Source: Gillisia sp. Hel_I_86 (GTDB taxonomy: Bacteria; Bacteroidota; Bacteroidia; Flavobacteriales; Flavobacteriaceae). Taken from it: a stretch of 64,000 nucleotides of DNA. The notes under the pieces were generated by a model. It was not told the DNA's origin, ran no database searches, and was given only the letters and a program-made list of their open reading frames with translations. Each line of letters starts with the position of its first letter. The stretch's first letter is position 1. The stretch is from positions 4,030,001 through 4,094,000 of the forward strand of contig NZ_VISE01000001.1 of assembly GCF_007827275.1 (NCBI RefSeq), written 5' to 3'. The position numbers and the translations under genes are program-made. Positions 1 through 64,000 of the stretch are shown here, piece by piece.

Positions 1-552
1 GGGAATTAATAAAGCAAAGGTTTCATTTAAAGGATAATTATAAGGTCCCAGACAAAGTACGACCCCCAAAGGTCCTCGCCGAATGTGTGCATTTACCCCA
101 TCGCGTTTGGAAAACTTGGCACTGTTCCTATCCAGTTGCTTATAATCCTCAATAGTATCATTTATATATTCTATAGTTCTATCAAATTCCTTCTCAGAAT
201 CGGGCAATGATTTTCCAATTTCCCACATCAACAGTTTTACCACTTCAGCACGTTTTGGTTTCATGAGGGAAACGAACTTTTCCATACATTCAATCCTATC
301 TGCCACCTTCATTGTTGGCCAAATCCCCTGTCCTTTGCCATAGGCATCACAAGCGAAATCCAATACCTCCACAGCAGTAGCCTCATCCATGTGCGGAACG
401 CTCCCCAATAAAGTAGGTTTATATTCTTCGGAAGATGAAATAGTGGAGTATACCTCATCTTTCTTGCCCTTCCATGATTTTAATTCCCCATTGGAAAGAT
501 AGGTTTGCTGGTGCAATAGTTCTTTTATTTGAAAATCAGTTGAGTAATCCAT
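1..552 (-). CDS. gapN: Aldehyde dehydrogenase family, NADP-dependent non-phosphorylating GAPDH-like (partial)
   Basis: Only the N-terminal 184 codons are in the window; the gene runs off the left edge. The ATG lies at 552 and the frame is open to base 1. The translation carries the aldehyde dehydrogenase N-terminal NAD(P)-binding landmark [16 protein letters not shown] at its end, preceded by a helical segment. GapN enzymes oxidise glyceraldehyde-3-phosphate to 3-phosphoglycerate with NADP, bypassing substrate-level phosphorylation. The catalytic Cys and Glu would lie beyond the window, so substrate choice within the family cannot be read here. It lies upstream of and faces the same way as a serine-biosynthesis gene that consumes 3-phosphoglycerate, which fits but does not prove a link. 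Another aldehyde dehydrogenase class is possible. Confidence 0.75.
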
Positions 553-657
553 TTCTAATTGGTTTTTTAAACATTTAATTTATAAAGCGGAGTGATACGT
601 CTACTATTAATATGCCCTGAATTAATGATTTTTAATCTCTACCCCCGGGCTAATAGG

Positions 658-2550
658 CTAATATAAAATCCTGAACTTTATAGTGTTTTCTATCCCCTTT
701 AACTCCTTGATCACTTCACTATCGTATGCCTTATCGATATCTGTAATAACATATCCAATGGTTTCATTGGTTTTAAGATATTGCCCAACAATATTAATAT
801 CATGGGCCGCCAATATTTTATTGATCTTGGCGATGATTCCCGGCCTATTTAAGTGAATATGAATCAATCTATGTGCATTCTCTAAAATAGGTAATTGTAG
901 ATTGGGAAAATTCACTGAGTTCGTTGTTCCTCCTGTGTTTATATATTCTATTATTTTCCCTGGAACAAAATTCCCGATATTTACCTGAGCTTCCTCTGTG
1001 CTACCCCCAATATGTGGAGTTAAGATCACATTGGGCAAGTTTCTTAGAGAAGACTCGAAAGTATCTTTGTTTGTTTTTGGCTCTTCAGGGAAAACATCTA
1101 CTCCTGCTCCCCTAACCTTTCCAGATTCTATATGTTGCTGAAGAGCTTCAATTTCCACTACATGACCCCTGCTTAAATTCAAAAAGATCACACCATCCTT
1201 CATTTGCTGAAACTGCTTTTCAGAAATAATATTTTTATTCTCTTTTCTTCCGTCTACGTGAAGACTAACAATATCGGATATTTTCAATAATTCCTCTAGG
1301 CTACTGCATTTAGTTGCATTTCCTAAAGCCAACTTTTCAACCAAATCGAAATAATATACATCGAATCCAATGGCTTCAGCAAGAATGGAAAGCTGAGATC
1401 CTATATTTCCATATCCTACAATCCCCAATTTTTTTCCGCGGATCTCAAAACTATTATTTGCAGATTTATCCCATTGCCCATCATGCATTTTAGAAATTTT
1501 ATCTGGAAGGTTTCGCATTAAGAGAATAATTTCACCTATTGCTAACTCTACTACCGATCTCGTATTGCTATAAGGAGCGTTAAAAACAGCCACGCCTTTT
1601 ACCAGACATTCGTCCAGGTCTATTTGATTGGTCCCAATACAAAAAGCCCCAACTGCTATCAATCGATTTGCATTGTCTAAGACTTTCTTGGTAAGCTGCG
1701 TTTTGGAACGAATTCCCAATACTGAAACATCTTTAATTTTTTCTGACAATTCCTCTTCGTCCATCGCTCCCCCATAAATGGAAACATTATAGCCTTCATT
1801 TTTTAATATTTTTAATGCATCCTGGTGAATATTTTCCAATAGCATCACCTTGATCCTGTTTTTAGGATAAGAAATAGCTTTATTCATTTTATGCACATAT
1901 AAAAATTCATCCAGACTGGGTGTAATATGATCGGCTTTTTCCAAGACGCTATCTCTTTCCACATTTTCTGTAAAGGCATAGAACTTATTTGCTAGTCCTG
2001 CGGCTTTAATTTCATAATCTGTATATCCATCGCCAATTACATACACATCTCCTTGAAGATCCATGGATTTTAGCTGTTCCACCTTTCCGTTATTGGAAGA
2101 AAGTACATTTTCCTTATCGAAACCAATAATATTTTCGGCATCATCGAACACAAAATCGTTGGCAAAAACATGGGATGCTTTAAGCCCTAGCTCTTCGACA
2201 ATTGGGATTATAAAATCCTTAAAACCATTGGAAATAATATAAATATTCTCCTTATTATCTGCTAGGAAAGCTTCATTCCTAACAAAAGATGTGGAAATTC
2301 TCGTTTTCAATGTTTCTATGAGAGGCTCCAAATGCTGTTTTTTTGCATTCAGTAATTCTATACGTTTGCTAAGCGATTCTCTAAATGAAAGTCCGCCATC
2401 CATTCCGCGATCTGTAAGTGATTTAAGTTCCTGTAATTTTTCAGCCTTTTTAGAATCGCCATTTAAGGAGATCTCGCCCAATATATCCAGGGCTTCAACC
2501 TGCGTGAAAGTACTATCAAAATCTATTACATAATTTTTTTTATTCTCCAT
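658..2550 (-). CDS. serA: Fused phosphoserine phosphatase - D-3-phosphoglycerate dehydrogenase
   Basis: One protein of about 630 residues joins two serine-biosynthesis activities. Residues ~5-215 are a HAD phosphatase resembling SerB, with the nucleophile motif DFDST, a motif-II Ser (IISNG) and the acidic motif GDGYTD. Residues ~235-545 are a D-isomer 2-hydroxyacid dehydrogenase with the Rossmann motif VGYGNIGSQ and the catalytic-His region TPHIGG. Residues ~560-630 form an ACT domain (RPGIIAKINKILA), which normally senses serine. The fusion would catalyse the first and third steps from 3-phosphoglycerate to serine; the aminotransferase SerC is not in the window. A TTG three codons upstream (2559) is a poorer start than the ATG at 2550. 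The reactions are inferred from intact motifs. Confidence 0.88.
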   Translation of the reverse strand: MENKKNYVIDFDSTFTQVEALDILGEISLNGDSKKAEKLQELKSLTDRGMDGGLSFRESLSKRIELLNAKKQHLEPLIETLKTRISTSFVRNEAFLADNKENIYIISNGFKDFIIPIVEELGLKASHVFANDFVFDDAENIIGFDKENVLSSNNGKVEQLKSMDLQGDVYVIGDGYTDYEIKAAGLANKFYAFTENVERDSVLEKADHITPSLDEFLYVHKMNKAISYPKNRIKVMLLENIHQDALKILKNEGYNVSIYGGAMDEEELSEKIKDVSVLGIRSKTQLTKKVLDNANRLIAVGAFCIGTNQIDLDECLVKGVAVFNAPYSNTRSVVELAIGEIILLMRNLPDKISKMHDGQWDKSANNSFEIRGKKLGIVGYGNIGSQLSILAEAIGFDVYYFDLVEKLALGNATKCSSLEELLKISDIVSLHVDGRKENKNIISEKQFQQMKDGVIFLNLSRGHVVEIEALQQHIESGKVRGAGVDVFPEEPKTNKDTFESSLRNLPNVILTPHIGGSTEEAQVNIGNFVPGKIIEYINTGGTTNSVNFPNLQLPILENAHRLIHIHLNRPGIIAKINKILAAHDINIVGQYLKTNETIGYVITDIDKAYDSEVIKELKGIENTIKFRILY

Positions 2551-2559
2551 AAATCGCAA

Positions 2560-3185
2560 TTTCTAAAGTTTGTTTTAGACTGCCTAAAACTACTATTTTT
2601 CAAAGTAAATAAAGGTGTGTAACCCTAAAAAATATAATGAAAAGAATTGAAAATCAATTCTGGAACATCTAATTATGAAAACCATAAATTAAGGTTTGTA
2701 TAAATGTGGAATTAATAATTAGAAGGATTAAAAATAGGTTTTCGATAATACCACTAATGAAATATTTCAAGCGATTTTTTGAGAAACAAAAACAGAAAGC
2801 TGTTATAGTTCGACGGCTAATAAAACACACTTGATGGATGAAAATTTTATAAAACAGCTCAATTCAAAAATTCTTCTTGTTTTTAGTAGACCAAGTTTCA
2901 TAGTGCCACCCTGCCTTCTATAAATTAAATGGAGGTTTCTCTTGCCTACTTTGTTCTTTCTTTTTCTAAAGAATATATGTTTTTATAATTGCACTAATGT
3001 ATTATTCTTTTTCTTTCCCAATCCAATCCCTAATCTGAAGAAATATAAGTGAGCACCCAATATAAATATCCAAGGCATCCTCTTTCTGCATTGAAACTCC
3101 AGTATGCTGATGTAAATGGTTTCCGTTATAAAAAATTAAAACTATTAATTGATTAAATTGCAGGAGATGTTTATTATCATAAATT
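2560..3185. other. Intergenic region, 626 bp, between divergent genes
   Basis: AT-rich spacer between the divergent serB-serA fusion and the LytTR regulator. It should hold both promoters. I see no convincing reading frame, tRNA or strong hairpin; short frames on either strand are under 50 codons or antisense to the regulator. Confidence 0.5.
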
Positions 3186-3950
3186 ATGAAAGCACTTATA
3201 GTAGATGACGAAACATTAGCTAGAAAACGAATATTGAACCTTCTCTCCACCGTAGAAAAAATTAGGGTTGTAGAGGAATGTTCCAATGGGAAGACCGCTA
3301 TACAAAGGATCAATGAGCTTAAACCGGATCTTGTTTTTCTGGATATTAACATGAAAGACATGAATGGTTTTGAGGTATTGCAAAAGGTAGCGATCACTCC
3401 AAAACCAATTATTGTTTTTGTAACTGCTTATGATCATTATGCTTTAAAAGCTTTCGATTATGAGGCTTTCGATTTTCTTCTAAAACCCTATCGCGATGAG
3501 CGTTTTTATAAAACCATAGATAAATTGCTTAATCTATCTCAGCCGGAGATCGACCTCAACTTTGAAAAGAAGATGAAGGAATTTTTCAAATTGAACGAAG
3601 AAAAAAAGGAGGCCAAAGAAGCAGGAAGCAGGTTACCTGTAAAACAGGGACACCGCACTATTCTTTTGGATCCTTCTAAAATAAAATATATCTGCGCCTC
3701 CGGCTATTATGCCGAGATCTATACCGAAGAAAACAAATATGTGCTAAGAGAATCATTGAAAAAATTAATAAAAATATTAAATCAGAAAATTTTCTTCAGA
3801 ATCCATAGATCTGCAATAGTGAACATCAATTATATTCAGGAAATAGTCCACTCAGATTATTCTGAAATGGATGTGAGAATGAAGGACAATAAATTAATAC
3901 GGGTAAGCAAATCCAATAAAAAGGGTTTTTTACTTCAACTAGGAATTTAA
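3186..3950 (+). CDS. LytTR-family response regulator
   Basis: A 254-residue LytR/AlgR-type regulator. Residues 1-120 are a receiver domain with the acidic pair DDE at 7-9, the phospho-acceptor Asp53 in LVFLDINMKDMNG, a Thr in FVTAYDH and the conserved Lys in LLKPY. Residues ~150-254 form a LytTR DNA-binding domain (IRVSKSNKKGF near the end). Phosphorylation by the adjacent kinase should switch DNA binding. The gene starts the pair: its TAA is followed one base later by the kinase ATG, so they are surely co-transcribed. In Bacteroidota such pairs control cell-envelope or metabolic genes; the targets of this one cannot be read from the sequence. Confidence 0.93.
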   Translation: MKALIVDDETLARKRILNLLSTVEKIRVVEECSNGKTAIQRINELKPDLVFLDINMKDMNGFEVLQKVAITPKPIIVFVTAYDHYALKAFDYEAFDFLLKPYRDERFYKTIDKLLNLSQPEIDLNFEKKMKEFFKLNEEKKEAKEAGSRLPVKQGHRTILLDPSKIKYICASGYYAEIYTEENKYVLRESLKKLIKILNQKIFFRIHRSAIVNINYIQEIVHSDYSEMDVRMKDNKLIRVSKSNKKGFLLQLGI

Positions 3951-3951
3951 A

Positions 3952-5061
3952 ATGAACTTAGTAAACCTTAAGAAAAAATACGTAGATGGTAAACTAATTT
4001 TACTACTAGCTGGCTTCTACACCCTCTTTTATATCGTTTTTATCTCCAAAACGCTTTACATGCGTGCCTATGTATATGAGGAGGTTAAATACAACATGTG
4101 GGAAATCATCGTACATGGTTACCTGGTGGATTGGGTGATAATTATTGCTTTCATGACATTAATTGCCATTAGCACTAAAAGATTGATAGTTAAAAAAGTG
4201 CCTTGGAAGAAGATCTTTTTATTGCATTTATTGCTTTCCCTATTTATAGGCGTTATAATTAGATTGGTTGTTATTTTATATAGCGTGATAATGGGAGAGC
4301 TTAGATTTAGCGATCTAAACTGGCGGGACAACCTCACCAGTTTTATGTATGTTATAGACCTTAATTTCCTTATTTATTTTGCCATGATCTTGATAATATA
4401 TGTGTATTATTATATAGATCAAATTCGGGAAGTAGAGGAAAAAAGAGGCTTGTTGGAGGCACAACTACTTAATACAAGAATGAAAATGCTCACCTCCCAG
4501 TTACAACCACATTTCTTGTTCAACACCTTAAACAGTATTTCCAGCTTGGTGGAAATAGATTCCAAGCTAGCAAAGGACACCATAGCAGATCTTAGTGACT
4601 TCCTAAGGGAAATCCTTTATAATAGTGATGCTAAATTTATTCCGTTACATAAGGAGCTAACAGTGCTGGAATATTTTCTGAATATTGTAAATGTTCGCTT
4701 TTCAGATCATTTAACTATCGAAAAAGATATAGACCCAGATTTAATGAACATTAATATTCCTGCCATGATCATTCAACCCATTGTGGAGAATTCCATTAAG
4801 CACGGGTATTCTTATAACCATACCGACCTGGCTATAAAAATAGCTGTCCTTAAAAAAAATGGTCATATTTTATTGATGGTGGAAAACAATGGAAAACATA
4901 TTGCTCAAGACACTCAAGCCTTGATTAATAGCGGAGTAGGACTATCCAATCTCAAGGAACGTCTTTATAATTTATATGGGGATTCCCACAGTTTCATTAT
5001 GCGGAACAAGAAAGATGGCACCGGGGTAGAAACCCTAATTGAACTTCCCATTAAAGTTTAA
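3952..5061 (+). CDS. LytS-type sensor histidine kinase (His_kinase family)
   Basis: A 369-residue inner-membrane kinase. Four hydrophobic segments occupy roughly residues 13-35, 58-75, 88-115 and 130-155, with no large extracellular sensor domain. A short coiled stretch leads to the phospho-acceptor block QLQPHFLFNTLNSISSL, with His187. The C-terminal ATPase has an N box (IIQPIVENSIKHG) and a G-type box (GVGLSNLKERL). It begins one base after the regulator stop and is its likely partner. The ligand is unknown; the transmembrane region itself or a partner protein may be the sensor. Confidence 0.93.
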   Translation: MNLVNLKKKYVDGKLILLLAGFYTLFYIVFISKTLYMRAYVYEEVKYNMWEIIVHGYLVDWVIIIAFMTLIAISTKRLIVKKVPWKKIFLLHLLLSLFIGVIIRLVVILYSVIMGELRFSDLNWRDNLTSFMYVIDLNFLIYFAMILIIYVYYYIDQIREVEEKRGLLEAQLLNTRMKMLTSQLQPHFLFNTLNSISSLVEIDSKLAKDTIADLSDFLREILYNSDAKFIPLHKELTVLEYFLNIVNVRFSDHLTIEKDIDPDLMNINIPAMIIQPIVENSIKHGYSYNHTDLAIKIAVLKKNGHILLMVENNGKHIAQDTQALINSGVGLSNLKERLYNLYGDSHSFIMRNKKDGTGVETLIELPIKV

Positions 5062-5564
5062 ATCAGTTTCTCACAACTAAAATTCAACTACTTAATTACT
5101 ATAGGGTTGGTCTAGTATTTATTTGCCCCTACCTAAATAGGTGCTGTGGAAAAAATCAAATTAACTCCAATTACATTTACATCTACAAGGTCTTTAAGGC
5201 CAATGTCTAGAGGACGTGTTATTCCTAAACCCTTAATAGTCTTTGATTGATTGATTAATTGCTGATTGCTGCTGAAACCTATCATTGATAAATAGCCTAT
5301 TTTAGAATGGTGTACATTGCTGACAATTAAACCTGGGGGCAAATAAAGTGTATCAAGCTATATTGAAAAATTTGGTGCAGAATAAAGGGGGATCAACTAT
5401 ATATTCATGTAATGGCGAAGAAGATGTTTGAGAAGAAAAGATTATGATCAACACCTTCGTGTAAAACGTTACTTTGAAAAAGTTACGATAAAAAAACCGA
5501 GAAACTTGGATAGTGCTGTTTCCCGGTTTCCTGGCTAATAGTAGGGTATCCAATGGTATATAAC
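5062..5564. other. Intergenic region, about 500 bp, no supported gene
   Basis: The space between the kinase and a convergent secreted-protein gene. A 69-codon minus-strand frame (5133-5342) reads like the tail of a soluble protein, but there is no start region, domain or partner frame. It could be a gene remnant. No terminator hairpin with a clear T-run was found. Confidence 0.4.
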
Positions 5565-6119
5565 CTAGTTGCTGGCAACTTCGGAATTTCCAATATCCCG
5601 AGGGTCAATTCGTATATGCTGTTTTTTATTGCCATTTTCAATTTTAATTTTATAAACTTCTTTATCTATTCTATCTCCATTACCACTGGCCAAGTATTTG
5701 TTTTGTACCATGGTCCAGCCAGTATGGTTTTTATAAAGTGCCCTTCGTACCTTAAGAGGTAGGACAATGTCTTTAAAACGTTGATTTGTTTTTAAAAGAG
5801 TTCCATCATCGTCGTAGCTAGCCTCCAAATAACCTTTGCTGCTCTTAAAAGTCACTAAATATTCGTCGTAAACATCATTATCAATAGATGTTATAAAGGT
5901 TTTTATATCAAAGTTTTCTTTCATAAATGCTATTGGATTTTTAATAAATTCTCCAGCAAAGCTTTCTTTTACAATGAAGGTATGGTTTTCTAGGTTAGAT
6001 GAAATTTTAACCGCATTAGGGGCAAAATTCACTTTTGCTTCCTCAAGTTCCGTGATCTGTTGAGCTTGGCTTGTACTTATAAGCCCAACTAGTAGTAATA
6101 AAACAATTAGGGTTTTCAT
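5565..6119 (-). CDS. Secreted protein, PepSY-like (DUF2874-like) possible
   Basis: A 184-residue protein. The start is placed at the internal ATG at 6119, because it opens a clean signal peptide (MKTLIVLLLLVGLISTSQAQ, cleavage after the final Ala-Gln region); the upstream ATG at 6161 adds 14 residues that do not look like a signal sequence. The mature part is soluble, rich in Lys, Asp and Tyr, with a repeated pattern of the kind SYDDDGTLLKTNQRFKDI followed by LPLKVRRALYKN. This resembles the periplasmic PepSY-like proteins common in Bacteroidota, whose role is unknown. No catalytic motif is seen. It is a single gene with its own spacer on each side. The family assignment is weak; existence as a secreted gene is more certain. 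Confidence 0.65.
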   Translation of the reverse strand: MKTLIVLLLLVGLISTSQAQQITELEEAKVNFAPNAVKISSNLENHTFIVKESFAGEFIKNPIAFMKENFDIKTFITSIDNDVYDEYLVTFKSSKGYLEASYDDDGTLLKTNQRFKDIVLPLKVRRALYKNHTGWTMVQNKYLASGNGDRIDKEVYKIKIENGNKKQHIRIDPRDIGNSEVASN

Positions 6120-6541
6120 GTGATAAATATTTAAAGGATTAATACATTTTTTATTTTCCATTTTTAATTCAGTCCGCGAATCCTGTATTAATTGGAATTA
6201 TAAAATTTTACATATTTTACATACCCGAAATTACTGGATTAATCCCCTCCTTTCATTAAAATGATGCCATCCCACCCAATTATGGTCACCAAACCCTCTT
6301 TCCTTGCAACGAATCGTTTTACAATCCTTTAAGAGTTCATTATTAATCACTTACCCACATATAATGACCTTTACTTCATGAAGTAGTGTGCCCAAATCAA
6401 ATAAAACATAAAAAAATAAGGCTTCGGCTTTTGCAATTCCTTAAAAAGATTCACATTTAGAGTTGTTTCACTCTGGGAGATATTGTATTTTCAAAACTCA
6501 AAAAAATTCTGATCATCCCTGTTAAATAAATTTATTTCTGA
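6120..6541. other. Intergenic region, about 420 bp
   Basis: AT-rich spacer between the divergent secreted-protein gene and sbcD; it should contain both promoters. No reading frame above 50 codons and no strong hairpin was noticed. Confidence 0.4.
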
Positions 6542-7768
6542 ATGAAAATCCTTCATACGGCCGATTGGCATATTGGTAAAAAGCTGCATAAACACGACCT
6601 TTCCCCAGATTTCGATCTTTTTATAATTTGGTTGTGCAATTGCATCCAGGAAAACAAGGTGGAATTATTACTCATTTCGGGGGATGTCTTCGATCTCGCA
6701 AACCCCTCTTCTGAAGCTAGAAAACAATATTATAGGGCTTTATTGAAGCTTCGAAATTTAGATTGTAAAATCATTCTCACCGGGGGAAATCATGATTCCC
6801 CAGCGATGTTGGACGCGCCCGGGGAAATTTTGAAGGAACTGGATATGCATGTGATTGGAAGTTTACGAAAAAATTTAGAAGACTGCATTATCCCAGTTAA
6901 AGGAAAATCAGGAAAAATAGAATTAGTAGTTGCAGCACTCCCCTACCTTCGGGATGCAGATCTGCGTTCTGCCGGTGAAGGAAACACTTATGAGGATAGA
7001 TTGGAAGTTATTAGAATGGGGATCCAAAACACATTTTTAGGCGCTGCTGAAATTTGTAAAACAAAATTTCCCGATATTCCAGCTTTGGCAATGGGACATT
7101 TATATGCTGCCGGGGTAGAAACCTCAGAAAGCGAGCGCGATATCCAAATAGGAAATCAAGCGGCCTTCCATGCTTCTCAATTTGGAGATTTCTTCAATTA
7201 TATCGCCTTAGGCCATATTCATAAACCCCAAAAAGTTAACGCACCAGTTCCCACGTATTATAGCGGTTCCCCAATTCCGCTTTCTTTTAGTGAACGCAAA
7301 GATGAAAAAAGGGTGCTCATACTTGATACCGAAAAAGCTTGGATCCCAGAAAGTATTCCTATTCCTGTTTTTAGGAAACTATTGAAAATAAGCGGAACGC
7401 TTTCAGAATTAAACTCAAAATTATTGGTGCTGGAAAGTAATGAAGCCCTAAATAGTCTTATAGAACTAGAAATGATCGAAACCCAATTTGATGCCAATAA
7501 AATATATGAGTTGGATAAATTAAATGAACTCTTTGACCAACCTGGCTTTGAAATTGTAAAAAGCAAGGCCACATTTCTAAATCAAACAAAAGGTGCAAGT
7601 GAGCTGTACGCAAATTCACAGCAGCTAGAAGACCTAAAACCTCGGGATGTTTTTTTAGAGCTAATTGCCAAACAAGAATATAACGAGGAGATGAAAAACG
7701 ATATTTTAAGTGCTTTCGATGAACTGTTGGAAGAAGTGCATGCCACAGAATCTTCAAAACAAATCTAG
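6542..7768 (+). CDS. sbcD: DNA exonuclease SbcCD, nuclease subunit SbcD
   Basis: A 408-residue Mre11-type metallophosphoesterase. Metal ligands are visible in order: HTADWHIG (Asp8, His10), SGDVFD, GGNHDSP, MGHLYAAG and ALGHIHKP. With SbcC it forms a nuclease that cleaves hairpins and protein-blocked ends in the cytoplasm, resolving palindrome-derived structures. The stop is three bases before the sbcC ATG, so the two form an operon. Length and motif order match the family. The C-terminal ~120 residues form the usual capping and SbcC-binding region and are less conserved. Confidence 0.96.
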   Translation: MKILHTADWHIGKKLHKHDLSPDFDLFIIWLCNCIQENKVELLLISGDVFDLANPSSEARKQYYRALLKLRNLDCKIILTGGNHDSPAMLDAPGEILKELDMHVIGSLRKNLEDCIIPVKGKSGKIELVVAALPYLRDADLRSAGEGNTYEDRLEVIRMGIQNTFLGAAEICKTKFPDIPALAMGHLYAAGVETSESERDIQIGNQAAFHASQFGDFFNYIALGHIHKPQKVNAPVPTYYSGSPIPLSFSERKDEKRVLILDTEKAWIPESIPIPVFRKLLKISGTLSELNSKLLVLESNEALNSLIELEMIETQFDANKIYELDKLNELFDQPGFEIVKSKATFLNQTKGASELYANSQQLEDLKPRDVFLELIAKQEYNEEMKNDILSAFDELLEEVHATESSKQI

Positions 7769-7771
7769 CTC

Positions 7772-10700
7772 ATGAAAATCTTAAAAATAGAATTCAAGAA
7801 TATAAATTCTTTAAGGGGCAGTCATGAGATCGATTTTACGGCTAGTCCATTTACTGCATCCTCACTTTTTGCCATTACCGGACCTACTGGTAGCGGGAAA
7901 AGCAGCATTCTGGATGTGATCTCAATTGCGCTTTTTAACCAGGTTCCAAGAATTCCCGGTGGCAGGACAATTTCTAAAAACGACATTCTAAAATTTGGTG
8001 CCATCCTTACCCGCAACCAGAAAGATGCCATGGCAAAGGTAACCTACCATTGTAACAGTGGTATGTTTTCTTCAAAATGGAGTATTAACACCAATAGAAA
8101 TGATAAGTTGCGGGATCATGAAATGGAGATCATAGACCTATCTTCAGGAAACCTATTGGATCTAAAAAAGTCTGATGTACCAGCTAAAAATGAAGAATTG
8201 ATTGGATTGAGTTATGATCAATTTATTAAGGCAGTATTGTTGGCTCAAGGTGAATTTGCCCAATTCTTAAAAGTGAATAAAAAGGAACGGGGCGCTCTTT
8301 TAGAAAAAATAACCGGCACAGGAATTTACCGGAAATTGGGAATGAAAGCCTACGAAAAATATGGACTACTCAACAAGGAAATAGAAAAACAACAACATGA
8401 AATCCAGCTTCTTGAAGAACGCTTATTAAGTGATGAGAAAAAATTGGAACTCTCTGCGGAAACAAAGTTTCAGGAAGATAAAATAACCGAATTAAACAAA
8501 ACGATAGATGATCTTTCCAAAAACATGGAACTTAAAAATGTCATTTCCAATCAGCATAAGGAAATTGCTATAATTTCTGAACGGCAAGAAGATGAAACCA
8601 AGGCTTTAAAAGAATTTTCAGATGAATTTGGATTGCAATTGCAACAACATGAAAAAGTGCAATTTGTAGCCGAAGATCTTAGAAATTGGAGCTCTCATCT
8701 TCAAATCTCTTCAGACTTAAAACAAGAAGCGGAGAAATTTACGCAGGACATTGATAAAAACTCCAGTTCCCGAGAACATATAAGGCTTCAGCTTGAAAAA
8801 CTGATTAAGGAACCGGTTACCCAATCAACTTTTGAAGGGCAGTTAGAAAGTTTTTCAGCCAAGGTTTTAAGCCTGCAGGAAGAACGAAAAGAAAAGAAAC
8901 GCGATTGGGATCTTTTAAATCAATCCTTAAATAGCGTTTTGCGACCTCTCAACTTTATTCCTGAAAAAGATCCTGATTTAAATCTTGCGAAACTTCAAAC
9001 GATCAAAGCCGCTTCAGCAAAAAACATTCAAGATCTTAAATTAAGATTAAGGGAGATAGATTTTACTGCTATTGGGCAAGAAAGCAGAAAACTTAAGCTA
9101 GAATTAGAACAGAGTAGATTTGCGGAGAAGCAACATGATAAAATTCAAACTTCAAAAACTGAACTCGATAAAATTATTGCCGAAAAAAATACTATTACCC
9201 CACTTTTAGATAAGCTTCCGAAGCAAATAAAAGGACTCGAGCAAGTCCTTCAAAGAGATAATGCAACCTTTGTTAATTTAAATTTAGAAAAGGAAAATCA
9301 ATTACTACGCGCAAGTTTAACAGAGCTCAGGGCAAAACTAAGCGAAAATGAGCCTTGCCCGCTTTGTGGTTCTTTGGAACATCCTTTTGCTGCACATTTA
9401 CCAACAAAGACAAGCGATCTAGGTCCCAAAATCCATGAACTTCATAAAAAAATTACTGCCAACACCAAAGAACTTGCAACTTTAAAAGCAAATCTCGTAA
9501 ATCACCAAACTAATTACGACACTTTAAACATAAAAGAAAAAGAGCTTACCGCCGAGCTGGAAAATTTATCTGAGAAATTTAAAGAACAATTCCAAAACCT
9601 AAAATTGAAAGAAGGAATTTCTTGGGAACAAAAAGTGCAGGATTTAGAAGAAAAATTGGAACTTTTAGAGCAATTTGAAAAGGAACATACCACCTTAAAT
9701 GCAACAGGAGAAGCCATTCCAATTATAGAAAAGCTCAAAAACGTTGTGGAAAAAGGCCAAGCGATTGCTTCAAAATTGAGTTCCATTTATAAAGGAACCG
9801 ATATTACCAAAGACAGTAAGGATCTCCAAAGTAGTTTTACCCGTTTACAACAAGAACAACAATATTTAAAAGATCAAAACAATAAATTAACATATAAAGC
9901 AGCGAAGAACCAGGGTTCTATCATTCAAATAGAACAAAAATTAGCAGTTCCAATTCAAAAAAGAGGTTTTAAAACCATCGCTGAAGCAAGGGCAGCACTG
10001 CTTCCAGATCATGATTATCTCAAAATTAGAAATAAGCAAGAGGCATTAAAAACAGAGATAGAAAAATCTTTAACATCCATCAAGCTATTAAAAGATCAAC
10101 TTTCAGAAAACCTTAAAAAAGATACTGAGAAACCTTTAGAAGATCTCAAAGAAGGGCTTAGTTTAAATCAAGAAAACCTAAAGGAGATTCAGGCCCTCTA
10201 TCGGGAAAGTACTCGGCTATTAAAAAATCACCAAGAAAATCTGGTAGCTCAAAATCAGTTAAAAACCAGTATCGAAGAACGAGAAAAGCAAACACTGCGA
10301 TGGCGGCTTTTAAATACCATTATTGGTGACCGAACAGGAAATAAATTCAACGAATTTGCCCAAGATCTCACCCTATCTCAACTATTGCAATTAGCCAATG
10401 TAAGATTAAGCGATCTTAGCGACCGCTATCTTATAGATAAGCCAACAGAAGATGAGGACGATGGTTTGGTGGCTATAGACGAGCATATGGGCGGGCAACG
10501 TCGCTCGGTGAAAACACTTTCTGGAGGAGAAACTTTCATTTTAAGTCTTTCCCTGGCCCTAGCCTTAAGTGACCTGGCTTCCAAAAATGTGGAGATCAAC
10601 AGTCTTTTTATAGATGAAGGTTTTGGAACTCTAGATCCTGAAACACTGGATCAGACACTGGACACCTTGGAAAAACTTCAGGCAGAATCTTCAAAAACCA

Positions 10701-10804
10701 TAGGAATTATAAGTCATGTGGATTCTCTTAAAGAACGCATTGCAACTCAAATAAAACTTACCAGAAACGGACAAGGATATAGTAGTTTGGAAGTGGTAGG
10801 TTAG
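7772..10804 (+). CDS. sbcC: DNA exonuclease SbcCD, ATPase subunit SbcC
   Basis: A 1010-residue Rad50-type SMC ATPase. The Walker A motif is GPTGSGKSS near residue 40. Two long coiled-coil arms follow, separated by the zinc hook CPLCG near residue 527. The ABC signature is LSGGETFILSLSLALALSD near residue 920 and Walker B is LFIDEGFGTLD near 946. ATP-driven closing of the dimer controls access of DNA to SbcD. It follows sbcD by three bases. All motifs are intact and length is normal. Confidence 0.96.
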   Translation: MKILKIEFKNINSLRGSHEIDFTASPFTASSLFAITGPTGSGKSSILDVISIALFNQVPRIPGGRTISKNDILKFGAILTRNQKDAMAKVTYHCNSGMFSSKWSINTNRNDKLRDHEMEIIDLSSGNLLDLKKSDVPAKNEELIGLSYDQFIKAVLLAQGEFAQFLKVNKKERGALLEKITGTGIYRKLGMKAYEKYGLLNKEIEKQQHEIQLLEERLLSDEKKLELSAETKFQEDKITELNKTIDDLSKNMELKNVISNQHKEIAIISERQEDETKALKEFSDEFGLQLQQHEKVQFVAEDLRNWSSHLQISSDLKQEAEKFTQDIDKNSSSREHIRLQLEKLIKEPVTQSTFEGQLESFSAKVLSLQEERKEKKRDWDLLNQSLNSVLRPLNFIPEKDPDLNLAKLQTIKAASAKNIQDLKLRLREIDFTAIGQESRKLKLELEQSRFAEKQHDKIQTSKTELDKIIAEKNTITPLLDKLPKQIKGLEQVLQRDNATFVNLNLEKENQLLRASLTELRAKLSENEPCPLCGSLEHPFAAHLPTKTSDLGPKIHELHKKITANTKELATLKANLVNHQTNYDTLNIKEKELTAELENLSEKFKEQFQNLKLKEGISWEQKVQDLEEKLELLEQFEKEHTTLNATGEAIPIIEKLKNVVEKGQAIASKLSSIYKGTDITKDSKDLQSSFTRLQQEQQYLKDQNNKLTYKAAKNQGSIIQIEQKLAVPIQKRGFKTIAEARAALLPDHDYLKIRNKQEALKTEIEKSLTSIKLLKDQLSENLKKDTEKPLEDLKEGLSLNQENLKEIQALYRESTRLLKNHQENLVAQNQLKTSIEEREKQTLRWRLLNTIIGDRTGNKFNEFAQDLTLSQLLQLANVRLSDLSDRYLIDKPTEDEDDGLVAIDEHMGGQRRSVKTLSGGETFILSLSLALALSDLASKNVEINSLFIDEGFGTLDPETLDQTLDTLEKLQAESSKTIGIISHVDSLKERIATQIKLTRNGQGYSSLEVVG

Positions 10805-10866
10805 AAGTTGCGGGTTCAAGATTTAAGATTGAATTCTGAATGTTAAATTTTGAATTTATAAAAGAA

Positions 10867-11026
10867 ATGGCAAAAAAAGGAGCTCAAAAGAACACTCAAA
10901 ACAAGGCAAAGCATACTAAGCTATTAAACAGGAAAAAAAAACAAACTCCGTAAAGAACAAGAAGCGCATAAAGAGCGCTTAAGGGCTATTATTAAAAAAG
11001 CGAATGAGTTTAAAAAGGAAGAATAA
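10867..11026 (+). pseudogene. Small basic protein gene split by a frameshift at an A9 run
   Basis: The ATG at 10867 opens a Lys-rich frame that stops after 28 codons (TAA 10951-10953). Within a run of nine A (10933-10941) the frame could shift by one base: with eight A the frame continues through RKKNKLRKEQEAHKERLRA and ends at TAA 11024-11026, giving about 52 residues that are basic and helical throughout. The continuity of amino-acid character on both sides of the run suggests one original gene. It could be a real inactivation, a homopolymer sequencing error, or a gene read by polymerase slippage. No family is recognised; the Lys/Arg-rich helix resembles small RNA- or ribosome-associated proteins. 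It follows sbcC by 62 bp. Confidence 0.55.
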
Positions 11027-11098
11027 ATCTTTTTTACTAGACAAATAATTTTATAAATTAAGTTTAAAACAGGGACTATCTCTTAAAGTGTGTAAGTT

Positions 11099-11133
11099 AA
11101 AAAATAGCGGGGGCATGCCCCCGCTATTTTTTT
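11099..11133 (+). terminator. Strong hairpin with T-run inside the IS256-family element
   Basis: A perfect palindrome centred on GGGGGCATGCCCCC with A-tract and T-tract arms (17 bp per arm), ending in seven T, lies between the left inverted repeat and the transposase ATG. It looks like a rho-independent terminator that blocks read-through transcription from the sbcDC side into the transposase, a known IS strategy. Confidence 0.75.
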
Positions 11134-11157
11134 GTTTAATTTTAATTTATACATATT

Positions 11158-12342
11158 ATGAGAAAAGAAGATTTATTTGACGACGATTTCCTCAAGCAAT
11201 TTAAAACTGGTGCTGAGCTTACTGGTTTTTTAAAGGAGATTCAAAAGCGCGGCATCGAAAAGATGCTGGAAGGTCATCTTGATTATGGAAAACATCAAAA
11301 ATCCGTCAGCAGTAATGCTCGCAACGGACATTCAAAAAAGAAGATAAAGACATCTTTTGGAGAAGCCGAGATCTCGGTCCCCAGGGATAGAGAAGCCTCT
11401 TTCAATCCTATGATCGTACCCAAACGTGGCAGTGTTATAGATGGGGTAGAGAATGTCATCGTATCGCTCTATGCCAAGGGCATGAGCAACAGCGACATCG
11501 AGGAACAGGTACGTGAGGTCTATAATTTTGACATATCCACCTCCACGATATCAAGGATCACGGAAATGGTCTCGGGCGATATAATTGCCTGGCAGAACCG
11601 CCCGTTGGAACCTGTATATCTCATCGTCTGGATGGATGGGATCGTCTTCAAGGTCAGGGAGAACTCCAAGGTCATCAACAAGACCGTGTACATTGCGGTG
11701 GGGCTGCGCAGGGATGGCAAGAAAGAGGTGTTGGGCCTTTGGCTGGGCAAGAACGAATCCTCGGCATTTTGGATGAGCGTCCTCACGGACATCAGGGCAC
11801 GGGGAACAGAGGACATACTGATCACAGCAACCGATAACCTGAACGGTTTTACCGATACGATCAAAAATGTGTTCCCTGAATCCAAGACACAGATATGTGT
11901 TGTGCACCAGATCAGGAATGCGTGCAGGTACGTGGTCTGGAAGGACAAAAAGGCCTTCACCGCAGATATGAAGCACATTTACAACGCCCCCAACCAAGAG
12001 GCCGCTAAGATGGCCCTAGAAGATTTTGCCCAGAAATGGGAGGGTAAATATTCTTATGCCATAAAGAGCTGGCGCGACAACTGGGAAGAGCTCACGGTGT
12101 TCTTTGAGTTCCCATTGGAGATAAGGAAAATCATCTATACGACCAATCTTATAGAGAACCTGAACGGAAAGATAAGGAAGTACACCAAGAACAAATTATC
12201 CTTCCCAACAGATGATGCTGTGATGAAATCAGTATATTTGGCTGTCCGGGAAGCAACCAAAAAATGGTCAATGCCCATCAGGAACTGGGGGATAATCTTA
12301 AATCAGTTCCTAACGATCTATGAAAAAAGGGTCAGACTTTAA
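11158..12342 (+). CDS. IS256-family (mutator-type) transposase
   Basis: A 394-residue transposase, intact from ATG to stop, filling the element. The N-terminal third is helical and DNA-binding. The catalytic triad of the family can be read as Asp in VWMDGIVFK, Asp in TATDNLNGF and Glu in [26 protein letters not shown] between them is the usual family block. Base composition is more GC-rich than the flanking backbone, as expected for an acquired element. Length matches full-size IS256 transposases, so it is probably active. Confidence 0.95.
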
Positions 12343-12395
12343 AAAAGTCCAACCCCTGTTATTTTAAACTTACACACTTAGTGGGATAGTGTCTT

Positions 12396-12434
12396 AAAAC
12401 AAAAAGCCCGCTTTTAGAGCGGGCTTTTTGTTTT
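12396..12434. terminator. Bidirectional rho-independent terminator
   Basis: A perfect 17-bp stem (arms 12396-12412 and 12418-12434; core AGCCCGCT / AGCGGGCT) with a 5-base loop, flanked by A- and T-tracts on both sides. It ends the minus-strand endonuclease gene starting 18 bp away and could end plus-strand transcription from the sbcDC side. The IS256-family element inserted at its edge, so the left arm overlaps the target duplication. Confidence 0.85.
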
Positions 12435-12451
12435 AAACTATTCAATTCTAT

Positions 12452-14296
12452 TTACATCACTGCATCTACGCGCGCTTCAATAACATTTTCTATATTATCT
12501 GGAACCAGATTAAAAAAGTCGTACCCAGTTTTCATCTCGATATCATCTACTGTAGTTTTATACTGTGTCCAATCTGACGAAACGGACTGGCTATTTGGCA
12601 TATCTATAGCAATAACCCGTGTATTTGTAGTCACACGGTTTACATCGTCATTACCATCTCCCATGACCATAATCACTTTCCAAGTATTGGAAGGAACTTG
12701 CACATTCCCGTTGGCTATATAGCTTGCCACTCCATTAGATCCATCTCCTCCGAGACCGTAACCTCCAGAGATAATATAAATTTCGTAGCCACCAGCCAAC
12801 ATAGAACGACAATAACTCTCTAAACTAGCCCAACCAATTCGATTATTGTTTGGAGCCTGAGGAATCATATTGGTCATAAAGAAAGTATTGGAATTGTCGT
12901 CCACAGATAAAGTTCTGTCTGCAGAAGGACACATATGCCCTCGATCGAATCCGCTAAGACTATAGTCATTCTGATTTACTTGATACCATCCCGAAGGAAT
13001 TGTACTATCTGCTCTAAAATCATTTTGTCTCGCCGCACTGCCGAGCCATGCTTCATCCAAATGCCAGCTCACCCAGTTGGCTGTTCCCTTATCTCTGCTA
13101 TAGGACATGGTATATTCTTCCCTTTCTAATAAATAATTTGTTGGAAAAGCAATATCAGTAACCGCATTAGAAGGATTTCCCATTGTTAGGTGAACTGCCC
13201 CACTCCCGGGAACTCCACCTCCTCCACCAGTACCGCCACCGGTTCCAGGATCTACTGCAGTACCATCTATAGTAAAGTCGTCTATATTAATTCTATCTCC
13301 ATTTCCAGAAAGTTTTACAATTCTAAAACGAACTGCATCTACATAATTAACAGTATAACTCACATTTGTTAAAGAAGTACTTGCTGAAGTTACGGTTGCC
13401 CCTAATGTGGTCCAAGAGGCACCGCTATCTGTAGAAACTTGTAAATCCCAGGTACTTGCTCCATCGGTTCCATATACTGCATGATTAAAACTTATATTTT
13501 GTGCTCCAATTACATCAAATTCCATCTCTAAAGAACCTACATCTCTAATTCTAACAGATTTTAATCCTGTTTTAGCATCTCCCGATAACGATCCCACCAA
13601 AGCTTCTGTTAAAAGCCAATTTCCACTTGGGAATGTTACTGGACCTGATGCGTAGCTTCCTTTAGATCCAGACTCATAATCCTCTACTATAGTTCCCTCT
13701 GCAGGAGGAGCAGCTTGCGGGTTAGGCACCACCAATACATTATCTATATTTAATCTATTTGAAGACCCATCAGTTTTACGGATTTCAAATCGAACATTCC
13801 CGCTAACACTAAGGTTGAATATTGCAGTTTTTAAAGTTGTTTTATCCACGGTAATCGCGCTTCCCGTTTTCGTCCAGCTGGCACCTGCATCTGTGGAATA
13901 ATATATTTCGAAGCTGGAAGTTTTATCTCTCCCGAATTTGCCGTAGTCTACGGAAATAGATTTGGCACCTTCTACAAGATCGAATTGCATAGTAAGACTT
14001 CCACTGTTTCTTATTCTTGCGGATCGCGAATCGGTTTTGCGATCATCTTTCAGAGAACCTATCAACGCATCATTAAAATACCAGTCCCCATCTGTAAAAG
14101 CAACAGAAGCTCCAGCATAACTGGTTTTTGAAACTCCTTCAAAGTTTTCTAAATAATTACCTTCTGCGGTAACTGTAAAATCGTAAGAAGTGATCTCTGC
14201 ATTTGGGCTTACAAATTCTGTATCTTTTTCACAGGAAGTAAGAATAAATAAAAATTGAATGGCAAAGAGCCACTTTAGTAGGGAGAAATTTTTCAT
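12452..14296 (-). CDS. Lipoprotein DNA/RNA non-specific endonuclease with duplicated beta-domains
   Basis: A 614-residue exported protein. The N-terminus is a lipoprotein signal with lipobox LTSC near residue 21. Two homologous domains of ~145 residues follow (about 45-190 and 200-345); each has the pattern YAGASVAFTDGDWYFNDALI / YASGPVTFPSGNWLLTEALV then GSL..D.KT..KS.RIR..GSL.M.FD. They look like carbohydrate- or substrate-binding beta-sandwiches. A Gly-rich linker (GTGGGTGGGGG) leads to a C-terminal NUC1-type nuclease with the catalytic motif DRGHMCPSADR near residue 450, a metal-site Asn region (FMTNMIPQAPNNNRIGWA) and YIISGGYG. It would digest extracellular nucleic acid at the cell surface for nutrients. 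It is a single gene. Confidence 0.92.
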   Translation of the reverse strand: MKNFSLLKWLFAIQFLFILTSCEKDTEFVSPNAEITSYDFTVTAEGNYLENFEGVSKTSYAGASVAFTDGDWYFNDALIGSLKDDRKTDSRSARIRNSGSLTMQFDLVEGAKSISVDYGKFGRDKTSSFEIYYSTDAGASWTKTGSAITVDKTTLKTAIFNLSVSGNVRFEIRKTDGSSNRLNIDNVLVVPNPQAAPPAEGTIVEDYESGSKGSYASGPVTFPSGNWLLTEALVGSLSGDAKTGLKSVRIRDVGSLEMEFDVIGAQNISFNHAVYGTDGASTWDLQVSTDSGASWTTLGATVTSASTSLTNVSYTVNYVDAVRFRIVKLSGNGDRINIDDFTIDGTAVDPGTGGGTGGGGGVPGSGAVHLTMGNPSNAVTDIAFPTNYLLEREEYTMSYSRDKGTANWVSWHLDEAWLGSAARQNDFRADSTIPSGWYQVNQNDYSLSGFDRGHMCPSADRTLSVDDNSNTFFMTNMIPQAPNNNRIGWASLESYCRSMLAGGYEIYIISGGYGLGGDGSNGVASYIANGNVQVPSNTWKVIMVMGDGNDDVNRVTTNTRVIAIDMPNSQSVSSDWTQYKTTVDDIEMKTGYDFFNLVPDNIENVIEARVDAVM

Positions 14297-14701
14297 CGCT
14301 AAGATTGGTTAGATTAATTAGTACTGTTAGTTTCAACGAACTAAATTTCCTACATTTTTCCTGGCATTCTTAAAGCGCTCTTTAATTATTATTAAGTTTT
14401 TATTAACAATTTTAACTAATCAATAACAAAATATTTTTAAAATCAGAAATAATTATATAACTGATGGAATTATTTCATTACAATTTGAACCGCTGTCTAA
14501 CCCCTAACAACAAAAATTATGGATTAAATGCAATGAAAAAATAATTGATGGTTTTTCTCAAAAAAATATAGAAACGCAACTTTCTTCGCAATAAAATGGA
14601 AGCGAAAATTAAAAATAGGGGAAGAAATTTTGGAGTTTATATATTCTAAATCAACAATCTAGTTTTCCATTATAAACTGTGTTAATGAATAATTTCAGAA
14701 A
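14297..14701. other. Intergenic region, about 400 bp
   Basis: Very AT-rich spacer upstream of the endonuclease gene and downstream of the exonuclease-GIY-YIG gene (both minus strand). It should contain the endonuclease promoter. No reading frame or clear hairpin was found. Confidence 0.4.
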
Positions 14702-16108
14702 TCAAGAAAGCTCAAAATTCGCTTCATTTATTAAATAACGAATATTCTTTTCGCCATGCTTTCGCAAATAGCTATTTAAAATTTTATGGGTGTGAAAAGT
14801 GGATTCCTGGAACTTCAAGAAAGGCTCATAATCTTCAATTGAAGCTATTTGAACTTCAGCACCTAAATACCCATAACCTTGATACCTTCCTTCTTTCACT
14901 AAAATAAAAGCCTCCTCTTCAAAATGCCTTCCTTTTTCCCTAATTACATAGGTAGGTTTTTCTTCTCCTAAACTTTGTATGGCTTCAGTTACTTTTAAAT
15001 TATACTCTGCCACAGATTCAGAGCCGTCACACACCCCTTCACAATTCTTCAGCTTGTAATGGGAGCATTTTTTAGTACTTCTCTGTAAAGTACAATATCT
15101 GGGACATAGCCTAAAAATGTCACATAACAGCTCCAGTTTTTCGGTCGCTAAAGCCCTGTTGTAAAATGTCCCAACAGAATCCTGTATTCTTTTTGTCTTA
15201 CCAATTCCAAGTTGAATTATCCCACGTTTATTTATATAACTAACGATCTGATAGGTAATTCCAGGACGCTTTTGTGCCCTATTGAATTTTGGATAGTGCT
15301 TCCTGATATATTCTGCTTCCAGCAACAATGCCATCAATTCATTTCCCGTGGTTTCATGATCTACATGGTAAGTTTCCTGTCCCAAATGATATTCTTTGCT
15401 CATCTTATCATAAAAGTGAGATAAAACCCGCTTTTTAATATTAATAGCCTTGCCTGCATAGATCACCTTATGCTGCTTGTCTTTGAACAAGTAAATCCCA
15501 GGTGTTTCAGGCAACTCATGAATTTGTTTTGCGGAAAGATGTGGTGGCAAGGTTGCTTGCTTAGAATGTGCATGCAAGAAAGAATTAAAAACCCTGCCTT
15601 CGGGATCCAAGGATAACAAGCGCTGAAACAAAATTACGGTAGCATCTGTATCCCCTTCTGCCCTATGTCTATTTACAAGTGGAATATTTATGGAATCGCA
15701 CAATCGCCCCAAACTGTAAGAAAATAAGCCCGGAATCAATTTTCTGGAGAGACGCACCGTACATAACTTTTTACGGTTAAAATCGAATCCCAGCTGTTTG
15801 AATTCATTGCGCAGGACATTATAATCGAAATTTACATTATGTGCCACAAAAATAGCATCTCGCATAAAATCCTCTATCTCTTTGGCTACTTCATGAAACT
15901 TTGGTGCGTTCTCCACCATTTCATTATCGATTCCCGTAAGAGCCGTTATCTGAGTAGGAATGTGTTTTTCTGGATTTATAAGGGTGGTATATTTATCTAG
16001 GATCTCTCCCCCTTTAAGCCGCACAATACAAACTTCGGTAAGGCTATTTCCATTAATCCCACCGCCAGTGGTCTCTACATCTATTACCGCGAATAATTTA
16101 TCTTTCAT
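14702..16108 (-). CDS. DEDDh exonuclease (PolIII epsilon-like) fused to GIY-YIG nuclease
   Basis: A 468-residue fusion. Residues ~1-175 are a DnaQ-type 3'-5' exonuclease: FAVIDVETTGGG supplies the first Asp and Glu, FVAHNVNFDYNVL the second Asp, and HRAEGDTDATV the His and last Asp. Residues ~198-280 are a UvrC/Cho-type GIY-YIG nuclease (LPETPGIYLFKDKQ, VIYAGKAINIKKRV). The C-terminal part has a Cys-rich stretch (CPRYCTLQRSTKKCSHYKLK) as in UvrC-like Cho homologues. It probably incises damaged DNA and trims the 3' end, a repair role known mainly by analogy. It lacks the UvrB-binding and HhH regions of UvrC and is not the replicative epsilon subunit. Confidence 0.92.
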   Translation of the reverse strand: MKDKLFAVIDVETTGGGINGNSLTEVCIVRLKGGEILDKYTTLINPEKHIPTQITALTGIDNEMVENAPKFHEVAKEIEDFMRDAIFVAHNVNFDYNVLRNEFKQLGFDFNRKKLCTVRLSRKLIPGLFSYSLGRLCDSINIPLVNRHRAEGDTDATVILFQRLLSLDPEGRVFNSFLHAHSKQATLPPHLSAKQIHELPETPGIYLFKDKQHKVIYAGKAINIKKRVLSHFYDKMSKEYHLGQETYHVDHETTGNELMALLLEAEYIRKHYPKFNRAQKRPGITYQIVSYINKRGIIQLGIGKTKRIQDSVGTFYNRALATEKLELLCDIFRLCPRYCTLQRSTKKCSHYKLKNCEGVCDGSESVAEYNLKVTEAIQSLGEEKPTYVIREKGRHFEEEAFILVKEGRYQGYGYLGAEVQIASIEDYEPFLKFQESTFHTHKILNSYLRKHGEKNIRYLINEANFELS

Positions 16109-16188
16109 CTCATCAATTAGAAAGCTATAAAAGTAAGTATAATTAATTACAAAAAGGAATATATCCCAAATTTAGGATTTAATCCAAT

Positions 16189-16221
16189 AAGAAAGCTGAA
16201 TCCCAAAGATTCAGCTTTCTT
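16189..16221. terminator. Perfect 14-bp stem hairpin
   Basis: Arms AAGAAAGCTGAATC and GATTCAGCTTTCTT with loop CCAAA. It is followed by a weak T-run on either strand. It sits upstream of the exonuclease gene and probably stops minus-strand transcripts arriving from the DUF4494 side. Confidence 0.6.
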
Positions 16222-16612
16222 TGGCTAATTCAATGATTAAAAGTTAATAAATTTAAAATTTACTTCAATCACATTTTTATTTCCATGTATACCTCCTTTG
16301 TTAAATGATTACTTTAAGATAGAGCAAAACGTATTCCGTAAATAACTATATATTAACAGATTACGTTAAACAACTAACATATATGCAACATTCAGATTCA
16401 AACTGCTCGAAGTGTTCAGAAAATGTGTTTCATTTAGTAGTAAGTGAAAATTAGTCAATTCTACAATTTGATATTTAGGAACCCTATTTAGACCTCAATA
16501 TTTTTCAGCGCGGACTTAATGAGGCAAATTGCGATTATTGGAGCTGATCCCAGAGAAATTTTCGCACTCTAGGCTAAACTATACGTACTATATGATTAGA
16601 GTTTAATACCCC

Positions 16613-16644
16613 AAAACCACCTTTTAAAATCAAGAGGTGGTTTT
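16613..16644 (-). terminator. Terminator of the DUF4494 gene
   Basis: A 10-bp perfect stem (AAAACCACCT / AGGTGGTTTT) with a 12-base loop, about 40 bp past the stop of the minus-strand DUF4494 gene, ending in T on the minus strand. Confidence 0.7.
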
Positions 16645-16683
16645 GCAAAATTAAAATTCTAGACCTTCAAAAATAATGGAAGA

Positions 16684-17202
16684 TCACACAAATTCTGTTT
16701 TTTCCAGCACTTTCGCTTCTGGGGTTCCAGATGATTCTGTAGTATTTAAATTTTCCGATTTCTCTTTTTCTCCCGAGAAATATGGAAATACATCTACAAT
16801 AGGAGATTCGGTAATAGCAGGAATCGAGTAGTCTCCCATAGTATTATCCATAGCTTGAGTTGTATTATCAAAAGCCTCTTTTACATCATTTGCCTGAACC
16901 AAAATATATACATTGGTTTTTTTCTCCTTCCCACTATTTTCATCTAGAGCAATTAAAGAAACTTTAGATTTAAACCATCGATCGGAATTTTCAAAAGGAT
17001 GAACCTCTGATAAATTAGACACTTTTATATTGGTAATTAAGACCTCTTCACTGGTATAGGCAGCCATTTCTTCTTTAATCCTGGTTTCTGCTTCAGTAAA
17101 CGAAATTGCATCTAATAAATAAGTCTCTGTAGTAAGTTTTTGTTCTCCAGTTTCATGTGTTCTTCTATATTTTACTTTACACTCGTACCAAGTTGCGCTC
17201 AT
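16684..17202 (-). CDS. DUF4494 domain protein
   Basis: A 172-residue soluble protein, recognised by its opening (MSATWYECKVKYRRTHETGE), the segment LLDAISFTEAETRIKEEM and the later WFKSKVSLIALDE. This is the DUF4494 family, widespread in Bacteroidota and of unknown function. No signal peptide, membrane segment or metal motif is visible. The last ~35 residues are low-complexity and acidic. It is a single gene with its own terminator; the neighbours give no functional clue. Confidence 0.85.
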   Translation of the reverse strand: MSATWYECKVKYRRTHETGEQKLTTETYLLDAISFTEAETRIKEEMAAYTSEEVLITNIKVSNLSEVHPFENSDRWFKSKVSLIALDENSGKEKKTNVYILVQANDVKEAFDNTTQAMDNTMGDYSIPAITESPIVDVFPYFSGEKEKSENLNTTESSGTPEAKVLEKTEFV

Positions 17203-17430
17203 ATCTTTATTTTTTGGATGCCAAATATAATTTTAAAAATAAGCTTAGAGGATAATCCTGCCAATAGATATTCACAATTTTATTTTTATCTAATTTTTAA
17301 TCCAAAGCAACTAAAAAACTTACTTCGTTGCTTAAGTAAATCTCGATAAACACGCGCTGAATAGCGCACCTTTTATTTGATATTTGATAATCTCTTAATG
17401 GAGAGGGAGGAACTAACCAAAATTTCAATT

Positions 17431-19140
17431 TTAGACGTCTTCCAGATATATTTCATTGAATTTATTTTTCATTTCAGTATTTCCAAGCATGACTATTTCA
17501 GCTCCCCGGGGAAGGAGGGTATTTGCGGTTAGTAGTGTAATGACTTGTGGACCCTCTTTTATGGCAATGACTGAAAGTCCTGTTTTAGCACCTATGCCAG
17601 ATTCTGCAAGTGATTTACCTTCTAAAGATTGGGGTGTCGGGGCTATAAACAACGTAATCCCTTCCCCGAGAATGGTTAGTTCCTGACCTTTGGAAATAGA
17701 CAAAACAGCTTCAGAACCCAAAGTTGCATAACTCAATACAAAATTAGCTCCTGCCCTATGGATAATATCAATATTTCGAGCTTCTGTTATCCGGCTCACT
17801 ATCCTTAATTCCTTGTTTAATTGTCGGCAATAGGATGCAAGATAAATATTCATGGTGTCATCATTGGTAGATAGCAATACCGAAGGAGCTTCCAATATTC
17901 CAGCTTTTTTTAGAAGTTCGTAATCCGAGGCCCGCCCAGCGAATACTTTATTACAAATATGGCGTGCTTTTTTGCAGATCTCCGGATCCTTATCAATTAG
18001 GTTCACCGGGATATCATTTTTATGTAGTAATTCTATCGCGGCCAGTCCTACTTTACCACCTCCAATTACCAGAACTGGATTAGGGTTTATATTGTGGTCA
18101 TAGAAGAGTTCATCGATGCTTTGAAGTTGATCTTTATTCCCAATTATGACCAAAACACTTTCTAATGTTAGTTTTTTATTTACATGTACTGGTTTTAACC
18201 TACCTCTTTCCCAAATTGCTACTACACTAACCCCAAATTTTTGTCTTAATCCGGCCTCTCTAATGGTTTTAGAAACCAAATGAGTATATAGGACGGGCAA
18301 TTCTGCAATAAACAGATCTTCATATTGTCCTATTGGTTGGGATTTTGCAAGTTGCGAATTTACCCTGTTGGCCAATTGTTCCCCAAGCCACCTTTTTACA
18401 GGTAATACATGATTGGCACCACTCAGTTCCTGTACATGCACCGATTCATCATCTGTTGCTATGGCTACAATTGGTATAGTAGGAGTTATAGCCCGGATAG
18501 TAAGAATGATCTTGGTGTTAAGAATATCATCCCTATTGACAACAAGCATTTTCGCATCCTTAATATTGGCAAGGATAAAGGTTTCCTGGCTATCCAATTC
18601 TCCAAATATTACGGGAACACCGTCATCATGATTTTCGAGCGCTATTGCGAGATCGTTTTCTATAATGTAATAAAGGGTATTCTCTTGCTTCAACCGTTCT
18701 GTGAGATCCCTTGCTATGACATCATAAGAACATATTAAAACATGGTTTTTTGTTCCTTTAGGAACTTGGCGGGGAACCCTATTTTTGGCTTGTGACTCTA
18801 AAAGTGGAACATAAAAATGCCTTATAAAGGCAAAGGGCAAAACAATCAATAACATAATAATTCCAGATAGCAGAACCACTATACTGAAAAGTCGGCCGAT
18901 ATCAGATTGGAATGTGATATCTCCAAAACCAAGCGTACTCATAACGGTAAGTGTCCAGTAAAAGCCTGTGACCCAAGAATGATCTTGACCTTCAACCTCT
19001 GTCATGATAATGTGGAAAAGGATGGAATAAATAAAGATAACAATTCCTAAAAAGGCCAAATACCTAATTAATATCTTCGAGTTTCTTTTAAAGTCCCTGT
19101 CCCTTAAATAATATACTAACTGACTACCTATAAATTTCAT
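17431..19140 (-). CDS. K+ channel with two TrkA-N (RCK) domains
   Basis: A 569-residue membrane protein. The N-terminal ~110 residues contain two transmembrane helices flanking a pore loop with selectivity filter STLGFGD. Two cytoplasmic Rossmann-type RCK modules follow: the first after residue 125 (HVLICSYDVIARDLTERL, atypical, lacking the usual GxGxxG) and the second near residue 350 (VLVIGGGKVGLAAIELL), each with a TrkA-C-like segment (PVHVNKKLTLESVLVIIG; LEGKSLAESGIGAKTGLSVIAI). It should gate K+ or another monovalent cation in response to nucleotide or ion binding. The degenerate first nucleotide site implies that only the second binds NAD(H) or ATP. It is a single gene. Confidence 0.9.
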   Translation of the reverse strand: MKFIGSQLVYYLRDRDFKRNSKILIRYLAFLGIVIFIYSILFHIIMTEVEGQDHSWVTGFYWTLTVMSTLGFGDITFQSDIGRLFSIVVLLSGIIMLLIVLPFAFIRHFYVPLLESQAKNRVPRQVPKGTKNHVLICSYDVIARDLTERLKQENTLYYIIENDLAIALENHDDGVPVIFGELDSQETFILANIKDAKMLVVNRDDILNTKIILTIRAITPTIPIVAIATDDESVHVQELSGANHVLPVKRWLGEQLANRVNSQLAKSQPIGQYEDLFIAELPVLYTHLVSKTIREAGLRQKFGVSVVAIWERGRLKPVHVNKKLTLESVLVIIGNKDQLQSIDELFYDHNINPNPVLVIGGGKVGLAAIELLHKNDIPVNLIDKDPEICKKARHICNKVFAGRASDYELLKKAGILEAPSVLLSTNDDTMNIYLASYCRQLNKELRIVSRITEARNIDIIHRAGANFVLSYATLGSEAVLSISKGQELTILGEGITLFIAPTPQSLEGKSLAESGIGAKTGLSVIAIKEGPQVITLLTANTLLPRGAEIVMLGNTEMKNKFNEIYLEDV

Positions 19141-19360
19141 GATCTCTATTTCTAAACAGGGTTTGCAACTTGCCTATTTTAGGTTCTTAACCCATACAAT
19201 TTAAGTTAAGATTTCTTAATTCAAGAAGAAAATCCATTTATACTCTTTTAAGCACCAAAAATATTCTTGCTTAAAAAGAGAGAAGGTATTTGAAGAAACT
19301 TGGGACGAAAAGATTTTAAATTGGATTATTAGGACTATTAGATTTATTATTAAATAAACT

Positions 19361-19383
19361 ACCCCGAGGCAGAGCCGTCGGGG
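19361..19383. repeat. REP-like palindrome
   Basis: ACCCCGAGGC-AGA-GCCGTCGGGGT: outer arms ACCCCGA/TCGGGGT and inner GGC/GCC. It belongs to the same family as the palindromes at 19451, 30789 and 31609. Confidence 0.7.
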
Positions 19384-19450
19384 TATTCAACGGAAGAAAG
19401 TTATAACATTTTATGAAAACCATCTGTTTTCAAACTTTCCTCTAAAACCT

Positions 19451-19467
19451 CCGAGGCAGAGCCTCGG
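19451..19467. repeat. REP-like palindrome
   Basis: CCGAGGC-AGA-GCCTCGG, a perfect 7-bp stem, followed by GGGAATT as in the copies at 30.8 and 31.6 kb. It lies immediately before the truncated hemerythrin frame. Confidence 0.75.
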
Positions 19468-19476
19468 GGAATTCTA

Positions 19477-19788
19477 TTGATTAAACCTCATTTTAAGCTG
19501 GAAGAAGATTATATTTTTCCGCTATTAGATCCAAAAAATCCATTAATAGCACGTGCTTTAGAAGAACATCGGCGGCTTGAACATCTTTTTCACGAGCACG
19601 AAAATATCCAAAATTCCCTAAGTCTTTTAAAAGAAGAGCTGGAAGCGCATATCCGTTTTGAAGAACGACTTTTATTTAATGAAATTCAGAAAATAGCCAC
19701 GAAAGAAGAATTGGAGAAAATCAATAAAATACATCTCAATACAGATTCCGAGAAAATTTATGAGGATTTATTTTGGGAAAAAAGATAA
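19477..19788 (+). pseudogene. Hemerythrin-domain protein, N-terminally truncated
   Basis: A 103-codon frame with only a TTG available as start and no ribosome site. It reads as the C-terminal three helices of a hemerythrin-like fold: PHFKLEEDYIFPLL, EHRRLEHLFHEHENIQ and AHIRFEERLLFNEIQ, which provide His and Glu residues for a di-iron site. Full-length relatives have an extra N-terminal helix with a ligand His, missing here. A REP-like palindrome abuts the 5' end, so the start was probably lost by rearrangement. It lies just upstream of ric, another hemerythrin-type protein, so an original role in O2/NO chemistry is plausible. It may still be expressed from the TTG. Confidence 0.6.
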
Positions 19789-19810
19789 TTCTTTATAAAA
19801 GAACAACTCT

Positions 19811-19854
19811 ATTTCTGACAATTTTGTCATTTTATGATAAATATCATATTTTAC
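19811..19854 (+). promoter_or_regulatory. ric promoter with overlapping palindromic operator
   Basis: The palindrome TGACAA-TT-TTGTCA within ATTTCTGACAATTTTGTCA (19811-19829) overlaps a -33 box TTTG (19823-19826). Twenty bases later a -7-like TATTTTAC starts at 19847. The same arrangement with the same 20-base spacing occurs before the Rrf2 gene. A repressor bound here would block the -33 element. Inference: it is the operator of the local Rrf2 regulator. Confidence 0.6.
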
Positions 19855-19908
19855 GTTTCAAGGGTTGTTGAAATTTGAAAAAATTATTAAAATTAGAAAC
19901 CTGTAATA

Positions 19909-20640
19909 ATGGAAAATTTAACAGAAAAACCAATCGGACAAATAGTAGCAGAAGACTACCGAACCGCACAAATTTTTAAAAACCACAAAATCGATTTTTG
20001 TTGCCAGGGAAACAGGAGTATCCAAGAGGCAGCAGATAAGAAGAAACTAGATGCCCAAGTATTGATCAATGAAATAAAAGCAGTACAACAAGGCAAACAG
20101 GAAGGTACCATCGATTTTAAATCTTGGCCTTTAGACCTCCTTGCGGATTATATCGAGAAAAAACACCACCGATATGTAGAGGAAAAAATCCCAGTATTAA
20201 AGCCTTACCTTGAAAAATTATGCAAAGTACACGGGGAGCGCCATCCCGAACTGTTTGAAATCACTGAACATTTCAACAAATCTGCCGGCGAACTTGCAGC
20301 GCACATGAAAAAGGAAGAAATCATCCTTTTCCCAGCAATCCGTAAAATGGTGCAGGCAAAACAAACGGGCAGCAAGCTGGAGAAACCTCATTTTGGGACT
20401 GTTCAAAATCCCATCCAAATGATGATGGTGGAACACGAAACCGAAGGCGAACGCTTTAGGCTAATTGATGAATTGAGCAATAATTACACTCCGCCCCAAG
20501 ATGCGTGCAACACCTACCGTGTTACCTTCGCATTGCTTCAGGAATTTGAAAACGACCTTCATAGACATATACATTTAGAGAACAATATCCTGTTCCCAAA
20601 TTCTGCACAACTGGAAATGGAGCTATCTAGTGAAAATTAA
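19909..20640 (+). CDS. ric: Iron-sulfur cluster repair di-iron protein Ric (YtfE/ScdA)
   Basis: A 243-residue protein. The N-terminal ScdA domain carries IDFCCQGNRSIQEA near residue 27, the family's Cys-Cys motif. The rest is a hemerythrin-like four-helix bundle with candidate iron ligands in KKHHRYVEEKIPVL, AAHMKKEEIILFPAI, MMMVEHETEGERF and HRHIHLENNILFP. Such proteins donate iron to rebuild Fe-S clusters damaged by NO or peroxide in the cytoplasm, and may also reduce NO. It sits 88 bp upstream of the NO reductase gene, behind a hairpin. Length is normal and all His positions look intact. Confidence 0.95.
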   Translation: MENLTEKPIGQIVAEDYRTAQIFKNHKIDFCCQGNRSIQEAADKKKLDAQVLINEIKAVQQGKQEGTIDFKSWPLDLLADYIEKKHHRYVEEKIPVLKPYLEKLCKVHGERHPELFEITEHFNKSAGELAAHMKKEEIILFPAIRKMVQAKQTGSKLEKPHFGTVQNPIQMMMVEHETEGERFRLIDELSNNYTPPQDACNTYRVTFALLQEFENDLHRHIHLENNILFPNSAQLEMELSSEN

Positions 20641-20659
20641 ATTTTTTGTCGCAAACCTA

Positions 20660-20712
20660 AACCTAACAGGGTTTTATCCCGAATAACTATCGGGACCTGT
20701 TGGGTTTTCTTA
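20660..20712 (+). terminator. Hairpin terminator between ric and the NO reductase gene
   Basis: Outer arms AACCTAACAGG and CCTGTTGGGTT with an inner TCCCGA...TCGGGA stem, followed by TTTTCTT. It should end or attenuate the ric transcript just upstream of norB, so norB may depend on partial read-through or its own promoter. Confidence 0.7.
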
Positions 20713-20728
20713 TCTAAAATCAATTTAT

Positions 20729-22978
20729 ATGTCTAAAGAAAAGAAACTTTGGATAGCCTTTGGGCTAATTGTTAGTGTTTCCTTTGCCGTATTGGGATAT
20801 TATGGCTTCGAAATTTATCAAAAAGCACCCCCTATGCCAGATCGAATTGTAAGTTCGGATGGTAGGGTGGTTTTTGAAGGCCAGGATATTAAAGACGGAC
20901 AAAATGTATGGCAAAGTATGGGAGGCCAGGAAGTAGGCTCTATTTGGGGGCACGGTGCCTATACCGCTCCAGACTGGACGGCAGACTGGTTGCACCGGGA
21001 AGCATTGTTTATCCTGAACTACTGGTCCGAGGATGAGTACTCGATACCTTATGAAAATCTTGGCAGTGAACAACAAGCTGGCCTGGAACGCCGCTTGCAG
21101 ATAGAAATGCGTGAAAACACCTATTCCCAAGCAAATAATACAATCACAATTTCTCCAATCCGGGCAAAAGCTGTGGAGTATTTGAACAGTTATTACAAAG
21201 GCCTGTTTATGGAAAATCCCGAGTTGGATGAGCTTAGGAATAATTATGCCATCCCCAAGAACTCCATAAAAGATGAAACCAGGATGCGACAAATGACCGG
21301 CTTTTTCTTTTGGGCTTCCTGGGCGGCCATCACAGAAAGGCCAGGATCTGATGTTACCTATACACATAACTGGCCACCAGATGACCTTATAGGCAATAAA
21401 GCAACAGGGGATCTACTCCTTTGGACTGGCTTTAGCATTATCCTGCTTCTCTTCGGAATTGGAATGATGATTTTTTACCACGCCCGCATAAAAGAAGAAG
21501 AGCAGCCGGAAAGGCCGGTCGAAGATCCTTTGATGAGGCAAACCATCACCCCATCCATGCTCGCCGTCAAGAAATACCTATGGGTGGTGAGCCTGCTTAT
21601 TTTGATTCAGGTAACCTTTGGGGTTATAACTGCCCATTATGGCGTGGAAGGCGATGCTTTTTATGGCTTTAAATTGGCGGATTTTCTACCATATTCTATA
21701 TCCAGGACCTGGCATGTACAACTGGGGATCCTTTGGATCGCCACAGCTTGGCTGGCCACCGGTCTATATATTGCTCCTGCAGTTTCTGGGAAAGATCCAA
21801 AATATCAAACATTTGGGGTCAATTTCCTTTTTATCTGCCTCCTTATTATTGTACTTGGATCCATGGCGGGACAATGGATGGGCGTAATGCAAAAACTTGG
21901 GCTGGTCGAAAATTTCTGGTTTGGACATCAAGGCTATGAATATGTGGATCTTGGCCGTTTTTGGCAAATCTTTCTATTTATAGGATTGTTTGTTTGGCTA
22001 GCACTTATGGTTAGGCCTCTCCTTCCGGTGATAAGAAGTAAAACCTCAGAAAAGAATTTATTGATCATGTTTTTGGTTTCTTCAGCAGCCATCGCGTTGT
22101 TTTATGGAGCCGGCTTAATGTGGGGGCGACAAACCAACCTCGCCATTGCCGAATACTGGCGCTGGTGGGTGGTGCACCTTTGGGTAGAAGGCTTTTTTGA
22201 AGTTTTCGCTACCGTGGTTTCGGCGTTCCTCTTTGTAAGGTTGGGCCTACTGCGTACCAAAACTGCAACGCTTAGTGTGCTTTTGGCAACTATCATTTTC
22301 TTGTCTGGAGGGATATTGGGAACTTTTCATCATCTTTATTTTAGTGGAACTCCTACCGCGGTCATGGCTCTTGGAGCAACTTTTAGTGCTTTGGAAGTAG
22401 TCCCGTTGGTACTTATTGGCTACGAAGTATATGAAAATTATATGCTTAGCAAGGCTACCCAATGGCTTAAAGACTATAAATGGCCCATATACTGCCTTAT
22501 CTCAGTGGCTTTTTGGAACTTTCTGGGGGCTGGGATATTCGGTTTCATTATAAATCCACCTATCGCATTGTACTATATGCAAGGATTGAACACTACGGCA
22601 GTCCACGCGCATACGGCACTGTTCGGGGTCTATGGGATGTTGGGCATAGGATTGATGCTTTTTGTATTGCGAAGCCTTTATAGGTTTAAAGTTTGGAACA
22701 ATAAATTACTAAGTTTCAGCTTCTGGTCCATAAACATCGGTTTACTATTAATGGTGTTATTAAGCGTTCTGCCTATTGGGTTACTACAAACAATAGCTAG
22801 TGTGAATGAAGGAATGTGGTATGCCCGTTCTGCAGAATTTATGCAGCAACCGGGGATGGATACCCTGAGATGGCTGCGCGTAATAGGTGATACTATATTT
22901 GCCATTGGGCTCGTAGCTTTTGTGTGGTTTGTCTTTACCATGAACCGGAATAAAGGAATCCCTATAGAAAAAAGGTAA
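20729..22978 (+). CDS. norB: Quinol-dependent nitric oxide reductase (single subunit)
   Basis: A 749-residue membrane enzyme reducing 2 NO to N2O with quinol electrons. The N-terminus has one helix, then a periplasmic cytochrome-c-like domain without a CXXCH, the hallmark of the quinol form (residues ~35-220). Twelve or more helices follow. Heme and FeB ligands lie in SRTWHVQLGILWIA, HLWVEGFFEVFATV (His plus the conserved Glu), HHLYFSG and AVHAHTALFGVYGMLG. It is not a quinol oxidase: helix VI has the NOR Glu rather than an oxidase Tyr. It sits in an NO-response cluster with ric, an Rrf2 regulator and a globin. Length and motifs are complete, and detoxification or partial denitrification is the likely role. 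Confidence 0.96.
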   Translation: MSKEKKLWIAFGLIVSVSFAVLGYYGFEIYQKAPPMPDRIVSSDGRVVFEGQDIKDGQNVWQSMGGQEVGSIWGHGAYTAPDWTADWLHREALFILNYWSEDEYSIPYENLGSEQQAGLERRLQIEMRENTYSQANNTITISPIRAKAVEYLNSYYKGLFMENPELDELRNNYAIPKNSIKDETRMRQMTGFFFWASWAAITERPGSDVTYTHNWPPDDLIGNKATGDLLLWTGFSIILLLFGIGMMIFYHARIKEEEQPERPVEDPLMRQTITPSMLAVKKYLWVVSLLILIQVTFGVITAHYGVEGDAFYGFKLADFLPYSISRTWHVQLGILWIATAWLATGLYIAPAVSGKDPKYQTFGVNFLFICLLIIVLGSMAGQWMGVMQKLGLVENFWFGHQGYEYVDLGRFWQIFLFIGLFVWLALMVRPLLPVIRSKTSEKNLLIMFLVSSAAIALFYGAGLMWGRQTNLAIAEYWRWWVVHLWVEGFFEVFATVVSAFLFVRLGLLRTKTATLSVLLATIIFLSGGILGTFHHLYFSGTPTAVMALGATFSALEVVPLVLIGYEVYENYMLSKATQWLKDYKWPIYCLISVAFWNFLGAGIFGFIINPPIALYYMQGLNTTAVHAHTALFGVYGMLGIGLMLFVLRSLYRFKVWNNKLLSFSFWSINIGLLLMVLLSVLPIGLLQTIASVNEGMWYARSAEFMQQPGMDTLRWLRVIGDTIFAIGLVAFVWFVFTMNRNKGIPIEKR

Positions 22979-23047
22979 AAGTTAAAAGAAAAGAAGGGGC
23001 GGTTTTAAAATCTAAATTATGCAGGAGAAATCAGGACCTGTAATTTG

Positions 23048-23078
23048 TTGGATTTAAACTGTCCCTTTTTATATTTAC
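23048..23078 (+). promoter_or_regulatory. Candidate -33/-7 promoter of the 12-TM gene
   Basis: TTGG at 23048 and TATATTTAC at 23070, 19 bases apart, match the Bacteroidota TTTG / TAnnTTTG pattern loosely. The start codon GTG follows at 23109. Confidence 0.4.
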
Positions 23079-23108
23079 ATCGAATAATTCTAATAAACTT
23101 GTCTATTT

Positions 23109-24320
23109 GTGCAGCTCTTAAAAAAACATACCAACATTGCCCTTGCCTATTTTTTGCTGGTGGGTTTAATGGGCGTGTTTTTAAGGCTATTTTATATTCT
23201 TCCAATTCCAGCGAATTACAGGTTTATAGTGCATGCCCATTCCCACGTCGCACTTTTGGGCTGGGTATATATTGCTTTGATCACTCTTATTTATAAGCTC
23301 TACTTCTCTGAAGTCCAAAAAACCCAACTCTATAAAAGAATTATATGGTTTACCAACATTTGTATCCTAGGAATGTTGCTCAGCTTTCCTTTTCAAGGAT
23401 ATGCTTTGTTTTCCATTGTTTTCTCTACACTTTTTTTATTGGCCACGTATTGGCTAGGATGGTTTTTTTTTAAACATATTCCAAAAAAATTTAAAAATAC
23501 TCCCTCTTATGTATGCATAAAAGCCTCCATCTGGTATATGCTTTTCTCCAGTATTGGGCCCTGGACAATTGGAGGTATTATGTCTACTTTAGGAAGTACT
23601 TCTATCTGGTATAAACTTTCCATTTATTTCTATCTGCATTTTCAATATAACGGCTGGTTTATACTCGCGTTGGTAGGTGTTTTGTTCTATTTACTGGAAC
23701 TTTTTTCCATAAAAATCGAGCAGAAAAAATTCAAAAACTTTTTTCTTCTGATCAACTTAAGCATTGTCCTCAGCTTTTTCCTTTCGGTTCTATGGACGAA
23801 GCCGCCGGCAATATTTTATATTCTAGCTGCTATAGGGGCGACAATCCAAGTAATGGCTTTCCTATATTTTTTCAGGATTGTTCAAAATGCATGGCCGATC
23901 CTTAAAAAGAGACTCTCTCCAATTGTTCTAAAACTTTTAAAGCTTAGCGGTCTTTTATTGTTTGTAAAAATTATTTTTCAGCTAATTAGTGCCATCCCCT
24001 ATTTTGCCAACCTGGCCTTTCATTATAAAGATTTCGTAATTGGTTATTTACACTGGACTTTTCTGGGAGTAGTAAGCCTATGCCTGTTCGCTTTTTTGGA
24101 ACATTTTAAATTGGTAAGGCTTAATGGATCCATAATGGCACTATATATTATCGGATTCGTCTTTTCTGAATTTCTCATATTTTATAAAGCCATGCAACTC
24201 TGGCTAAGATGGCCTGCATTTTCTGAACACCCTATTTTACTGTTGGTAATAAGTGCTCTTATCCCTCTAGCCGTGGGTGCTTTGATGACGAAAAATTTTT
24301 ACTCAAAAATTAAGGTTTAA
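23109..24320 (+). CDS. Uncharacterised 12-TM membrane protein, possibly heme-copper-oxidase-like
   Basis: A 403-residue, very hydrophobic protein starting at GTG, with about twelve predicted helices and almost no soluble part. Three His-bearing helices stand out: FIVHAHSHVALLGWVY (helix 2), YFYLHFQYNGWFILA (near the middle) and GYLHWTFLGVV (late). His in helices 2, 6 and 10 is the spacing of heme ligands in heme-copper oxidase subunit I, but the His-His CuB pair is absent. Such divergent relatives are often found beside NO reductases in Bacteroidota. A role in heme handling, NO sensing or NO reductase assembly is a guess. Its position between norB and the Rrf2 regulator ties it to the NO response. 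Confidence 0.75.
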   Translation: MQLLKKHTNIALAYFLLVGLMGVFLRLFYILPIPANYRFIVHAHSHVALLGWVYIALITLIYKLYFSEVQKTQLYKRIIWFTNICILGMLLSFPFQGYALFSIVFSTLFLLATYWLGWFFFKHIPKKFKNTPSYVCIKASIWYMLFSSIGPWTIGGIMSTLGSTSIWYKLSIYFYLHFQYNGWFILALVGVLFYLLELFSIKIEQKKFKNFFLLINLSIVLSFFLSVLWTKPPAIFYILAAIGATIQVMAFLYFFRIVQNAWPILKKRLSPIVLKLLKLSGLLLFVKIIFQLISAIPYFANLAFHYKDFVIGYLHWTFLGVVSLCLFAFLEHFKLVRLNGSIMALYIIGFVFSEFLIFYKAMQLWLRWPAFSEHPILLLVISALIPLAVGALMTKNFYSKIKV

Positions 24321-24422
24321 ACTGGCAGAATTTAAGATTCATGGTTCCCCGAGCCTTAAAGTCATGTTTCATGTAATTCAGAAGAATATCGATCCCTTTT
24401 TGATCGGAAAATAATAAATTAC

Positions 24423-24468
24423 TTATTTCCGATAATTTTGTCAGAAATAATAAAATAGTATACCTTTG
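24423..24468 (+). promoter_or_regulatory. Rrf2-gene promoter with overlapping operator
   Basis: TTATTTC...GAAATAA form a 7-bp inverted repeat (24423-24450) around CGATAATTTTGTCA. The -33 TTTTG (24436-24440) and a perfect -7 TACCTTTG (24461-24468) are 20 bases apart, the same geometry as the ric promoter. Inference: autoregulation by the Rrf2 protein. Confidence 0.7.
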
Positions 24469-24490
24469 CCATTATTAAATTCGTTTAAGG

Positions 24491-24925
24491 ATGTTTTCAA
24501 AAGCTTGTGAATATGGTATTAAAGCCAGTACATATATAGCCCTGCAGTCACTGGAGGGAAAAAGGATAAGCCTTAAGAAAATTGCAAGTGCGATAGATTC
24601 CCCAGTTGCTTTTACCGCTAAGGTTTTACATCAATTAGCAAAACACAATATTTTGATTTCGGTGAAAGGCCCTTCGGGAGGATTTGAGATACCAAAAGAA
24701 AAAATAGATTCCATTAAACTTAGTGAAATTGTTTTTGCAATAGATGGGGATTCAATTTACATAGGTTGCGCCTTAGGATTCAATGAATGCAATGCCAGTA
24801 AGCCTTGCCCGTTACATGACAAATTTGTGGGTATTCGGGATGAACTTAAAAAAATGCTACGTAATACAAGTCTTTATGAATTGGCAACGGGATTGGAAGT
24901 TGGCCTCACTTACTTAAAAAGATAA
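24491..24925 (+). CDS. Rrf2-family transcriptional regulator (NsrR-like role likely)
   Basis: A 144-residue regulator. The N-terminal winged helix is typical (EYGIKASTYIALQS, ISLKKIASAIDSPVAFTAKV, VKGPSGGFEIP). A loop with three Cys, GCALGFNECNASKPCPLHD (near residues 97-115), should bind a [2Fe-2S] or [4Fe-4S] cluster that senses NO or redox state. Its promoter and that of ric share an operator-like palindrome, supporting a repressor of the NO-defence genes. It follows the 12-TM gene and precedes the oxidase operon. IscR or another Rrf2 subtype cannot be excluded from sequence alone, but no isc genes are near. Confidence 0.9.
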   Translation: MFSKACEYGIKASTYIALQSLEGKRISLKKIASAIDSPVAFTAKVLHQLAKHNILISVKGPSGGFEIPKEKIDSIKLSEIVFAIDGDSIYIGCALGFNECNASKPCPLHDKFVGIRDELKKMLRNTSLYELATGLEVGLTYLKR

Positions 24926-24944
24926 AAATTTATAAATCTAGAAC

Positions 24945-25012
24945 CGCATGGCAAGCCCGCCTGAATGTTTTAGACAGGTCTGGGGGAATTATATGCTCAA
25001 TGAGGGATTAAA
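24945..25012 (+). repeat. Degenerate copy of the REP-associated repeat
   Basis: The end, GAATTATATGCTCAATGAGGGATTAAAA, aligns with GAATTAAACCCTCGATGAGGGATTAAAA at 31.6 kb. The first part has a similar GGCAAGCCCGCC-type palindrome. It lies just upstream of the oxidase operon and, if read through, gives a false 32-residue N-terminal extension. Confidence 0.6.
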
Positions 25013-25043
25013 AAATGATAAAAAAGGCCTTAATATCCATTTT

Positions 25044-26852
25044 ATGAAAATACTTCAATATATAATATTCATATCCACCCTGTTCTTACCGGAGATAATT
25101 CATGCCCAAAGCAAAAACATATCTACGGATAGTTGGATGACAAGCCCGGGAATATTAGGTACTTTTATATTGATCACCATTGTTATGGTGGTGGCAATTG
25201 CTATTTTTTTGATACGCATAAATTCCTATTTAGATTCAATTAAAAAGAAACAAGAGGTTAAATCCCGAACGGCTTTTGACGATGAGATTATCGCCATGGA
25301 AGAGGGGCAAATTGATACTATTCTTGGAAAGAGAAAAGCAGCACTTAACTATAGGCTAAAAGGAAATGAACTAAGTGGAGAAAATGAGGTATACGATAAA
25401 AAAGGATTGATCCAAAAAATCACTAACGATCCCAATAATGCATATTTCGATGAAAAGAAAAAAACTTCACTTAGTCTAGAAACCCCGGAACCCCTCAAGA
25501 AAATTGTTATTTATTACATTGGAGCAGCTATTGGCTGGCTGGTATTGGGAACTTTAATAGGACAATATTTGGGGATGAAATTTATTTGGCCCCAAATGGA
25601 TAACCAATCCTGGCTTTCTTTTGGCAGATTACGCCCTGTACATACCAATATGGTATTTTGGGGCTGGTCTTCCCTGGCCATGATAGGACTGGGCTATTTT
25701 GTGATTGCCCGTACCTCCAATACTATAATATATAGCTATAAATGGGCATGGCGAGCTTGGGCGCTTATTAATTCCACAATAATATTGGGAAGCATTTTTC
25801 TAATGGCGGGTATAAATAATGGAGGCGGTGAATATCGTGAATATATTTGGCCGGTAATGCTGCTCTTTGCCATTGCTCTTGTAATCACTTTTTTTAACTT
25901 CTACAGAACGGTTGCAAATAGAAAAATTTCAGAAATATACATCTCCAACTGGTTTATTCTCGCTTCCTTAATATGGACTATTGTACTGGCCATTATAGGA
26001 TATTTGCCCTTTTATCAGGATGGTTTGGGAGAAACCGTGATTCAAGGATATTATATGCACCAAGGCGTAGGAATGTGGTTCATGACTTTTACTCTAGGGC
26101 TGGTATATTACTATCTACCTTCTGCCTTGAACAAGCCTATTTATTCTTATTCCTTAGGGGTTTTGGCTTTTTGGACCCAAATGCTTTTTTATACGATGAT
26201 TGGGACGCATCATTTTGTATTTAGCCCCCTGCCCTGGTGGTTGCAAACAACCGCCATAGTATTTAGCGCTGGAATGTTTATTCCTGTTGTTGCGGGGACC
26301 ACAAATTTTTTCATGACGATGAAGGGAAGCTGGAGCCATATTTCCAAGAGTTATGTGTTGCCCTTTTTTCTGGTTGGAACCCTATTTTATTTTGTAGGCT
26401 CCACTCAAGGGAGCTTGCAGGCTTTTCGTTTTACCAATTACGTTTGGCATTTTACCGATTTTAATGTGGCTCACTCCCATATGACCATGTATGGTATAAT
26501 TGCATTTTTTTTATGGGCGGCAATTTATGCCATTCTCCCAAAATTAACAGGCAAAGAACCACCTCAGGTACTAGTAGGCGCCCACTTTTGGATGGCATTT
26601 ATAGGTCTTTTTGCATATATGGTTTCTCTTATGGCGGGTGGTACCTATAGAGGACTAAGCTGGATAGAAGGCAATGCTTTTATAGAGTCTGTAATATTGA
26701 TGAAACCCTACTGGGTTTGGCGTGCAATTGGAGGCTCGCTCATGTTTGCTTCTCATCTTGTTTTTGCCTATAATTTCTATTATATAATCAAAGACCGAAA
26801 AACAGTTCCAGTACTTAAAAAAGATGGAGCGGTAGAAGAAATTACTGTTTAA
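25044..26852 (+). CDS. ccoN: cbb3-like heme-copper oxidase catalytic subunit with long N-terminal extension
   Basis: About 602 residues, started at the ATG at 25044 because upstream frame is repeat sequence and this Met opens a signal-like helix ending EIIHAQS. A further helix and ~100 soluble residues precede the oxidase fold, an unusual extension for CcoN. The core has SFGRLRPVHTNMVFWGW (heme ligand), GGGEYREY, GYYMHQGVGMWFMTF (CuB His), FYTMIGTHHFVF (His-His CuB pair; Tyr six residues before, as in cbb3) and FNVAHSHMTMYGII (heme b and b3 His). It would reduce O2 with cytochrome c electrons at low O2. No NOR-type Glu is present near the active site, so an oxidase is more likely than an NO reductase. 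It heads a four-gene operon. Confidence 0.85.
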   Translation: MKILQYIIFISTLFLPEIIHAQSKNISTDSWMTSPGILGTFILITIVMVVAIAIFLIRINSYLDSIKKKQEVKSRTAFDDEIIAMEEGQIDTILGKRKAALNYRLKGNELSGENEVYDKKGLIQKITNDPNNAYFDEKKKTSLSLETPEPLKKIVIYYIGAAIGWLVLGTLIGQYLGMKFIWPQMDNQSWLSFGRLRPVHTNMVFWGWSSLAMIGLGYFVIARTSNTIIYSYKWAWRAWALINSTIILGSIFLMAGINNGGGEYREYIWPVMLLFAIALVITFFNFYRTVANRKISEIYISNWFILASLIWTIVLAIIGYLPFYQDGLGETVIQGYYMHQGVGMWFMTFTLGLVYYYLPSALNKPIYSYSLGVLAFWTQMLFYTMIGTHHFVFSPLPWWLQTTAIVFSAGMFIPVVAGTTNFFMTMKGSWSHISKSYVLPFFLVGTLFYFVGSTQGSLQAFRFTNYVWHFTDFNVAHSHMTMYGIIAFFLWAAIYAILPKLTGKEPPQVLVGAHFWMAFIGLFAYMVSLMAGGTYRGLSWIEGNAFIESVILMKPYWVWRAIGGSLMFASHLVFAYNFYYIIKDRKTVPVLKKDGAVEEITV

Positions 26853-26866
26853 TATAATTTTTAAAA

Positions 26867-27880
26867 ATGCTCAATTTCCATAAAGAACATAAAAACTTAG
26901 TGCTCACAGCCCTTATAATATTTGTGGCCTTAAGTATTCTTGTAGCAATAGTACCCGCTTTTCAAATGCAGGCTACGGTGCCCATACCTTCTCAAGAACC
27001 ATTGACACCCCAAGAAAAAAAAGGACTGCGGGTGTATGTTTCAGAAAATTGTGCTGCCTGCCATACACAACAGGTCCGTGGTATAGCGATGGATGATATG
27101 TGGGGCGACAGGCCTTCCCTCCCTTCAGATTATTTTTACAGTAAACAACGTTTGGATGTATGGAGACAATCCCCTTCCCTTTTGGGCAGTGAGCGCACAG
27201 GTCCCGATTTAACCAATATTGGTGCAAGGCAACCTAGTGAGGATTGGCATTTAATGCATTTATATAATCCTCGTTCGGTAGTTTCAGAATCTATAATGCC
27301 ATCCTATTCCTGGCTGTTCAAAGAAATGGATAGTACGGCAGTTACCCAAGATGATGTGATAATCCCTATCCCAAAAGAATTTTATAATAAGCCCGGTAAA
27401 AAAGTTGTGGCGACCCAAGAAGCTTTGCAATTGGTAGCCTATTTAAAATCATTAAAACAAACCAAATTGCCCGATGGAAGTGCCCCATTATTTATTCCGG
27501 CTTTAGAGAAAATTCAAACAGGAAATACGGAAGGCAGCAATAACAATGCTGGCCTTAGCGGTGAAAAATTATATAATACCAGCTGTGTTGCCTGCCATCA
27601 GGCAAATGGAAAAGGAATTCCAGGGGCCTTTCCTTCTCTGGTTGGAAGCGGATTTGTAAATGATGAAAATCCTGAAATGCTTATTAAAATTATCCTCCAG
27701 GGATATGATGCAAGAAGTGAATTTGGAGTGATGCCCCCTTTTGCCGATCAACTTTCCGATGCCGAAATCGCGGCCATTGCAACCCACGAGCGGACTAGCT
27801 GGGGTAATGATGCTCCTGCTGTTAAAGAAGAAGATGTGAAGAAAATAAGGGACTACATCAATAATGAATTAAACCAATAA
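26867..27880 (+). CDS. Membrane di-heme cytochrome c, CcoO-like domain fused to CcoP-like domain
   Basis: A 337-residue protein. One N-terminal helix (LVLTALIIFVALSILVAIV) anchors two periplasmic c-heme domains. The first, with CAACHTQQVR, resembles CcoO (GSERTGPDLTNIG, HLMHLYNPRSVV, and an axial-Met candidate IMPSYSWL). The second, with CVACHQANGKG and GVMPPFADQLSD, resembles a CcoP cytochrome domain. In ordinary cbb3 enzymes these are separate subunits, so this is a compressed electron-entry subunit. It starts 14 bp after the catalytic subunit and should pass electrons to it. Both CXXCH motifs are intact. Confidence 0.9.
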   Translation: MLNFHKEHKNLVLTALIIFVALSILVAIVPAFQMQATVPIPSQEPLTPQEKKGLRVYVSENCAACHTQQVRGIAMDDMWGDRPSLPSDYFYSKQRLDVWRQSPSLLGSERTGPDLTNIGARQPSEDWHLMHLYNPRSVVSESIMPSYSWLFKEMDSTAVTQDDVIIPIPKEFYNKPGKKVVATQEALQLVAYLKSLKQTKLPDGSAPLFIPALEKIQTGNTEGSNNNAGLSGEKLYNTSCVACHQANGKGIPGAFPSLVGSGFVNDENPEMLIKIILQGYDARSEFGVMPPFADQLSDAEIAAIATHERTSWGNDAPAVKEEDVKKIRDYINNELNQ

Positions 27881-27885
27881 AAAAA

Positions 27886-28155
27886 ATGAAAAAGATCACA
27901 ATCCTATTAACAGCAGTCTTTTTATTGAGTTTCGATTTTGCCATTGCTTGTGAGCTTTGTAAAAAAAATCAGCCCAAAGGCTTTGAGAATATTACCCATG
28001 GTGCCGGCCCATCAGGAACATTGGATTATATAATCATTTGGTCTGCAATTATCATTGTGGGGATTACCTTGTTTCTAAGCCTCAAATATCTCATAAAACC
28101 AAAAGAGAACAATCTGGGGCATATTAAAAACATTGTGAAAAACGAAGGATTTTAA
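27886..28155 (+). CDS. Small exported membrane protein with CxxC motif, oxidase operon
   Basis: An 89-residue protein. A signal-type helix (ILLTAVFLLSFDFAIA) is followed by CELCKKNQPKGF, a CxxC not followed by His, and then one C-terminal transmembrane helix (IIIWSAIIIVGITLFLSL). It is not CcoQ-like by sequence but has the size of a small oxidase subunit. The CxxC could bind copper or a cluster, or act in assembly, but nothing proves it. It lies 5 bp after the di-heme cytochrome and 2 bp before the next gene, so it belongs to the operon. Confidence 0.8.
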   Translation: MKKITILLTAVFLLSFDFAIACELCKKNQPKGFENITHGAGPSGTLDYIIIWSAIIIVGITLFLSLKYLIKPKENNLGHIKNIVKNEGF

Positions 28156-28157
28156 AG

Positions 28158-28580
28158 ATGGAAGACAATAGGATCATAAAAGTATTTTTGGATGATGACC
28201 CAAAACCTTTTGCGGCTTTTGCACCACCGGTGAAAATTGTATTTGACAGCACAAAAATACCCGATGGCAAGCATACATTAAAAATCGTGGCCAAATCCTC
28301 CAACGGGGTTGAGGGGGTTCGGGAAATCCCTTTTGTAGTGCGAAATGGCCCGGCAATATCTGTAGTGGGCTTAAAAGAGAATGAAATAATAGACACTCAA
28401 ATCCCCATTACCATTAATGCCTATGGGAGCGAGACCAACGATTTTTTTGTGATTAGGGGCTCTGAAACACCAAAAGCAATTCCTGCTTGGGTGTGGGCAT
28501 TACTTATCATATTTGTAGCTTTCGGAGTATTCTATATAATCATGTATTGGAGCCCGGAACTCTATAAATCATTTTTTTAG
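28158..28580 (+). CDS. C-terminally anchored Ig-like protein, oxidase operon
   Basis: A 140-residue protein. Residues 1-110 read as a beta-sandwich (KIVFDSTKIPDGKHTLKIVA, GVREIPFVVRNGP), and a C-terminal helix (AWVWALLIIFVAFGVFYIIM) anchors it; no signal peptide is visible, so the tail may direct insertion. It carries no heme or metal motif. It is the last gene of the oxidase operon, two bases after the CxxC protein, and is likely an accessory or assembly subunit. The family is not recognised. Confidence 0.75.
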   Translation: MEDNRIIKVFLDDDPKPFAAFAPPVKIVFDSTKIPDGKHTLKIVAKSSNGVEGVREIPFVVRNGPAISVVGLKENEIIDTQIPITINAYGSETNDFFVIRGSETPKAIPAWVWALLIIFVAFGVFYIIMYWSPELYKSFF

Positions 28581-28663
28581 CTGTTATTGACCCTCATGGC
28601 TAATCGAAAATCTTGAGCAAGTCTCAAAAGACACCTCTGAATAGGAAATAAAATTAAAGATTT

Positions 28664-29053
28664 ATGCAGAAAGAAATTTTAAATATTAACGATATTAAAC
28701 AACTGGTAGATGCCTTCTATGCCAAAGTACAGCAAGATGAGCTGCTAGCAGACATTTTTAATAACGTGATCCAAGATAATTGGCCAAAACATTTGGAGAA
28801 AATGTACAGTTTCTGGCAGACGGTTCTTTTAGAAGAACATACTTATTATGGCGCTCCTTTTATGCCTCACATGAACTTGCCTGTGAGCAAAAAACATTTT
28901 GACAGGTGGTTGGAATTATTTTATGAAACCCTGGATGAGCTATTTGAGGGGGAAAAAGCCGAAGAAGCCCGATGGCGCGCAAATAAAATGGCAGAGATGT
29001 TTCAGCTTAAAATTGCGCATTATCAAAAAACCAATTCCAAACCTTTGATATAA
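28664..29053 (+). CDS. Group III truncated hemoglobin
   Basis: A 129-residue globin. Visible family marks are the helix B/E region VDAFYAKVQQDELLADIFN, WPKHLEKMYSFWQTVLL, and the proximal-His helix PVSKKHFDRWLELFYETLD. Group III truncated globins bind O2, NO and peroxide; in Campylobacter they protect against nitrosative stress. Its place beside the NO reductase and oxidase genes supports NO dioxygenation or ligand buffering in the cytoplasm. Length is normal. No own operator of the ric type was seen, so regulation may come from read-through. Confidence 0.93.
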   Translation: MQKEILNINDIKQLVDAFYAKVQQDELLADIFNNVIQDNWPKHLEKMYSFWQTVLLEEHTYYGAPFMPHMNLPVSKKHFDRWLELFYETLDELFEGEKAEEARWRANKMAEMFQLKIAHYQKTNSKPLI

Positions 29054-29106
29054 GCCTGTAAAATTATTTCTTTAAAACTTCAGAAGAAAAAAATTAAAAC
29101 TTAATC

Positions 29107-30009
29107 ATGTCGCATTTACATCAAAAAATAGCAAAAAAATATAGCGATTTAGGAGAAAATCCTGATACGCATTTGGAGGGGCTTTTACATTCCAAACCCA
29201 TCAATTATTGGGATTATATTGGGGTGGAAACACTTTTGTCCCTGCAAAGACCCCGTACGGATTTTAAAGATGAAGCAATCTTTATTATGTACCATCAAAT
29301 GACAGAATTACTTTTAAAAATGCTGTTTCATGAAATTAAACAGTTGGTGGAAGCTGAAAGTTTTTCCGAAGAAATGTGGTTGGACAAAATCAACAGGATG
29401 AACCGCTATGCAAGTATGCTCATCAACTCTTTTGATATTATGAAAGATGGAATGGACTATGATGATTATAACCAATTTAGAAAAACCCTGGCCCCCGCTA
29501 GCGGATTCCAAAGTGTACAGTTTAGATACATAGAAATTTATTGTACAAGGTTGGAAAACTTGGTAAACCAAAAAGGCAAAAAACAGTTGCCTCCCACCCC
29601 TTCCATAGAAGATTATTTTGAAAATATTTACTGGAAGGAAGCTGGCATTAACAAGAAGACAGGTACTAAAACCCTCACCATGCTTCAGTTTGAAGAAAAA
29701 TATCTCGATACTTTAATAATATTAGCTAAAAAAGTACAGGGCAAGACCTTAGAAGAAAAATTTCTTGTTCTAAAAAATCCTTCTGAAGCATTACAAAAAA
29801 AATTATTGGAATTCGATATCCTTTATAACGTGAAGTGGCCACTGGTACACCTTAACACGGCAGAACATTATCTGGACAAAAAAGGTGAAAATAAAGCAGC
29901 CACCGGAGGTTCCGAATGGAAAAAATATTTGCACCCTAAATTTCAGCAGCGAAAATTCTTCCCTTCGTTGTGGACAGAAAAAGATTCGTTAGAGGAAGAT
30001 AATATATAG
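29107..30009 (+). CDS. kynA: Tryptophan 2,3-dioxygenase family protein
   Basis: A 300-residue heme enzyme of the tryptophan dioxygenase family: IFIMYHQMTELLLKMLFHEI, FRKTLAPASGFQSVQFRYIE and the late GGSEWKKYLHPKFQQRKFFP with the likely proximal His. TDO opens tryptophan with O2 to N-formylkynurenine. Bacteroidota often carry it in the kynurenine pathway, but no other pathway gene is here; the neighbours are a globin before and a cupin three bases after. Linkage to NO/O2 genes may reflect heme or O2 regulation. Family membership is firm, tryptophan as substrate is likely. Confidence 0.88.
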   Translation: MSHLHQKIAKKYSDLGENPDTHLEGLLHSKPINYWDYIGVETLLSLQRPRTDFKDEAIFIMYHQMTELLLKMLFHEIKQLVEAESFSEEMWLDKINRMNRYASMLINSFDIMKDGMDYDDYNQFRKTLAPASGFQSVQFRYIEIYCTRLENLVNQKGKKQLPPTPSIEDYFENIYWKEAGINKKTGTKTLTMLQFEEKYLDTLIILAKKVQGKTLEEKFLVLKNPSEALQKKLLEFDILYNVKWPLVHLNTAEHYLDKKGENKAATGGSEWKKYLHPKFQQRKFFPSLWTEKDSLEEDNI

Positions 30010-30011
30010 AT

Positions 30012-30305
30012 ATGGAAAAAATACAAAAACCCGAATTAACGCCCTTGGATATAGGAGACTCCTTAAAAACATTACAGGTAACCGCTTTGGCTGGAATGAG
30101 AATGCCACCCCACTATACCACCAAAGAGGCTGTAATTGTTGTTCACCAAGGCGAGGCTCTTTTAAAAATGCCAAATGTAGACCATAGGCTAAAACAGGGA
30201 GCTGTTTTTATTGTTCCGGCCGGGGTGGAACACACCTTGGAAATTATAAAGGATTTTAAAGCCGTTGTTATCATGGGAGCAGACTCTGACATAAACTTTA
30301 AATAA
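30012..30305 (+). CDS. Small cupin-domain protein
   Basis: A 97-residue single cupin barrel. Motif 1 is seen in MPPHYTTKEAVIVVHQGEA and motif 2 in IVPAGVEHTLEIIKDF, with His residues that could bind one metal. The start overlaps the tryptophan dioxygenase operon spacing (two bases after its stop), so it is co-transcribed. The metal and substrate are unknown; small cupins of this kind can be sensors or dioxygenases. Confidence 0.85.
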   Translation: MEKIQKPELTPLDIGDSLKTLQVTALAGMRMPPHYTTKEAVIVVHQGEALLKMPNVDHRLKQGAVFIVPAGVEHTLEIIKDFKAVVIMGADSDINFK

Positions 30306-30375
30306 GGAAGTTGATAAGAAATCTAAAAAATTGATATATGAATTTCTAAAAAAATAGAACTCTAAAGACTGAATC

Positions 30376-30783
30376 ATGAGCAAGAAATTAAAAATCAAGA
30401 CAAAGCGGGTTTATGACGAAGTATCAAATAACGATGGCTACCGGATACTGGTGGATAAAATCTGGCCGCGGGGCGTATCAAAAGAAAATGCAAAATTAGA
30501 TGAATGGAATAAAAATCTGGCGCCTTCAGACGAACTTAGAAAATGGTTTGATCATGACCCTAATAAATTCAAGGAATTTAATCAGCGTTACAAAAAAGAG
30601 CTAAAAGATAAACAAGAAGATTTGGAACGTATTAAAGAAATCGCACAAGATAAACAGGTTTGTCTTTTATACGGTGCCAAAGATAAAGAACATAATCAGG
30701 CAGCAGTTTTGAAAGAAATATTGAAATCTCAATCAAGAACCTCGGGGCAAGTCCACGAGGTATACATTGGAGACCATTTTTAA
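30376..30783 (+). CDS. DUF488 family protein with repeat-derived C-terminus
   Basis: A 135-residue protein with the DUF488 signature: TKRVYDEVSNNDGYRILVDK, IWPRGVSKENAKLDEWNK and DELRKWFDHDP. The family is often found next to truncated globins, which fits the gene order here. Its last ~18 residues (after LKSQ) and the stop come from a dispersed ~100-bp repeat (30733-30830), so the native C-terminus was replaced. Function is unknown; the family has been suggested to act with nucleotides or heme proteins but nothing is certain. The core is intact, so it is probably still functional. Confidence 0.85.
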   Translation: MSKKLKIKTKRVYDEVSNNDGYRILVDKIWPRGVSKENAKLDEWNKNLAPSDELRKWFDHDPNKFKEFNQRYKKELKDKQEDLERIKEIAQDKQVCLLYGAKDKEHNQAAVLKEILKSQSRTSGQVHEVYIGDHF

Positions 30784-30830
30784 AAATTCGAGGCAAGCCT
30801 CGGGGAATTAAACCCTCGATGAAGGATTAA
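30733..30830 (+). repeat. ~100-bp direct repeat, left copy
   Basis: About 98 bp, roughly 90 percent identical to 31552-31650. It contains CGAGGC-AA-GCCTCG (30789-30802), then GGGGAATTAAACCCTCGATG and GATTAA. The two copies bracket the dead IS200-type element. Confidence 0.9.
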
Positions 30831-30921
30831 ATTATAACAAAAAAAATATAAACAATAAAAAACCACCGTTAAAGACGATGGCGTTGATTTTCAGATTAGC
30901 CCTAAAGGGGCATAAGACTCA

Positions 30922-31323
30922 TCAGTGATGTTCTTGATATTTTACATACCGTTTTATCATATCCTCCTCTAACCCTACTGTGCTCACAAAATAGCCTCTG
31001 GACTAAAAATGATTGCCCCACTAGGGCTTTTGTTTCAAACTTGGATAAGTTTTGAAAAGTTTTATTGCAATCTTTCCTTTCAAAAACCCCATGTATTCCG
31101 ATATTGAAACTTTTGGAGGAACCGAACAAACTAGATGAACGTCGTCTTTTTGCATATTCATTTCTAACACCATTACATCTTTCCATGTACTAATTACTTG
31201 CAAATCATGCTCAACTAATGATTGGACCATGCCTTCAAGTATCTGAAAGCTATACTTGGGTGTGACCACCATGTGGTAGTCACATTTGTAATACATATGT
31301 GTTAATTTTCTATATTTGCTCAT
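30922..31323 (-). pseudogene. IS200/IS605-type Y1 transposase, inactivated
   Basis: The frame begins MSKYRKLTHMYYKCDYHMVV at 31323 and runs through FLKGKIAIKLFKTYPSLKQKP to a TAG. In the same frame it resumes WGNHF, a second TAG, then SRGYFVSTVGLEEDMIKRYV and a normal stop at 30922. Two nonsense codons thus break it; the first may replace a Tyr codon and the second a Trp. The HUH-type site has also changed: the family reads DHVHL but this copy reads DDVHL, losing one metal-binding His. Imperfect hairpins of the type CCACCGTCAAAGACGCTGG lie near both ends (about 30862 and 31390), as in IS200 elements. It is a fossil. Confidence 0.85.
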
Positions 31324-31551
31324 CTTAAAAAGTTTTAGATGGGCAAACCTAAAAAATGGCAAAGCCTTTATAACATGGCCACCGTCAAAGACGCTGGTTT
31401 TTCAATGATAAGTAAAGAACATTTTCAGTGAATTTATCACAGGGTTCTATTTATCGTCCTTCGGAAGGAAAAATTAAAACAATAAATATGAATAAATTTT
31501 AATCCAGATTTGATAAATTCCAATTTATCTCTTAATTTTAGTTTTTTCAAA

Positions 31552-31650
31552 TCAAGAACCTAGGGACAAGCCCACGAGGTATGCATTGAAAACTATTTTT
31601 AAAAAATTCGAGGCAAGCCTCGGGGAATTAAACCCTCGATGAGGGATTAA
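31552..31650 (+). repeat. ~100-bp direct repeat, right copy
   Basis: The second copy of the repeat, 24 bp upstream of the unorthodox complex-I-like operon. It contains the palindrome CGAGGC-AA-GCCTCG (31609-31622) and the stem CCCTC-GAT-GAGGG. Confidence 0.9.
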
Positions 31651-31673
31651 AAAAGTCAAAATAAAAACATTTT

Positions 31674-32027
31674 ATGTGGCACTATCTACTCCTGTTCTTT
31701 ATGCTGCTCTTTACCGCTGGTTTTGCGGGTTGTTTGTATTTAGTTAAAAAATCCACGGGAAAAACCCTGGATGAACCGGGAAAAGACGTTCCTGCCGAAA
31801 GCGGGCACTTGGCGCCCAAACCTGCCTGGGGCCGCTACCATATCCACTATTACGGCTACGCGCTCATGTTCCTGGCCTTTGATATGGAGATGGCCTATAT
31901 GTACCCTTGGGCAGTAGTTTATAAAGAACTCGGCTTAACGGCCCTTTTGGATATGGGAGTGTTCCTGCTCATCCTCTTTTTGGGGTTGCTTTATACATGG
32001 AGCCAGGGAGGCTTAAAAAGACAATAA
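31674..32027 (+). CDS. nuoA: NuoA-like subunit of an unorthodox complex-I-like complex
   Basis: A 117-residue membrane protein with three helices. The NuoA landmark FLAFDMEMAYMYPWAVV matches the acidic FxxFDxE..F..PWA block of canonical NuoA (compare [15 protein letters not shown] at 57.3 kb). The loop PAWGRYHIHYYGYALM corresponds to the canonical [13 protein letters not shown]. It opens the operon and its TAA overlaps the next ATG (TAATG at 32025). It should help anchor the peripheral B-D subunit to the membrane arm. Its intact acidic pair suggests the fold is kept although its partner has lost its redox sites. Confidence 0.88.
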   Translation: MWHYLLLFFMLLFTAGFAGCLYLVKKSTGKTLDEPGKDVPAESGHLAPKPAWGRYHIHYYGYALMFLAFDMEMAYMYPWAVVYKELGLTALLDMGVFLLILFLGLLYTWSQGGLKRQ

Positions 32028-34153
32028 TGGTAAAACTTGGCACATATTCGGCAAGAAATGGGAAAGCGGGCTTTTTCGGTTCTTCTACGTTTAAACTGCA
32101 AAAAGTATTCCCTGTTCCAGGGATAGAAGTTTTGCTGAAAAAGGGTTTTGATCCTTTCCAACCTAATATCGAGATCGTGGATACCCCCAGGCACGCCAAT
32201 GTATTACTAATGTGCGGACCACTAACCGAAACTGCTGAAAAAGCTGCGACAGTGGTCTTTGCTCAAATGCCCCGTCCACGGATGCTGGTTTCCCTGGATA
32301 TGGAAAAAACCCATTTTCTCCCTAAACCAGATGCAGCAATCAATACTGAAGATTTAAAAAATTTAGCCAAAGCATTACCTGCTGCCGTTATTTATGCTGA
32401 AAACGCCACTGCCTTTGAACCTGCTTTTTTAATTGAAGCATTGTCCGAAGATGAAGGAAAGGGCGGTCACCACCACCACGGCTCCCATGAACACCACGAA
32501 GAACAGCACGGGCACCACCATGGGGATGGCCATCACAAAAACAAAGCGAATCACGGGCATGAACATGAAAACCCAGAAGATCGGCAAGGTCATCAGGAAC
32601 ATGAAGGTCATCACGGCCACGAAGCCCACCACGATCATAAAGAACAAAAGCATAAAGATCAAGGGCAGGACCATGGGGAGCACCATCCTGGTTCGCATGA
32701 ACACCACGAAGATGAAGGAAACGGCGGCCGCCACCATAGGGATGGTGGCCATCACGAAAACAAAGCACATTACGGGCATGAACATGAAAACCCAGAAGAT
32801 CGGCAAGGTCATCAGGGACATGAAGGTCATCACGGCCACGAGGCCCACCACGATCATAAAGAACAAAAGCATAAAGATCAAGGGCAGGACCATGGGGAGC
32901 ACCACCATGGTTCGCATGAACACCACGGAGATGAAGGAAAGGGCGGCCACCACCACTCCCATGAACACCACGGGCACCACCATAGGGATCGTGGCCATCA
33001 CGAAAACAAAGCGCATCCCGGGCATGAACATGAAGCCCACCACGATCATAAAGAACATGAGGAGCATGCGCATAGCGGTCATCCCCATAAAGCTATCGAG
33101 CATGACCACGGCAGTGGTCACGACCACGAGGGGGACGATCACGGGGGTGGGGGTTTCATGTCCATGGTAATGATGACCAAAGATCAGCCCCGCGGGACCG
33201 ATGGCCTGCAAATGGACCGTAACCAAGTACGTTTTGGGCCCTTCCATCCCGGATTGCCCGGGGGCCTGCAGGTAAAAATGACCCTAGCCGGCGATACAGT
33301 AGCGCAAGCCGAAGTGGAAAATGGCCTTTTTGATACACATGCATTTCAGGATTTTCCGGAAGAGCCCAAAGATTTTCCCGGTTGGCTGGCTGGATTTGAT
33401 CCTTTTCAAACCGAAACTTATCGCCAACTCGCATCCCTGACCCTGGCCCGCGCTACCGGGGGTAACTTTCCCTTAGATATCAAAAAACTGGAGCAGGAGC
33501 GTGTACAAAACCTGCTGTTGTGGCTTTTGAAATTTCAGAAAATCCTGGGCGATCGGGAAATGGAACGTCAGGTATTTCAGCTTTGGCAGGATTTTCAGCA
33601 AAAAAGACTTTCCCCCGAAAAATTTGCCTCTTTTAGGAAAAAAATAGAACATCGCTGGTACCTTAAGCCCCGCTTGCAGTATCTGGGAAGGCTTCCGGAT
33701 AAAATACTGCAGCATTTCAGCGGGCCTTTGGCCAAAGCGGCGGGCAATGCTTCAGATGCACGGGAAAGTTTGAACGAATATGGAAATTTTAAAAGTTTCC
33801 AGTTGAAAGAAAACAACGTCTGGGGCTGGCTATTAACAAGACTGGAAGAAATACACCAAAGTCTCCAAATTTTAGTGGAAGTCACTTCTACAGAAAAAAA
33901 AGATGAACTGAACGAAATGCATAAACTGAATTTTTCCGGCATACAAAATACGTGTGTAAAGCTGGAAACTTCTCGTGGCACAATGGTTTTAAAACTGGAA
34001 ATGAAAGACGGGAAAATCAAAAAAATGGATTTAAAACAACCTTCCATAGCCCTAGCTGAGGCGGTACCGCAGCTTGTAAAAAATCATGAACTGGCCGATG
34101 CCCTCACCGCCATTGCGGCACTGGACATTTCGCCTTGGGAAATTAGCGTATAA
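32027..34153 (+). CDS. NuoB-like / His-rich repeat linker / NuoD-like fusion protein
   Basis: 708 residues from the ATG at 32027, which overlaps the nuoA-like stop. Residues 1-140 are NuoB-like (IVDTPRHANVLLMCGPLT, then PRPRMLVSLDM) but lack the CC, GACA and GCPP cysteines that bind cluster N2; the whole protein has only two Cys that I find. Residues ~145-378 are His/Glu/Gly/Asp-rich, built of two ~72-residue repeats and part of a third. Residues ~379-708 are NuoD-like only at the start (GPFHPGLPGGLQ against canonical [12 protein letters not shown]; the quinone-ligand His is a Pro) and then diverge. It seems unable to carry electrons; the linker may bind Zn, Ni, Co or Cu. Role unknown. Confidence 0.8.
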   Translation: MVKLGTYSARNGKAGFFGSSTFKLQKVFPVPGIEVLLKKGFDPFQPNIEIVDTPRHANVLLMCGPLTETAEKAATVVFAQMPRPRMLVSLDMEKTHFLPKPDAAINTEDLKNLAKALPAAVIYAENATAFEPAFLIEALSEDEGKGGHHHHGSHEHHEEQHGHHHGDGHHKNKANHGHEHENPEDRQGHQEHEGHHGHEAHHDHKEQKHKDQGQDHGEHHPGSHEHHEDEGNGGRHHRDGGHHENKAHYGHEHENPEDRQGHQGHEGHHGHEAHHDHKEQKHKDQGQDHGEHHHGSHEHHGDEGKGGHHHSHEHHGHHHRDRGHHENKAHPGHEHEAHHDHKEHEEHAHSGHPHKAIEHDHGSGHDHEGDDHGGGGFMSMVMMTKDQPRGTDGLQMDRNQVRFGPFHPGLPGGLQVKMTLAGDTVAQAEVENGLFDTHAFQDFPEEPKDFPGWLAGFDPFQTETYRQLASLTLARATGGNFPLDIKKLEQERVQNLLLWLLKFQKILGDREMERQVFQLWQDFQQKRLSPEKFASFRKKIEHRWYLKPRLQYLGRLPDKILQHFSGPLAKAAGNASDARESLNEYGNFKSFQLKENNVWGWLLTRLEEIHQSLQILVEVTSTEKKDELNEMHKLNFSGIQNTCVKLETSRGTMVLKLEMKDGKIKKMDLKQPSIALAEAVPQLVKNHELADALTAIAALDISPWEISV
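32486..33060 (+). repeat. Tandem repeats encoding the His-rich linker
   Basis: Two in-frame units, 32486-32695 (210 bp) and 32696-32914 (219 bp), each starting CATGAACACCACGA, and a partial third unit from 32915 to about 33060. They are strongly alike, for example in GGTCATCACGGCCACGA. The repeats encode HEHH, GHHG and HEHEN-type motifs. High similarity implies recent duplication and probable length variation. Confidence 0.85.
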
Positions 34154-35043
34154 TGATCTGGACTATCACTACATTAATTACTTTGGCAAGCCTTTACGGC
34201 ATCGCGGTTTTGGAACGCTGGTCGGTTTACCATAATTGGGATTTTACCTACCCTTTTAAAGCTTTTTCGGGCATGTTTGTACAGGAAGATATCATCCCGC
34301 GCAAACACGACCCCACTTTTTTTGAAACTGCACCTATCTTGTTTATCGGCGCCGCATTCCTAACTATAGGGGTTTTGCCTTTTGCCGCCGGTACCGTTCT
34401 GGCAGGGATCGCTACGGGTGCACTTTTTGTGAACGCTGCCCTGGCCTACATCATGATCGCACTGCTGATGGCCGGCTGGGCGCCAAACGGTGTTTATGCC
34501 ATGGTGGGGGGCTGGCGGTTTCTGGGGCAGCTCATTGCCTATGCCATGCCTATCGTGATGACGATCTCCGCCACAGTAATGCGCGCAGAATCCATGGATA
34601 TGCTCAAAATAGTAGAATCACAGACCGGGTTATGGAACATCATCTATCAGCCGTTGGGTTTTATCCTGTTTTATGCTGCGTCCATGGCGCTGGCGTTTTT
34701 ACCGCCTTTTGATTTGCCGCAGGGCGGGGGCGAACTCGCAGGTGGTGTTTTTGCCGAATATACCGGGAAGCGCCTGTTGCTTTTCCGCTTGGGTCGGTTA
34801 GTGCTTATTTTTAGCCTTTCCTTGGCGATCACCAATTTTTATCTGGGCGGCTGGCACGGGCCACTCCTGCCAGGCATTATCTGGACGTTTCTTAAAACCA
34901 TACTGGTGGCAGCTTCCTTGTTTTGGGCAGGAGGTTTTATGCCCCGGCTACGGCATGACCATACGCTGGAATGGGGCTGGAAATACGCCACCCCGGCAGC
35001 CCTACTCAATATATTATGGGTTGGGGTGCTGTTACTGTTGTGA
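34153..35043 (+). CDS. nuoH: NuoH-like subunit, quinone-site motifs degraded
   Basis: A 296-residue protein with about eight helices. It starts at an ATG overlapping the previous stop (TAATG). NuoH identity rests on PRLRHDHTLEWGWKYATP, matching canonical [18 protein letters not shown], and on FDLP...GELAGG..AEYTGKR against [20 protein letters not shown]. The N-terminal quinone-chamber motif [14 protein letters not shown] of the canonical copy is missing (here NWDFTYPFKAFSGMF), and PEAE is PQGG. Loss of these residues argues against quinone reduction. It still should link the peripheral protein to the pumps. Confidence 0.85.
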   Translation: MIWTITTLITLASLYGIAVLERWSVYHNWDFTYPFKAFSGMFVQEDIIPRKHDPTFFETAPILFIGAAFLTIGVLPFAAGTVLAGIATGALFVNAALAYIMIALLMAGWAPNGVYAMVGGWRFLGQLIAYAMPIVMTISATVMRAESMDMLKIVESQTGLWNIIYQPLGFILFYAASMALAFLPPFDLPQGGGELAGGVFAEYTGKRLLLFRLGRLVLIFSLSLAITNFYLGGWHGPLLPGIIWTFLKTILVAASLFWAGGFMPRLRHDHTLEWGWKYATPAALLNILWVGVLLLL

Positions 35044-35213
35044 AAAGAGGAAATGGAAAAAAAGAAGAAAAAGGAGAAATGAATATGAGCAGAAAGCCGA
35101 AAAAATGAACTGGGAAAAAGGAAGAGTACGGTTTCCCACTTAACCAATTAACGAATTGCAGGTCACGAATCACAAATTAACCTAATTGCCAACAGAGATA
35201 AAAAAAGGAATAT

Positions 35214-35741
35214 ATGGTCATCACAAAAATCATTTTTTTAACAGTCTTTGGACTTGCCGCTATCTGGTTTGGCTGGCGGGTCTTCATGACCAGCAGTATG
35301 GTGCGTTCGGCCTTGTCGTTGCTGGCTTGCCTAACTATTTTGGGATTGATGTTTTTTGTAATGCAGGCAGAGTTCCTTGCGGTGCTGCAGGTAATGATGA
35401 TGGCCACCGAAATGGCCATCATGGCCATTTTTATGATGATGTTCATGATGGATCCCGGTGGCATGGGCGCGATGGAAATGACCCACCAAAAAAAACTATC
35501 TATCGTCCTGGGAACGGTTGCAGGTGCTGGCATCATCTTCGCCATAGGTTTTGCCAACTGGGGCGAAATAGCAAAGGTTGTATCTGATGCCGAACAACAA
35601 AACCGTGACTTGGGCAGGGAGGTGCTAAAACGTTCCATGATGATCTTTGAAACCGCGGGCACCTCAATCCTCGTCGCGATGATCGTGGCGGCCGCTATTG
35701 CTCTACCTTTTGAAAATAAACATGAAAACCAACAAAAATGA
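35214..35741 (+). CDS. nuoJ: NuoJ-like subunit
   Basis: A 175-residue membrane protein of five helices. The NuoJ core is readable: SALSLLACLTILGLMFFVMQAEFLAVLQVMMMATEMAIMAIFMMMFM in canonical register, with the Met-rich helix 3 unusually full of Met. An A-rich AAAGGA site lies just before the ATG at 35214. A 170-bp Lys/Glu-rich spacer separates it from the NuoH-like gene; no gene is supported there. The stop overlaps the nuoK ATG (ATGATAG at 35738). In complex I, NuoJ contributes the pi-bulge helix of the proton path. Confidence 0.88.
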   Translation: MVITKIIFLTVFGLAAIWFGWRVFMTSSMVRSALSLLACLTILGLMFFVMQAEFLAVLQVMMMATEMAIMAIFMMMFMMDPGGMGAMEMTHQKKLSIVLGTVAGAGIIFAIGFANWGEIAKVVSDAEQQNRDLGREVLKRSMMIFETAGTSILVAMIVAAAIALPFENKHENQQK

Positions 35742-36046
35742 TAGAATTGACCATAGTATTAGTAACCGGGGCAGTACTTTTTGGTATAGGTTTGTACGGA
35801 GCGTTAAGCCAGACCAACCTGGTGATGATCATGATGGGCATAGAGCTAATACTGGGTGCCGCAATGCTGAACCTAGTGGCTTTCTGGCGCTACCTGCACC
35901 CCGAAACCTATTCCCTCCAGATGTTTGTGCTGGTAGGGATGACTGTCATGGCCCTGGAAGCCGCGGTGGGCTTTGCAATAGGAACCCAGCGCTTCCGCAC
36001 CAAAGGCTCGGTCGAAATGGAAGAAGCGAGCGATATGAAAGGGTGA
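35738..36046 (+). CDS. nuoK: NuoK-like subunit
   Basis: A 102-residue, three-helix subunit homologous to NuoK and to Mrp antiporter subunit C. Both membrane Glu residues of the E-channel are kept: MGIELILGAAMLN (first) and MTVMALEAAVGFA (second). Overlap of 4 bp with nuoJ shows tight translational coupling. The retention of both acids, in contrast to the losses in the B-D and H subunits, argues that the membrane arm still moves protons or cations. Confidence 0.93.
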   Translation: MIELTIVLVTGAVLFGIGLYGALSQTNLVMIMMGIELILGAAMLNLVAFWRYLHPETYSLQMFVLVGMTVMALEAAVGFAIGTQRFRTKGSVEMEEASDMKG

Positions 36047-36087
36047 CTTCGAGAGCCTCAGTCACCTTAAGTGGGAAATTTTGAATA

Positions 36088-37986
36088 TTGAATTTTGAAT
36101 CTGAAACCTTGAACCTTATACTCATAATCTTGTTCCCATTTCTCGCTGCCCTTGCCGGTTACTTTTTCCGGAAAGGGAACGCATGGCCGCACCTTTTGGG
36201 GGCGGGTGGGTCTTTGTTCTCGGCTTTGCTGTTGTGGATAAAGCTTGGGAAAAATGGAACCGCACGGTTGGAAGTGATGCGGTATGGAGAATTCAGCAGC
36301 TTTCTTTTTGCCGATTTCACTTCGGCTCTACTGGTCACAGTGGTGGGGGTCGTAAGCTTCTTTATTTTTATTTATGCCAAAGGCTATATGCGGCACGATA
36401 CCGGAAAAACCTGGTTCTGGCCGGCCATATCGCTGTTCCTGATGGCCATGCAGCTGTTGGTGCTGGCCGGGGACTGGTTTTTGTTTATCACCGGTTGGGA
36501 AATTATGGGGCTGGCATCCTTTCTGCTTATCGGCACCTGGCACCATAAAAAAGAAGCGCGGCAAGGTGCCACCAAAGCCTTTTTACTCACCCGTTTCAGC
36601 GATATCGGGCTATATGCGGGGGCATTTCTGGTAATAATCACATTTGGGGATTTAGCTATTCCAGCAAGTGGGGAAATGAAGGTCCCACTGGCGGCTTCGC
36701 TCTGGCTCCTGCTCGCGGTAATGGGCAAATCGGCACAGGTGCCTTTTCAGGACTGGCTTTCCGGGGCCATGGCCGGCCCTACCCCGGTATCGGCTTTGCT
36801 GCACTCGGCCACGATGGTGGGCGCGGGTGCCCTGCTGCTTATCAGGATTTTTCCGGTCTTGCCAGAGCAAGGGCTGGATGTCATTGCCATAATTGGCGTC
36901 CTTACCATAGTTTTAACCGGGATTACCGCCATCAGTTCCCGCGACATCAAGCAAATGCTGGCGGCTTCCACTTCCAGCCAGTTCGGGTTTATCCTGCTGG
37001 CGGTGGGCACAGGTTTTCCCGGGGCGGCACTGGCCCATTGGCTGGCCCATGCCTTTATGAAGAGTTCGCTTTTCCTGGGTGCCGGGATTTTCCAGCACGC
37101 CCGGGGGGATACCTTATATGAAAAATTAAAAGGTTCAGGAAAACACCTAAAGATCACCTTTTTTGGCTTTGCCATTGCGGGGTTTGCCCTGGCCGGCATC
37201 CCACCGCTTATTGGGTATTACTCCAAAGATGCGCTCCTCGCGGCTTATTTTAAAGACGGTAACGGATTTTATATGACCGCAGCTTTGATCGGGGTGTTGT
37301 TTACGGCAACGTATGTGGCCAAAGCCCTCAACCGCTTATGGAATGGGAAAACCCAAAAACCTGAAATCAAAGGCTTGTCCCTACTGCGTAGCGGACTGCT
37401 GGGACTGGTCTTTATCGTGCTGTTGGGTGGCTTCTTTTTGGAAAAATTGGTACTTTCTGGAGATTATATCTTCCCAAAAGACAGCCTGAGCAAGTACCTG
37501 GGACTGGGATTGACGTTTTTGGGCCTGCTCATGGGATGGGTGTACAGGGAAAAGTGGCTTTCGGAAAGGGTCAAAAAAAGCATTGGCGAAAATTACCCCG
37601 TTTTCGGCGGTTATCAGAAATTAATCGTGCAACCGGTACTTTGGTTGGCTGATGTATTGAGCGATTTCGACCGGAAAATTTCAGTTTTTGTTCAAAACAT
37701 AGGTCGTGCGGGACTTTTCTTCAGCAGAAAAAATGATATCCTAGATAAATGGGTAAACCGGGCGACCTGGGCTATTGGCATTTCCTGGCTGATTTTCAGC
37801 AAAATCAATAAAATTTTTGATGACAAGATATTAAAAGGGGTTGAGAACATAGGCTACTGGACTCTAAAAACCGGTGCCAGGGGCAAAAAATGGCAATCCG
37901 GGATGGTGCACAAGGAGCTGGCCATAAGCGTTGTGGCCCTGCTGATCCTGATCTTTATATTAACCGCAAGCATTTTCACATTATGA
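36088..37986 (+). CDS. nuoL: NuoL-like antiporter subunit
   Basis: A 632-residue antiporter-type subunit with about 15 helices and a long C-terminal lateral region. Key residues are present: the TM5 Glu in GWEIMGLASFLLIG, the TM7 Lys in MGKSAQVPFQDWL, TM8 SALLHSATMVGAGA, and the TM12 Lys in GYYSKDALLAAYF. No ATG fits: translation starts at TTG 36088 or TTG 36109, where the family's first helix (LILIILFPFLAALAG) begins. The sequence just upstream is a simple TTGAATTTTGAATCTGAA-type spacer. The stop overlaps the nuoM start. The protein should pump protons or Na+. Confidence 0.92.
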   Translation: MNFESETLNLILIILFPFLAALAGYFFRKGNAWPHLLGAGGSLFSALLLWIKLGKNGTARLEVMRYGEFSSFLFADFTSALLVTVVGVVSFFIFIYAKGYMRHDTGKTWFWPAISLFLMAMQLLVLAGDWFLFITGWEIMGLASFLLIGTWHHKKEARQGATKAFLLTRFSDIGLYAGAFLVIITFGDLAIPASGEMKVPLAASLWLLLAVMGKSAQVPFQDWLSGAMAGPTPVSALLHSATMVGAGALLLIRIFPVLPEQGLDVIAIIGVLTIVLTGITAISSRDIKQMLAASTSSQFGFILLAVGTGFPGAALAHWLAHAFMKSSLFLGAGIFQHARGDTLYEKLKGSGKHLKITFFGFAIAGFALAGIPPLIGYYSKDALLAAYFKDGNGFYMTAALIGVLFTATYVAKALNRLWNGKTQKPEIKGLSLLRSGLLGLVFIVLLGGFFLEKLVLSGDYIFPKDSLSKYLGLGLTFLGLLMGWVYREKWLSERVKKSIGENYPVFGGYQKLIVQPVLWLADVLSDFDRKISVFVQNIGRAGLFFSRKNDILDKWVNRATWAIGISWLIFSKINKIFDDKILKGVENIGYWTLKTGARGKKWQSGMVHKELAISVVALLILIFILTASIFTL

Positions 37987-39455
37987 TGACAAACTTCCCT
38001 TTACTGAGTATCACGCTATTTTTGCCGCTGCTTGGCGCGATTTTGCTGATGGCTTTTAAAACCGGCCGGAAAGGCACCAACATTATCGCTGTGGGAACGG
38101 CCTTTCTTACTTTGCTAGGAACACTGGGTATGGCCTGGCGCGGGCTGGGGACCGGGTTTTCCCAGGTAGAGGAAGTGGCCTGGATCCCGCAACTGGATGT
38201 GGCTTACCGCGTGGGAATAGATGGAATAAGTTTTACGCTGGTACTGCTTACGGGCATCTTATTTTTGAGCAGCATTGTTTTTTCAACAAAGATCAAGCAG
38301 AAACCCCGCGCATATATGGCACTGTTCCTCATGCTGGAAACCGCATGCCTGGGGGTATTTATGTCGCTGGATCTGTTGCTGTTCTATGTGTTTTTTGAAA
38401 TTACGCTGGTGGGGATGTATTTTATTATCGTCGGCTGGGGCCACGAAAACGCCAAAAAAGCCGGGGTCATGTTTTTCATTTATACGCTGGTAGGTAGTTT
38501 GCTGCTGCTATTGGCCTTTCTGGCGCTTTACCTCAATGCCGATCCGCGAACTTTTGATATGCGTGCGCTTATCGAAAATCCGCCGGTTACCGGCGGGATA
38601 GCGGTCTTTACCTTTTGGGCCTTGTTCCTGGCCTTTGCGATCAAAACCCCGCTTTTTCCATTCCATTCCTGGTTGCCTTTGGCGCACACCGAAGCCCCGG
38701 CCGCCGGTAGTGCCATACTAGCCGGGATTTTATTGAAGTTGGGCGCTTATGGATTTATCCGTTTTATGCTGCAAATGACGCCGGAAATGTTCCGCGAATT
38801 TGCCTGGGTGGTGATGGCCGTGGCGGTTTTCTCGGTGGTGTACGGGGCGCTGGTAGCCATGGCGCAAACCGATCTCAAGCGGATGGTGGCCTATACCAGT
38901 ATCAACCATATGGGCTACCTCGTATTTGGGGTGGCAGTAGCAGCTGTGGGCAGCGAAAGCGCGGGCATAAGGGGACTGGACGGGGCCACTTTGCAAATGT
39001 TTAGCCACGGCATCGTGACCGGCTTGTTGTTCCTGCTCATTGGAGCGATCCAAGACCGGGTGACCACCCGCGAGATACCAGTGCTAAAAGGGTTGTTAAA
39101 AAGCTATCCCTTGCTGAGCGGCTTTTTTGTGGTGGCAGCCTTTGCTTCGTTGGGCCTGCCGGGGCTGGCGCATTTCCCGGCAGAATTCCAGATTTTCCTG
39201 GGCGGCTTTGAAGATTATCCCTGGGCGGTGGTGATCATGCTGCTGGGGCTGGTGATTATTTCCGCTACGTACGTTAGGTCCATTCAACGCAGTTTTATGG
39301 GCGCGGCAGACCGCAATATCCTGAAAATGGTAAAAGATCTAAATGCCCGGGAACTCCTGGCTTTTGTGCCGCTTTTGATCTTAATTATTTTAACGGGAGT
39401 TTATCCCGACTGGATTTTAAAATATATTCATGAGACGGTAAAACTCCTAATGTAG
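37983..39455 (+). CDS. nuoM: NuoM-like antiporter subunit
   Basis: 490 residues from the ATG at 37983, which overlaps the nuoL stop in ATGATGA; the frame is open further upstream inside nuoL but those codons are not the start. Proton-path residues are intact: TM5 Glu in YVFFEITLVGMYF, TM7 Lys in FAIKTPLFPFHSWLP, TM8 Lys in ILLKLGAYGFIRF and TM12 Glu in FPAEFQIFLGGF. It is longer-conserved than the N-like subunit. Base composition is GC-rich (36 of 60 bases at 38581-38640). Confidence 0.93.
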   Translation: MMTNFPLLSITLFLPLLGAILLMAFKTGRKGTNIIAVGTAFLTLLGTLGMAWRGLGTGFSQVEEVAWIPQLDVAYRVGIDGISFTLVLLTGILFLSSIVFSTKIKQKPRAYMALFLMLETACLGVFMSLDLLLFYVFFEITLVGMYFIIVGWGHENAKKAGVMFFIYTLVGSLLLLLAFLALYLNADPRTFDMRALIENPPVTGGIAVFTFWALFLAFAIKTPLFPFHSWLPLAHTEAPAAGSAILAGILLKLGAYGFIRFMLQMTPEMFREFAWVVMAVAVFSVVYGALVAMAQTDLKRMVAYTSINHMGYLVFGVAVAAVGSESAGIRGLDGATLQMFSHGIVTGLLFLLIGAIQDRVTTREIPVLKGLLKSYPLLSGFFVVAAFASLGLPGLAHFPAEFQIFLGGFEDYPWAVVIMLLGLVIISATYVRSIQRSFMGAADRNILKMVKDLNARELLAFVPLLILIILTGVYPDWILKYIHETVKLLM

Positions 39456-39609
39456 GAGCCCAATAATGAAATGTAATTAATCAGTATGTTGATTCTGCCG
39501 ATTATTGCAAGGATTGTTTCACGCAAAGCACGCAGAATATTATTTAAAACAATATTGATCAGCATGTTAGGCTCAATAAAAAATTAAAACGTTAAACTGA
39601 TTACTTTCA

Positions 39610-40965
39610 ATGGAACAGGATTTACTCAATATATTGCCCCAGCTTATCGTTTTGGCGACCAGTATGCTGGCACTATGTTTTGAAATGCTGCGCAGGGCCA
39701 CCGGCAGCTTATGGGTGCTTGTAATAGGGCTGGCCGCCGCGGCAGGCGTGGCCATTTCTAAGCTGGGGACGGTAACCACGGCTTTTTCCGAAACTTTTCG
39801 GGTGGATTTTCTGAGTCTGTGGGCCGCGATTATCCTGGGCGGGGCGGGAATACTTTCCGCTTTGTTGATGCGGCAGGAGCTGCGCAAGACCGGCCGGGAG
39901 GGTACACTTTCCAGCCTGGTGGGCTTTTCCACGCTGGGTTCTATGATCCTGGCCGGGGCGGGCGATATGATGTTCCTCGTTCTCGGAGTGCTCATCAGCG
40001 GACTTACCGGCTTTGGGCTGGCGGCCTACCCAAAAACCGATAAGGCCACGGAAGGAGGTATTAAATATTTCATTTATGGCTCGGTGACCGGTGCGGTAAT
40101 GCTGTTTATGCTTACCTTTTGGGCGGGAACTTCGGGCAGCACCTTACTTTCCGCACTGGGGCAGCCCGGGCTGGAACCGGTGCTGGTACTGCTTGGGTTT
40201 GCTGGGGTGCTTGCGGGATTGGGCTATTCGGCTTCCCTGTTTCCCTTTCATTTCTGGACCCCCGATGTTTTTGAAGGCGCGCCGGTCTCGGTGGCGGCTT
40301 TTGTTTCGGTGACCCCAAAAATCGGGGCCTTTTTCGCTTTGGCACAGGTGATGCGTTCCCTGCATCCTGAAGGGCTGGACTACAACCTGATCCTGGCCCT
40401 GCTTGCGGCTTTTTCCATGACCTTTGGCAATGTGGTGGCGCTTTGGCAGAAAAACGTGTTACGGCTGATGGCTTATTCTACCATTGCCCAGGCAGGTTAT
40501 TTCCTGCTCGGGGTTATTGCCATAAACGGAAGCGAGCTGGCCGTTTCTTCCCTGGTGGTTTTTAGCGTGGCCTATGCGGCGATGAACATTGGGGCTTTTG
40601 CCATTATCCAGCAGGTAGGGCCACAAATCCTGAATTTTGAAGGCCTGGCCCGTAAAAAACCTTTTATGGCCGTGGCCATGGTTGTGTTTTTGTTGTCGCT
40701 GGTAGGCCTTCCGCCGCTAGCGGGATTTGCGGGGAAATTTTTGCTCTTTGGAGCGGCTATAGATGTGGGCTATTCATGGCTGGCCATCATAGCTATTCTT
40801 AATAGCGTAATCTCCCTGGCGGTGTACCTGCGCATCATTAATCCGATGTTTTTTAAAAAGCAGCCGGTTTTTTCCTCAGAACCTTCCACCCTGCTCCGGT
40901 GGGTATTTTTAAGTAGTTTTGCGGTTACGGTTTTGGTAGGGATTGCGGTTCGGTATTTTCTTTAG
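39610..40965 (+). CDS. nuoN: NuoN-like subunit lacking the conserved pump Glu and TM7 Lys
   Basis: A 451-residue antiporter-type protein ending the operon after a 154-bp gap. NuoN identity is clear from FPFHFWTPDVFEGAPVSVAA and GFAGKFLLFGAAI. Aligned to the canonical NuoN of this window (FFVSLEILSVSLYALIAY and GIGFKLAAVPFHMW), the TM5 Glu is a Val (FLVLGVLISGLTGFGLAAY) and the TM7 Lys is a Ser (GYSASLFPFHFW). The TM8 Lys (SVTPKIGAF) and TM12 Lys (GFAGKF) remain. Loss of the first pair should abolish or alter pumping by this subunit. It may be a structural or regulatory piece. Confidence 0.9.
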   Translation: MEQDLLNILPQLIVLATSMLALCFEMLRRATGSLWVLVIGLAAAAGVAISKLGTVTTAFSETFRVDFLSLWAAIILGGAGILSALLMRQELRKTGREGTLSSLVGFSTLGSMILAGAGDMMFLVLGVLISGLTGFGLAAYPKTDKATEGGIKYFIYGSVTGAVMLFMLTFWAGTSGSTLLSALGQPGLEPVLVLLGFAGVLAGLGYSASLFPFHFWTPDVFEGAPVSVAAFVSVTPKIGAFFALAQVMRSLHPEGLDYNLILALLAAFSMTFGNVVALWQKNVLRLMAYSTIAQAGYFLLGVIAINGSELAVSSLVVFSVAYAAMNIGAFAIIQQVGPQILNFEGLARKKPFMAVAMVVFLLSLVGLPPLAGFAGKFLLFGAAIDVGYSWLAIIAILNSVISLAVYLRIINPMFFKKQPVFSSEPSTLLRWVFLSSFAVTVLVGIAVRYFL

Positions 40966-41033
40966 ATGGGAAGTGGTTTATAGATTTCTGCAAATTGCCA
41001 AAGTTATTGTCCTGCCAACATAAAAGGATATAT

Positions 41034-41588
41034 TCATTCATCTTTGATGTTAATCCTGTTGATGTTGGCTACCCCAAAAACCATTACAAAAAAGTACAGC
41101 AGCACCTCCATTACCACAAGCAATTTTGCGATATGGGAAAGGGCTACGATATCGCCATAACCCACGGTGGAAAAAGTTATCAAACTGAAATAAAAAAATT
41201 CAAAAAACAGGATATACAAAGGAGAAGCGCCCAGAGCATTGCTTTTAAAATGTTGATGATCCAGAAGGTAAAGCGCAAGGTAATCTGTAGTGAACGATAA
41301 AATAATCAAGCTGATCAACAGGCCAAATAAAAAAAGCACATGGATGAGATAGTGGCTTTGTCCCAGGATTTTATTCAGTTGGCTAAAGGTAAGGCGTACG
41401 ATAAATGAGCATTTCATCAAAGCCAAGGTGGCAATGACGTATAGCACCCAGGGCAACCCGATCATTTGTTCACTCAAAGAAAGATATCCTGCCAAAACGG
41501 CTAATACCAAGGCAACGGCAGGGAGTGAACTGAATAACAATTTTTTGTAAAATCCCTTGACCTTGAAAAAGTCTTGCATAGTAGCCAA
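41034..41588 (-). CDS. Two-pore-helix-type K+ channel protein
   Basis: A 184-residue membrane protein. Three N-terminal hydrophobic helices precede a pore loop with the K+ filter FSTVGYGDIVALS and a last helix (VVMEVLLYFFVMVFGVAN). There is no cytoplasmic RCK domain. It should conduct K+ passively. It lies on the minus strand between the two convergent complex I operons, so K+ flux may balance charge moved by them, but that is speculation. The start ATG at 41588 follows an A-rich stretch. Confidence 0.88.
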   Translation of the reverse strand: MATMQDFFKVKGFYKKLLFSSLPAVALVLAVLAGYLSLSEQMIGLPWVLYVIATLALMKCSFIVRLTFSQLNKILGQSHYLIHVLFLFGLLISLIILSFTTDYLALYLLDHQHFKSNALGASPLYILFFEFFYFSLITFSTVGYGDIVALSHIAKLLVVMEVLLYFFVMVFGVANINRINIKDE

Positions 41589-41615
41589 AATGTTTGGTTA
41601 TAAAAATCTGAAATT

Positions 41616-42179
41616 CTAATTGGAATGCCCTTCTTCTTCCTCTTTTAAATATTTTCCCTGGTCCCACACCTTCAATAAAAACGAGTTATGAGCCCGTGAT
41701 ACGCAGTCTGGGAGACTGAATAAGCCACTAACAAAAGGATCATTCCCACACCAATTTCAAAGATACGTTTTCCTTTTTTAACGAACAGGCTGATTATTTT
41801 CTGGACCCCTACATTACCGTCGGCCCACAAGGCCCAGGTGGCAGAGGTTTCACGTGCTTCCATGATTTGCTATGCCACAGTGGCGAGGCCTTCGGTGGCG
41901 GGATGAAAAACATTGACTGCAATGTATCCACCAGCCACCAAAAATAGGATTACCCAATTCAGGGTTTTGTTCAGTATAAATACATGAATGAGCTGAAAAA
42001 TAGCACCAAAGATCAATAATACCACCGGAAAATGCACTGCCAATGGGTGCAAGTTAGGAAAGTCTTTAAATTCTGCAGAGACATGAGTAGGTTGTTCATT
42101 CTCTTCTGAAGTATTACAGACGTAGCAACGTTACCGTCAGCCATAAAAGTGTCAATCCGATTAAATGGTGATGCATCAT
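41616..42179 (-). pseudogene. DUF2231-like membrane protein gene, multiply broken
   Basis: Reading the minus strand, three frames join into one protein: an N-terminal signal-like segment MMHHHLIGLTLLWLTVTLLR at 42179, a frameshift near 42120 into CNTSEENEQPTHVSAEFKDF and LHPLAVHFPVVLLIFGA, an in-frame TAG at 41870-41872 after ATEGLATVA, then QIMEARETSATWALWADGNV, and a second frameshift near the TTTTTA at ~41690 into LLKVWDQGKYLKEEEEGHSN with stop at 41616. HPLAVHFPVVLLI and the ATWALW block resemble DUF2231. At least two frameshifts and one nonsense codon show decay. Confidence 0.7.
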
Positions 42180-42356
42180 ACAAATTGGTCATAAATAGAA
42201 CCATTATGAGGAGCAGAAGCAATTAGGAAATAATCGAATTTTTAATAATGGGGGTATTGGGTTTAGGTGTTTTTTAAATTTTTAACGCTGAAAGCTTTAG
42301 AATGCGTGAAACATCAATTTCCTTAACGGTTATGTTTCTTTAAGCCAATCTAATTA

Positions 42357-43799
42357 TCACCCCAGACTATTTACTATATCTACCAGCCAGCGGGGATAGA
42401 CCCCTATCCAAATCATCAATACCGTTAAAATGATCAATGCCAGGCTGCCCGCAAGAAGCGAGGAAGCCTTCGAAAACCTGGCTGTTGGAACCGTGTTTAT
42501 TTCTTGTTTCATCATCACAACAATTATCTGTAAGTAATAATATAAGCCTATAACACTTCCTATAACCAAGGTAAAGGCAAGCAACCACTTCGCTGTTCCC
42601 ACTCCTGCCGTTAAGACAAAGAATTTCCCTATAAAACCCGCAGTAATCGGGATACCTGCCAAGGAAAGCAAACTCACCGTGAATGCAGCAGCCAAAAAAG
42701 GCCTTTTCCAGAACAGGCCCCTGTAATCTTCAATATCGGTGGCTTCTTCCTGGGATTGGGATAAGAGGCTTATAATACCAAATGCCGCCAGAATTGTGAT
42801 CACATATACCGTAAGGTAAAAGGTAGCCGCCGGGGGTCCCATTTCTTTTCCAGCTATAAGGGCCACCAATAAATAACCAAAATGGGCAATAGAGGAATAG
42901 GCCAGAATACGCTTTACATTATTTTGCATCAGGGCCAGTAAATTCCCTATCAACATAGAGAGGATGGAAATGACCGTAAAGGCCCATAAGATTTTTTCAA
43001 ACCGGTAAAGGTCGGCCAGTATAAAAAAACGGAGCAATAAGGCAACTATAGAGCCCTTGGACACCGTTGCGATAAACGCACTTATGGGGGAAGAAGCGCC
43101 TTCATATACATCGGGCGTCCACATGTGGAAGGGGACAGCGGCCAGTTTGAAGCCTATACCCACTATCATAAGGGCAATACCGGCAATTAGCATCAGGTTG
43201 GAGGTGGCACTTAGGGCCGGGCTTATGCTTGCCAGGGAATGGAAGGCCATGGTGCCTGAAATAGCATAGACCAACGCCATGCCCAATAATAAAAAAGAGG
43301 AAGACATCGCTGCGAGCATCAAATATTTCAAGCCCGCCTCAATAGCTTTTGTGCGTTCCCTGTAATAGGCTATCAGCGCATATAACGAAACGCTGAGTAT
43401 TTCCAGGCTCACAAAAAATGAAATAAAATGGGTGCTGAATACCATCATCGCCGAACCCAAGGTGGCCAGCATCAGCAACAGGTAGTACTCCTCCATTCTT
43501 TTTTCCGGAAAGAAATCCCGCAAACTGAGGTAGCTGAAAATTGCCACAACAAGGGTAGCCAGCAAGATCAGGGCAAGGTAATAATATCCAAAACGATCAA
43601 TGAGGAACAGTTCCCCAATCACATGGGGTGTTTCCGGACTGGTAAAGAATACCGTGATAAGGGAAGCCGTTAATATTAGCAGGGTGGCGGCAAACGTCGT
43701 TAAATGATCTCGCTTTACTGCTACTAAAAGTAGAATAAAGAGAATCCCCCCGGCCAATATCACCACAGGTAACAAACTCATAATATCTTGTGCTGACAT
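42357..43799 (-). CDS. nuoN: Complex I subunit NuoN
   Basis: A 480-residue antiporter subunit, the last gene of the canonical operon on the minus strand. TM5 Glu (FVSLEILSVSLYALIAYY), TM7 Lys (IGFKLAAVPFHMWTPDVYEG), TM8 Lys (ATVSKGSIVALLLRFF) and TM12 Lys (GFIGKFFVLTAGV) are all kept. Length is normal. It starts 3 bp after nuoM, so translation is coupled. It pumps protons in the membrane arm. Confidence 0.96.
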   Translation of the reverse strand: MSAQDIMSLLPVVILAGGILFILLLVAVKRDHLTTFAATLLILTASLITVFFTSPETPHVIGELFLIDRFGYYYLALILLATLVVAIFSYLSLRDFFPEKRMEEYYLLLMLATLGSAMMVFSTHFISFFVSLEILSVSLYALIAYYRERTKAIEAGLKYLMLAAMSSSFLLLGMALVYAISGTMAFHSLASISPALSATSNLMLIAGIALMIVGIGFKLAAVPFHMWTPDVYEGASSPISAFIATVSKGSIVALLLRFFILADLYRFEKILWAFTVISILSMLIGNLLALMQNNVKRILAYSSIAHFGYLLVALIAGKEMGPPAATFYLTVYVITILAAFGIISLLSQSQEEATDIEDYRGLFWKRPFLAAAFTVSLLSLAGIPITAGFIGKFFVLTAGVGTAKWLLAFTLVIGSVIGLYYYLQIIVVMMKQEINTVPTARFSKASSLLAGSLALIILTVLMIWIGVYPRWLVDIVNSLG

Positions 43800-43802
43800 A
43801 TT

Positions 43803-45398
43803 TTAATCGGATTTTATAAGGTTGATTTTTTGATCCTGCCCCTTCTTTTTTAAAGCCATGGAGCTTGCAGTATGGTAAATATTGTCCCTCCCGGAGTGCC
43901 CAGCTTCCCCTTGTCCGGTATCTAAAGTATTTACTTTTTGAATAATCTTTTGCACCGGGATTTGGGATACATTAAAAACCGAAGCCGGGAACAAACCCAA
44001 CCAGATAATTACAGCGGTAAGGGAAAGCATGATGATCATCTCACGAATGCCGAGATCGGCAATTACCCAATTCTTATTTTCCTTTCCATAAAATACTTTC
44101 TGCATGATCCGTAGGGAATAAATGGTGGCAGTCACCAAGCCCACTGTTGCCAGGATGGTAAGTACTTTATGGTTTGCCAGGTAGGATCCTATTAAGATTA
44201 GGATTTCAGCGACAAAATTTCCAAGCCCCGGTAGGCCTAATGACGCCATAACAAATAGTAGTCCCATAGTACCCATTTTGGGAACTTTGCGCCATAGCCC
44301 CCCCATTTGTCTTATATCACGGGTATGGATCCGGTCGTACAAAGCCCCGGCGATAATAAACAGTGCCCCGGTACTTATGGCATGGGCTATTATTTGCATG
44401 ATCACCCCCTGCATGGCCATTTCATTAAAGGCATATACGCCCAATAAAATAAAGCCCATATGGCTTACACTTATATAGGCCACCAGGCGTTTAAGATCGG
44501 TTTGGGCGAATGCGAGTTTGGCGCCATATAGGATACTAAGCACCCCCAAAGTTATGGCCACAGGTGCCAACTGGAGGGAAGCCTGGGGGAACAAGGGCAA
44601 CACAAACCTTATAAGGCCATAGGCCCCGGTTTTCAGCAATAATCCAGCAAGGATCACACTACCCGCCGTGGGTGCCTGGGTATGTGCATCGGGCAACCAG
44701 CTATGGAGGGGAACGGTAGATAATTTTACTATAAAGGCCACCACAAAACCCAGCATTAAGAGAAAAGCTGTACCTGAAGCCATATCGGTGCCCAGCAATT
44801 GTTCGTAATCAAAGGTAAAAACCCCTGTATTTTGCCAGTGGATAAAATATAGCCCAAGAATGGAAAGGAACATAAGCAGTCCGCTGGCCTGTGTAAACAG
44901 AAAAAACTTTTTTGCCGCGTAAACCCTGTTTTCATGCCCCCATATACTGATGAGGAAATACATGGGAACCAGCATAAGTTCCCAGGAGAAATAAAACAAA
45001 AACAGGTCTAGGGAAAGAAAGACCCCTGTAATACCAGCCAAAACAAGCAACAGGTTAAAATGAAAGAAGCCTACCCTTTTGTTTATTTCTTTCCAGGAAA
45101 CCAGCACCGATATTACAGCCAAAAAAGAGGTGAGCACCAACATGAGCAGGCTCAACCCATCCATCGCCAGTTTAAACTGGATACCAAAAGCCGGGATCCA
45201 GCTACGGGTGTAACTCGTGATCCATTCTTGGTTATCGGTGCCCGGATCATGCCCAAGCCATAGCCACAGTACAATGCCCAAATATATAAGCGTACCTGCC
45301 AGACTTATAATCCGGGGCAGGATACTGTTCCACCGGCCTGCCAGCCATGCCAGCAAACCGGTTCCTATCAACAAGATGATGAGCCAAGCTAGAATCAT
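43803..45398 (-). CDS. nuoM: Complex I subunit NuoM
   Basis: A 531-residue proton-pumping subunit. TM5 Glu is in FYFSWELMLVPMYFLI, TM7 Lys in FIVKLSTVPLHSWLPDAHTQ, TM8 Lys in AGLLLKTGAYGLIRF, and TM12 Glu in FVAEILILIGSY. The C-terminal ~60 residues (from NVSQIPVQKI) are a hydrophilic tail longer than in most NuoM. The ATG overlaps the nuoL stop by 4 bp (ATGA). Confidence 0.96.
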   Translation of the reverse strand: MILAWLIILLIGTGLLAWLAGRWNSILPRIISLAGTLIYLGIVLWLWLGHDPGTDNQEWITSYTRSWIPAFGIQFKLAMDGLSLLMLVLTSFLAVISVLVSWKEINKRVGFFHFNLLLVLAGITGVFLSLDLFLFYFSWELMLVPMYFLISIWGHENRVYAAKKFFLFTQASGLLMFLSILGLYFIHWQNTGVFTFDYEQLLGTDMASGTAFLLMLGFVVAFIVKLSTVPLHSWLPDAHTQAPTAGSVILAGLLLKTGAYGLIRFVLPLFPQASLQLAPVAITLGVLSILYGAKLAFAQTDLKRLVAYISVSHMGFILLGVYAFNEMAMQGVIMQIIAHAISTGALFIIAGALYDRIHTRDIRQMGGLWRKVPKMGTMGLLFVMASLGLPGLGNFVAEILILIGSYLANHKVLTILATVGLVTATIYSLRIMQKVFYGKENKNWVIADLGIREMIIMLSLTAVIIWLGLFPASVFNVSQIPVQKIIQKVNTLDTGQGEAGHSGRDNIYHTASSMALKKKGQDQKINLIKSD

Positions 45399-47266
45399 GG
45401 AAAAAATAATATGGTTAATATAATTACCGCCCCCACTGCCACAACCATCGCATACCAGCGTAATTGGCCATTTTGGGCGGCACTCAATACAAAATGGGAC
45501 TTTCTGGCAACAGTGGCCATGCCGGTATAGAACAGGTCTATAAAATCGTTTTTATCAATCCGGGACATGTACAGCATTGGCGCCACAATGACCTTGTCAT
45601 AAAGCAGATCAAAATCCCAGCCTTTATAGAAAAATTGTTGCAAAGCGGTTCGTTCCGGTTCAGCGGCAGGGAGGGGTTTGTTAAAATAAAGCTTATAGGC
45701 GACGATCACCGCCGCAATGGCAACTGCCGCAGCAATAAGCTGAAGGATCAGCTCGGTGGTATGCCCTGCGACGGCCAGCGTTGTTGCCGGTAATGTTTTG
45801 TCAACAATATCAGAAAACAAACTTAGCTCCCCCATATTCTCCGGCAGTTCTATAAAGCCCCCGGCAAAAGACAAAAAAGCAAGTATAATCAATGGGATGG
45901 TCATCATCAAACCCGGACGATGGGTGGGTTCGGCCCTAGCCTTTCCGAAGAATGTCACAAAGACCATCCGAAAGGTGTAAAGTGCGGTAATAAATGCTCC
46001 TACCAACCCCGCCAGCCACAGCCACATTGACCCTTTATCACTCGCAAAAGCGAGCCATATAATCTTATCTTTGCTATAATATCCCGCGGTGATGAGCGGC
46101 AGGGCAGAAAGCGCTGCCGAAGCTACCAGAAAAGTCCAGAAAGTGATGGGTAGTTTTTTCCATAATCCGCCCATTTTAAACATATTGTGCTCCTCCCGCA
46201 TCACCCATATCACCGCACCGGCCCCCAGGAACAACAGGGCTTTAAAAAAGGCATGGATCATCAGGTGGAAAATAGCGGCCGACCACGCCCCCACCCCCAG
46301 GGCCAGAAACATGTAACCGATTTGTGAAATAGTGGAATAGGCAAGTACTTTTTTAATATCGTGCTGGTTTAATGCAGACACGCCCGCAATGATAAGGGTG
46401 ACAGCTCCAATAATAGCTACTGTCATCTGGACAACTGGGGCAATTTCAAACAATACATGGGTCCTGGCAATGAGGTAAACCCCGGCCGTTACCATGGTGG
46501 CTGCATGGATAAGTGCCGAAACGGGTGAAGGTGCGGCCATGGCATCGGGCAGCCAGGTCTGGAGAGGAAGCTGTGCCGACTTGCCCACGGCCCCTGCTAA
46601 CAGGAGGAAAGCCGTAGCCATAGCTATCCCGGAGCCTACTCCCCAGGTTCCGGGTGCAGCCTGTAAAATATCCTGGATATTCAGGGTATTATAATTCATA
46701 AAAAGGATATAGAAAGCAATGGCCATTGCGGCATCGCCCACCCGTGTCACGATAAAAGCCTTTCTTGCCGCATAACCATTTTTTGGATTTTTGTACCAAA
46801 AGCCGATCAACAGATAACTGCACAAGCCTACTCCCTCCCATCCAAGGTACAGGAGAAGCAAATTATCGGCCAAAACCAGGATAAGCATAAAGCCAATGAA
46901 CAGGTTCATAAAGGTGAAAAAGCGTACAAAGCCTTTTTCTTTCCACATAAATTCTACCGAGTAAAGATGGATCAATGCACCCACAAACGTGATGATAAAA
47001 ATAAAAATAAGGGAGACCGTGTCAAGGTGAAAGCCGATATTGGGGGACAAACCATAAACGTCCATCCATTGCCAGGCAACCTGAAGGTACGGGGTGGTGT
47101 CTTCCAAAAACTCAAATCCAACAAGCAAGGTGAGAATAGCAGAAAGGCTTACAGATCCTACCCCCACAATTGCACTGAGGGTACGGGACAATTTCCCGCC
47201 TGCCAGAAGCAAAAGCAATGCGCCTGCAAAGGGCGATGCGATAATTAACCAAAGGAGTTCTTTCAT
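45395..47266 (-). CDS. nuoL: Complex I subunit NuoL
   Basis: A 623-residue distal antiporter subunit. Key residues: TM5 Glu in LGWEGVGLCSYLLIGFWY, TM7 Lys in GKSAQLPLQTWLPDAMAAPS, TM8 His in SALIHAATMVTAGVYLI, and TM12 Lys in GYYSKDKIIWLAF. The C-terminal lateral helix is present (DFDLLYDKVIVAPMLYMSRID). It follows nuoK by 16 bp. Length is normal. Confidence 0.96.
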   Translation of the reverse strand: MKELLWLIIASPFAGALLLLLAGGKLSRTLSAIVGVGSVSLSAILTLLVGFEFLEDTTPYLQVAWQWMDVYGLSPNIGFHLDTVSLIFIFIITFVGALIHLYSVEFMWKEKGFVRFFTFMNLFIGFMLILVLADNLLLLYLGWEGVGLCSYLLIGFWYKNPKNGYAARKAFIVTRVGDAAMAIAFYILFMNYNTLNIQDILQAAPGTWGVGSGIAMATAFLLLAGAVGKSAQLPLQTWLPDAMAAPSPVSALIHAATMVTAGVYLIARTHVLFEIAPVVQMTVAIIGAVTLIIAGVSALNQHDIKKVLAYSTISQIGYMFLALGVGAWSAAIFHLMIHAFFKALLFLGAGAVIWVMREEHNMFKMGGLWKKLPITFWTFLVASAALSALPLITAGYYSKDKIIWLAFASDKGSMWLWLAGLVGAFITALYTFRMVFVTFFGKARAEPTHRPGLMMTIPLIILAFLSFAGGFIELPENMGELSLFSDIVDKTLPATTLAVAGHTTELILQLIAAAVAIAAVIVAYKLYFNKPLPAAEPERTALQQFFYKGWDFDLLYDKVIVAPMLYMSRIDKNDFIDLFYTGMATVARKSHFVLSAAQNGQLRWYAMVVAVGAVIILTILFFP

Positions 47267-47282
47267 TTTTTTTTCTTTTTTC

Positions 47283-47588
47283 CTATCCTTTCATACTATT
47301 GGCCTTCCCGGCATCCAGTGATCCTGCCTTTTTAAACAGTTGTATAATTAAAGCCAGCCCCACCGAAACCTCTGCTGCCGCCATGGCCAGTATAAAAACA
47401 AACATGACCTGCCCATCGGCCTGGCCCCAAGCCGCACCGGCCACTACAAATGCCACACCCGCTGCATTAAGCATGATCTCTATGGATAGCAGCATGAAAA
47501 TAACATTCCGGCGTATCAGCAAGCCCGTCAATCCGAGGCAAAATAAAATTATCGCCAACAGTAGGCCATGTTCCATGGGTACATTCAT
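47283..47588 (-). CDS. nuoK: Complex I subunit NuoK
   Basis: A 101-residue, three-helix subunit. The two E-channel Glu residues are in MLLSIEIMLNAAGVAF and MAAAEVSVGLALI. The ATG at 47588 overlaps the nuoJ stop by 4 bp, which favours it over a Met five codons in. Confidence 0.95.
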   Translation of the reverse strand: MNVPMEHGLLLAIILFCLGLTGLLIRRNVIFMLLSIEIMLNAAGVAFVVAGAAWGQADGQVMFVFILAMAAAEVSVGLALIIQLFKKAGSLDAGKANSMKG

Positions 47589-48118
47589 ACTTTCTGGTTT
47601 TCATTTTTTAAATACCGGTGATGGCTCTTCTTTTCTTTTTCACCAAGATGGTAGGCGCCTACAATCCCGGCCGTCAATAAAAATCCCGCCAGATCCACTA
47701 CCAGCGTATATTTGGTGAACACCAATTCGCCCACCGCTGTAGGGGGCACTTCTTGTTGCGCCATGGCATGACCTTCCTGACTGATTAACAAGTACAGCAT
47801 CTCCCCCAAAAGGATCAAGGCGATAATTGACGGCCCCACCCAGGTTTTGGGTTTCAATAAGCTATTTTCCGCTTTTGTTCCCGAGCCGCCCATATTCAGC
47901 ATCATGATCACGAAAACAAACAGTACCATAATGGCACCTGCGTAGATGATCACCTCTAAAGCGGCAATAAACGGGGCGCCCAATATAAAGAACACCACCG
48001 AAACCGACAGCAGCGAAACAATAAAATACAAAAGTGCATGAACGGCATTTTTCCGTGTGATGACCAACAAGGTAGAAATGATGGCCAGAATACCAGCAAT
48101 GTAAAATAGTATGTTCAT
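47585..48118 (-). CDS. nuoJ: Complex I subunit NuoJ
   Basis: A 177-residue subunit with five helices. The family pattern KNAVHALLYFIVSLLSVSVV, FFILGAPFIAALEVIIYAGA and IMVLFVFVIMMLNMG is complete, including the Tyr-Ala-Gly-Ala segment of helix 3. The last ~15 residues are basic. It lies between nuoI, after a ~120-bp simple-repeat spacer, and nuoK (4-bp overlap). Confidence 0.95.
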   Translation of the reverse strand: MNILFYIAGILAIISTLLVITRKNAVHALLYFIVSLLSVSVVFFILGAPFIAALEVIIYAGAIMVLFVFVIMMLNMGGSGTKAENSLLKPKTWVGPSIIALILLGEMLYLLISQEGHAMAQQEVPPTAVGELVFTKYTLVVDLAGFLLTAGIVGAYHLGEKEKKSHHRYLKNENQKV

Positions 48119-48179
48119 CTCGTTAATTAATATATTTCACTTTTATTTTTAGTTCCTGAGCTTTTCGCCGAAGGACGGT

Positions 48180-48232
48180 TCCTAATTCTCTCTTGTCTCC
48201 TGTCTCCTGTCTCTTATCTCCTGTTTCTTGTT
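48180..48232. repeat. Short tandem-like GTCTCCT spacer between nuoI and nuoJ
   Basis: Repeats of TCTC(C/T)TGTC type: CTCTTGTCTCCTGTCTCCT then GTCTCTTATCTCCTGTTTCT. It lies in the only gap of size in the downstream half of the canonical operon. It resembles other simple-sequence spacers in the window. Confidence 0.6.
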
Positions 48233-48237
48233 GTTAC

Positions 48238-48753
48238 TTACGGCATAAGCTTTCTCACATCTACCGGTTTATTTTCTTTTTCCCCACCACCTTTTTCTTT
48301 AACCCCTACGGCAACCCCGGCTTCCCTATAGAAATTATAGCCGGGATACTTCCCCTGGCCCGCTATTAAAAGGTCTTCTTTTTCATAGACGAGGTTCTGG
48401 CGGTTGTATTCCCCCATTTCAAAATCGGGGATAAGTTGTATAGCATACGTGGGGCAAGCATCTTCGCAATATCCGCAAAAAATACATCTCGAAAAGTTGA
48501 TGCGGAAGAACTCCGGATACCTGCGCCCATTTTCATCTTCAGTGGCCTGAAGGGAAATGCAATCTACGGGGCAGGCAGCTGCGCATAAATAACAACCCAC
48601 GCAGCGCTCCATGCCATCGGGGTCACGGCTAAGGACGATCCTGCCCCGCCAGCGGGGCGGTAAAGGCACCTTTTCCTCGGGGTACTCTACCGTTACCCTT
48701 TTATGGAACATATGTAGAAAAACAAGCCAAAGCGATCTTAAATTGCTGAACAT
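48238..48753 (-). CDS. nuoI: Complex I subunit NuoI (2 x [4Fe-4S])
   Basis: A 171-residue ferredoxin-like subunit. The two cluster motifs are [18 protein letters not shown] (first) and [18 protein letters not shown] (second), binding N6a and N6b between NuoG and NuoB. The N-terminal helix region [17 protein letters not shown] is typical. No equivalent exists in the unorthodox operon. The gene follows nuoH by ~30 bp. Confidence 0.97.
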
Positions 48754-48786
48754 GATTTACTGTTTTTTAATTTAAACTCCGTGTTT

Positions 48787-49743
48787 TTAATTAAAATATA
48801 ATACAAGCGCCCCGGTCACCAATAAATTCAAGAGGGAGAGCGGTAAAAGGATTTTCCATCCAAACGACATCAGTTGGTCATACCTTGGCCGGGGCAATGC
48901 AGCCCGCAGCAAGACAAAGAACAGGATAAAAACAAATGTCTTGATAAGGAACCAAAGTACCGGGGGCAGGAAGCCAAATCCCAGCCAGCCCCCAAAAAAC
49001 AAGGTAGTGGTCAAGGCCGAGATAAACGTAATGCCCAAATATTCCCCTACAAAGAACATCCCGAACTTCATCCCGGAATATTCTGAATGGTATCCCGCCA
49101 CCAATTCGCTTTCCGCTTCCGGAATGTCGAAGGGAAGGCGGTGCGTTTCAGCTATGCCCGCTATAAAAAATATCACAAATCCCAAAAACTGGGGAATAAC
49201 AAACCATCCCCCTTTCTGTGCCAGGACAATATCGGTCATATTGAAAGACCCGGCCATTATCACGACCCCCATTAATGAGAGGCCCATAAAAACTTCATAA
49301 GAGATCATTTGTGCCGATCCGCGGATAGCGCCGAGAAGGGAATATTTGTTGTTGGAGGCCCAACCGCCAAGCACCACGCTATAAGCCCCCAACGACGACA
49401 TGGCCAGGAAGAAAAGCAGACCGATATTGAGGTCTGCCACCAAAATCCCGGGCGCAAAGGGAATAACCGCAAATCCGAGCAATATGGCGGCCATAATGAT
49501 GCCCGGGGCCAGGATAAACACTTTTTTATCGGCAAAAGGCGGCACCCAGTCTTCTTTAAAAAATATCTTGATCATATCGGCTGCAACCTGAAGCAGGCCA
49601 AAGGGGCCTGTACGGTTGGGGCCATACCGGTCCTGCCAGAGGGCCAGCATCCTTCTTTCTACCCAGATAAGGCCGGCGGCAATGCTTACAAGCACCAGCA
49701 GGATTCCCAGTGAAATAAGGATATATTTTAAATTATCATCCAT
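48787..49743 (-). CDS. nuoH: Complex I subunit NuoH
   Basis: A 318-residue quinone-site subunit. Intact motifs: [51 protein letters not shown] and [14 protein letters not shown]. Eight helices. Overlaps the nuoG stop by 8 bp. It serves as the reference for losses in the unorthodox NuoH-like protein. Confidence 0.97.
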
Positions 49744-52426
49744 TGCTAATCGATTTTATCGTCGTCCAAAATGGAAATTCAATCCCCGCGGTTTCCTTCA
49801 GCCCTTTTGGCAGGCCAAAAATGCCTTGTGGTATTCCGCTATGCAGCCTGGCCGGAAAATGATGTTTTTCAGCTTTAACAGAAATTTCGAGCAGGTCTCC
49901 TTCCTTAATATTGTGGTCCAGGGCATCGTCCTCATTTAGCGCAATATAAGCTTGGGGGATCCTTTCCTTTACTGCCGGGCCTTGTGCACTCAATTCATCT
50001 GATCCGAAAATATGATAAAGGGGCAGCACCCACCATTTACCCTGTTTAGGGGAAAAGTGGGAAGGTATATTTTCCGAAAAATCCAAGTTGGTAGTTTCTA
50101 CGGATCCAAATAAACGCTTCCCCGGATTTCCCCCATGCAAGGGACCTCCTACTTCAATCTGGTATTTATTGATCGCCTGTACCGAATTCCATCCCGGGGT
50201 CCAGTAAAAAGGTGTGATTGCAGCAGGTGGGGCCCCGGTAAAACCTTCCATCGTAAAGGAGAGTGCGGAATCGGGGTCTTCTGGCGGTTTGGGTTCGCTT
50301 ACCCCCGCATCTGCGTGCATGGCCGTCCTTCCGCTGTACCGGTGGGGCTCACGGGGTATTTTTTGAGTTCCCTCCCTAAATCCAGCAGGGGGCGCTACGG
50401 ATTGTACTGCTTCTAATTCCGGAAATTCCCGCACCATGGCGCTCACAATTTCATCCAAATTTGCCACAGATGGCTTATCGGTCATGATTTCCTGTATCCA
50501 TTCCCAACTGCTTCTGATATCGTTATCAGGACGATGGGCCTTGTAAAAACGCTGTGCCCTGCCCTCGTTATTGACCACTGTACCATCGGCTTCGGCAAAA
50601 GTCCCGGCCGGCAAGATGTAATTGGACTGATTGGTAGTCCCATTTTCCAAGTAATCCAGGCTGATAATATTTTTTTGCTGCTGAAAAAAAGTGTCCGTAC
50701 TTCTTTTGTCCATGCGCTGGTACAAGTCGTTTTCCATGATTATTGCCCCATCGGCACGATCGGCCCTTTCAAAAGCATCGTCTAAAGATTGATTAGAGAT
50801 CATCGATAATCCTATGGAATTCACTTCCGGAACCACATACAGGAGCCCGGGGTATTTTCCCTGTGCTTTCAACGCAAAAGCCAGGGTGGCGGCAGCCTGT
50901 ACAATGGCTTCATTGTATAAACTGGTACCCGCAACGATAAGTGGTTTTTTCGCATTCAACATCGCTTCGGCAACCGAAGAGGCTAGTCTTTGGGTTTTCT
51001 TGTCATTTTCTACAGAAGGTAATTGCCCATCAATAGTGTTGGCAACGTTATAGGCCAGGCGGGCGATATCATCGGGATGCGCGTAATATGATTGTGTCGC
51101 AATTTCGTCCAATTTCGTTGTATTGATGGTGGCCACATAAAAGGGCCCCGTAGCTTCCTGTACAACTTCCCTAGTGGCGGCATCGTTCCAAACCGGGATT
51201 TTCAAGTCTTTCGCCACTTCGCCAGGCTTGTTCTTTGCGGCCTGTCTGAGGTTAAGTGCTAACATGGGCGCCGTGTTGGTGACGTCTTCCCCCAAAATGA
51301 ACACCGCATCATATTCCTTTACCTCATTCAACGAAGGGGTTGTTACTGTTCCTTCTTTCAGTATTTTAATGATCTGATGGATCAGGATGGCTTCGGAAGC
51401 TGGGATCCCGGCATAGAAGTTTTCGGCACCTACCCATTTGCGCAATAAAAAATTGGATTCAAGGGAAGCTTTGGGCGAACCAATACCGATTAATTTTTTT
51501 CCGCTGGTGATCTCCCTTATTTCCTGAACAGCTTGTTCTTTAATAACTGGTATAAAACTTTCTTTGGTCTTTGTCAAAGGAGCTAACAATCTTTTTTCAC
51601 TGTTCACATATTCATAGCCAAACCTGCCGCGGTCGCATATAAAATAGCCGTTAACATCGCCGTTGTAGCGGCTCATGATCCTCCTAATGCTGCCATAACG
51701 TTCCCCACCGATAATGTTGCAGCCTAAAGAACAATTATGGCATACGGAAGGCCCATTGGTAAGGTCCCATTTACGGGTATAATGTTTTTTTAAGGGTTTA
51801 TCGGTAAAAACACCCGTAGGGCATACTTCCACCAGATTGCCGCTGAATTCATTTTCCAAAACGCCCGGTTCATGGCGCCCGAAATAAATATCGTCATGGG
51901 CCGAAAAAACGTCGAAGTCTTTTCCACCGGCGTAATCTTTATAGAACCTTACGCAGCGATAGCACTGGATACACCGGTTCATCTCGTGATTGATGAAAGG
52001 CCCGAGGTATTGATTGTTATGGGTCCTTTTATTGAAACGGTACCTTCTGTAGTTATGCCCTGTCATAACGGTCATATCCTGCAAATGGCATTCCCCGCCC
52101 TCGTCGCATACCGGGCAATCGTGCGGATGGTTGATCATAAGTGCCTCCACATTGTCAGCTCGAAACCCATGTGCTTCCGGGGCTTGAAGGGAGATGCGCA
52201 CATTTTCGGTTACAGGTTCCATACATGCGATGACCAGTTTGCCTTTTTTGTCATCGGCATCTTTGTATTTGATAATGGCACATTGGCGGCAGGCCCCCAC
52301 CGATCCCAACTCGGGGTGCCAACAAAAGTAAGGGAGGTCCATCTTGAGCGAAAGGCAGGCTTCGAGGAGGTTCGTGTTTTTATCTACCTCGTAAACTTTA
52401 TTATCGATGTTTATCTCTACTTTCAT
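49736..52426 (-). CDS. nuoG: Complex I subunit NuoG
   Basis: A 896-residue NADH-module subunit; start set at ATG 52426, whose ATGA overlaps the nuoF stop, not at the Met five codons upstream. Cluster ligands are visible: the [2Fe-2S] site [15 protein letters not shown], the His-Cys site [31 protein letters not shown], and a further C-rich CHNCSLGC. The rest is a molybdopterin-oxidoreductase-like fold without the cofactor. It passes electrons from NuoF to NuoI. The C-terminal part has the family's formate-dehydrogenase-like domain. Confidence 0.95.
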
Positions 52427-53712
52427 GATTTCCAGGGGCATGTATGTTCGTGGATATGTTTTTCAAAATCTTCCCTAAAGTATTTCAAGGCGCTTTGCAA
52501 GGGCTCCATAGCACCCGGGGCCAGCGCACAAAAGGTGTTTCCCGGGGCCATATACCTTGTTTGAAAAGTGAGGATATCCAGGTCTTCCATTTTACCGCGG
52601 CCGTCTTCAAGCGCATCAAGGATCTTGGCTGTCCAGGGCAGACCTTCCCGACAAGGCGTGCACCAGCCACAGGATTCCTGGGCAAAAAAATGTTCCAGGT
52701 TGCGCACCATCCCGACAGGGCAGGTTTTATCATCCAGAACAGTGATCGTGCCGGTGCCCAGCCTGCTGCCCGCTTGCTCCACATTTTTAAAATCCATAGG
52801 CACGTCCAGATGCTCGGTGGTAAGAAAATCGGTAGAACCCCCACCGGGCAGGGCGCCTTTAAAATTATACCCATCCTGCATCCCCCCGGCATGCACTTCC
52901 AGGAGTTCGCGCAGGGTGGTACCTAAAGGCAGTTCCCATAGACCGGGTGTCTTCACCCGACCGCTTGCCCCATAAAGTTTGGTGCCACCTTCTTCAGATT
53001 TGCTCAACTGTAGAAACCATTCGGCACCATTGACAATGATATGGGGTACATTGCTCACGGTCTCCACATTGTTGACAACCGTGGGTTTACCAAATAGCCC
53101 GCTAACCACCGGGAAGGGCGGCTTGGCCCTGGGGTTGGCCCGCTTTCCTTCCAGGGCATTTAACAGTGCGGTTTCTTCCCCACACATATACCTTCCCACG
53201 CTTATATGCAGTGACATGTCCAAGTTAAAACCACTTCCCATGACATTTTCCCCAAGATATCCTGCCTCAACAGCTTCCTGAAGGGCTTGGGTAATGGCTT
53301 TGGCTGCTCTGTGATACGCCCATCGCAGGAAAATATAACTGAAATTTGCCTGAATGGCATAAGCTCCTATAATGGCCCCTTCGATTAATTGATGGGGATT
53401 TTCTTCCAGCAGCAACCGGTCTTTAAAACTTCCGGGCTCCATTTCGTCCCCATTGACCACAAAATATTTGGGGGTGGGCGCTTTTCTGCCCATCGGCACA
53501 AAGCTCCACTTCATCCCGGTAGAAAAACCGGCGCCACCACGCCCTTTTAATCCGGAATCCTTTACCAATGTGGTAAGTTCTTCCGGTGGCATGGAAAGTG
53601 CTTTCCGCAATGCCTGGTACCCCCCGGTTTTTTCATATTCCTTCAGGTTAAGCCAAGTGCCATCGTTTTTAATATGTTGGGTCAGTGGTCTTTCCATTTT
53701 TTTATTCAGCAT
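52423..53712 (-). CDS. nuoF: Complex I subunit NuoF (FMN, NADH site)
   Basis: A 429-residue NADH-binding subunit. NADH-site LKGRGGAGFSTGMKWSF, FMN-site YMCGEETALLNALEGK, and cluster N3 motif ESCGWCTPCREGLPW are intact. The start could be ATG 53712 or the A-rich-preceded ATG 53697 (MERPLTQHI); the upstream 100 bp is a simple repeat. It accepts hydride from NADH. The stop overlaps nuoG. Confidence 0.96.
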   Translation of the reverse strand: MLNKKMERPLTQHIKNDGTWLNLKEYEKTGGYQALRKALSMPPEELTTLVKDSGLKGRGGAGFSTGMKWSFVPMGRKAPTPKYFVVNGDEMEPGSFKDRLLLEENPHQLIEGAIIGAYAIQANFSYIFLRWAYHRAAKAITQALQEAVEAGYLGENVMGSGFNLDMSLHISVGRYMCGEETALLNALEGKRANPRAKPPFPVVSGLFGKPTVVNNVETVSNVPHIIVNGAEWFLQLSKSEEGGTKLYGASGRVKTPGLWELPLGTTLRELLEVHAGGMQDGYNFKGALPGGGSTDFLTTEHLDVPMDFKNVEQAGSRLGTGTITVLDDKTCPVGMVRNLEHFFAQESCGWCTPCREGLPWTAKILDALEDGRGKMEDLDILTFQTRYMAPGNTFCALAPGAMEPLQSALKYFREDFEKHIHEHTCPWKS

Positions 53713-53716
53713 TTCA

Positions 53717-53826
53717 AATATTCAACGTTCAACGTCCAATGTTCAACGTTTGTTTAGTGTTTAGCCTGTCTATATTCTTTGTTCTTTCTTCTTAGTTCTT
53801 GGTTCTTGATTCTTTGTTCTTGGTTC
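53717..53826. repeat. Simple-sequence spacer between nuoE and nuoF
   Basis: Two families abut: TTCAACGTTCAACGTCCAAT-type and TTCTTGGTTCTTGATTCTTT-type. They fill the gap before nuoF on the minus strand. No gene fits here. Confidence 0.7.
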
Positions 53827-53838
53827 TTCCTTTTCCCC

Positions 53839-54318
53839 TTATTCATATTTTTTCAATATTTCTTCGAGCTTATTTGGGGTCAGGTCCCGGTGGAGGTCTT
53901 CATCAATGATCAGTGCCGGGGCATGATCACAAGTGCCAAGACAGGGAATTGCCAGTAGGGTGAAACGGTCGTCGGGGGTGGTTTCGCCATATTCTATGCC
54001 CAGTTTGCCTTTTAAAAAGGCCAGGATTTCTTCGTAGCCCATGATCCAGCAACTCATACTGTTGCAAACCAGGATCACATGCCTGCCCACCGGCTTACGG
54101 AAGATCAAACTATAGTAAGTGGCCACACTATCTACCGCGTCCGGGGACATCTCCAGGATGGCCGCAAGTTCTTTTAAGGCTTTATCGGAGACCCAGCGGT
54201 GGTATTTCTGAACGACCTTGAGCCCCTCGATACAAGCCGCACTTTTTAGGGGAAAATGCGAATAGATCTCCCGGATTTCGGTTATTTCCTTTTCTGATAA
54301 AATATTTTCTTCTGCCAT
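53839..54318 (-). CDS. nuoE: Complex I subunit NuoE ([2Fe-2S])
   Basis: A 159-residue thioredoxin-like ferredoxin. The N1a cysteines are in LVCNSMSCWIMGYEEI and AIPCLGTCDHAPALIID. It binds NuoF. It starts 12 bp after nuoCD. Length is normal for the family. Confidence 0.95.
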   Translation of the reverse strand: MAEENILSEKEITEIREIYSHFPLKSAACIEGLKVVQKYHRWVSDKALKELAAILEMSPDAVDSVATYYSLIFRKPVGRHVILVCNSMSCWIMGYEEILAFLKGKLGIEYGETTPDDRFTLLAIPCLGTCDHAPALIIDEDLHRDLTPNKLEEILKKYE

Positions 54319-54330
54319 TTTTAATATCCT

Positions 54331-56070
54331 TTATCGGTCAATATCCGAGAGCACATAATCCACACTTCCCAGAATGGCCATTAAATCGGCTATGGTATAG
54401 CCCTTGCTGATTTGCGGCACAAATTGCATATGCGGAAAAGAAGGCGTACGGATCCTGGTCCTGTAGGAGGAGGTACTATTATCGGCGATGAGGTAGTAAC
54501 CATTGTGGCCTTTGGTCGCTTCTACCCCGCAAAATGCTTCCCCATGGGGTATCGCCGGCCCCCAGGTAGTGTGCACAAAATGATGGATAAGGGTTTCAAT
54601 GTCCTTCATAGTATGTTTTTTTTGAGGGGGGGTGGTAAGTGGATGCTCAGATTTATATAGGCCTTCCGACATATTGTGCAGGCATTGTTCAATAATGCGC
54701 AGGCTTTGCCTAATCTCTTCTATGCGAACCAGCGACCTGTCGTAGCAGTCCCCATTCTGGCCAGTGGGAACCTCAAATTCAAATTGTTCATATCCGGAAT
54801 AAGGCTGCTTTTTTCTGAAATCCCATTCAAATCCCGTGGCCCTTAATCCCGGGCCTGTGATCCCCCATTCTATGGCTTCTTCGGTGGAATAAACGCCAAT
54901 GCCCACTGTGCGCGCCTTGAAGATGCTGTTTTTCATCACCATCTTGTCGTATTCTTTCAGTTTGCCTTGTAAATAATCAAGGAGTCCCTGGATCAATTTT
55001 TCCCAACCTTTAGGTAAGTCCTGAGCTACTCCCCCAATACGGAACCAGTTGGGGTGCATTCTTGCGCCGCAGATCGCCTCAACGACGCCAAGTACCTTTT
55101 CCCTGTCATTGAACATCAGGAACACCGGGGTCATCATCCCCAGATCCTGGGCGAAGGTACCGTACCAGACGAGGTGGCTCGAAATCCTAAACAATTCGCT
55201 CATCATGATCCTGATGACCTTTGCCCGGTCGGGAACGTCTATACCGGCCAGTTTTTCCACGGCCATTACATAGGGGAAATTATTCATCACGCCGCCCAGA
55301 TATTCCACCCGGTCGGTATAGGGAATATAGGTATGCCAGGACTGGCGTTCGCCCATTTTTTCGGCACCGCGGTGGTGAAAGCCTATATCGGGCACAATAT
55401 TCACTATTTCTTCCCCGTCCAGTTGCAGGACAAGCCGTAAGATTCCATGGGTCCCGGGATGGTGCGGCCCCAGGTTAAGGAACATGAGGTCATCCTTTTC
55501 AAGGGTTTTGTCCAGCCCCCATTCTTCGGGGTTAAACTGGAGTGCGTCCTGTTCCCTTTCCTGCTTGTCATCGGGAAGCTGAAAGGGCCCCATTTCGGTG
55601 GCCCTTGCGGGATGGCATTTTTGGAGGGGATGGCCCTGCCAAGTTAGGGGCATTAAAATCCTCCTTAAATCCGGGTGACCCGTAAACTTCACCCCAAAAA
55701 GATCATAGACCTCCCTTTCATACCAGTTGGCGGCAGGCCATACAGAGGTAACAGATTGTAGGGAGGGTTCTTTGGAAGTGAGTGGTACCTTTAGGCGCAG
55801 GAAAGCATTCCTTTTAAAGGATAGCAGTTGATATACAATCGTGAAACGGCTATTGGGTTGTCCCTCCCGGAACTTTCTGGCTTGTTCATCTATTGCGGTA
55901 AGGTCGTACAACATTTTATAAGGTAGGTCCACTTCGTTTTTCAGAAAATGCAGTACCTCAACGATGTGGCCGTCATGGATCCAGAGGGTGGGAAATTCAT
56001 CTTTGGTCTCCTGAAGGGATAGCACCGCCTCTTGAAATTTGTCTTTTAATATGGAGGTTATCTCCTTCAT
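54331..56070 (-). CDS. nuoC: Complex I subunit NuoCD (fused C and D)
   Basis: A 579-residue fusion. Residues ~1-180 are NuoC (30-kDa type; [34 protein letters not shown]). Residues ~190-579 are Nuo[52 protein letters not shown] and [15 protein letters not shown], with the quinone-site His and Tyr. The C-terminus ends at SDIDR. It is a known fused form. It provides the reference for the degenerate NuoD-like domain of the other operon. A 380-bp gap lies upstream. Confidence 0.96.
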
Positions 56071-56449
56071 CCTTTTATATCACTTATTTTTTCCTGTCTT
56101 TTTCTGGCTTTTCAGGCTAGGTTTAAAATCCGGTACCAGAAAAAAGAACAGAGAAATTGGACAAGCACTGCAAAAACTATAAATGAAGCGCGATAAATCC
56201 TTTTCTCCTCTATCCTCTTTCATCCTTATTCTTTTTGAAAACCCTCTTTTATATAATTCATTTTCCAAATGGGCTATAGGCTGCAATACGGAGGAACCCT
56301 ATTATCAGCTTTTTTATCTTTGATAGGGAAAACATTTTCCCTTATGTAACTCTTCAGGTTATTCAATTACGGGCTGTCAGCTTCCATACTGACCTGAAGA
56401 TCTTCTATATTCCCAATTAACCATTAACCAATCCCCAATTAACCATTAG
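56071..56449. other. Gap between nuoB and nuoCD, about 380 bp
   Basis: Unexpectedly long for this operon. It contains a 68-codon minus-strand frame (56080-56286, beginning MQPIAHLENELYKRGF) with no recognised family and an AATTAACCATTAACCAATCC-type repeat at ~56418-56455. The frame may be a remnant or a leader. I do not call it a gene. Confidence 0.5.
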
Positions 56450-57088
56450 CTATATTTCATCAGGTGTTTTTATATTGGTCATTTTCAGCCTTTCCGGTCC
56501 TTTTAGTGCTTTCATGGAAACCTCTTCGGGCCGTACGATCCCTTGGGGGCCCATTTTCCAATTTAGGGGCCTCCTTTCTTTACCTACCTGTTCCCTTAAC
56601 AACAAGATTGCTTCCAGAAAAGCATCGGGCCTTGGCGGGCATCCGGGCACATATACATCTACGGGCATAAATTTATCCACTCCCTGCACCACACTGTAGA
56701 TATCATACATGCCGCCTGAGTTGGCACAGGCACCCATAGAGATCACCCAGCGGGGTGCCATCATTTGCTCGTACAAGCGTTTAATGACCGGAGCCATTTT
56801 AATAAATACCGTACCGGCAATAACCATCATATCGGCTTCGCGCGGGGTGCCCCGGATGACTTCGGCACCAAACCTGGCAATATCGTATTTGCTGGTAATG
56901 CTGGTGGCCATCTCAACATAGCAACAGGAGAGCCCAAAATTGAAGGGCCAGATCGAATTTTTTCTGCCCCAGGCCACCATGCTTTCCATATTGGTCAAAA
57001 GAACATTTTTTTGAACGGTTTCTTCAAAGGAGCTACTGCCTTCTATGGCTGCCGTAGGATCGTTTATTTTACTGGTCCACCACTTCAT
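56450..57088 (-). CDS. nuoB: Complex I subunit NuoB (N2 cluster)
   Basis: A 212-residue subunit. The N2 [4Fe-4S] ligands are in [25 protein letters not shown] and [31 protein letters not shown] is the family block that aligns with VDTPRHANVLLMCGPL of the unorthodox fusion. The start overlaps the nuoA stop by 4 bp. It reduces quinone with NuoD and NuoH. Confidence 0.97.
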
Positions 57089-57513
57089 AGGAAATTGTCT
57101 TTTTTTATTTTTTTATGGTATGCTTGAAGGATTACCTTGCCATTGGGGCCAAATTCCAGCGCCCCGATTCTCCACAGGTAGATGAGCAGGACAATTAGTT
57201 CAACTATAAATATGAGTATGGAAAAATACCCCACCCATCCTGTTTCCTTTACGGAGATGGCCCAAGTAAATATAAAAACCGCTTCCAGGTCGAAAACCAC
57301 AAAAAACATGGCGATGAGATAGAAATGTATGGGAAACTGCAATCGTGCCGACCCGGTGGGCTTGATACCGGCCTCATAGGGTTGGTTTGTAGCTTTTTCG
57401 GAATGCTTTTCCCCTAAAAAATAAGAAGCAACCATCATCCCTGCTACCAGTAGCAATACGGCAGCGCTATAGACGATAAAGGGCCAAAGTAGAACCGGGT
57501 TGGTATGTTCCAT
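57085..57513 (-). CDS. nuoA: Complex I subunit NuoA
   Basis: A 142-residue, three-helix subunit that opens the canonical operon. Family block [19 protein letters not shown] and [16 protein letters not shown]. No strong promoter could be confidently placed upstream. A region of IS5 remnant lies ~220 bp upstream. It links the peripheral arm to the membrane. Confidence 0.95.
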
Positions 57514-57817
57514 TGAAATTTAGTTTTTCCTAGATCACCGATTTATAAAAGTATAAAACTTCTCATAAGAAGACCACTGATATTCCAAAATTATTTATTA
57601 CCATGGTAGTCTTGCTGCACAATTATTGTTTAAATTTATATAATTTCGTATAAATATCCTTTACATACATTTAAAATACGCCTCTAAGGAGCCGCCCTCA
57701 CGACCACTCCCGCAATGAGATAAATTTGTTATAGCAGCTAAGAAATTTTTCATGATTTTCAATTGACGGGCAGGTAGTCGGGTGTATCTCAATTTTCACG
57801 GAAGCAAAACCAAGTCT
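57514..57817. other. Divergent intergenic region with IS5 remnant
   Basis: About 300 bp between nuoA (minus) and the Gfo/Idh gene (plus). AT-rich near nuoA; its -33/-7 candidates are poor. The outer half has the transposase remnant listed next. Confidence 0.5.
57735..57800 (-). pseudogene. Remnant of an IS5-family transposase N-terminus
   Basis: The minus strand (AAAATTGAGATACACCCGAC and ATCATGAAAAATTTCTTAGC) aligns with the first codons of the intact IS5 transposase at 62272 (AAATCGAGATACACCCGATC, ATTATGAAAAAATTCCTTCC), with at least one indel. About 65 bp remain. It marks a lost or rearranged insertion beside the nuo operon. Confidence 0.7.
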
Positions 57818-58903
57818 ATGAAGAACAGGAGAACATTCATCAAAAAATCGAGCCTTTTCCTAGCGGCCACAGTCCTACCCTATTCAGGTATTTACAGTTT
57901 TGGCCCGACCAAAAAATTAGGTGTTGCCTTATTGGGACTGGGCAATTACGCCACTAATCAGCTTGCGCCCGCATTACAGGAAACCCAGCATATAGAATTG
58001 CGCGGTATTGTAACAGGCAGCCCAAATAAAATCCCCACCTGGAAACGGAAATACGGCATCAAGGACGCCAATGTCTACAGCTATGAAAATATGGACAGCC
58101 TTGCCGATAACAACGATATTGATGTGGTTTACATCGTAACGCCCACGTTCCTACATTCCAAGTACGCCGTGATGGCGGCAAATACGGGAAAACATGTTTT
58201 TTGTGAAAAACCCATGGCCATGACCACCGCTGAATGTCAGGATATTATTGACGCTTGCAACCAAAACAAGGTAAAGCTTGCCATAGGTTACCGTATGCAG
58301 CATGAAAAAAACACCAAACAGATCATAGAATGGGCAAAGACAAAACCTTATGGCCCCATACAGACCATAGACACCGCGGCCGGTTTCAGGATCGGCAATC
58401 AGGGCGGCTGGAGGCTTGATGGGGCAAAAGGCGGAGGCGCCATCTACGACATGGGCGTATATCCCCTTAATGCGGCACGGTACAGCACGGGCCTTGAGCC
58501 CCTCTCTGTAATTGCAAGGCACGAAAATAAGCGTCCGGAACTCTTTCAAAACGGGGCCAATGAGATCACGTATTTTGATCTGGAGTTTCCCCAGGGTATG
58601 AAAGCAGATTGCCTGGTCACCTATAACAAGGGCTACAACCACCTCAAGATTAAATGTACCAGCGGGGGATATGAGCTTTCCCCATTTCAGAGCTACACCA
58701 GCGTGAACGGTACCACAAGGGATGGTCGGATCCTCAGCCCCTGCAACTGCAACCAGCAGGCCATCCAGATGGATAACGACGCCCTCTCCATCATTAACAA
58801 TGAACCTATGCTCGTGCCCGGCGAAGAAGGTAAGCGGGATATACGTATTGTAGAGGCCATTTTTGAATCGGCCAAAAATGGGTCTAAGAAGATGCAATTA
58901 TAG
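57818..58903 (+). CDS. Gfo/Idh/MocA-family oxidoreductase, exported
   Basis: 361 residues from ATG 57818; the GTG 12 codons upstream lies near the transposase remnant and is not used. N-terminus MKNRRTFIKKSSLFLAATVL has a twin-arginine-type signal. Rossmann-type NAD(P) motif VALLGLGNYATNQLAPAL, and the family EKPMAMTT with catalytic-region GWRLDGAKGGGAIYDMGVYP. It resembles glucose-fructose oxidoreductase, which works in the periplasm with tightly bound NADP(H). The sugar substrate is unknown. Confidence 0.9.
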   Translation: MKNRRTFIKKSSLFLAATVLPYSGIYSFGPTKKLGVALLGLGNYATNQLAPALQETQHIELRGIVTGSPNKIPTWKRKYGIKDANVYSYENMDSLADNNDIDVVYIVTPTFLHSKYAVMAANTGKHVFCEKPMAMTTAECQDIIDACNQNKVKLAIGYRMQHEKNTKQIIEWAKTKPYGPIQTIDTAAGFRIGNQGGWRLDGAKGGGAIYDMGVYPLNAARYSTGLEPLSVIARHENKRPELFQNGANEITYFDLEFPQGMKADCLVTYNKGYNHLKIKCTSGGYELSPFQSYTSVNGTTRDGRILSPCNCNQQAIQMDNDALSIINNEPMLVPGEEGKRDIRIVEAIFESAKNGSKKMQL

Positions 58904-58947
58904 CACAGTTTCTTGGCAGCCCCAACATTTATATTAAAAGGCAATAT

Positions 58948-59486
58948 TTACTCTAACTTTAATATCAATTGAGCAAATTGCACTCCTATAGCATGGTCTA
59001 CGCTTGGTATAAACGAATTTAAACTTGTATCTGAAACCATAATTTCCCCACTTGCATTTATTAAGCATGACCAAGTTGTTCCTTGTTCTACATGGGTAAT
59101 GGTAGCTTTAAACACTGCTTTGAATATCTCCTCTTTATAAGTAATTGCTAACAAACAATTAAAGGAGATTGGACCATGCCTTGATGAAAAATCCTCCGAT
59201 GGAACAATCCCTGTAAAGCTAAACAAAATAGGGTCTTAATCCTGAACTAAAATGGCATTGACTTCGGGACTATGTGTCGTTAAGGTTTTAAGGTCCAGGG
59301 AACCATTTACTATTTTGGAATCATAATCAAGAAATAAGGATAGTTTATGGTTTTCTGCTTTAATAGGCTTATCATCAACAATGGTCCTCATCTTTAAATG
59401 ACCTTCTCCTGTTTTATATATCCTTTCTGAGTTGACTGGTAAAAACCAATAAATAAGAACACAAAAATAATATATTTGGTTTTCAT
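58948..59486 (-). pseudogene. Secreted protein gene, frameshift and nonsense
   Basis: ATG at 59486 opens a signal peptide (MKTKYIIFVFLFIGFYQS). A frameshift near 59430 moves to TGEGHLKMRTIVDDKPIKAE, which continues to KTLTTHSPEVNAILVQD, then a TAA (59236-59238), then in the same frame DPILFSFTGIVPSEDFSS to the stop at 58948. Two lesions show decay. The family is not recognised; a YceI-like lipid-binding fold is a weak possibility. Confidence 0.6.
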
Positions 59487-59783
59487 AATGCCGATTTTGA
59501 AGAACTGGGCCATAACTTGGAAAATCTTTTTATTAATGCTGTTTCCTATTATTTCTACTGGATTTAGAGCTATATTTAAAGAAAAAAACTATTTAAACAG
59601 TAGTATTTATAGTTAAAAAGAACAATCACATTGGTTTGTTAAAAGTAGTTGGTAGCCATTTGACGACAATATTACGTTAAAATTAGAGGTTCTGAAAAAA
59701 AAAGTTGTAAATTGAAACAACTAAAAGTCACTCACTTAAAAGAGATAGAGCCTTAAGAGTAAACAAAATATTGAAATTAAATG
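59487..59783. other. Intergenic, about 300 bp
   Basis: Very AT-rich spacer upstream of the IS1595-family remnant; no gene, hairpin or RNA recognised. Confidence 0.4.
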
Positions 59784-60725
59784 AACTGCTTATCCACTTC
59801 GCACATGTAGGATTATTTCATAATTTTGGAGATGTCAAAGATAGAGGATTATCCGAGGAACTATCAAGAGTTCCTTGCCAGGTTCAGGAAAGAAGAGGAT
59901 TGTCGGGACTATATTATCAAGTTACGTTGGCCCAACGGCTTTCAATGCGGAAAGTGTGGGGACGGCGAATACTATGTCAACAATAGGAAGGTTATCGAAT
60001 GTGGCAAGTGTGGTCATCAATCCTCCGCCACTTCGGGCACGATCCTGCACGGGACAAGAAAACCCCTTCTGTTAAGGTTTCACGTCATGTGGTGGGTAGC
60101 GGCGCAGAATACAGTGGTAAGCGCGAGCAATTTCAAGGATTTCATGGGGTTCGGGAGCTATCAGACTGCTTGGTCGTGGCTGCACAAGTTGCGGCGGACG
60201 ATGGTACGCCAGGACCGGTAAGACCGGCGGGGGCGGGGCGGAAAAGACCTTAGTTGTCGTGTCGGGAATGCCTCGGAAAGGAGATAGGGCGTGTACGGTT
60301 CAAAGGTATCGACGCTGCGGACGGCGAGAACCTTATATGGGGTTCATAAAGGAAAATGTCGAGAAGGGAAGCACCGTCATAACAGACGGCTGGCAGGGCT
60401 ATTCCCAATTGGCGGGCTCAAATTACGACCACGTGAAAAGACCGATAGCAGGCAGTGGGCAGCAGGCACACGAACTATTGCCCCATGTACATATGATTCC
60501 CTGTTGAAGAGGTGGATAAACGGTACCCATCAAGGGAATATATCCCCTAAGTATCTGGGGTTCTATCTGGACGAGTACGCCTTCCGTTTCAACAGAAAGC
60601 TGTCGACCCACAGGGGGAAATTGTTCTACAGGCTTGTCCAACAGTCGGTAACACCGGCACCGAGCCCTCTAAAATCCCTGAAGGCCGGGAAAATGGCTCA
60701 ACGTGTTTAAAGTAGATAAGCAGTT
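59784..60725 (+). mobile_element. IS1595-family element, dead
   Basis: The left end AACTGCTTATCCACTT (59784) and the right end (complement AACTGCTTATCTACTT, ending 60725) form an imperfect inverted repeat. No clear target duplication remains, consistent with age. It contains one broken transposase. Confidence 0.75.
59832..60710 (+). pseudogene. IS1595-family (ISXO2-like) transposase, frameshifted
   Basis: ATG 59832. The first frame gives MSKIEDYPRNYQEFLARF, the zinc ribbon CGKCGDGEYY / CGKCGHQSSAT and a helix, then stops at 60221. Later parts read in other frames: EIGRVRFKGIDAADGENL, GFIKENVEKGSTVITDGWQG, and NGTHQGNISPKYLGFYLDEY to 60710. At least three frame changes and a deletion that removes the first catalytic Asp region. 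Non-functional. Confidence 0.85.
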
Positions 60726-61476
60726 TCAATTATTTAATTTTTAAGTTGAATTCAATCATTCGTGAATTATGAAACAAATTATATTACTAGTCACGTTTTT
60801 ATATTCGTGTATTACTTATGCCCAAGATGAAAATTTGGTTTTCCATTTTCAAGTTCAAAAAAACTTTTTAACCTCGGATTACGATTTAGTTTTAGGTGAA
60901 AATGTTACAATGTGGAAAGAAGTGAGTGATCCAAAACAATCAGAATTTAATCCTACATACATACCTGATGAAGATTATAAAAGGAAAGTCTTATTTAAAA
61001 ACCTAGAATCGAAAGAAGTATTCAGTGAATATGATATATTAGGAGCTCATTTTTTTGTAAACGATTCTTTGCATAACATGGATTGGACGTTAATGGAAAA
61101 TGTATCCGAAGAAGTGTTAGGCTATGCTTGTAAGAAAGCTAAATCAACTTTTCATGGCAGAGAATATGAAGTTTTTACACTGATGAAATAGCCATTAGTA
61201 ATGGGCCGTGGAAGTTTGGCGGTCTACCAGGAATGATTCTTAAAGTAGTCGCCAAAAGCGATAGAGAAACTTATAAGATGGAATGTTACAGTATAGAAAA
61301 ACACAAACAAAACACCGAATCTGAATTTACTAATTATTTAAAGAAGAACAAAAAAAAGAAGTTTCAAACATGGGGTGAATTTGTAGAAGATTTTAATTCG
61401 TTTTTGGACAGATATATAAAAGGTTTAAAATCTGAAGTAGAAGCAGAGGGTGATAGTGGATTTACCCTACATTTTA

Positions 61477-62359
61477 GAGCATGTTTAAAAACGATTCACA
61501 AGAATCATTCGATTCTATTGAGGATAATCTGACAATTCTGCCACAATACCCAATATTCCTGACTTTCCGGTGTTTTTTCATAATCCTTGTCCAGTCGCCT
61601 GAAGAAATTGAAGATCCCGAAGGTCCTTTCGGTGACCCATCTCCACTTTACCGGGACAAAGCCTTTCGAGGATGGCGGGCATGACGAGATCTCCACTTCC
61701 AGCCCTATTACCGTCCTCTCGACCCACTCCATGAACACCTTCTTGTAGGCATGGTCGGCCAGTATCTTTTCCATCCGGTCCAGATAGCCCAACAGGGGCT
61801 CCACCACCCTCTCGGCCACCGCCCCGTCGGCCTGGTTCGCCGCGCCTACCACAACGCCCCATACCAGGCCGAGGGTATCGGTGATCGCGTGCCGTTTCCG
61901 TCCGTTTATCTTCTTGTTCCCGTCGATGCCCTTCGACTCGGAGGTCATCGGCCCCGCCTTGACGGACTGGCTGTCGATCGACAGCATACTGGGTGTTGCC
62001 CCCTTTCCCTGCCGCTTCCTCTCCATCATGTTCAGCCCTGCGTTCAGCCTTGAAAGGGTGCCGTCCCGGCCCCACTTCCTGAAATGGTAGTAGACGCTCT
62101 CCCATTTGGGAAAGCATTCCGGTAGGTTCCGCCATTGGCAGCCGGTGCGCAATATCCAAAGGATGGCGTCGGCAATGTCGCGCAACTTATAGTGGCCCTT
62201 GATTTTAACGGGAAGGAATTTTTTCATAATTTCCCACTGTTGGGCAGTCGATCGGGTGTATCTCGATTTCATAAACTCTGTTTTATTTGTGAACTACAAA
62301 GTTTATACTGCCCAACTTTTTTTACAAACTTTCACCCAAATTTGTTTTTAAACATGCTC
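61477..62359 (-). mobile_element. IS5-family insertion sequence, intact
   Basis: 883 bp, bounded by a perfect 16-bp inverted repeat GAGCATGTTTAAAAAC, with a TTA target duplication at 61474-61476 and 62360-62362. It carries one complete transposase on the minus strand. It disrupts the GLPGLI gene. Confidence 0.93.
61505..62272 (-). CDS. IS5-family transposase
   Basis: A 255-residue transposase, intact. Catalytic residues: Asp in MLSIDSQSVKAGPM, Asp in ILADHAYKKVF, and Glu in WVTERTFGIFNFFRRLDKD. The N-terminus has the helix-turn-helix region of the family (SRYTRSTAQQWEIMKKF). Compact length is typical for IS5 members with one frame. GC-rich relative to the flanks. Confidence 0.93.
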   Translation of the reverse strand: MKSRYTRSTAQQWEIMKKFLPVKIKGHYKLRDIADAILWILRTGCQWRNLPECFPKWESVYYHFRKWGRDGTLSRLNAGLNMMERKRQGKGATPSMLSIDSQSVKAGPMTSESKGIDGNKKINGRKRHAITDTLGLVWGVVVGAANQADGAVAERVVEPLLGYLDRMEKILADHAYKKVFMEWVERTVIGLEVEISSCPPSSKGFVPVKWRWVTERTFGIFNFFRRLDKDYEKTPESQEYWVLWQNCQIILNRIE

Positions 62360-62435
62360 TTAGTGTAGACAACCATTTAGAAATTTTTTCAGAAAAGGTG
62401 CAAACTAATGGTATATTGCTTGAATTCTAGTTTAT

Positions 62436-64000
62436 ATGGAATTTATTTATGGCGTGAGATTAACTTTATATTTCATAAAATTTTTGTCTTTTTCTTTACT
62501 GATTTTTAACCCTAAAGTCGTTTATTCTCAAACATTGGATATCTCAGTGATTGATAGTTATGGAGAAAACACAAGTCCTGTGATAGTAACGGTTAGTGAA
62601 TTGTCTGACAGTTTAACAATTAAGGAATTTTTTGAACTAGAAAATGGCAAAGGAAAAATAAAGTTAACTAGAACTTACGAAAATATAGTTATTAATTTTA
62701 AGAGTTATGGGTATTTCAATAATTCAAAGATTATTGATAAAAATGAACCTGATAGTATATATGCTATACAGGTGGTATTAAAAGAGAAACCACCTGTAAT
62801 ACTAGATGATATAATCGTATTAGCTAAAAAAAAACCTTTTAGAATTGCTAAAGATACTATCTCTTACAATGTTTCCGTATATTCGGACGGAAGTGAAAGA
62901 AAAATACAAGAAGTCATAAAAAAATTACCCGGGATATTAGTAAATGAACAATCGGGAGAAATAAAATACAAAGGAAAATCTATTGAAACCGTTACGTTAG
63001 ATGGTGATAACTTATTTGGGTTCAACTATACCTTAGGCACAAAGAATATCAATGTGGATATGGTAGAGCAAGTTGAAGCCATAGATAATTATGCAGAAAA
63101 TCCACTTTTAAAAGGTATAGAACAAGGTGGTAAAGTTTCCCTCAATTTAAAATTAAAGAAAAGAAAAATAGATGTCTCAGGTAATATAGATTTTGGTAGT
63201 GGTTGGTTCGGAGGTGGAGAGCAAGCTTTCAATTTAAATTCTAATTTACTAGGGATTACTAAAACTTATAAATCCTTTGCTACTTTGGCCTATAATAATG
63301 TGGGGGTGAATCACACTCCTTTCGATTACTTTGGCTTTAATTACAGCTTGGAACAGGAAAAGGAGCGAGATTTTTTTGCGGAAAACATAATTCCCGAAAC
63401 TCGTTTTTCCAATATTTTAGAAGATAGAAGAGCAAATATCAACAATCAGTTTTTTGGGAACTACAATGCTATTTTTAAACTAAACCCAAAATTAAGCATT
63501 AAAACAAATCTATATTATCTACAAGACAGAATTACTACGAATCAACTTTTTCAGAATGATTTCCAGATAAATAATGACATTTTTACAACTACAGATAATA
63601 CTTTCATTACCAAAAAACCACAACAATACCGTGGCGATTTGGAAATAAAATACAATACCTCAAAAACATCTTTGTTGGAATATAATTTAAGATTAAGACA
63701 AGAAAATATCGAAACACCAACTATGGTTATTCAAAACCAAACCGATGAATTTACTACCTTTTTAAATACAGAAGATTTTTACTTAAAGCAAGATTTATTA
63801 TGGACAAAAAAACTAGCAGATAAGAAAGCTTTACAACTTTCACTTTTTCATTCATTTAATGATTTGCCACAAACTTTTAGCATAACCCCATCTTTATTTG
63901 ATGAAGATGCTTTAAATGACAACCAAGAAAGTGAGTTTAAAAGGACATTTTTGGAAGGAAAAGCAACTTATCTAGGTTCAGGGAACAGAGACAAATATAC
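62436..64000 (+). CDS. TonB-dependent receptor-like outer-membrane protein (partial)
   Basis: The frame opens at ATG 62436, five bases after the GLPGLI stop, and runs off the window (521 codons). The N-terminus is a signal-like helix (FLSFSLLIFNPKVVYSQ). Residues ~25-110 are a carboxypeptidase-regulatory-like beta domain. Residues ~125-200 form a plug-like domain (EVIKKLPGILVNEQSG, VTLDGDNLFGFNY). The remainder is a beta-strand-rich barrel. It probably imports or exports a surface nutrient with a TonB system. Pairing with a GLPGLI gene is a known Bacteroidota arrangement. Confidence 0.85.
   Translation, partial: MEFIYGVRLTLYFIKFLSFSLLIFNPKVVYSQTLDISVIDSYGENTSPVIVTVSELSDSLTIKEFFELENGKGKIKLTRTYENIVINFKSYGYFNNSKIIDKNEPDSIYAIQVVLKEKPPVILDDIIVLAKKKPFRIAKDTISYNVSVYSDGSERKIQEVIKKLPGILVNEQSGEIKYKGKSIETVTLDGDNLFGFNYTLGTKNINVDMVEQVEAIDNYAENPLLKGIEQGGKVSLNLKLKKRKIDVSGNIDFGSGWFGGGEQAFNLNSNLLGITKTYKSFATLAYNNVGVNHTPFDYFGFNYSLEQEKERDFFAENIIPETRFSNILEDRRANINNQFFGNYNAIFKLNPKLSIKTNLYYLQDRITTNQLFQNDFQINNDIFTTTDNTFITKKPQQYRGDLEIKYNTSKTSLLEYNLRLRQENIETPTMVIQNQTDEFTTFLNTEDFYLKQDLLWTKKLADKKALQLSLFHSFNDLPQTFSITPSLFDEDALNDNQESEFKRTFLEGKATYLGSGNRDKY

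Follow-up and report, generated by a model that had tools for sequence, protein, structure and literature searches.

The eight-gene, complex I-like operon in the window (the whole 64,000-nucleotide stretch of Gillisia DNA analysed here) probably encodes a transporter for soft metals (Cu+ and/or Ag+) that is built on the membrane arm of complex I and driven by an ion gradient, most likely for export. Comparison at the sequence level revealed metal-binding domains together with a transmembrane methionine relay, which we took as the mark of a Cu+/Ag+ transporter. From these features we infer the assembly of the complex, the identity of the metal, its transport, the direction and the driving ion. 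The initial annotation had described eight contiguous genes (A, B-D, H, J, K, L, M and N), and all of them were found on the forward strand:

31674..32027, + strand: NuoA-like subunit (PF00507, 2.3e-25)
31878-31901, + strand: motif FDMEMAYM in the NuoA-like subunit, three methionines fixed across the family
32027-34153, + strand: B-D fusion gene (NuoB-like domain, His-rich linker, NuoD-like domain)
32027..32461, + strand: NuoB-like domain of the fusion, without N2 cysteines
32462..33154, + strand: B-D linker, His-rich, putative metal sponge
33155..34153, + strand: NuoD-like domain of the fusion (PF00346, 3.9e-10 for the fusion)
34153..35043, + strand: NuoH-like subunit, quinone-entry region shortened (PF00146, 2.8e-60)
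35214..35741, + strand: NuoJ-like subunit (PF00499, 1.2e-18), 21 Met among 175 residues
35394..35486, + strand: methionine ladder of NuoJ (residues 61-91), covering the third hydrophobic stretch plus the loop after it
35738..36046, + strand: NuoK-like subunit (PF00420, 4.2e-17)
36088..37986, + strand: NuoL-like antiporter subunit (NF005141, 3.3e-102, below its curated cut-off)
about 37983..39455, + strand: NuoM-like antiporter subunit (TIGR01972, 5e-148, above its cut-off); the ORF list offers a second, upstream start at 37890
39610..40965, + strand: NuoN-like antiporter subunit (TIGR01770, 2.5e-80, below its cut-off)

The start/stop overlaps noted earlier were read directly as TAATG at A/BD and BD/H and as ATGA at J/K and L/M, and gaps of 170 and 154 bases separate H/J and M/N, respectively. 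As also noted, no genes for C, E, F, G or I were found within the operon (31674-40965). An IS200-like remnant lies approximately 310 bases upstream. The family comprises 74 non-redundant loci with a patchy distribution, and many hosts have marine names or sources. In a tree, the family NuoH sequences formed one clade (support 100/100), set apart from canonical NuoH by a stem 3.18 changes per column long.

Metal-binding linker, methionine ladder and ion path

The His-rich B-D linker and the fixed methionines of J, A, H and K had been overlooked in the initial annotation. In the window, 81 His were counted among the 250 residues preceding the D domain. Among the 64 relatives whose fusion is not cut at a contig start, 44 carry one to seven HMBD-type heavy-metal-binding motifs at the linker position and the others are mostly His-rich; Pfam HMBD was confirmed for the linkers of three relatives. 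The linker thus looks like a putative metal sponge. The Halomonas linker is short and Met-rich but not His-rich, which we counted against the transporter reading.

The NuoJ motif MMM..EM..MA.FM.M.MMDPGG...M.M.HQ was exact in 70 of 71 relatives and in none of 50 canonical NuoJ sequences, because residue 63 is Tyr in all 50 of the latter. M63, M67, M70, M74 and M78 share one helix face (angles 0, 40, 340, 20 and 60). Of the 57 NuoJ columns with at least 95% conservation among the 71 relatives, 15 are Met, compared to 1 of 8 in the 50 canonical sequences, although the greater diversity of the canonical sets relative to the family leaves them with fewer conserved columns overall. A partial ladder in the Methylobacterium type, with 6 Met in the region (a number equal to the highest canonical count), also counts against transport. 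M71, M73 and M76 of NuoA were present in 64 of 64 relatives, at positions where Leu, Val, Ile or Ala prevails in canonical NuoA. Family-fixed methionines were also found in NuoH (M132, M136), NuoK (M30, M71) and NuoN (M26, M121, M164); M106 and M143 of NuoH are weak markers, since Met is frequent there in canonical NuoH too.

Overall composition was ruled out as the cause of these columns. The mean Met fraction (family vs canonical) rose strongly in J (0.093 vs 0.036) and K (0.085 vs 0.048) and slightly in A (0.049 vs 0.039), and was not raised in L (0.028 vs 0.043), M (0.037 vs 0.043), N (0.033 vs 0.043) or H (0.036 vs 0.039).

We further compared the residues of the proton path across relatives; the roles of individual residues (quinone site, N2 and proton path) are presumed here from general knowledge. 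E36 and E74 of NuoK, the key Glu, Lys and His residues of NuoL and the key residues of NuoM were kept, with small canonical comparison sets for L, M and N (3, 4 and 4 sequences, respectively). The Glu of NuoN TMH5 was replaced by Leu or Val in 60 of 60 relatives, and the TMH7 Lys was kept in 49 of 60 and is Ser in the window copy. Most of the ion path is thus kept, as noted earlier for K, L and M, but NuoN is partly altered, and this loss counts against the transporter reading. These parts could instead form a metal-sensing or metal-gated ion machine, in which the flow of H+ or Na+ is switched by metal that binds to B-D and J but is not itself carried across. The metal-binding parts do occupy the place of the redox switch, and the proton paths of L and M are kept. 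However, a run of methionines at i, +4, +7, +11 and +15 along a membrane helix exceeds what a sensor needs, and exporter genes surround many loci. We consider such gating unlikely.

Gene neighbourhood and related operons

Metal-resistance-type genes, mostly of copper type, flank 31 of the 53 loci with at least 5 kb of flank, and 26 of 48 after removal of the five seed loci. They are mostly of detoxification type (P1B ATPase, CusA, CopB, multicopper oxidase and CsoR). No such gene was found near the other 22 of the 53 loci (at least 5 kb of flank each) or within 10 kb of the window operon, and both were counted against the transporter reading. P-type ATPase or HMA matches stand beside 17 of the 48 non-seed loci, 12 of them with an ORF of at least 400 aa, compared to a rough expectation of about 1.1 (260 matches in approximately 127 Mb of host genomes). 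Among 17 neighbour ATPase ORFs of at least 400 aa, 13 have what we take, from general knowledge, to be Cu/Ag motifs. Because copper genes share mobile elements, the linkage with the operon may be hitch-hiking.

The window operon lies near a cbb3-like oxidase and a NO reductase. This location would suit a complex that imports metal or delivers it to copper enzymes, and sequence cannot give the direction of transport. Since the nearby metal genes across the family are mostly of detoxification type, we regard import or delivery as rather unlikely. The link to metal handling suggested in the initial annotation fits these results, but its alternative, a CO2-related or DAB-like role, found no pointer among the neighbours or domains seen, and DabA (DUF2309) was absent among the operon genes.

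A second, diverged operon type retains the NuoJ ladder. Copper-type genes lie within 6 kb of it in three plasmids, and no metal genes were found within 9-10 kb in Gordonia, Rhodococcus and Pseudarthrobacter. In the operons of Arthrobacter FB24 and a Gordonia plasmid, the B-D protein is diverged and its linker is rich in His and Met; these operons also have the NuoJ ladder. On some plasmids no B-D gene stands between A and H, and there NuoJ contains an insert rich in His and Met next to its ladder. The order nuoA, hypothetical, nuoH, J, K, L, M, N, printed for an actinomycete operon in the available part of PMC6676996, is the order on the FB24, Gordonia and Rhodococcus plasmids. Judged by gene order, to which the likeness is limited, the Salinispora operon would belong to the same family.

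In the accessible portions of PMC3314556, PMC6676996 and PMC6002675, partial nuoAHJKLMN operons of Salinispora, Streptomyces and Kocuria are presented as "marine adaptation" genes and read as encoding a proton pump that helps against osmotic stress; we found no metal-related reading of operons with this layout in the literature. A pump that moves protons or sodium and serves marine or osmotic adaptation would agree with that label and with the marine names or sources of many hosts, but leaves the metal motifs, the methionine ladder and the copper neighbours unexplained. The carriers listed in the same portions also include SM254, from copper-rich mine fluid (PMC6676996), and K. marina SO9-6, a 'copper miner' strain (PMC6002675). 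We find this published reading improbable.

Loss of redox features and purifying selection

Cysteines of cluster N2 were found at none of the four canonical positions in 60 family B domains, three of these positions falling mostly in alignment gaps, and neither the B nor the D domains had a conserved Cys column. The check on homologues thus bore out the earlier statement that the B domain lacks N2 cysteines. The quinone-site motifs, also said to be lost, were absent. In the D domains, the residue corresponding to E. coli His~224 was Pro in 67 of 67 and Tyr~273 was kept in 0 of 67; E157, E216, E241, R46, D63 and K66 of NuoH were each kept in 0 of 71 relatives. As had been claimed, the operon product is not a NADH:quinone oxidoreductase.

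The B domain aligned with canonical NuoB by hhalign (95.6% probability, E 1.2e-8, 53 columns). Its AF2 model (pLDDT 80.5) gave three Foldseek matches below 1e-3 in the PDB (MBH, FHL and complex I; best 1.4e-4, TM ~0.45). The D domain, which begins with an invariant FMSM motif, was modelled at pLDDT 89.6 and matched NuoD (7aqr_D; E 1.6e-14, TM 0.78). The B and D folds are thus kept, which would suit a redox enzyme, such as a Cu(I):quinone oxidoreductase, whose electron donor has escaped notice. We rejected such an enzyme as very improbable, because the N2 cysteines, the quinone-site His and Tyr and the quinone-entry residues of NuoH are lost and the operon has no NuoC or NuoI. As for partners elsewhere, operon-carrying Salegentibacter echinorum yielded no further match to NuoB or to NuoD at E 1e-3, in line with the initial annotation. 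A separate canonical-looking NuoH was present in 28 of 30 hosts searched, and in these an NADH module or NuoI wire may be borrowed.

Gene order was identical in 53 of 53 loci with all eight genes, and dN/dS was 0.04-0.23 for H and J (8 pairs). The operon is under purifying selection. A decaying duplicate or mobile-element passenger, which the IS200-like remnant, the patchy distribution and a few copies that appear interrupted (L045, L099 and L215) might suggest, is hardly credible given the low dN/dS, the fixed order and motifs, including that of the ladder, that are invariant across phyla; a degraded duplicate had been named in the earlier note as grounds for refuting its reading.

Comparison with known systems and proposed mechanism

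The family shares homologous A, B, D, H, J, K, L, M and N with respiratory complex I (NDH-1), as well as the antiporter residues of L/M and the glutamates of K. It differs in lacking C, E, F, G and I in the operon, the N2 cysteines and the quinone-site residues, in the fusion of B and D via a metal-binding linker and in the NuoJ ladder. The two best structural matches of the B domain were MBH and FHL chains. Unlike group 4 membrane-bound hydrogenases, FHL and Ehr, the family has B and D domains without conserved Cys and a full complex I-type arm of A, J, K, L, M and N. The Ehr large subunit itself is not known to carry the NiFe cysteines, so only the B-domain Cys result counts against Ehr. CusA and CopA exporters use methionine relays for Cu+/Ag+, have folds unrelated to complex I and work by RND or ATP mechanisms; the methionine relay, HMBD-type domains and neighbourhood are common to them and the family.

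Mrp antiporters have related L-, M/N-, K- and J-like membrane parts and no redox chemistry. Mrp moves Na+/K+ and, according to the available part of PMC7419157, has no NuoH-like subunit, whereas the family has H, A and B-D. A cation (Na+) path is proposed in that paper through the NuoJ-like part, past the position aligned with NuoJ Y59. Mrp has a carboxylate (E706) at this position, and Met was found in 71 of 71 family NuoJ sequences.

In the proposed transporter, cytoplasmic metal would be captured by the HMBD-, His- or Met-rich B-D linker, sited where the redox arm was, and passed on to methionines where A, H, J and K meet, in what used to be the quinone and E-channel region. It may then cross the membrane via the NuoJ ladder, a putative path, and K together with the L/M antiporter modules would couple its movement to an opposite flow of H+ (or Na+). 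On balance we lean slightly towards a rebuilt, ion-gradient-driven complex I that would join P1B ATPases and RND systems as a third class of copper/silver pump in bacteria. Here the linker would replace electron input, the ladder would carry the metal and several antiporter modules would possibly power one metal ion.

If this is true, the complex I chassis works without redox chemistry while its NuoH/B/D end is kept, which would bear on how complex I couples the quinone-site end to the antiporter modules. The family would then be a new class of copper/silver handling systems, partly plasmid-borne and present in several phyla, and would re-explain the published marine-adaptation operon.

Eight-gene operon and its redox-related parts

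The window, positions 4030001-4094000 of a single-contig genome of 4.245 Mb, contained the following features.

31674-40965: eight-gene operon (A, B-D fusion, H, J, K, L, M, N)
31021-31362, minus strand: remnant of an IS200-like transposase (PF01797, 4.7e-19), about 310 bases 5' of the operon
42357-57513, minus strand: adjoining canonical Nuo, with a CD fusion
19909-29053: nitrosative-stress or denitrification cluster (ScdA/hemerythrin, NorB-type NO reductase, Rrf2 regulator, cbb3-like oxidase, bacterial globin)
59826-62272: remnants of IS1595 and IS4/5-like elements

The gene overlaps described in the initial annotation were real when checked on the sequence. The membrane genes of the operon exceeded the Pfam cut-offs for their complex I families, and most scored below the stricter NCBIfam cut-offs. 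The D part of the fusion was clear (PF00346, 3.9e-10), and the top match of its structure model (pLDDT 89.6) was chain D of a complex I (1.6e-14, TM 0.78). For the B part the sequence match was faint (NCBIfam, E about 0.01), and profile comparison showed this part to be real (hhalign 95.6%, E 1.2e-8, 53 columns). Its model (pLDDT 80.5) gave three PDB matches below 1e-3, from MBH, FHL and complex I, with a modest TM of about 0.45; the subunit identity of the first two (MBH and FHL chains) is presumed. The operon certainly belongs to the complex I superfamily. Its GC content was 0.496 (whole window, 0.414), which, together with the IS200-like remnant, fits acquisition of the operon.

We examined the B and D residues that we take to serve the N2 and quinone sites. 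Cysteine was present at the four N2 positions in 0/60 family B domains, three of these positions falling mostly in alignment gaps. In all 67 family D domains the quinone-site His was replaced by Pro and the quinone-site Tyr was lost. Family NuoH had lost R46, D63, K66, E157, E216 and E241 in 71/71 relatives and retained D213 in 70/71 (E. coli numbers). The absence of N2 cysteines and the loss of quinone-site motifs in D and H, initially claimed for the window, hold across the family. The operon is not a complex I member in the redox sense.

A second, clearly canonical-looking NuoH was found in 28 of the 30 host genomes searched. The exceptions were Salegentibacter echinorum and one MAG, which does carry a second, canonical-looking NuoA. 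In the draft genome of S. echinorum neither NuoD nor NuoB was matched at E 1e-3, a threshold at which the family's own B-D was also missed there and canonical copies in the window's genome reached 1e-114; so this host would offer the operon no complex I Q module. NuoH of the canonical Nuo adjoining the operon clustered (100/99) with the E. coli sequence and that of one other host, and the GC content of this Nuo was 0.469; grouping and GC suggest that it may have been acquired too. A further complex I-like set, the third in the window's genome, comprised NuoH, J, D and B and was located at G000:C1:2727612-2731677.

Most of the ion path was kept in the family. NuoK E36 was retained in 70/70 and E72 in 67/70 (E. 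coli numbers), NuoL E144, K229, H254 and K399 in 65/65, and NuoM E144, K234, K265 and E407 in 60/60, bearing out the retained proton-path residues noted earlier in K, L and M; the canonical comparison sets were small (L n=3, M n=4, N n=4). In NuoN, the TMH5 Glu was Leu or Val in 60/60 relatives, and the TMH7 Lys was retained in 49/60 and was Ser in the window. The TMH5 loss and occasional TMH7 loss suggest that the NuoN module may be non-pumping.

Distribution of the family

Genome contigs of 84,980 species, one genome each, were scanned with the D-domain alignment, revealing 103 encoding stretches. Adding 8 plasmid loci, the window and 3 further loci to the best 80 of the 103 gave 92 loci, and 74 remained once near-copies were removed. 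Hosts included Bacteroidota, Balneolota, Alpha- and Gammaproteobacteria, Rubrobacteraceae, Chloroflexota and Trueperaceae. All 53 non-redundant loci having all eight genes showed the one-strand order A-BD-H-J-K-L-M-N; the largest inter-gene gap was at most 200 bases in 46 and >500 bases in six, two of them with a shortened B-D ORF. The 21 other loci lacked at least one gene, always on the side where the sequence stops within 500 bases.

NuoH sequences (110 rows) were placed in a maximum-likelihood tree, where a single branch (100/100) separated all 70 family rows from the rest; the stem measured 3.18 changes per column. The row most similar to the window was S. echinorum NuoH (69% identical). 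The operon was rare in the phylum of the window's host (4/395 sampled genomes, own included and one weak 44-residue match left out), and within the host's family it occurred in its own genome alone (1/199 sampled). In eight pairs of relatives, H and J had dN/dS values of 0.04-0.23; a single L value of 0.69 came from a pair with one L ORF cut by a contig end.

Methionine ladder and metal-binding linker

Among 71 family NuoJ sequences, 57 columns were conserved at ≥95%, 15 of them Met, compared with 8 columns and one Met in canonical NuoJ (n=50). The motif MMM..EM..MA.FM.M.MMDPGG...M.M.HQ was exact in 70/71, the sole exception (relative L069) having Asn in place of Asp with all Met intact. NuoJ residues 55-92 held 11-13 Met in the family versus 1-6 (median 2) in canonical proteins, and M63, M67, M70, M74 and M78 lay inside an 80-degree sector of a helix. 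Met was also gained in NuoA (M71, M73, M76; 64/64), NuoH (M132, M136; 71/71) and NuoK (M30, M71; 70/70). A, H, J and K form what we take to be the junction at which quinone chemistry drives complex I. Membrane relays of Met alone fit Cu+ and Ag+ rather than Zn, Ni or Co. In Mrp, the Na+ path proposed in the available part of PMC7419157 runs past the residue aligned with NuoJ Y59, whereas the family residue at this position is Met.

Between B and D lies a stretch that resembles a metal sponge. Pfam HMBD (PF19335) scored 8e-23 to 3e-41 in three plasmid relatives. By pattern search of the 64 fusions whose ORF stays clear of the locus start, 44 had at least one and up to seven CPMHP-type HMBD motifs; in another 18 the motif was missing, yet the 250 residues preceding D contained 8 His or more. 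The window has 81 His in this stretch. The two with neither were L060, with a seemingly shortened ORF, and L069, with a short linker. Repeat number varied among relatives, from 1 to 5 in eight plasmid copies. In the D alignment, some Balneolota fusions (L021, L023) had a second His-rich insert within the D domain.

A second operon type, A-hypothetical-H-J-K-L-M-N, was found on plasmids of Arthrobacter FB24, Gordonia, Rhodococcus, Pseudonocardia and Halomonas. The hypothetical protein matched the D profile in 5/5 (1e-10 to 5e-26) and the B profile in 4/5 (4e-4 to 2e-10), the short Pseudonocardia ORF giving no B match; all these E values are for nine sequences. Its linker was His/Met-rich in Arthrobacter, Gordonia and Rhodococcus and short and Met-rich in Halomonas, and NuoJ kept 11-12 Met in the ladder region. 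In Arthrobacter, Halomonas and Pseudonocardia, copper-type genes lay no more than 6 kb away; in Gordonia, Rhodococcus and Pseudarthrobacter the annotation showed none over about 9-10 kb. On the Pseudarthrobacter plasmid (L215) an IS3 element splits the B-D gene, the remaining operon being present.

On one Methylobacterium and one Rhodopseudomonas plasmid, A was directly followed by H, and a His/Met-rich stretch stood in NuoJ straight after a partial ladder, as in the NuoJ of an M. aquaticum plasmid (NuoJ alone examined). Two upstream hypothetical proteins of the Methylobacterium plasmid matched neither the B nor the D profile. Such a transfer of the metal-binding segment, out of B-D and into NuoJ, suggests that these two proteins work together.

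Neighbouring genes and proposed function

The operon neighbours were CusA/CzcA, CopB, a multicopper oxidase and a cupredoxin in Sulfitobacter SK025, and a heavy-metal P-ATPase, a metal-sensitive regulator, a copper-binding protein and DUF305 in Rubrobacter. Loci with at least 5 kb of flank were searched with 17 seed proteins; these came from five plasmid loci and were mostly copper-type, with CDF, ArsR, MerR and DUF305 among them. A metal-resistance-type gene was near 31/53 loci (26/48 without the seed loci; L038 counted through DUF305 alone), and none was found in 22/53, the window included. P-type ATPase seeds matched in 17/48 non-seed loci, some only as short HMA proteins or pieces. Matches with ORFs of at least 400 aa occurred in 12/48 loci versus about 1.1 expected, a rough figure from 260 matches over 127 Mb in 30 hosts. 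Motifs that we take as Cu/Ag signatures were present in 13/17 neighbour ATPase ORFs of at least 400 aa. In Pfam searches, HMA domains ranked first among 113 upstream neighbours (9) and joint first among 109 downstream neighbours (4).

Partial operons of Salinispora, Streptomyces and Kocuria, with the gene order nuoA, hypothetical, nuoH, J, K, L, M, N, are described in the excerpts available as marine adaptation or osmotic genes (PMC3314556, PMC6676996, PMC8622039, PMC6002675), and no metal reading of them was found in our literature search. Published carriers include the copper-linked SM254 (copper-rich mine fluid) and K. marina SO9-6 ('copper miner'). PMC12016528, on the Sulfitobacter OXR-159 plasmid carrying locus L029, mentions copper resistance and neither nuo nor NADH.

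A metal role for the operon is very likely. In the mechanism we propose, the B-D linker would capture cytoplasmic metal and hand it to the junction Met, from which it would pass along NuoJ, with its movement, probably export, coupled to ion flow via the K and L/M modules. Export of Cu+/Ag+ driven by the PMF is the form that we moderately favour, and the complex would then act like a cation/proton antiporter.
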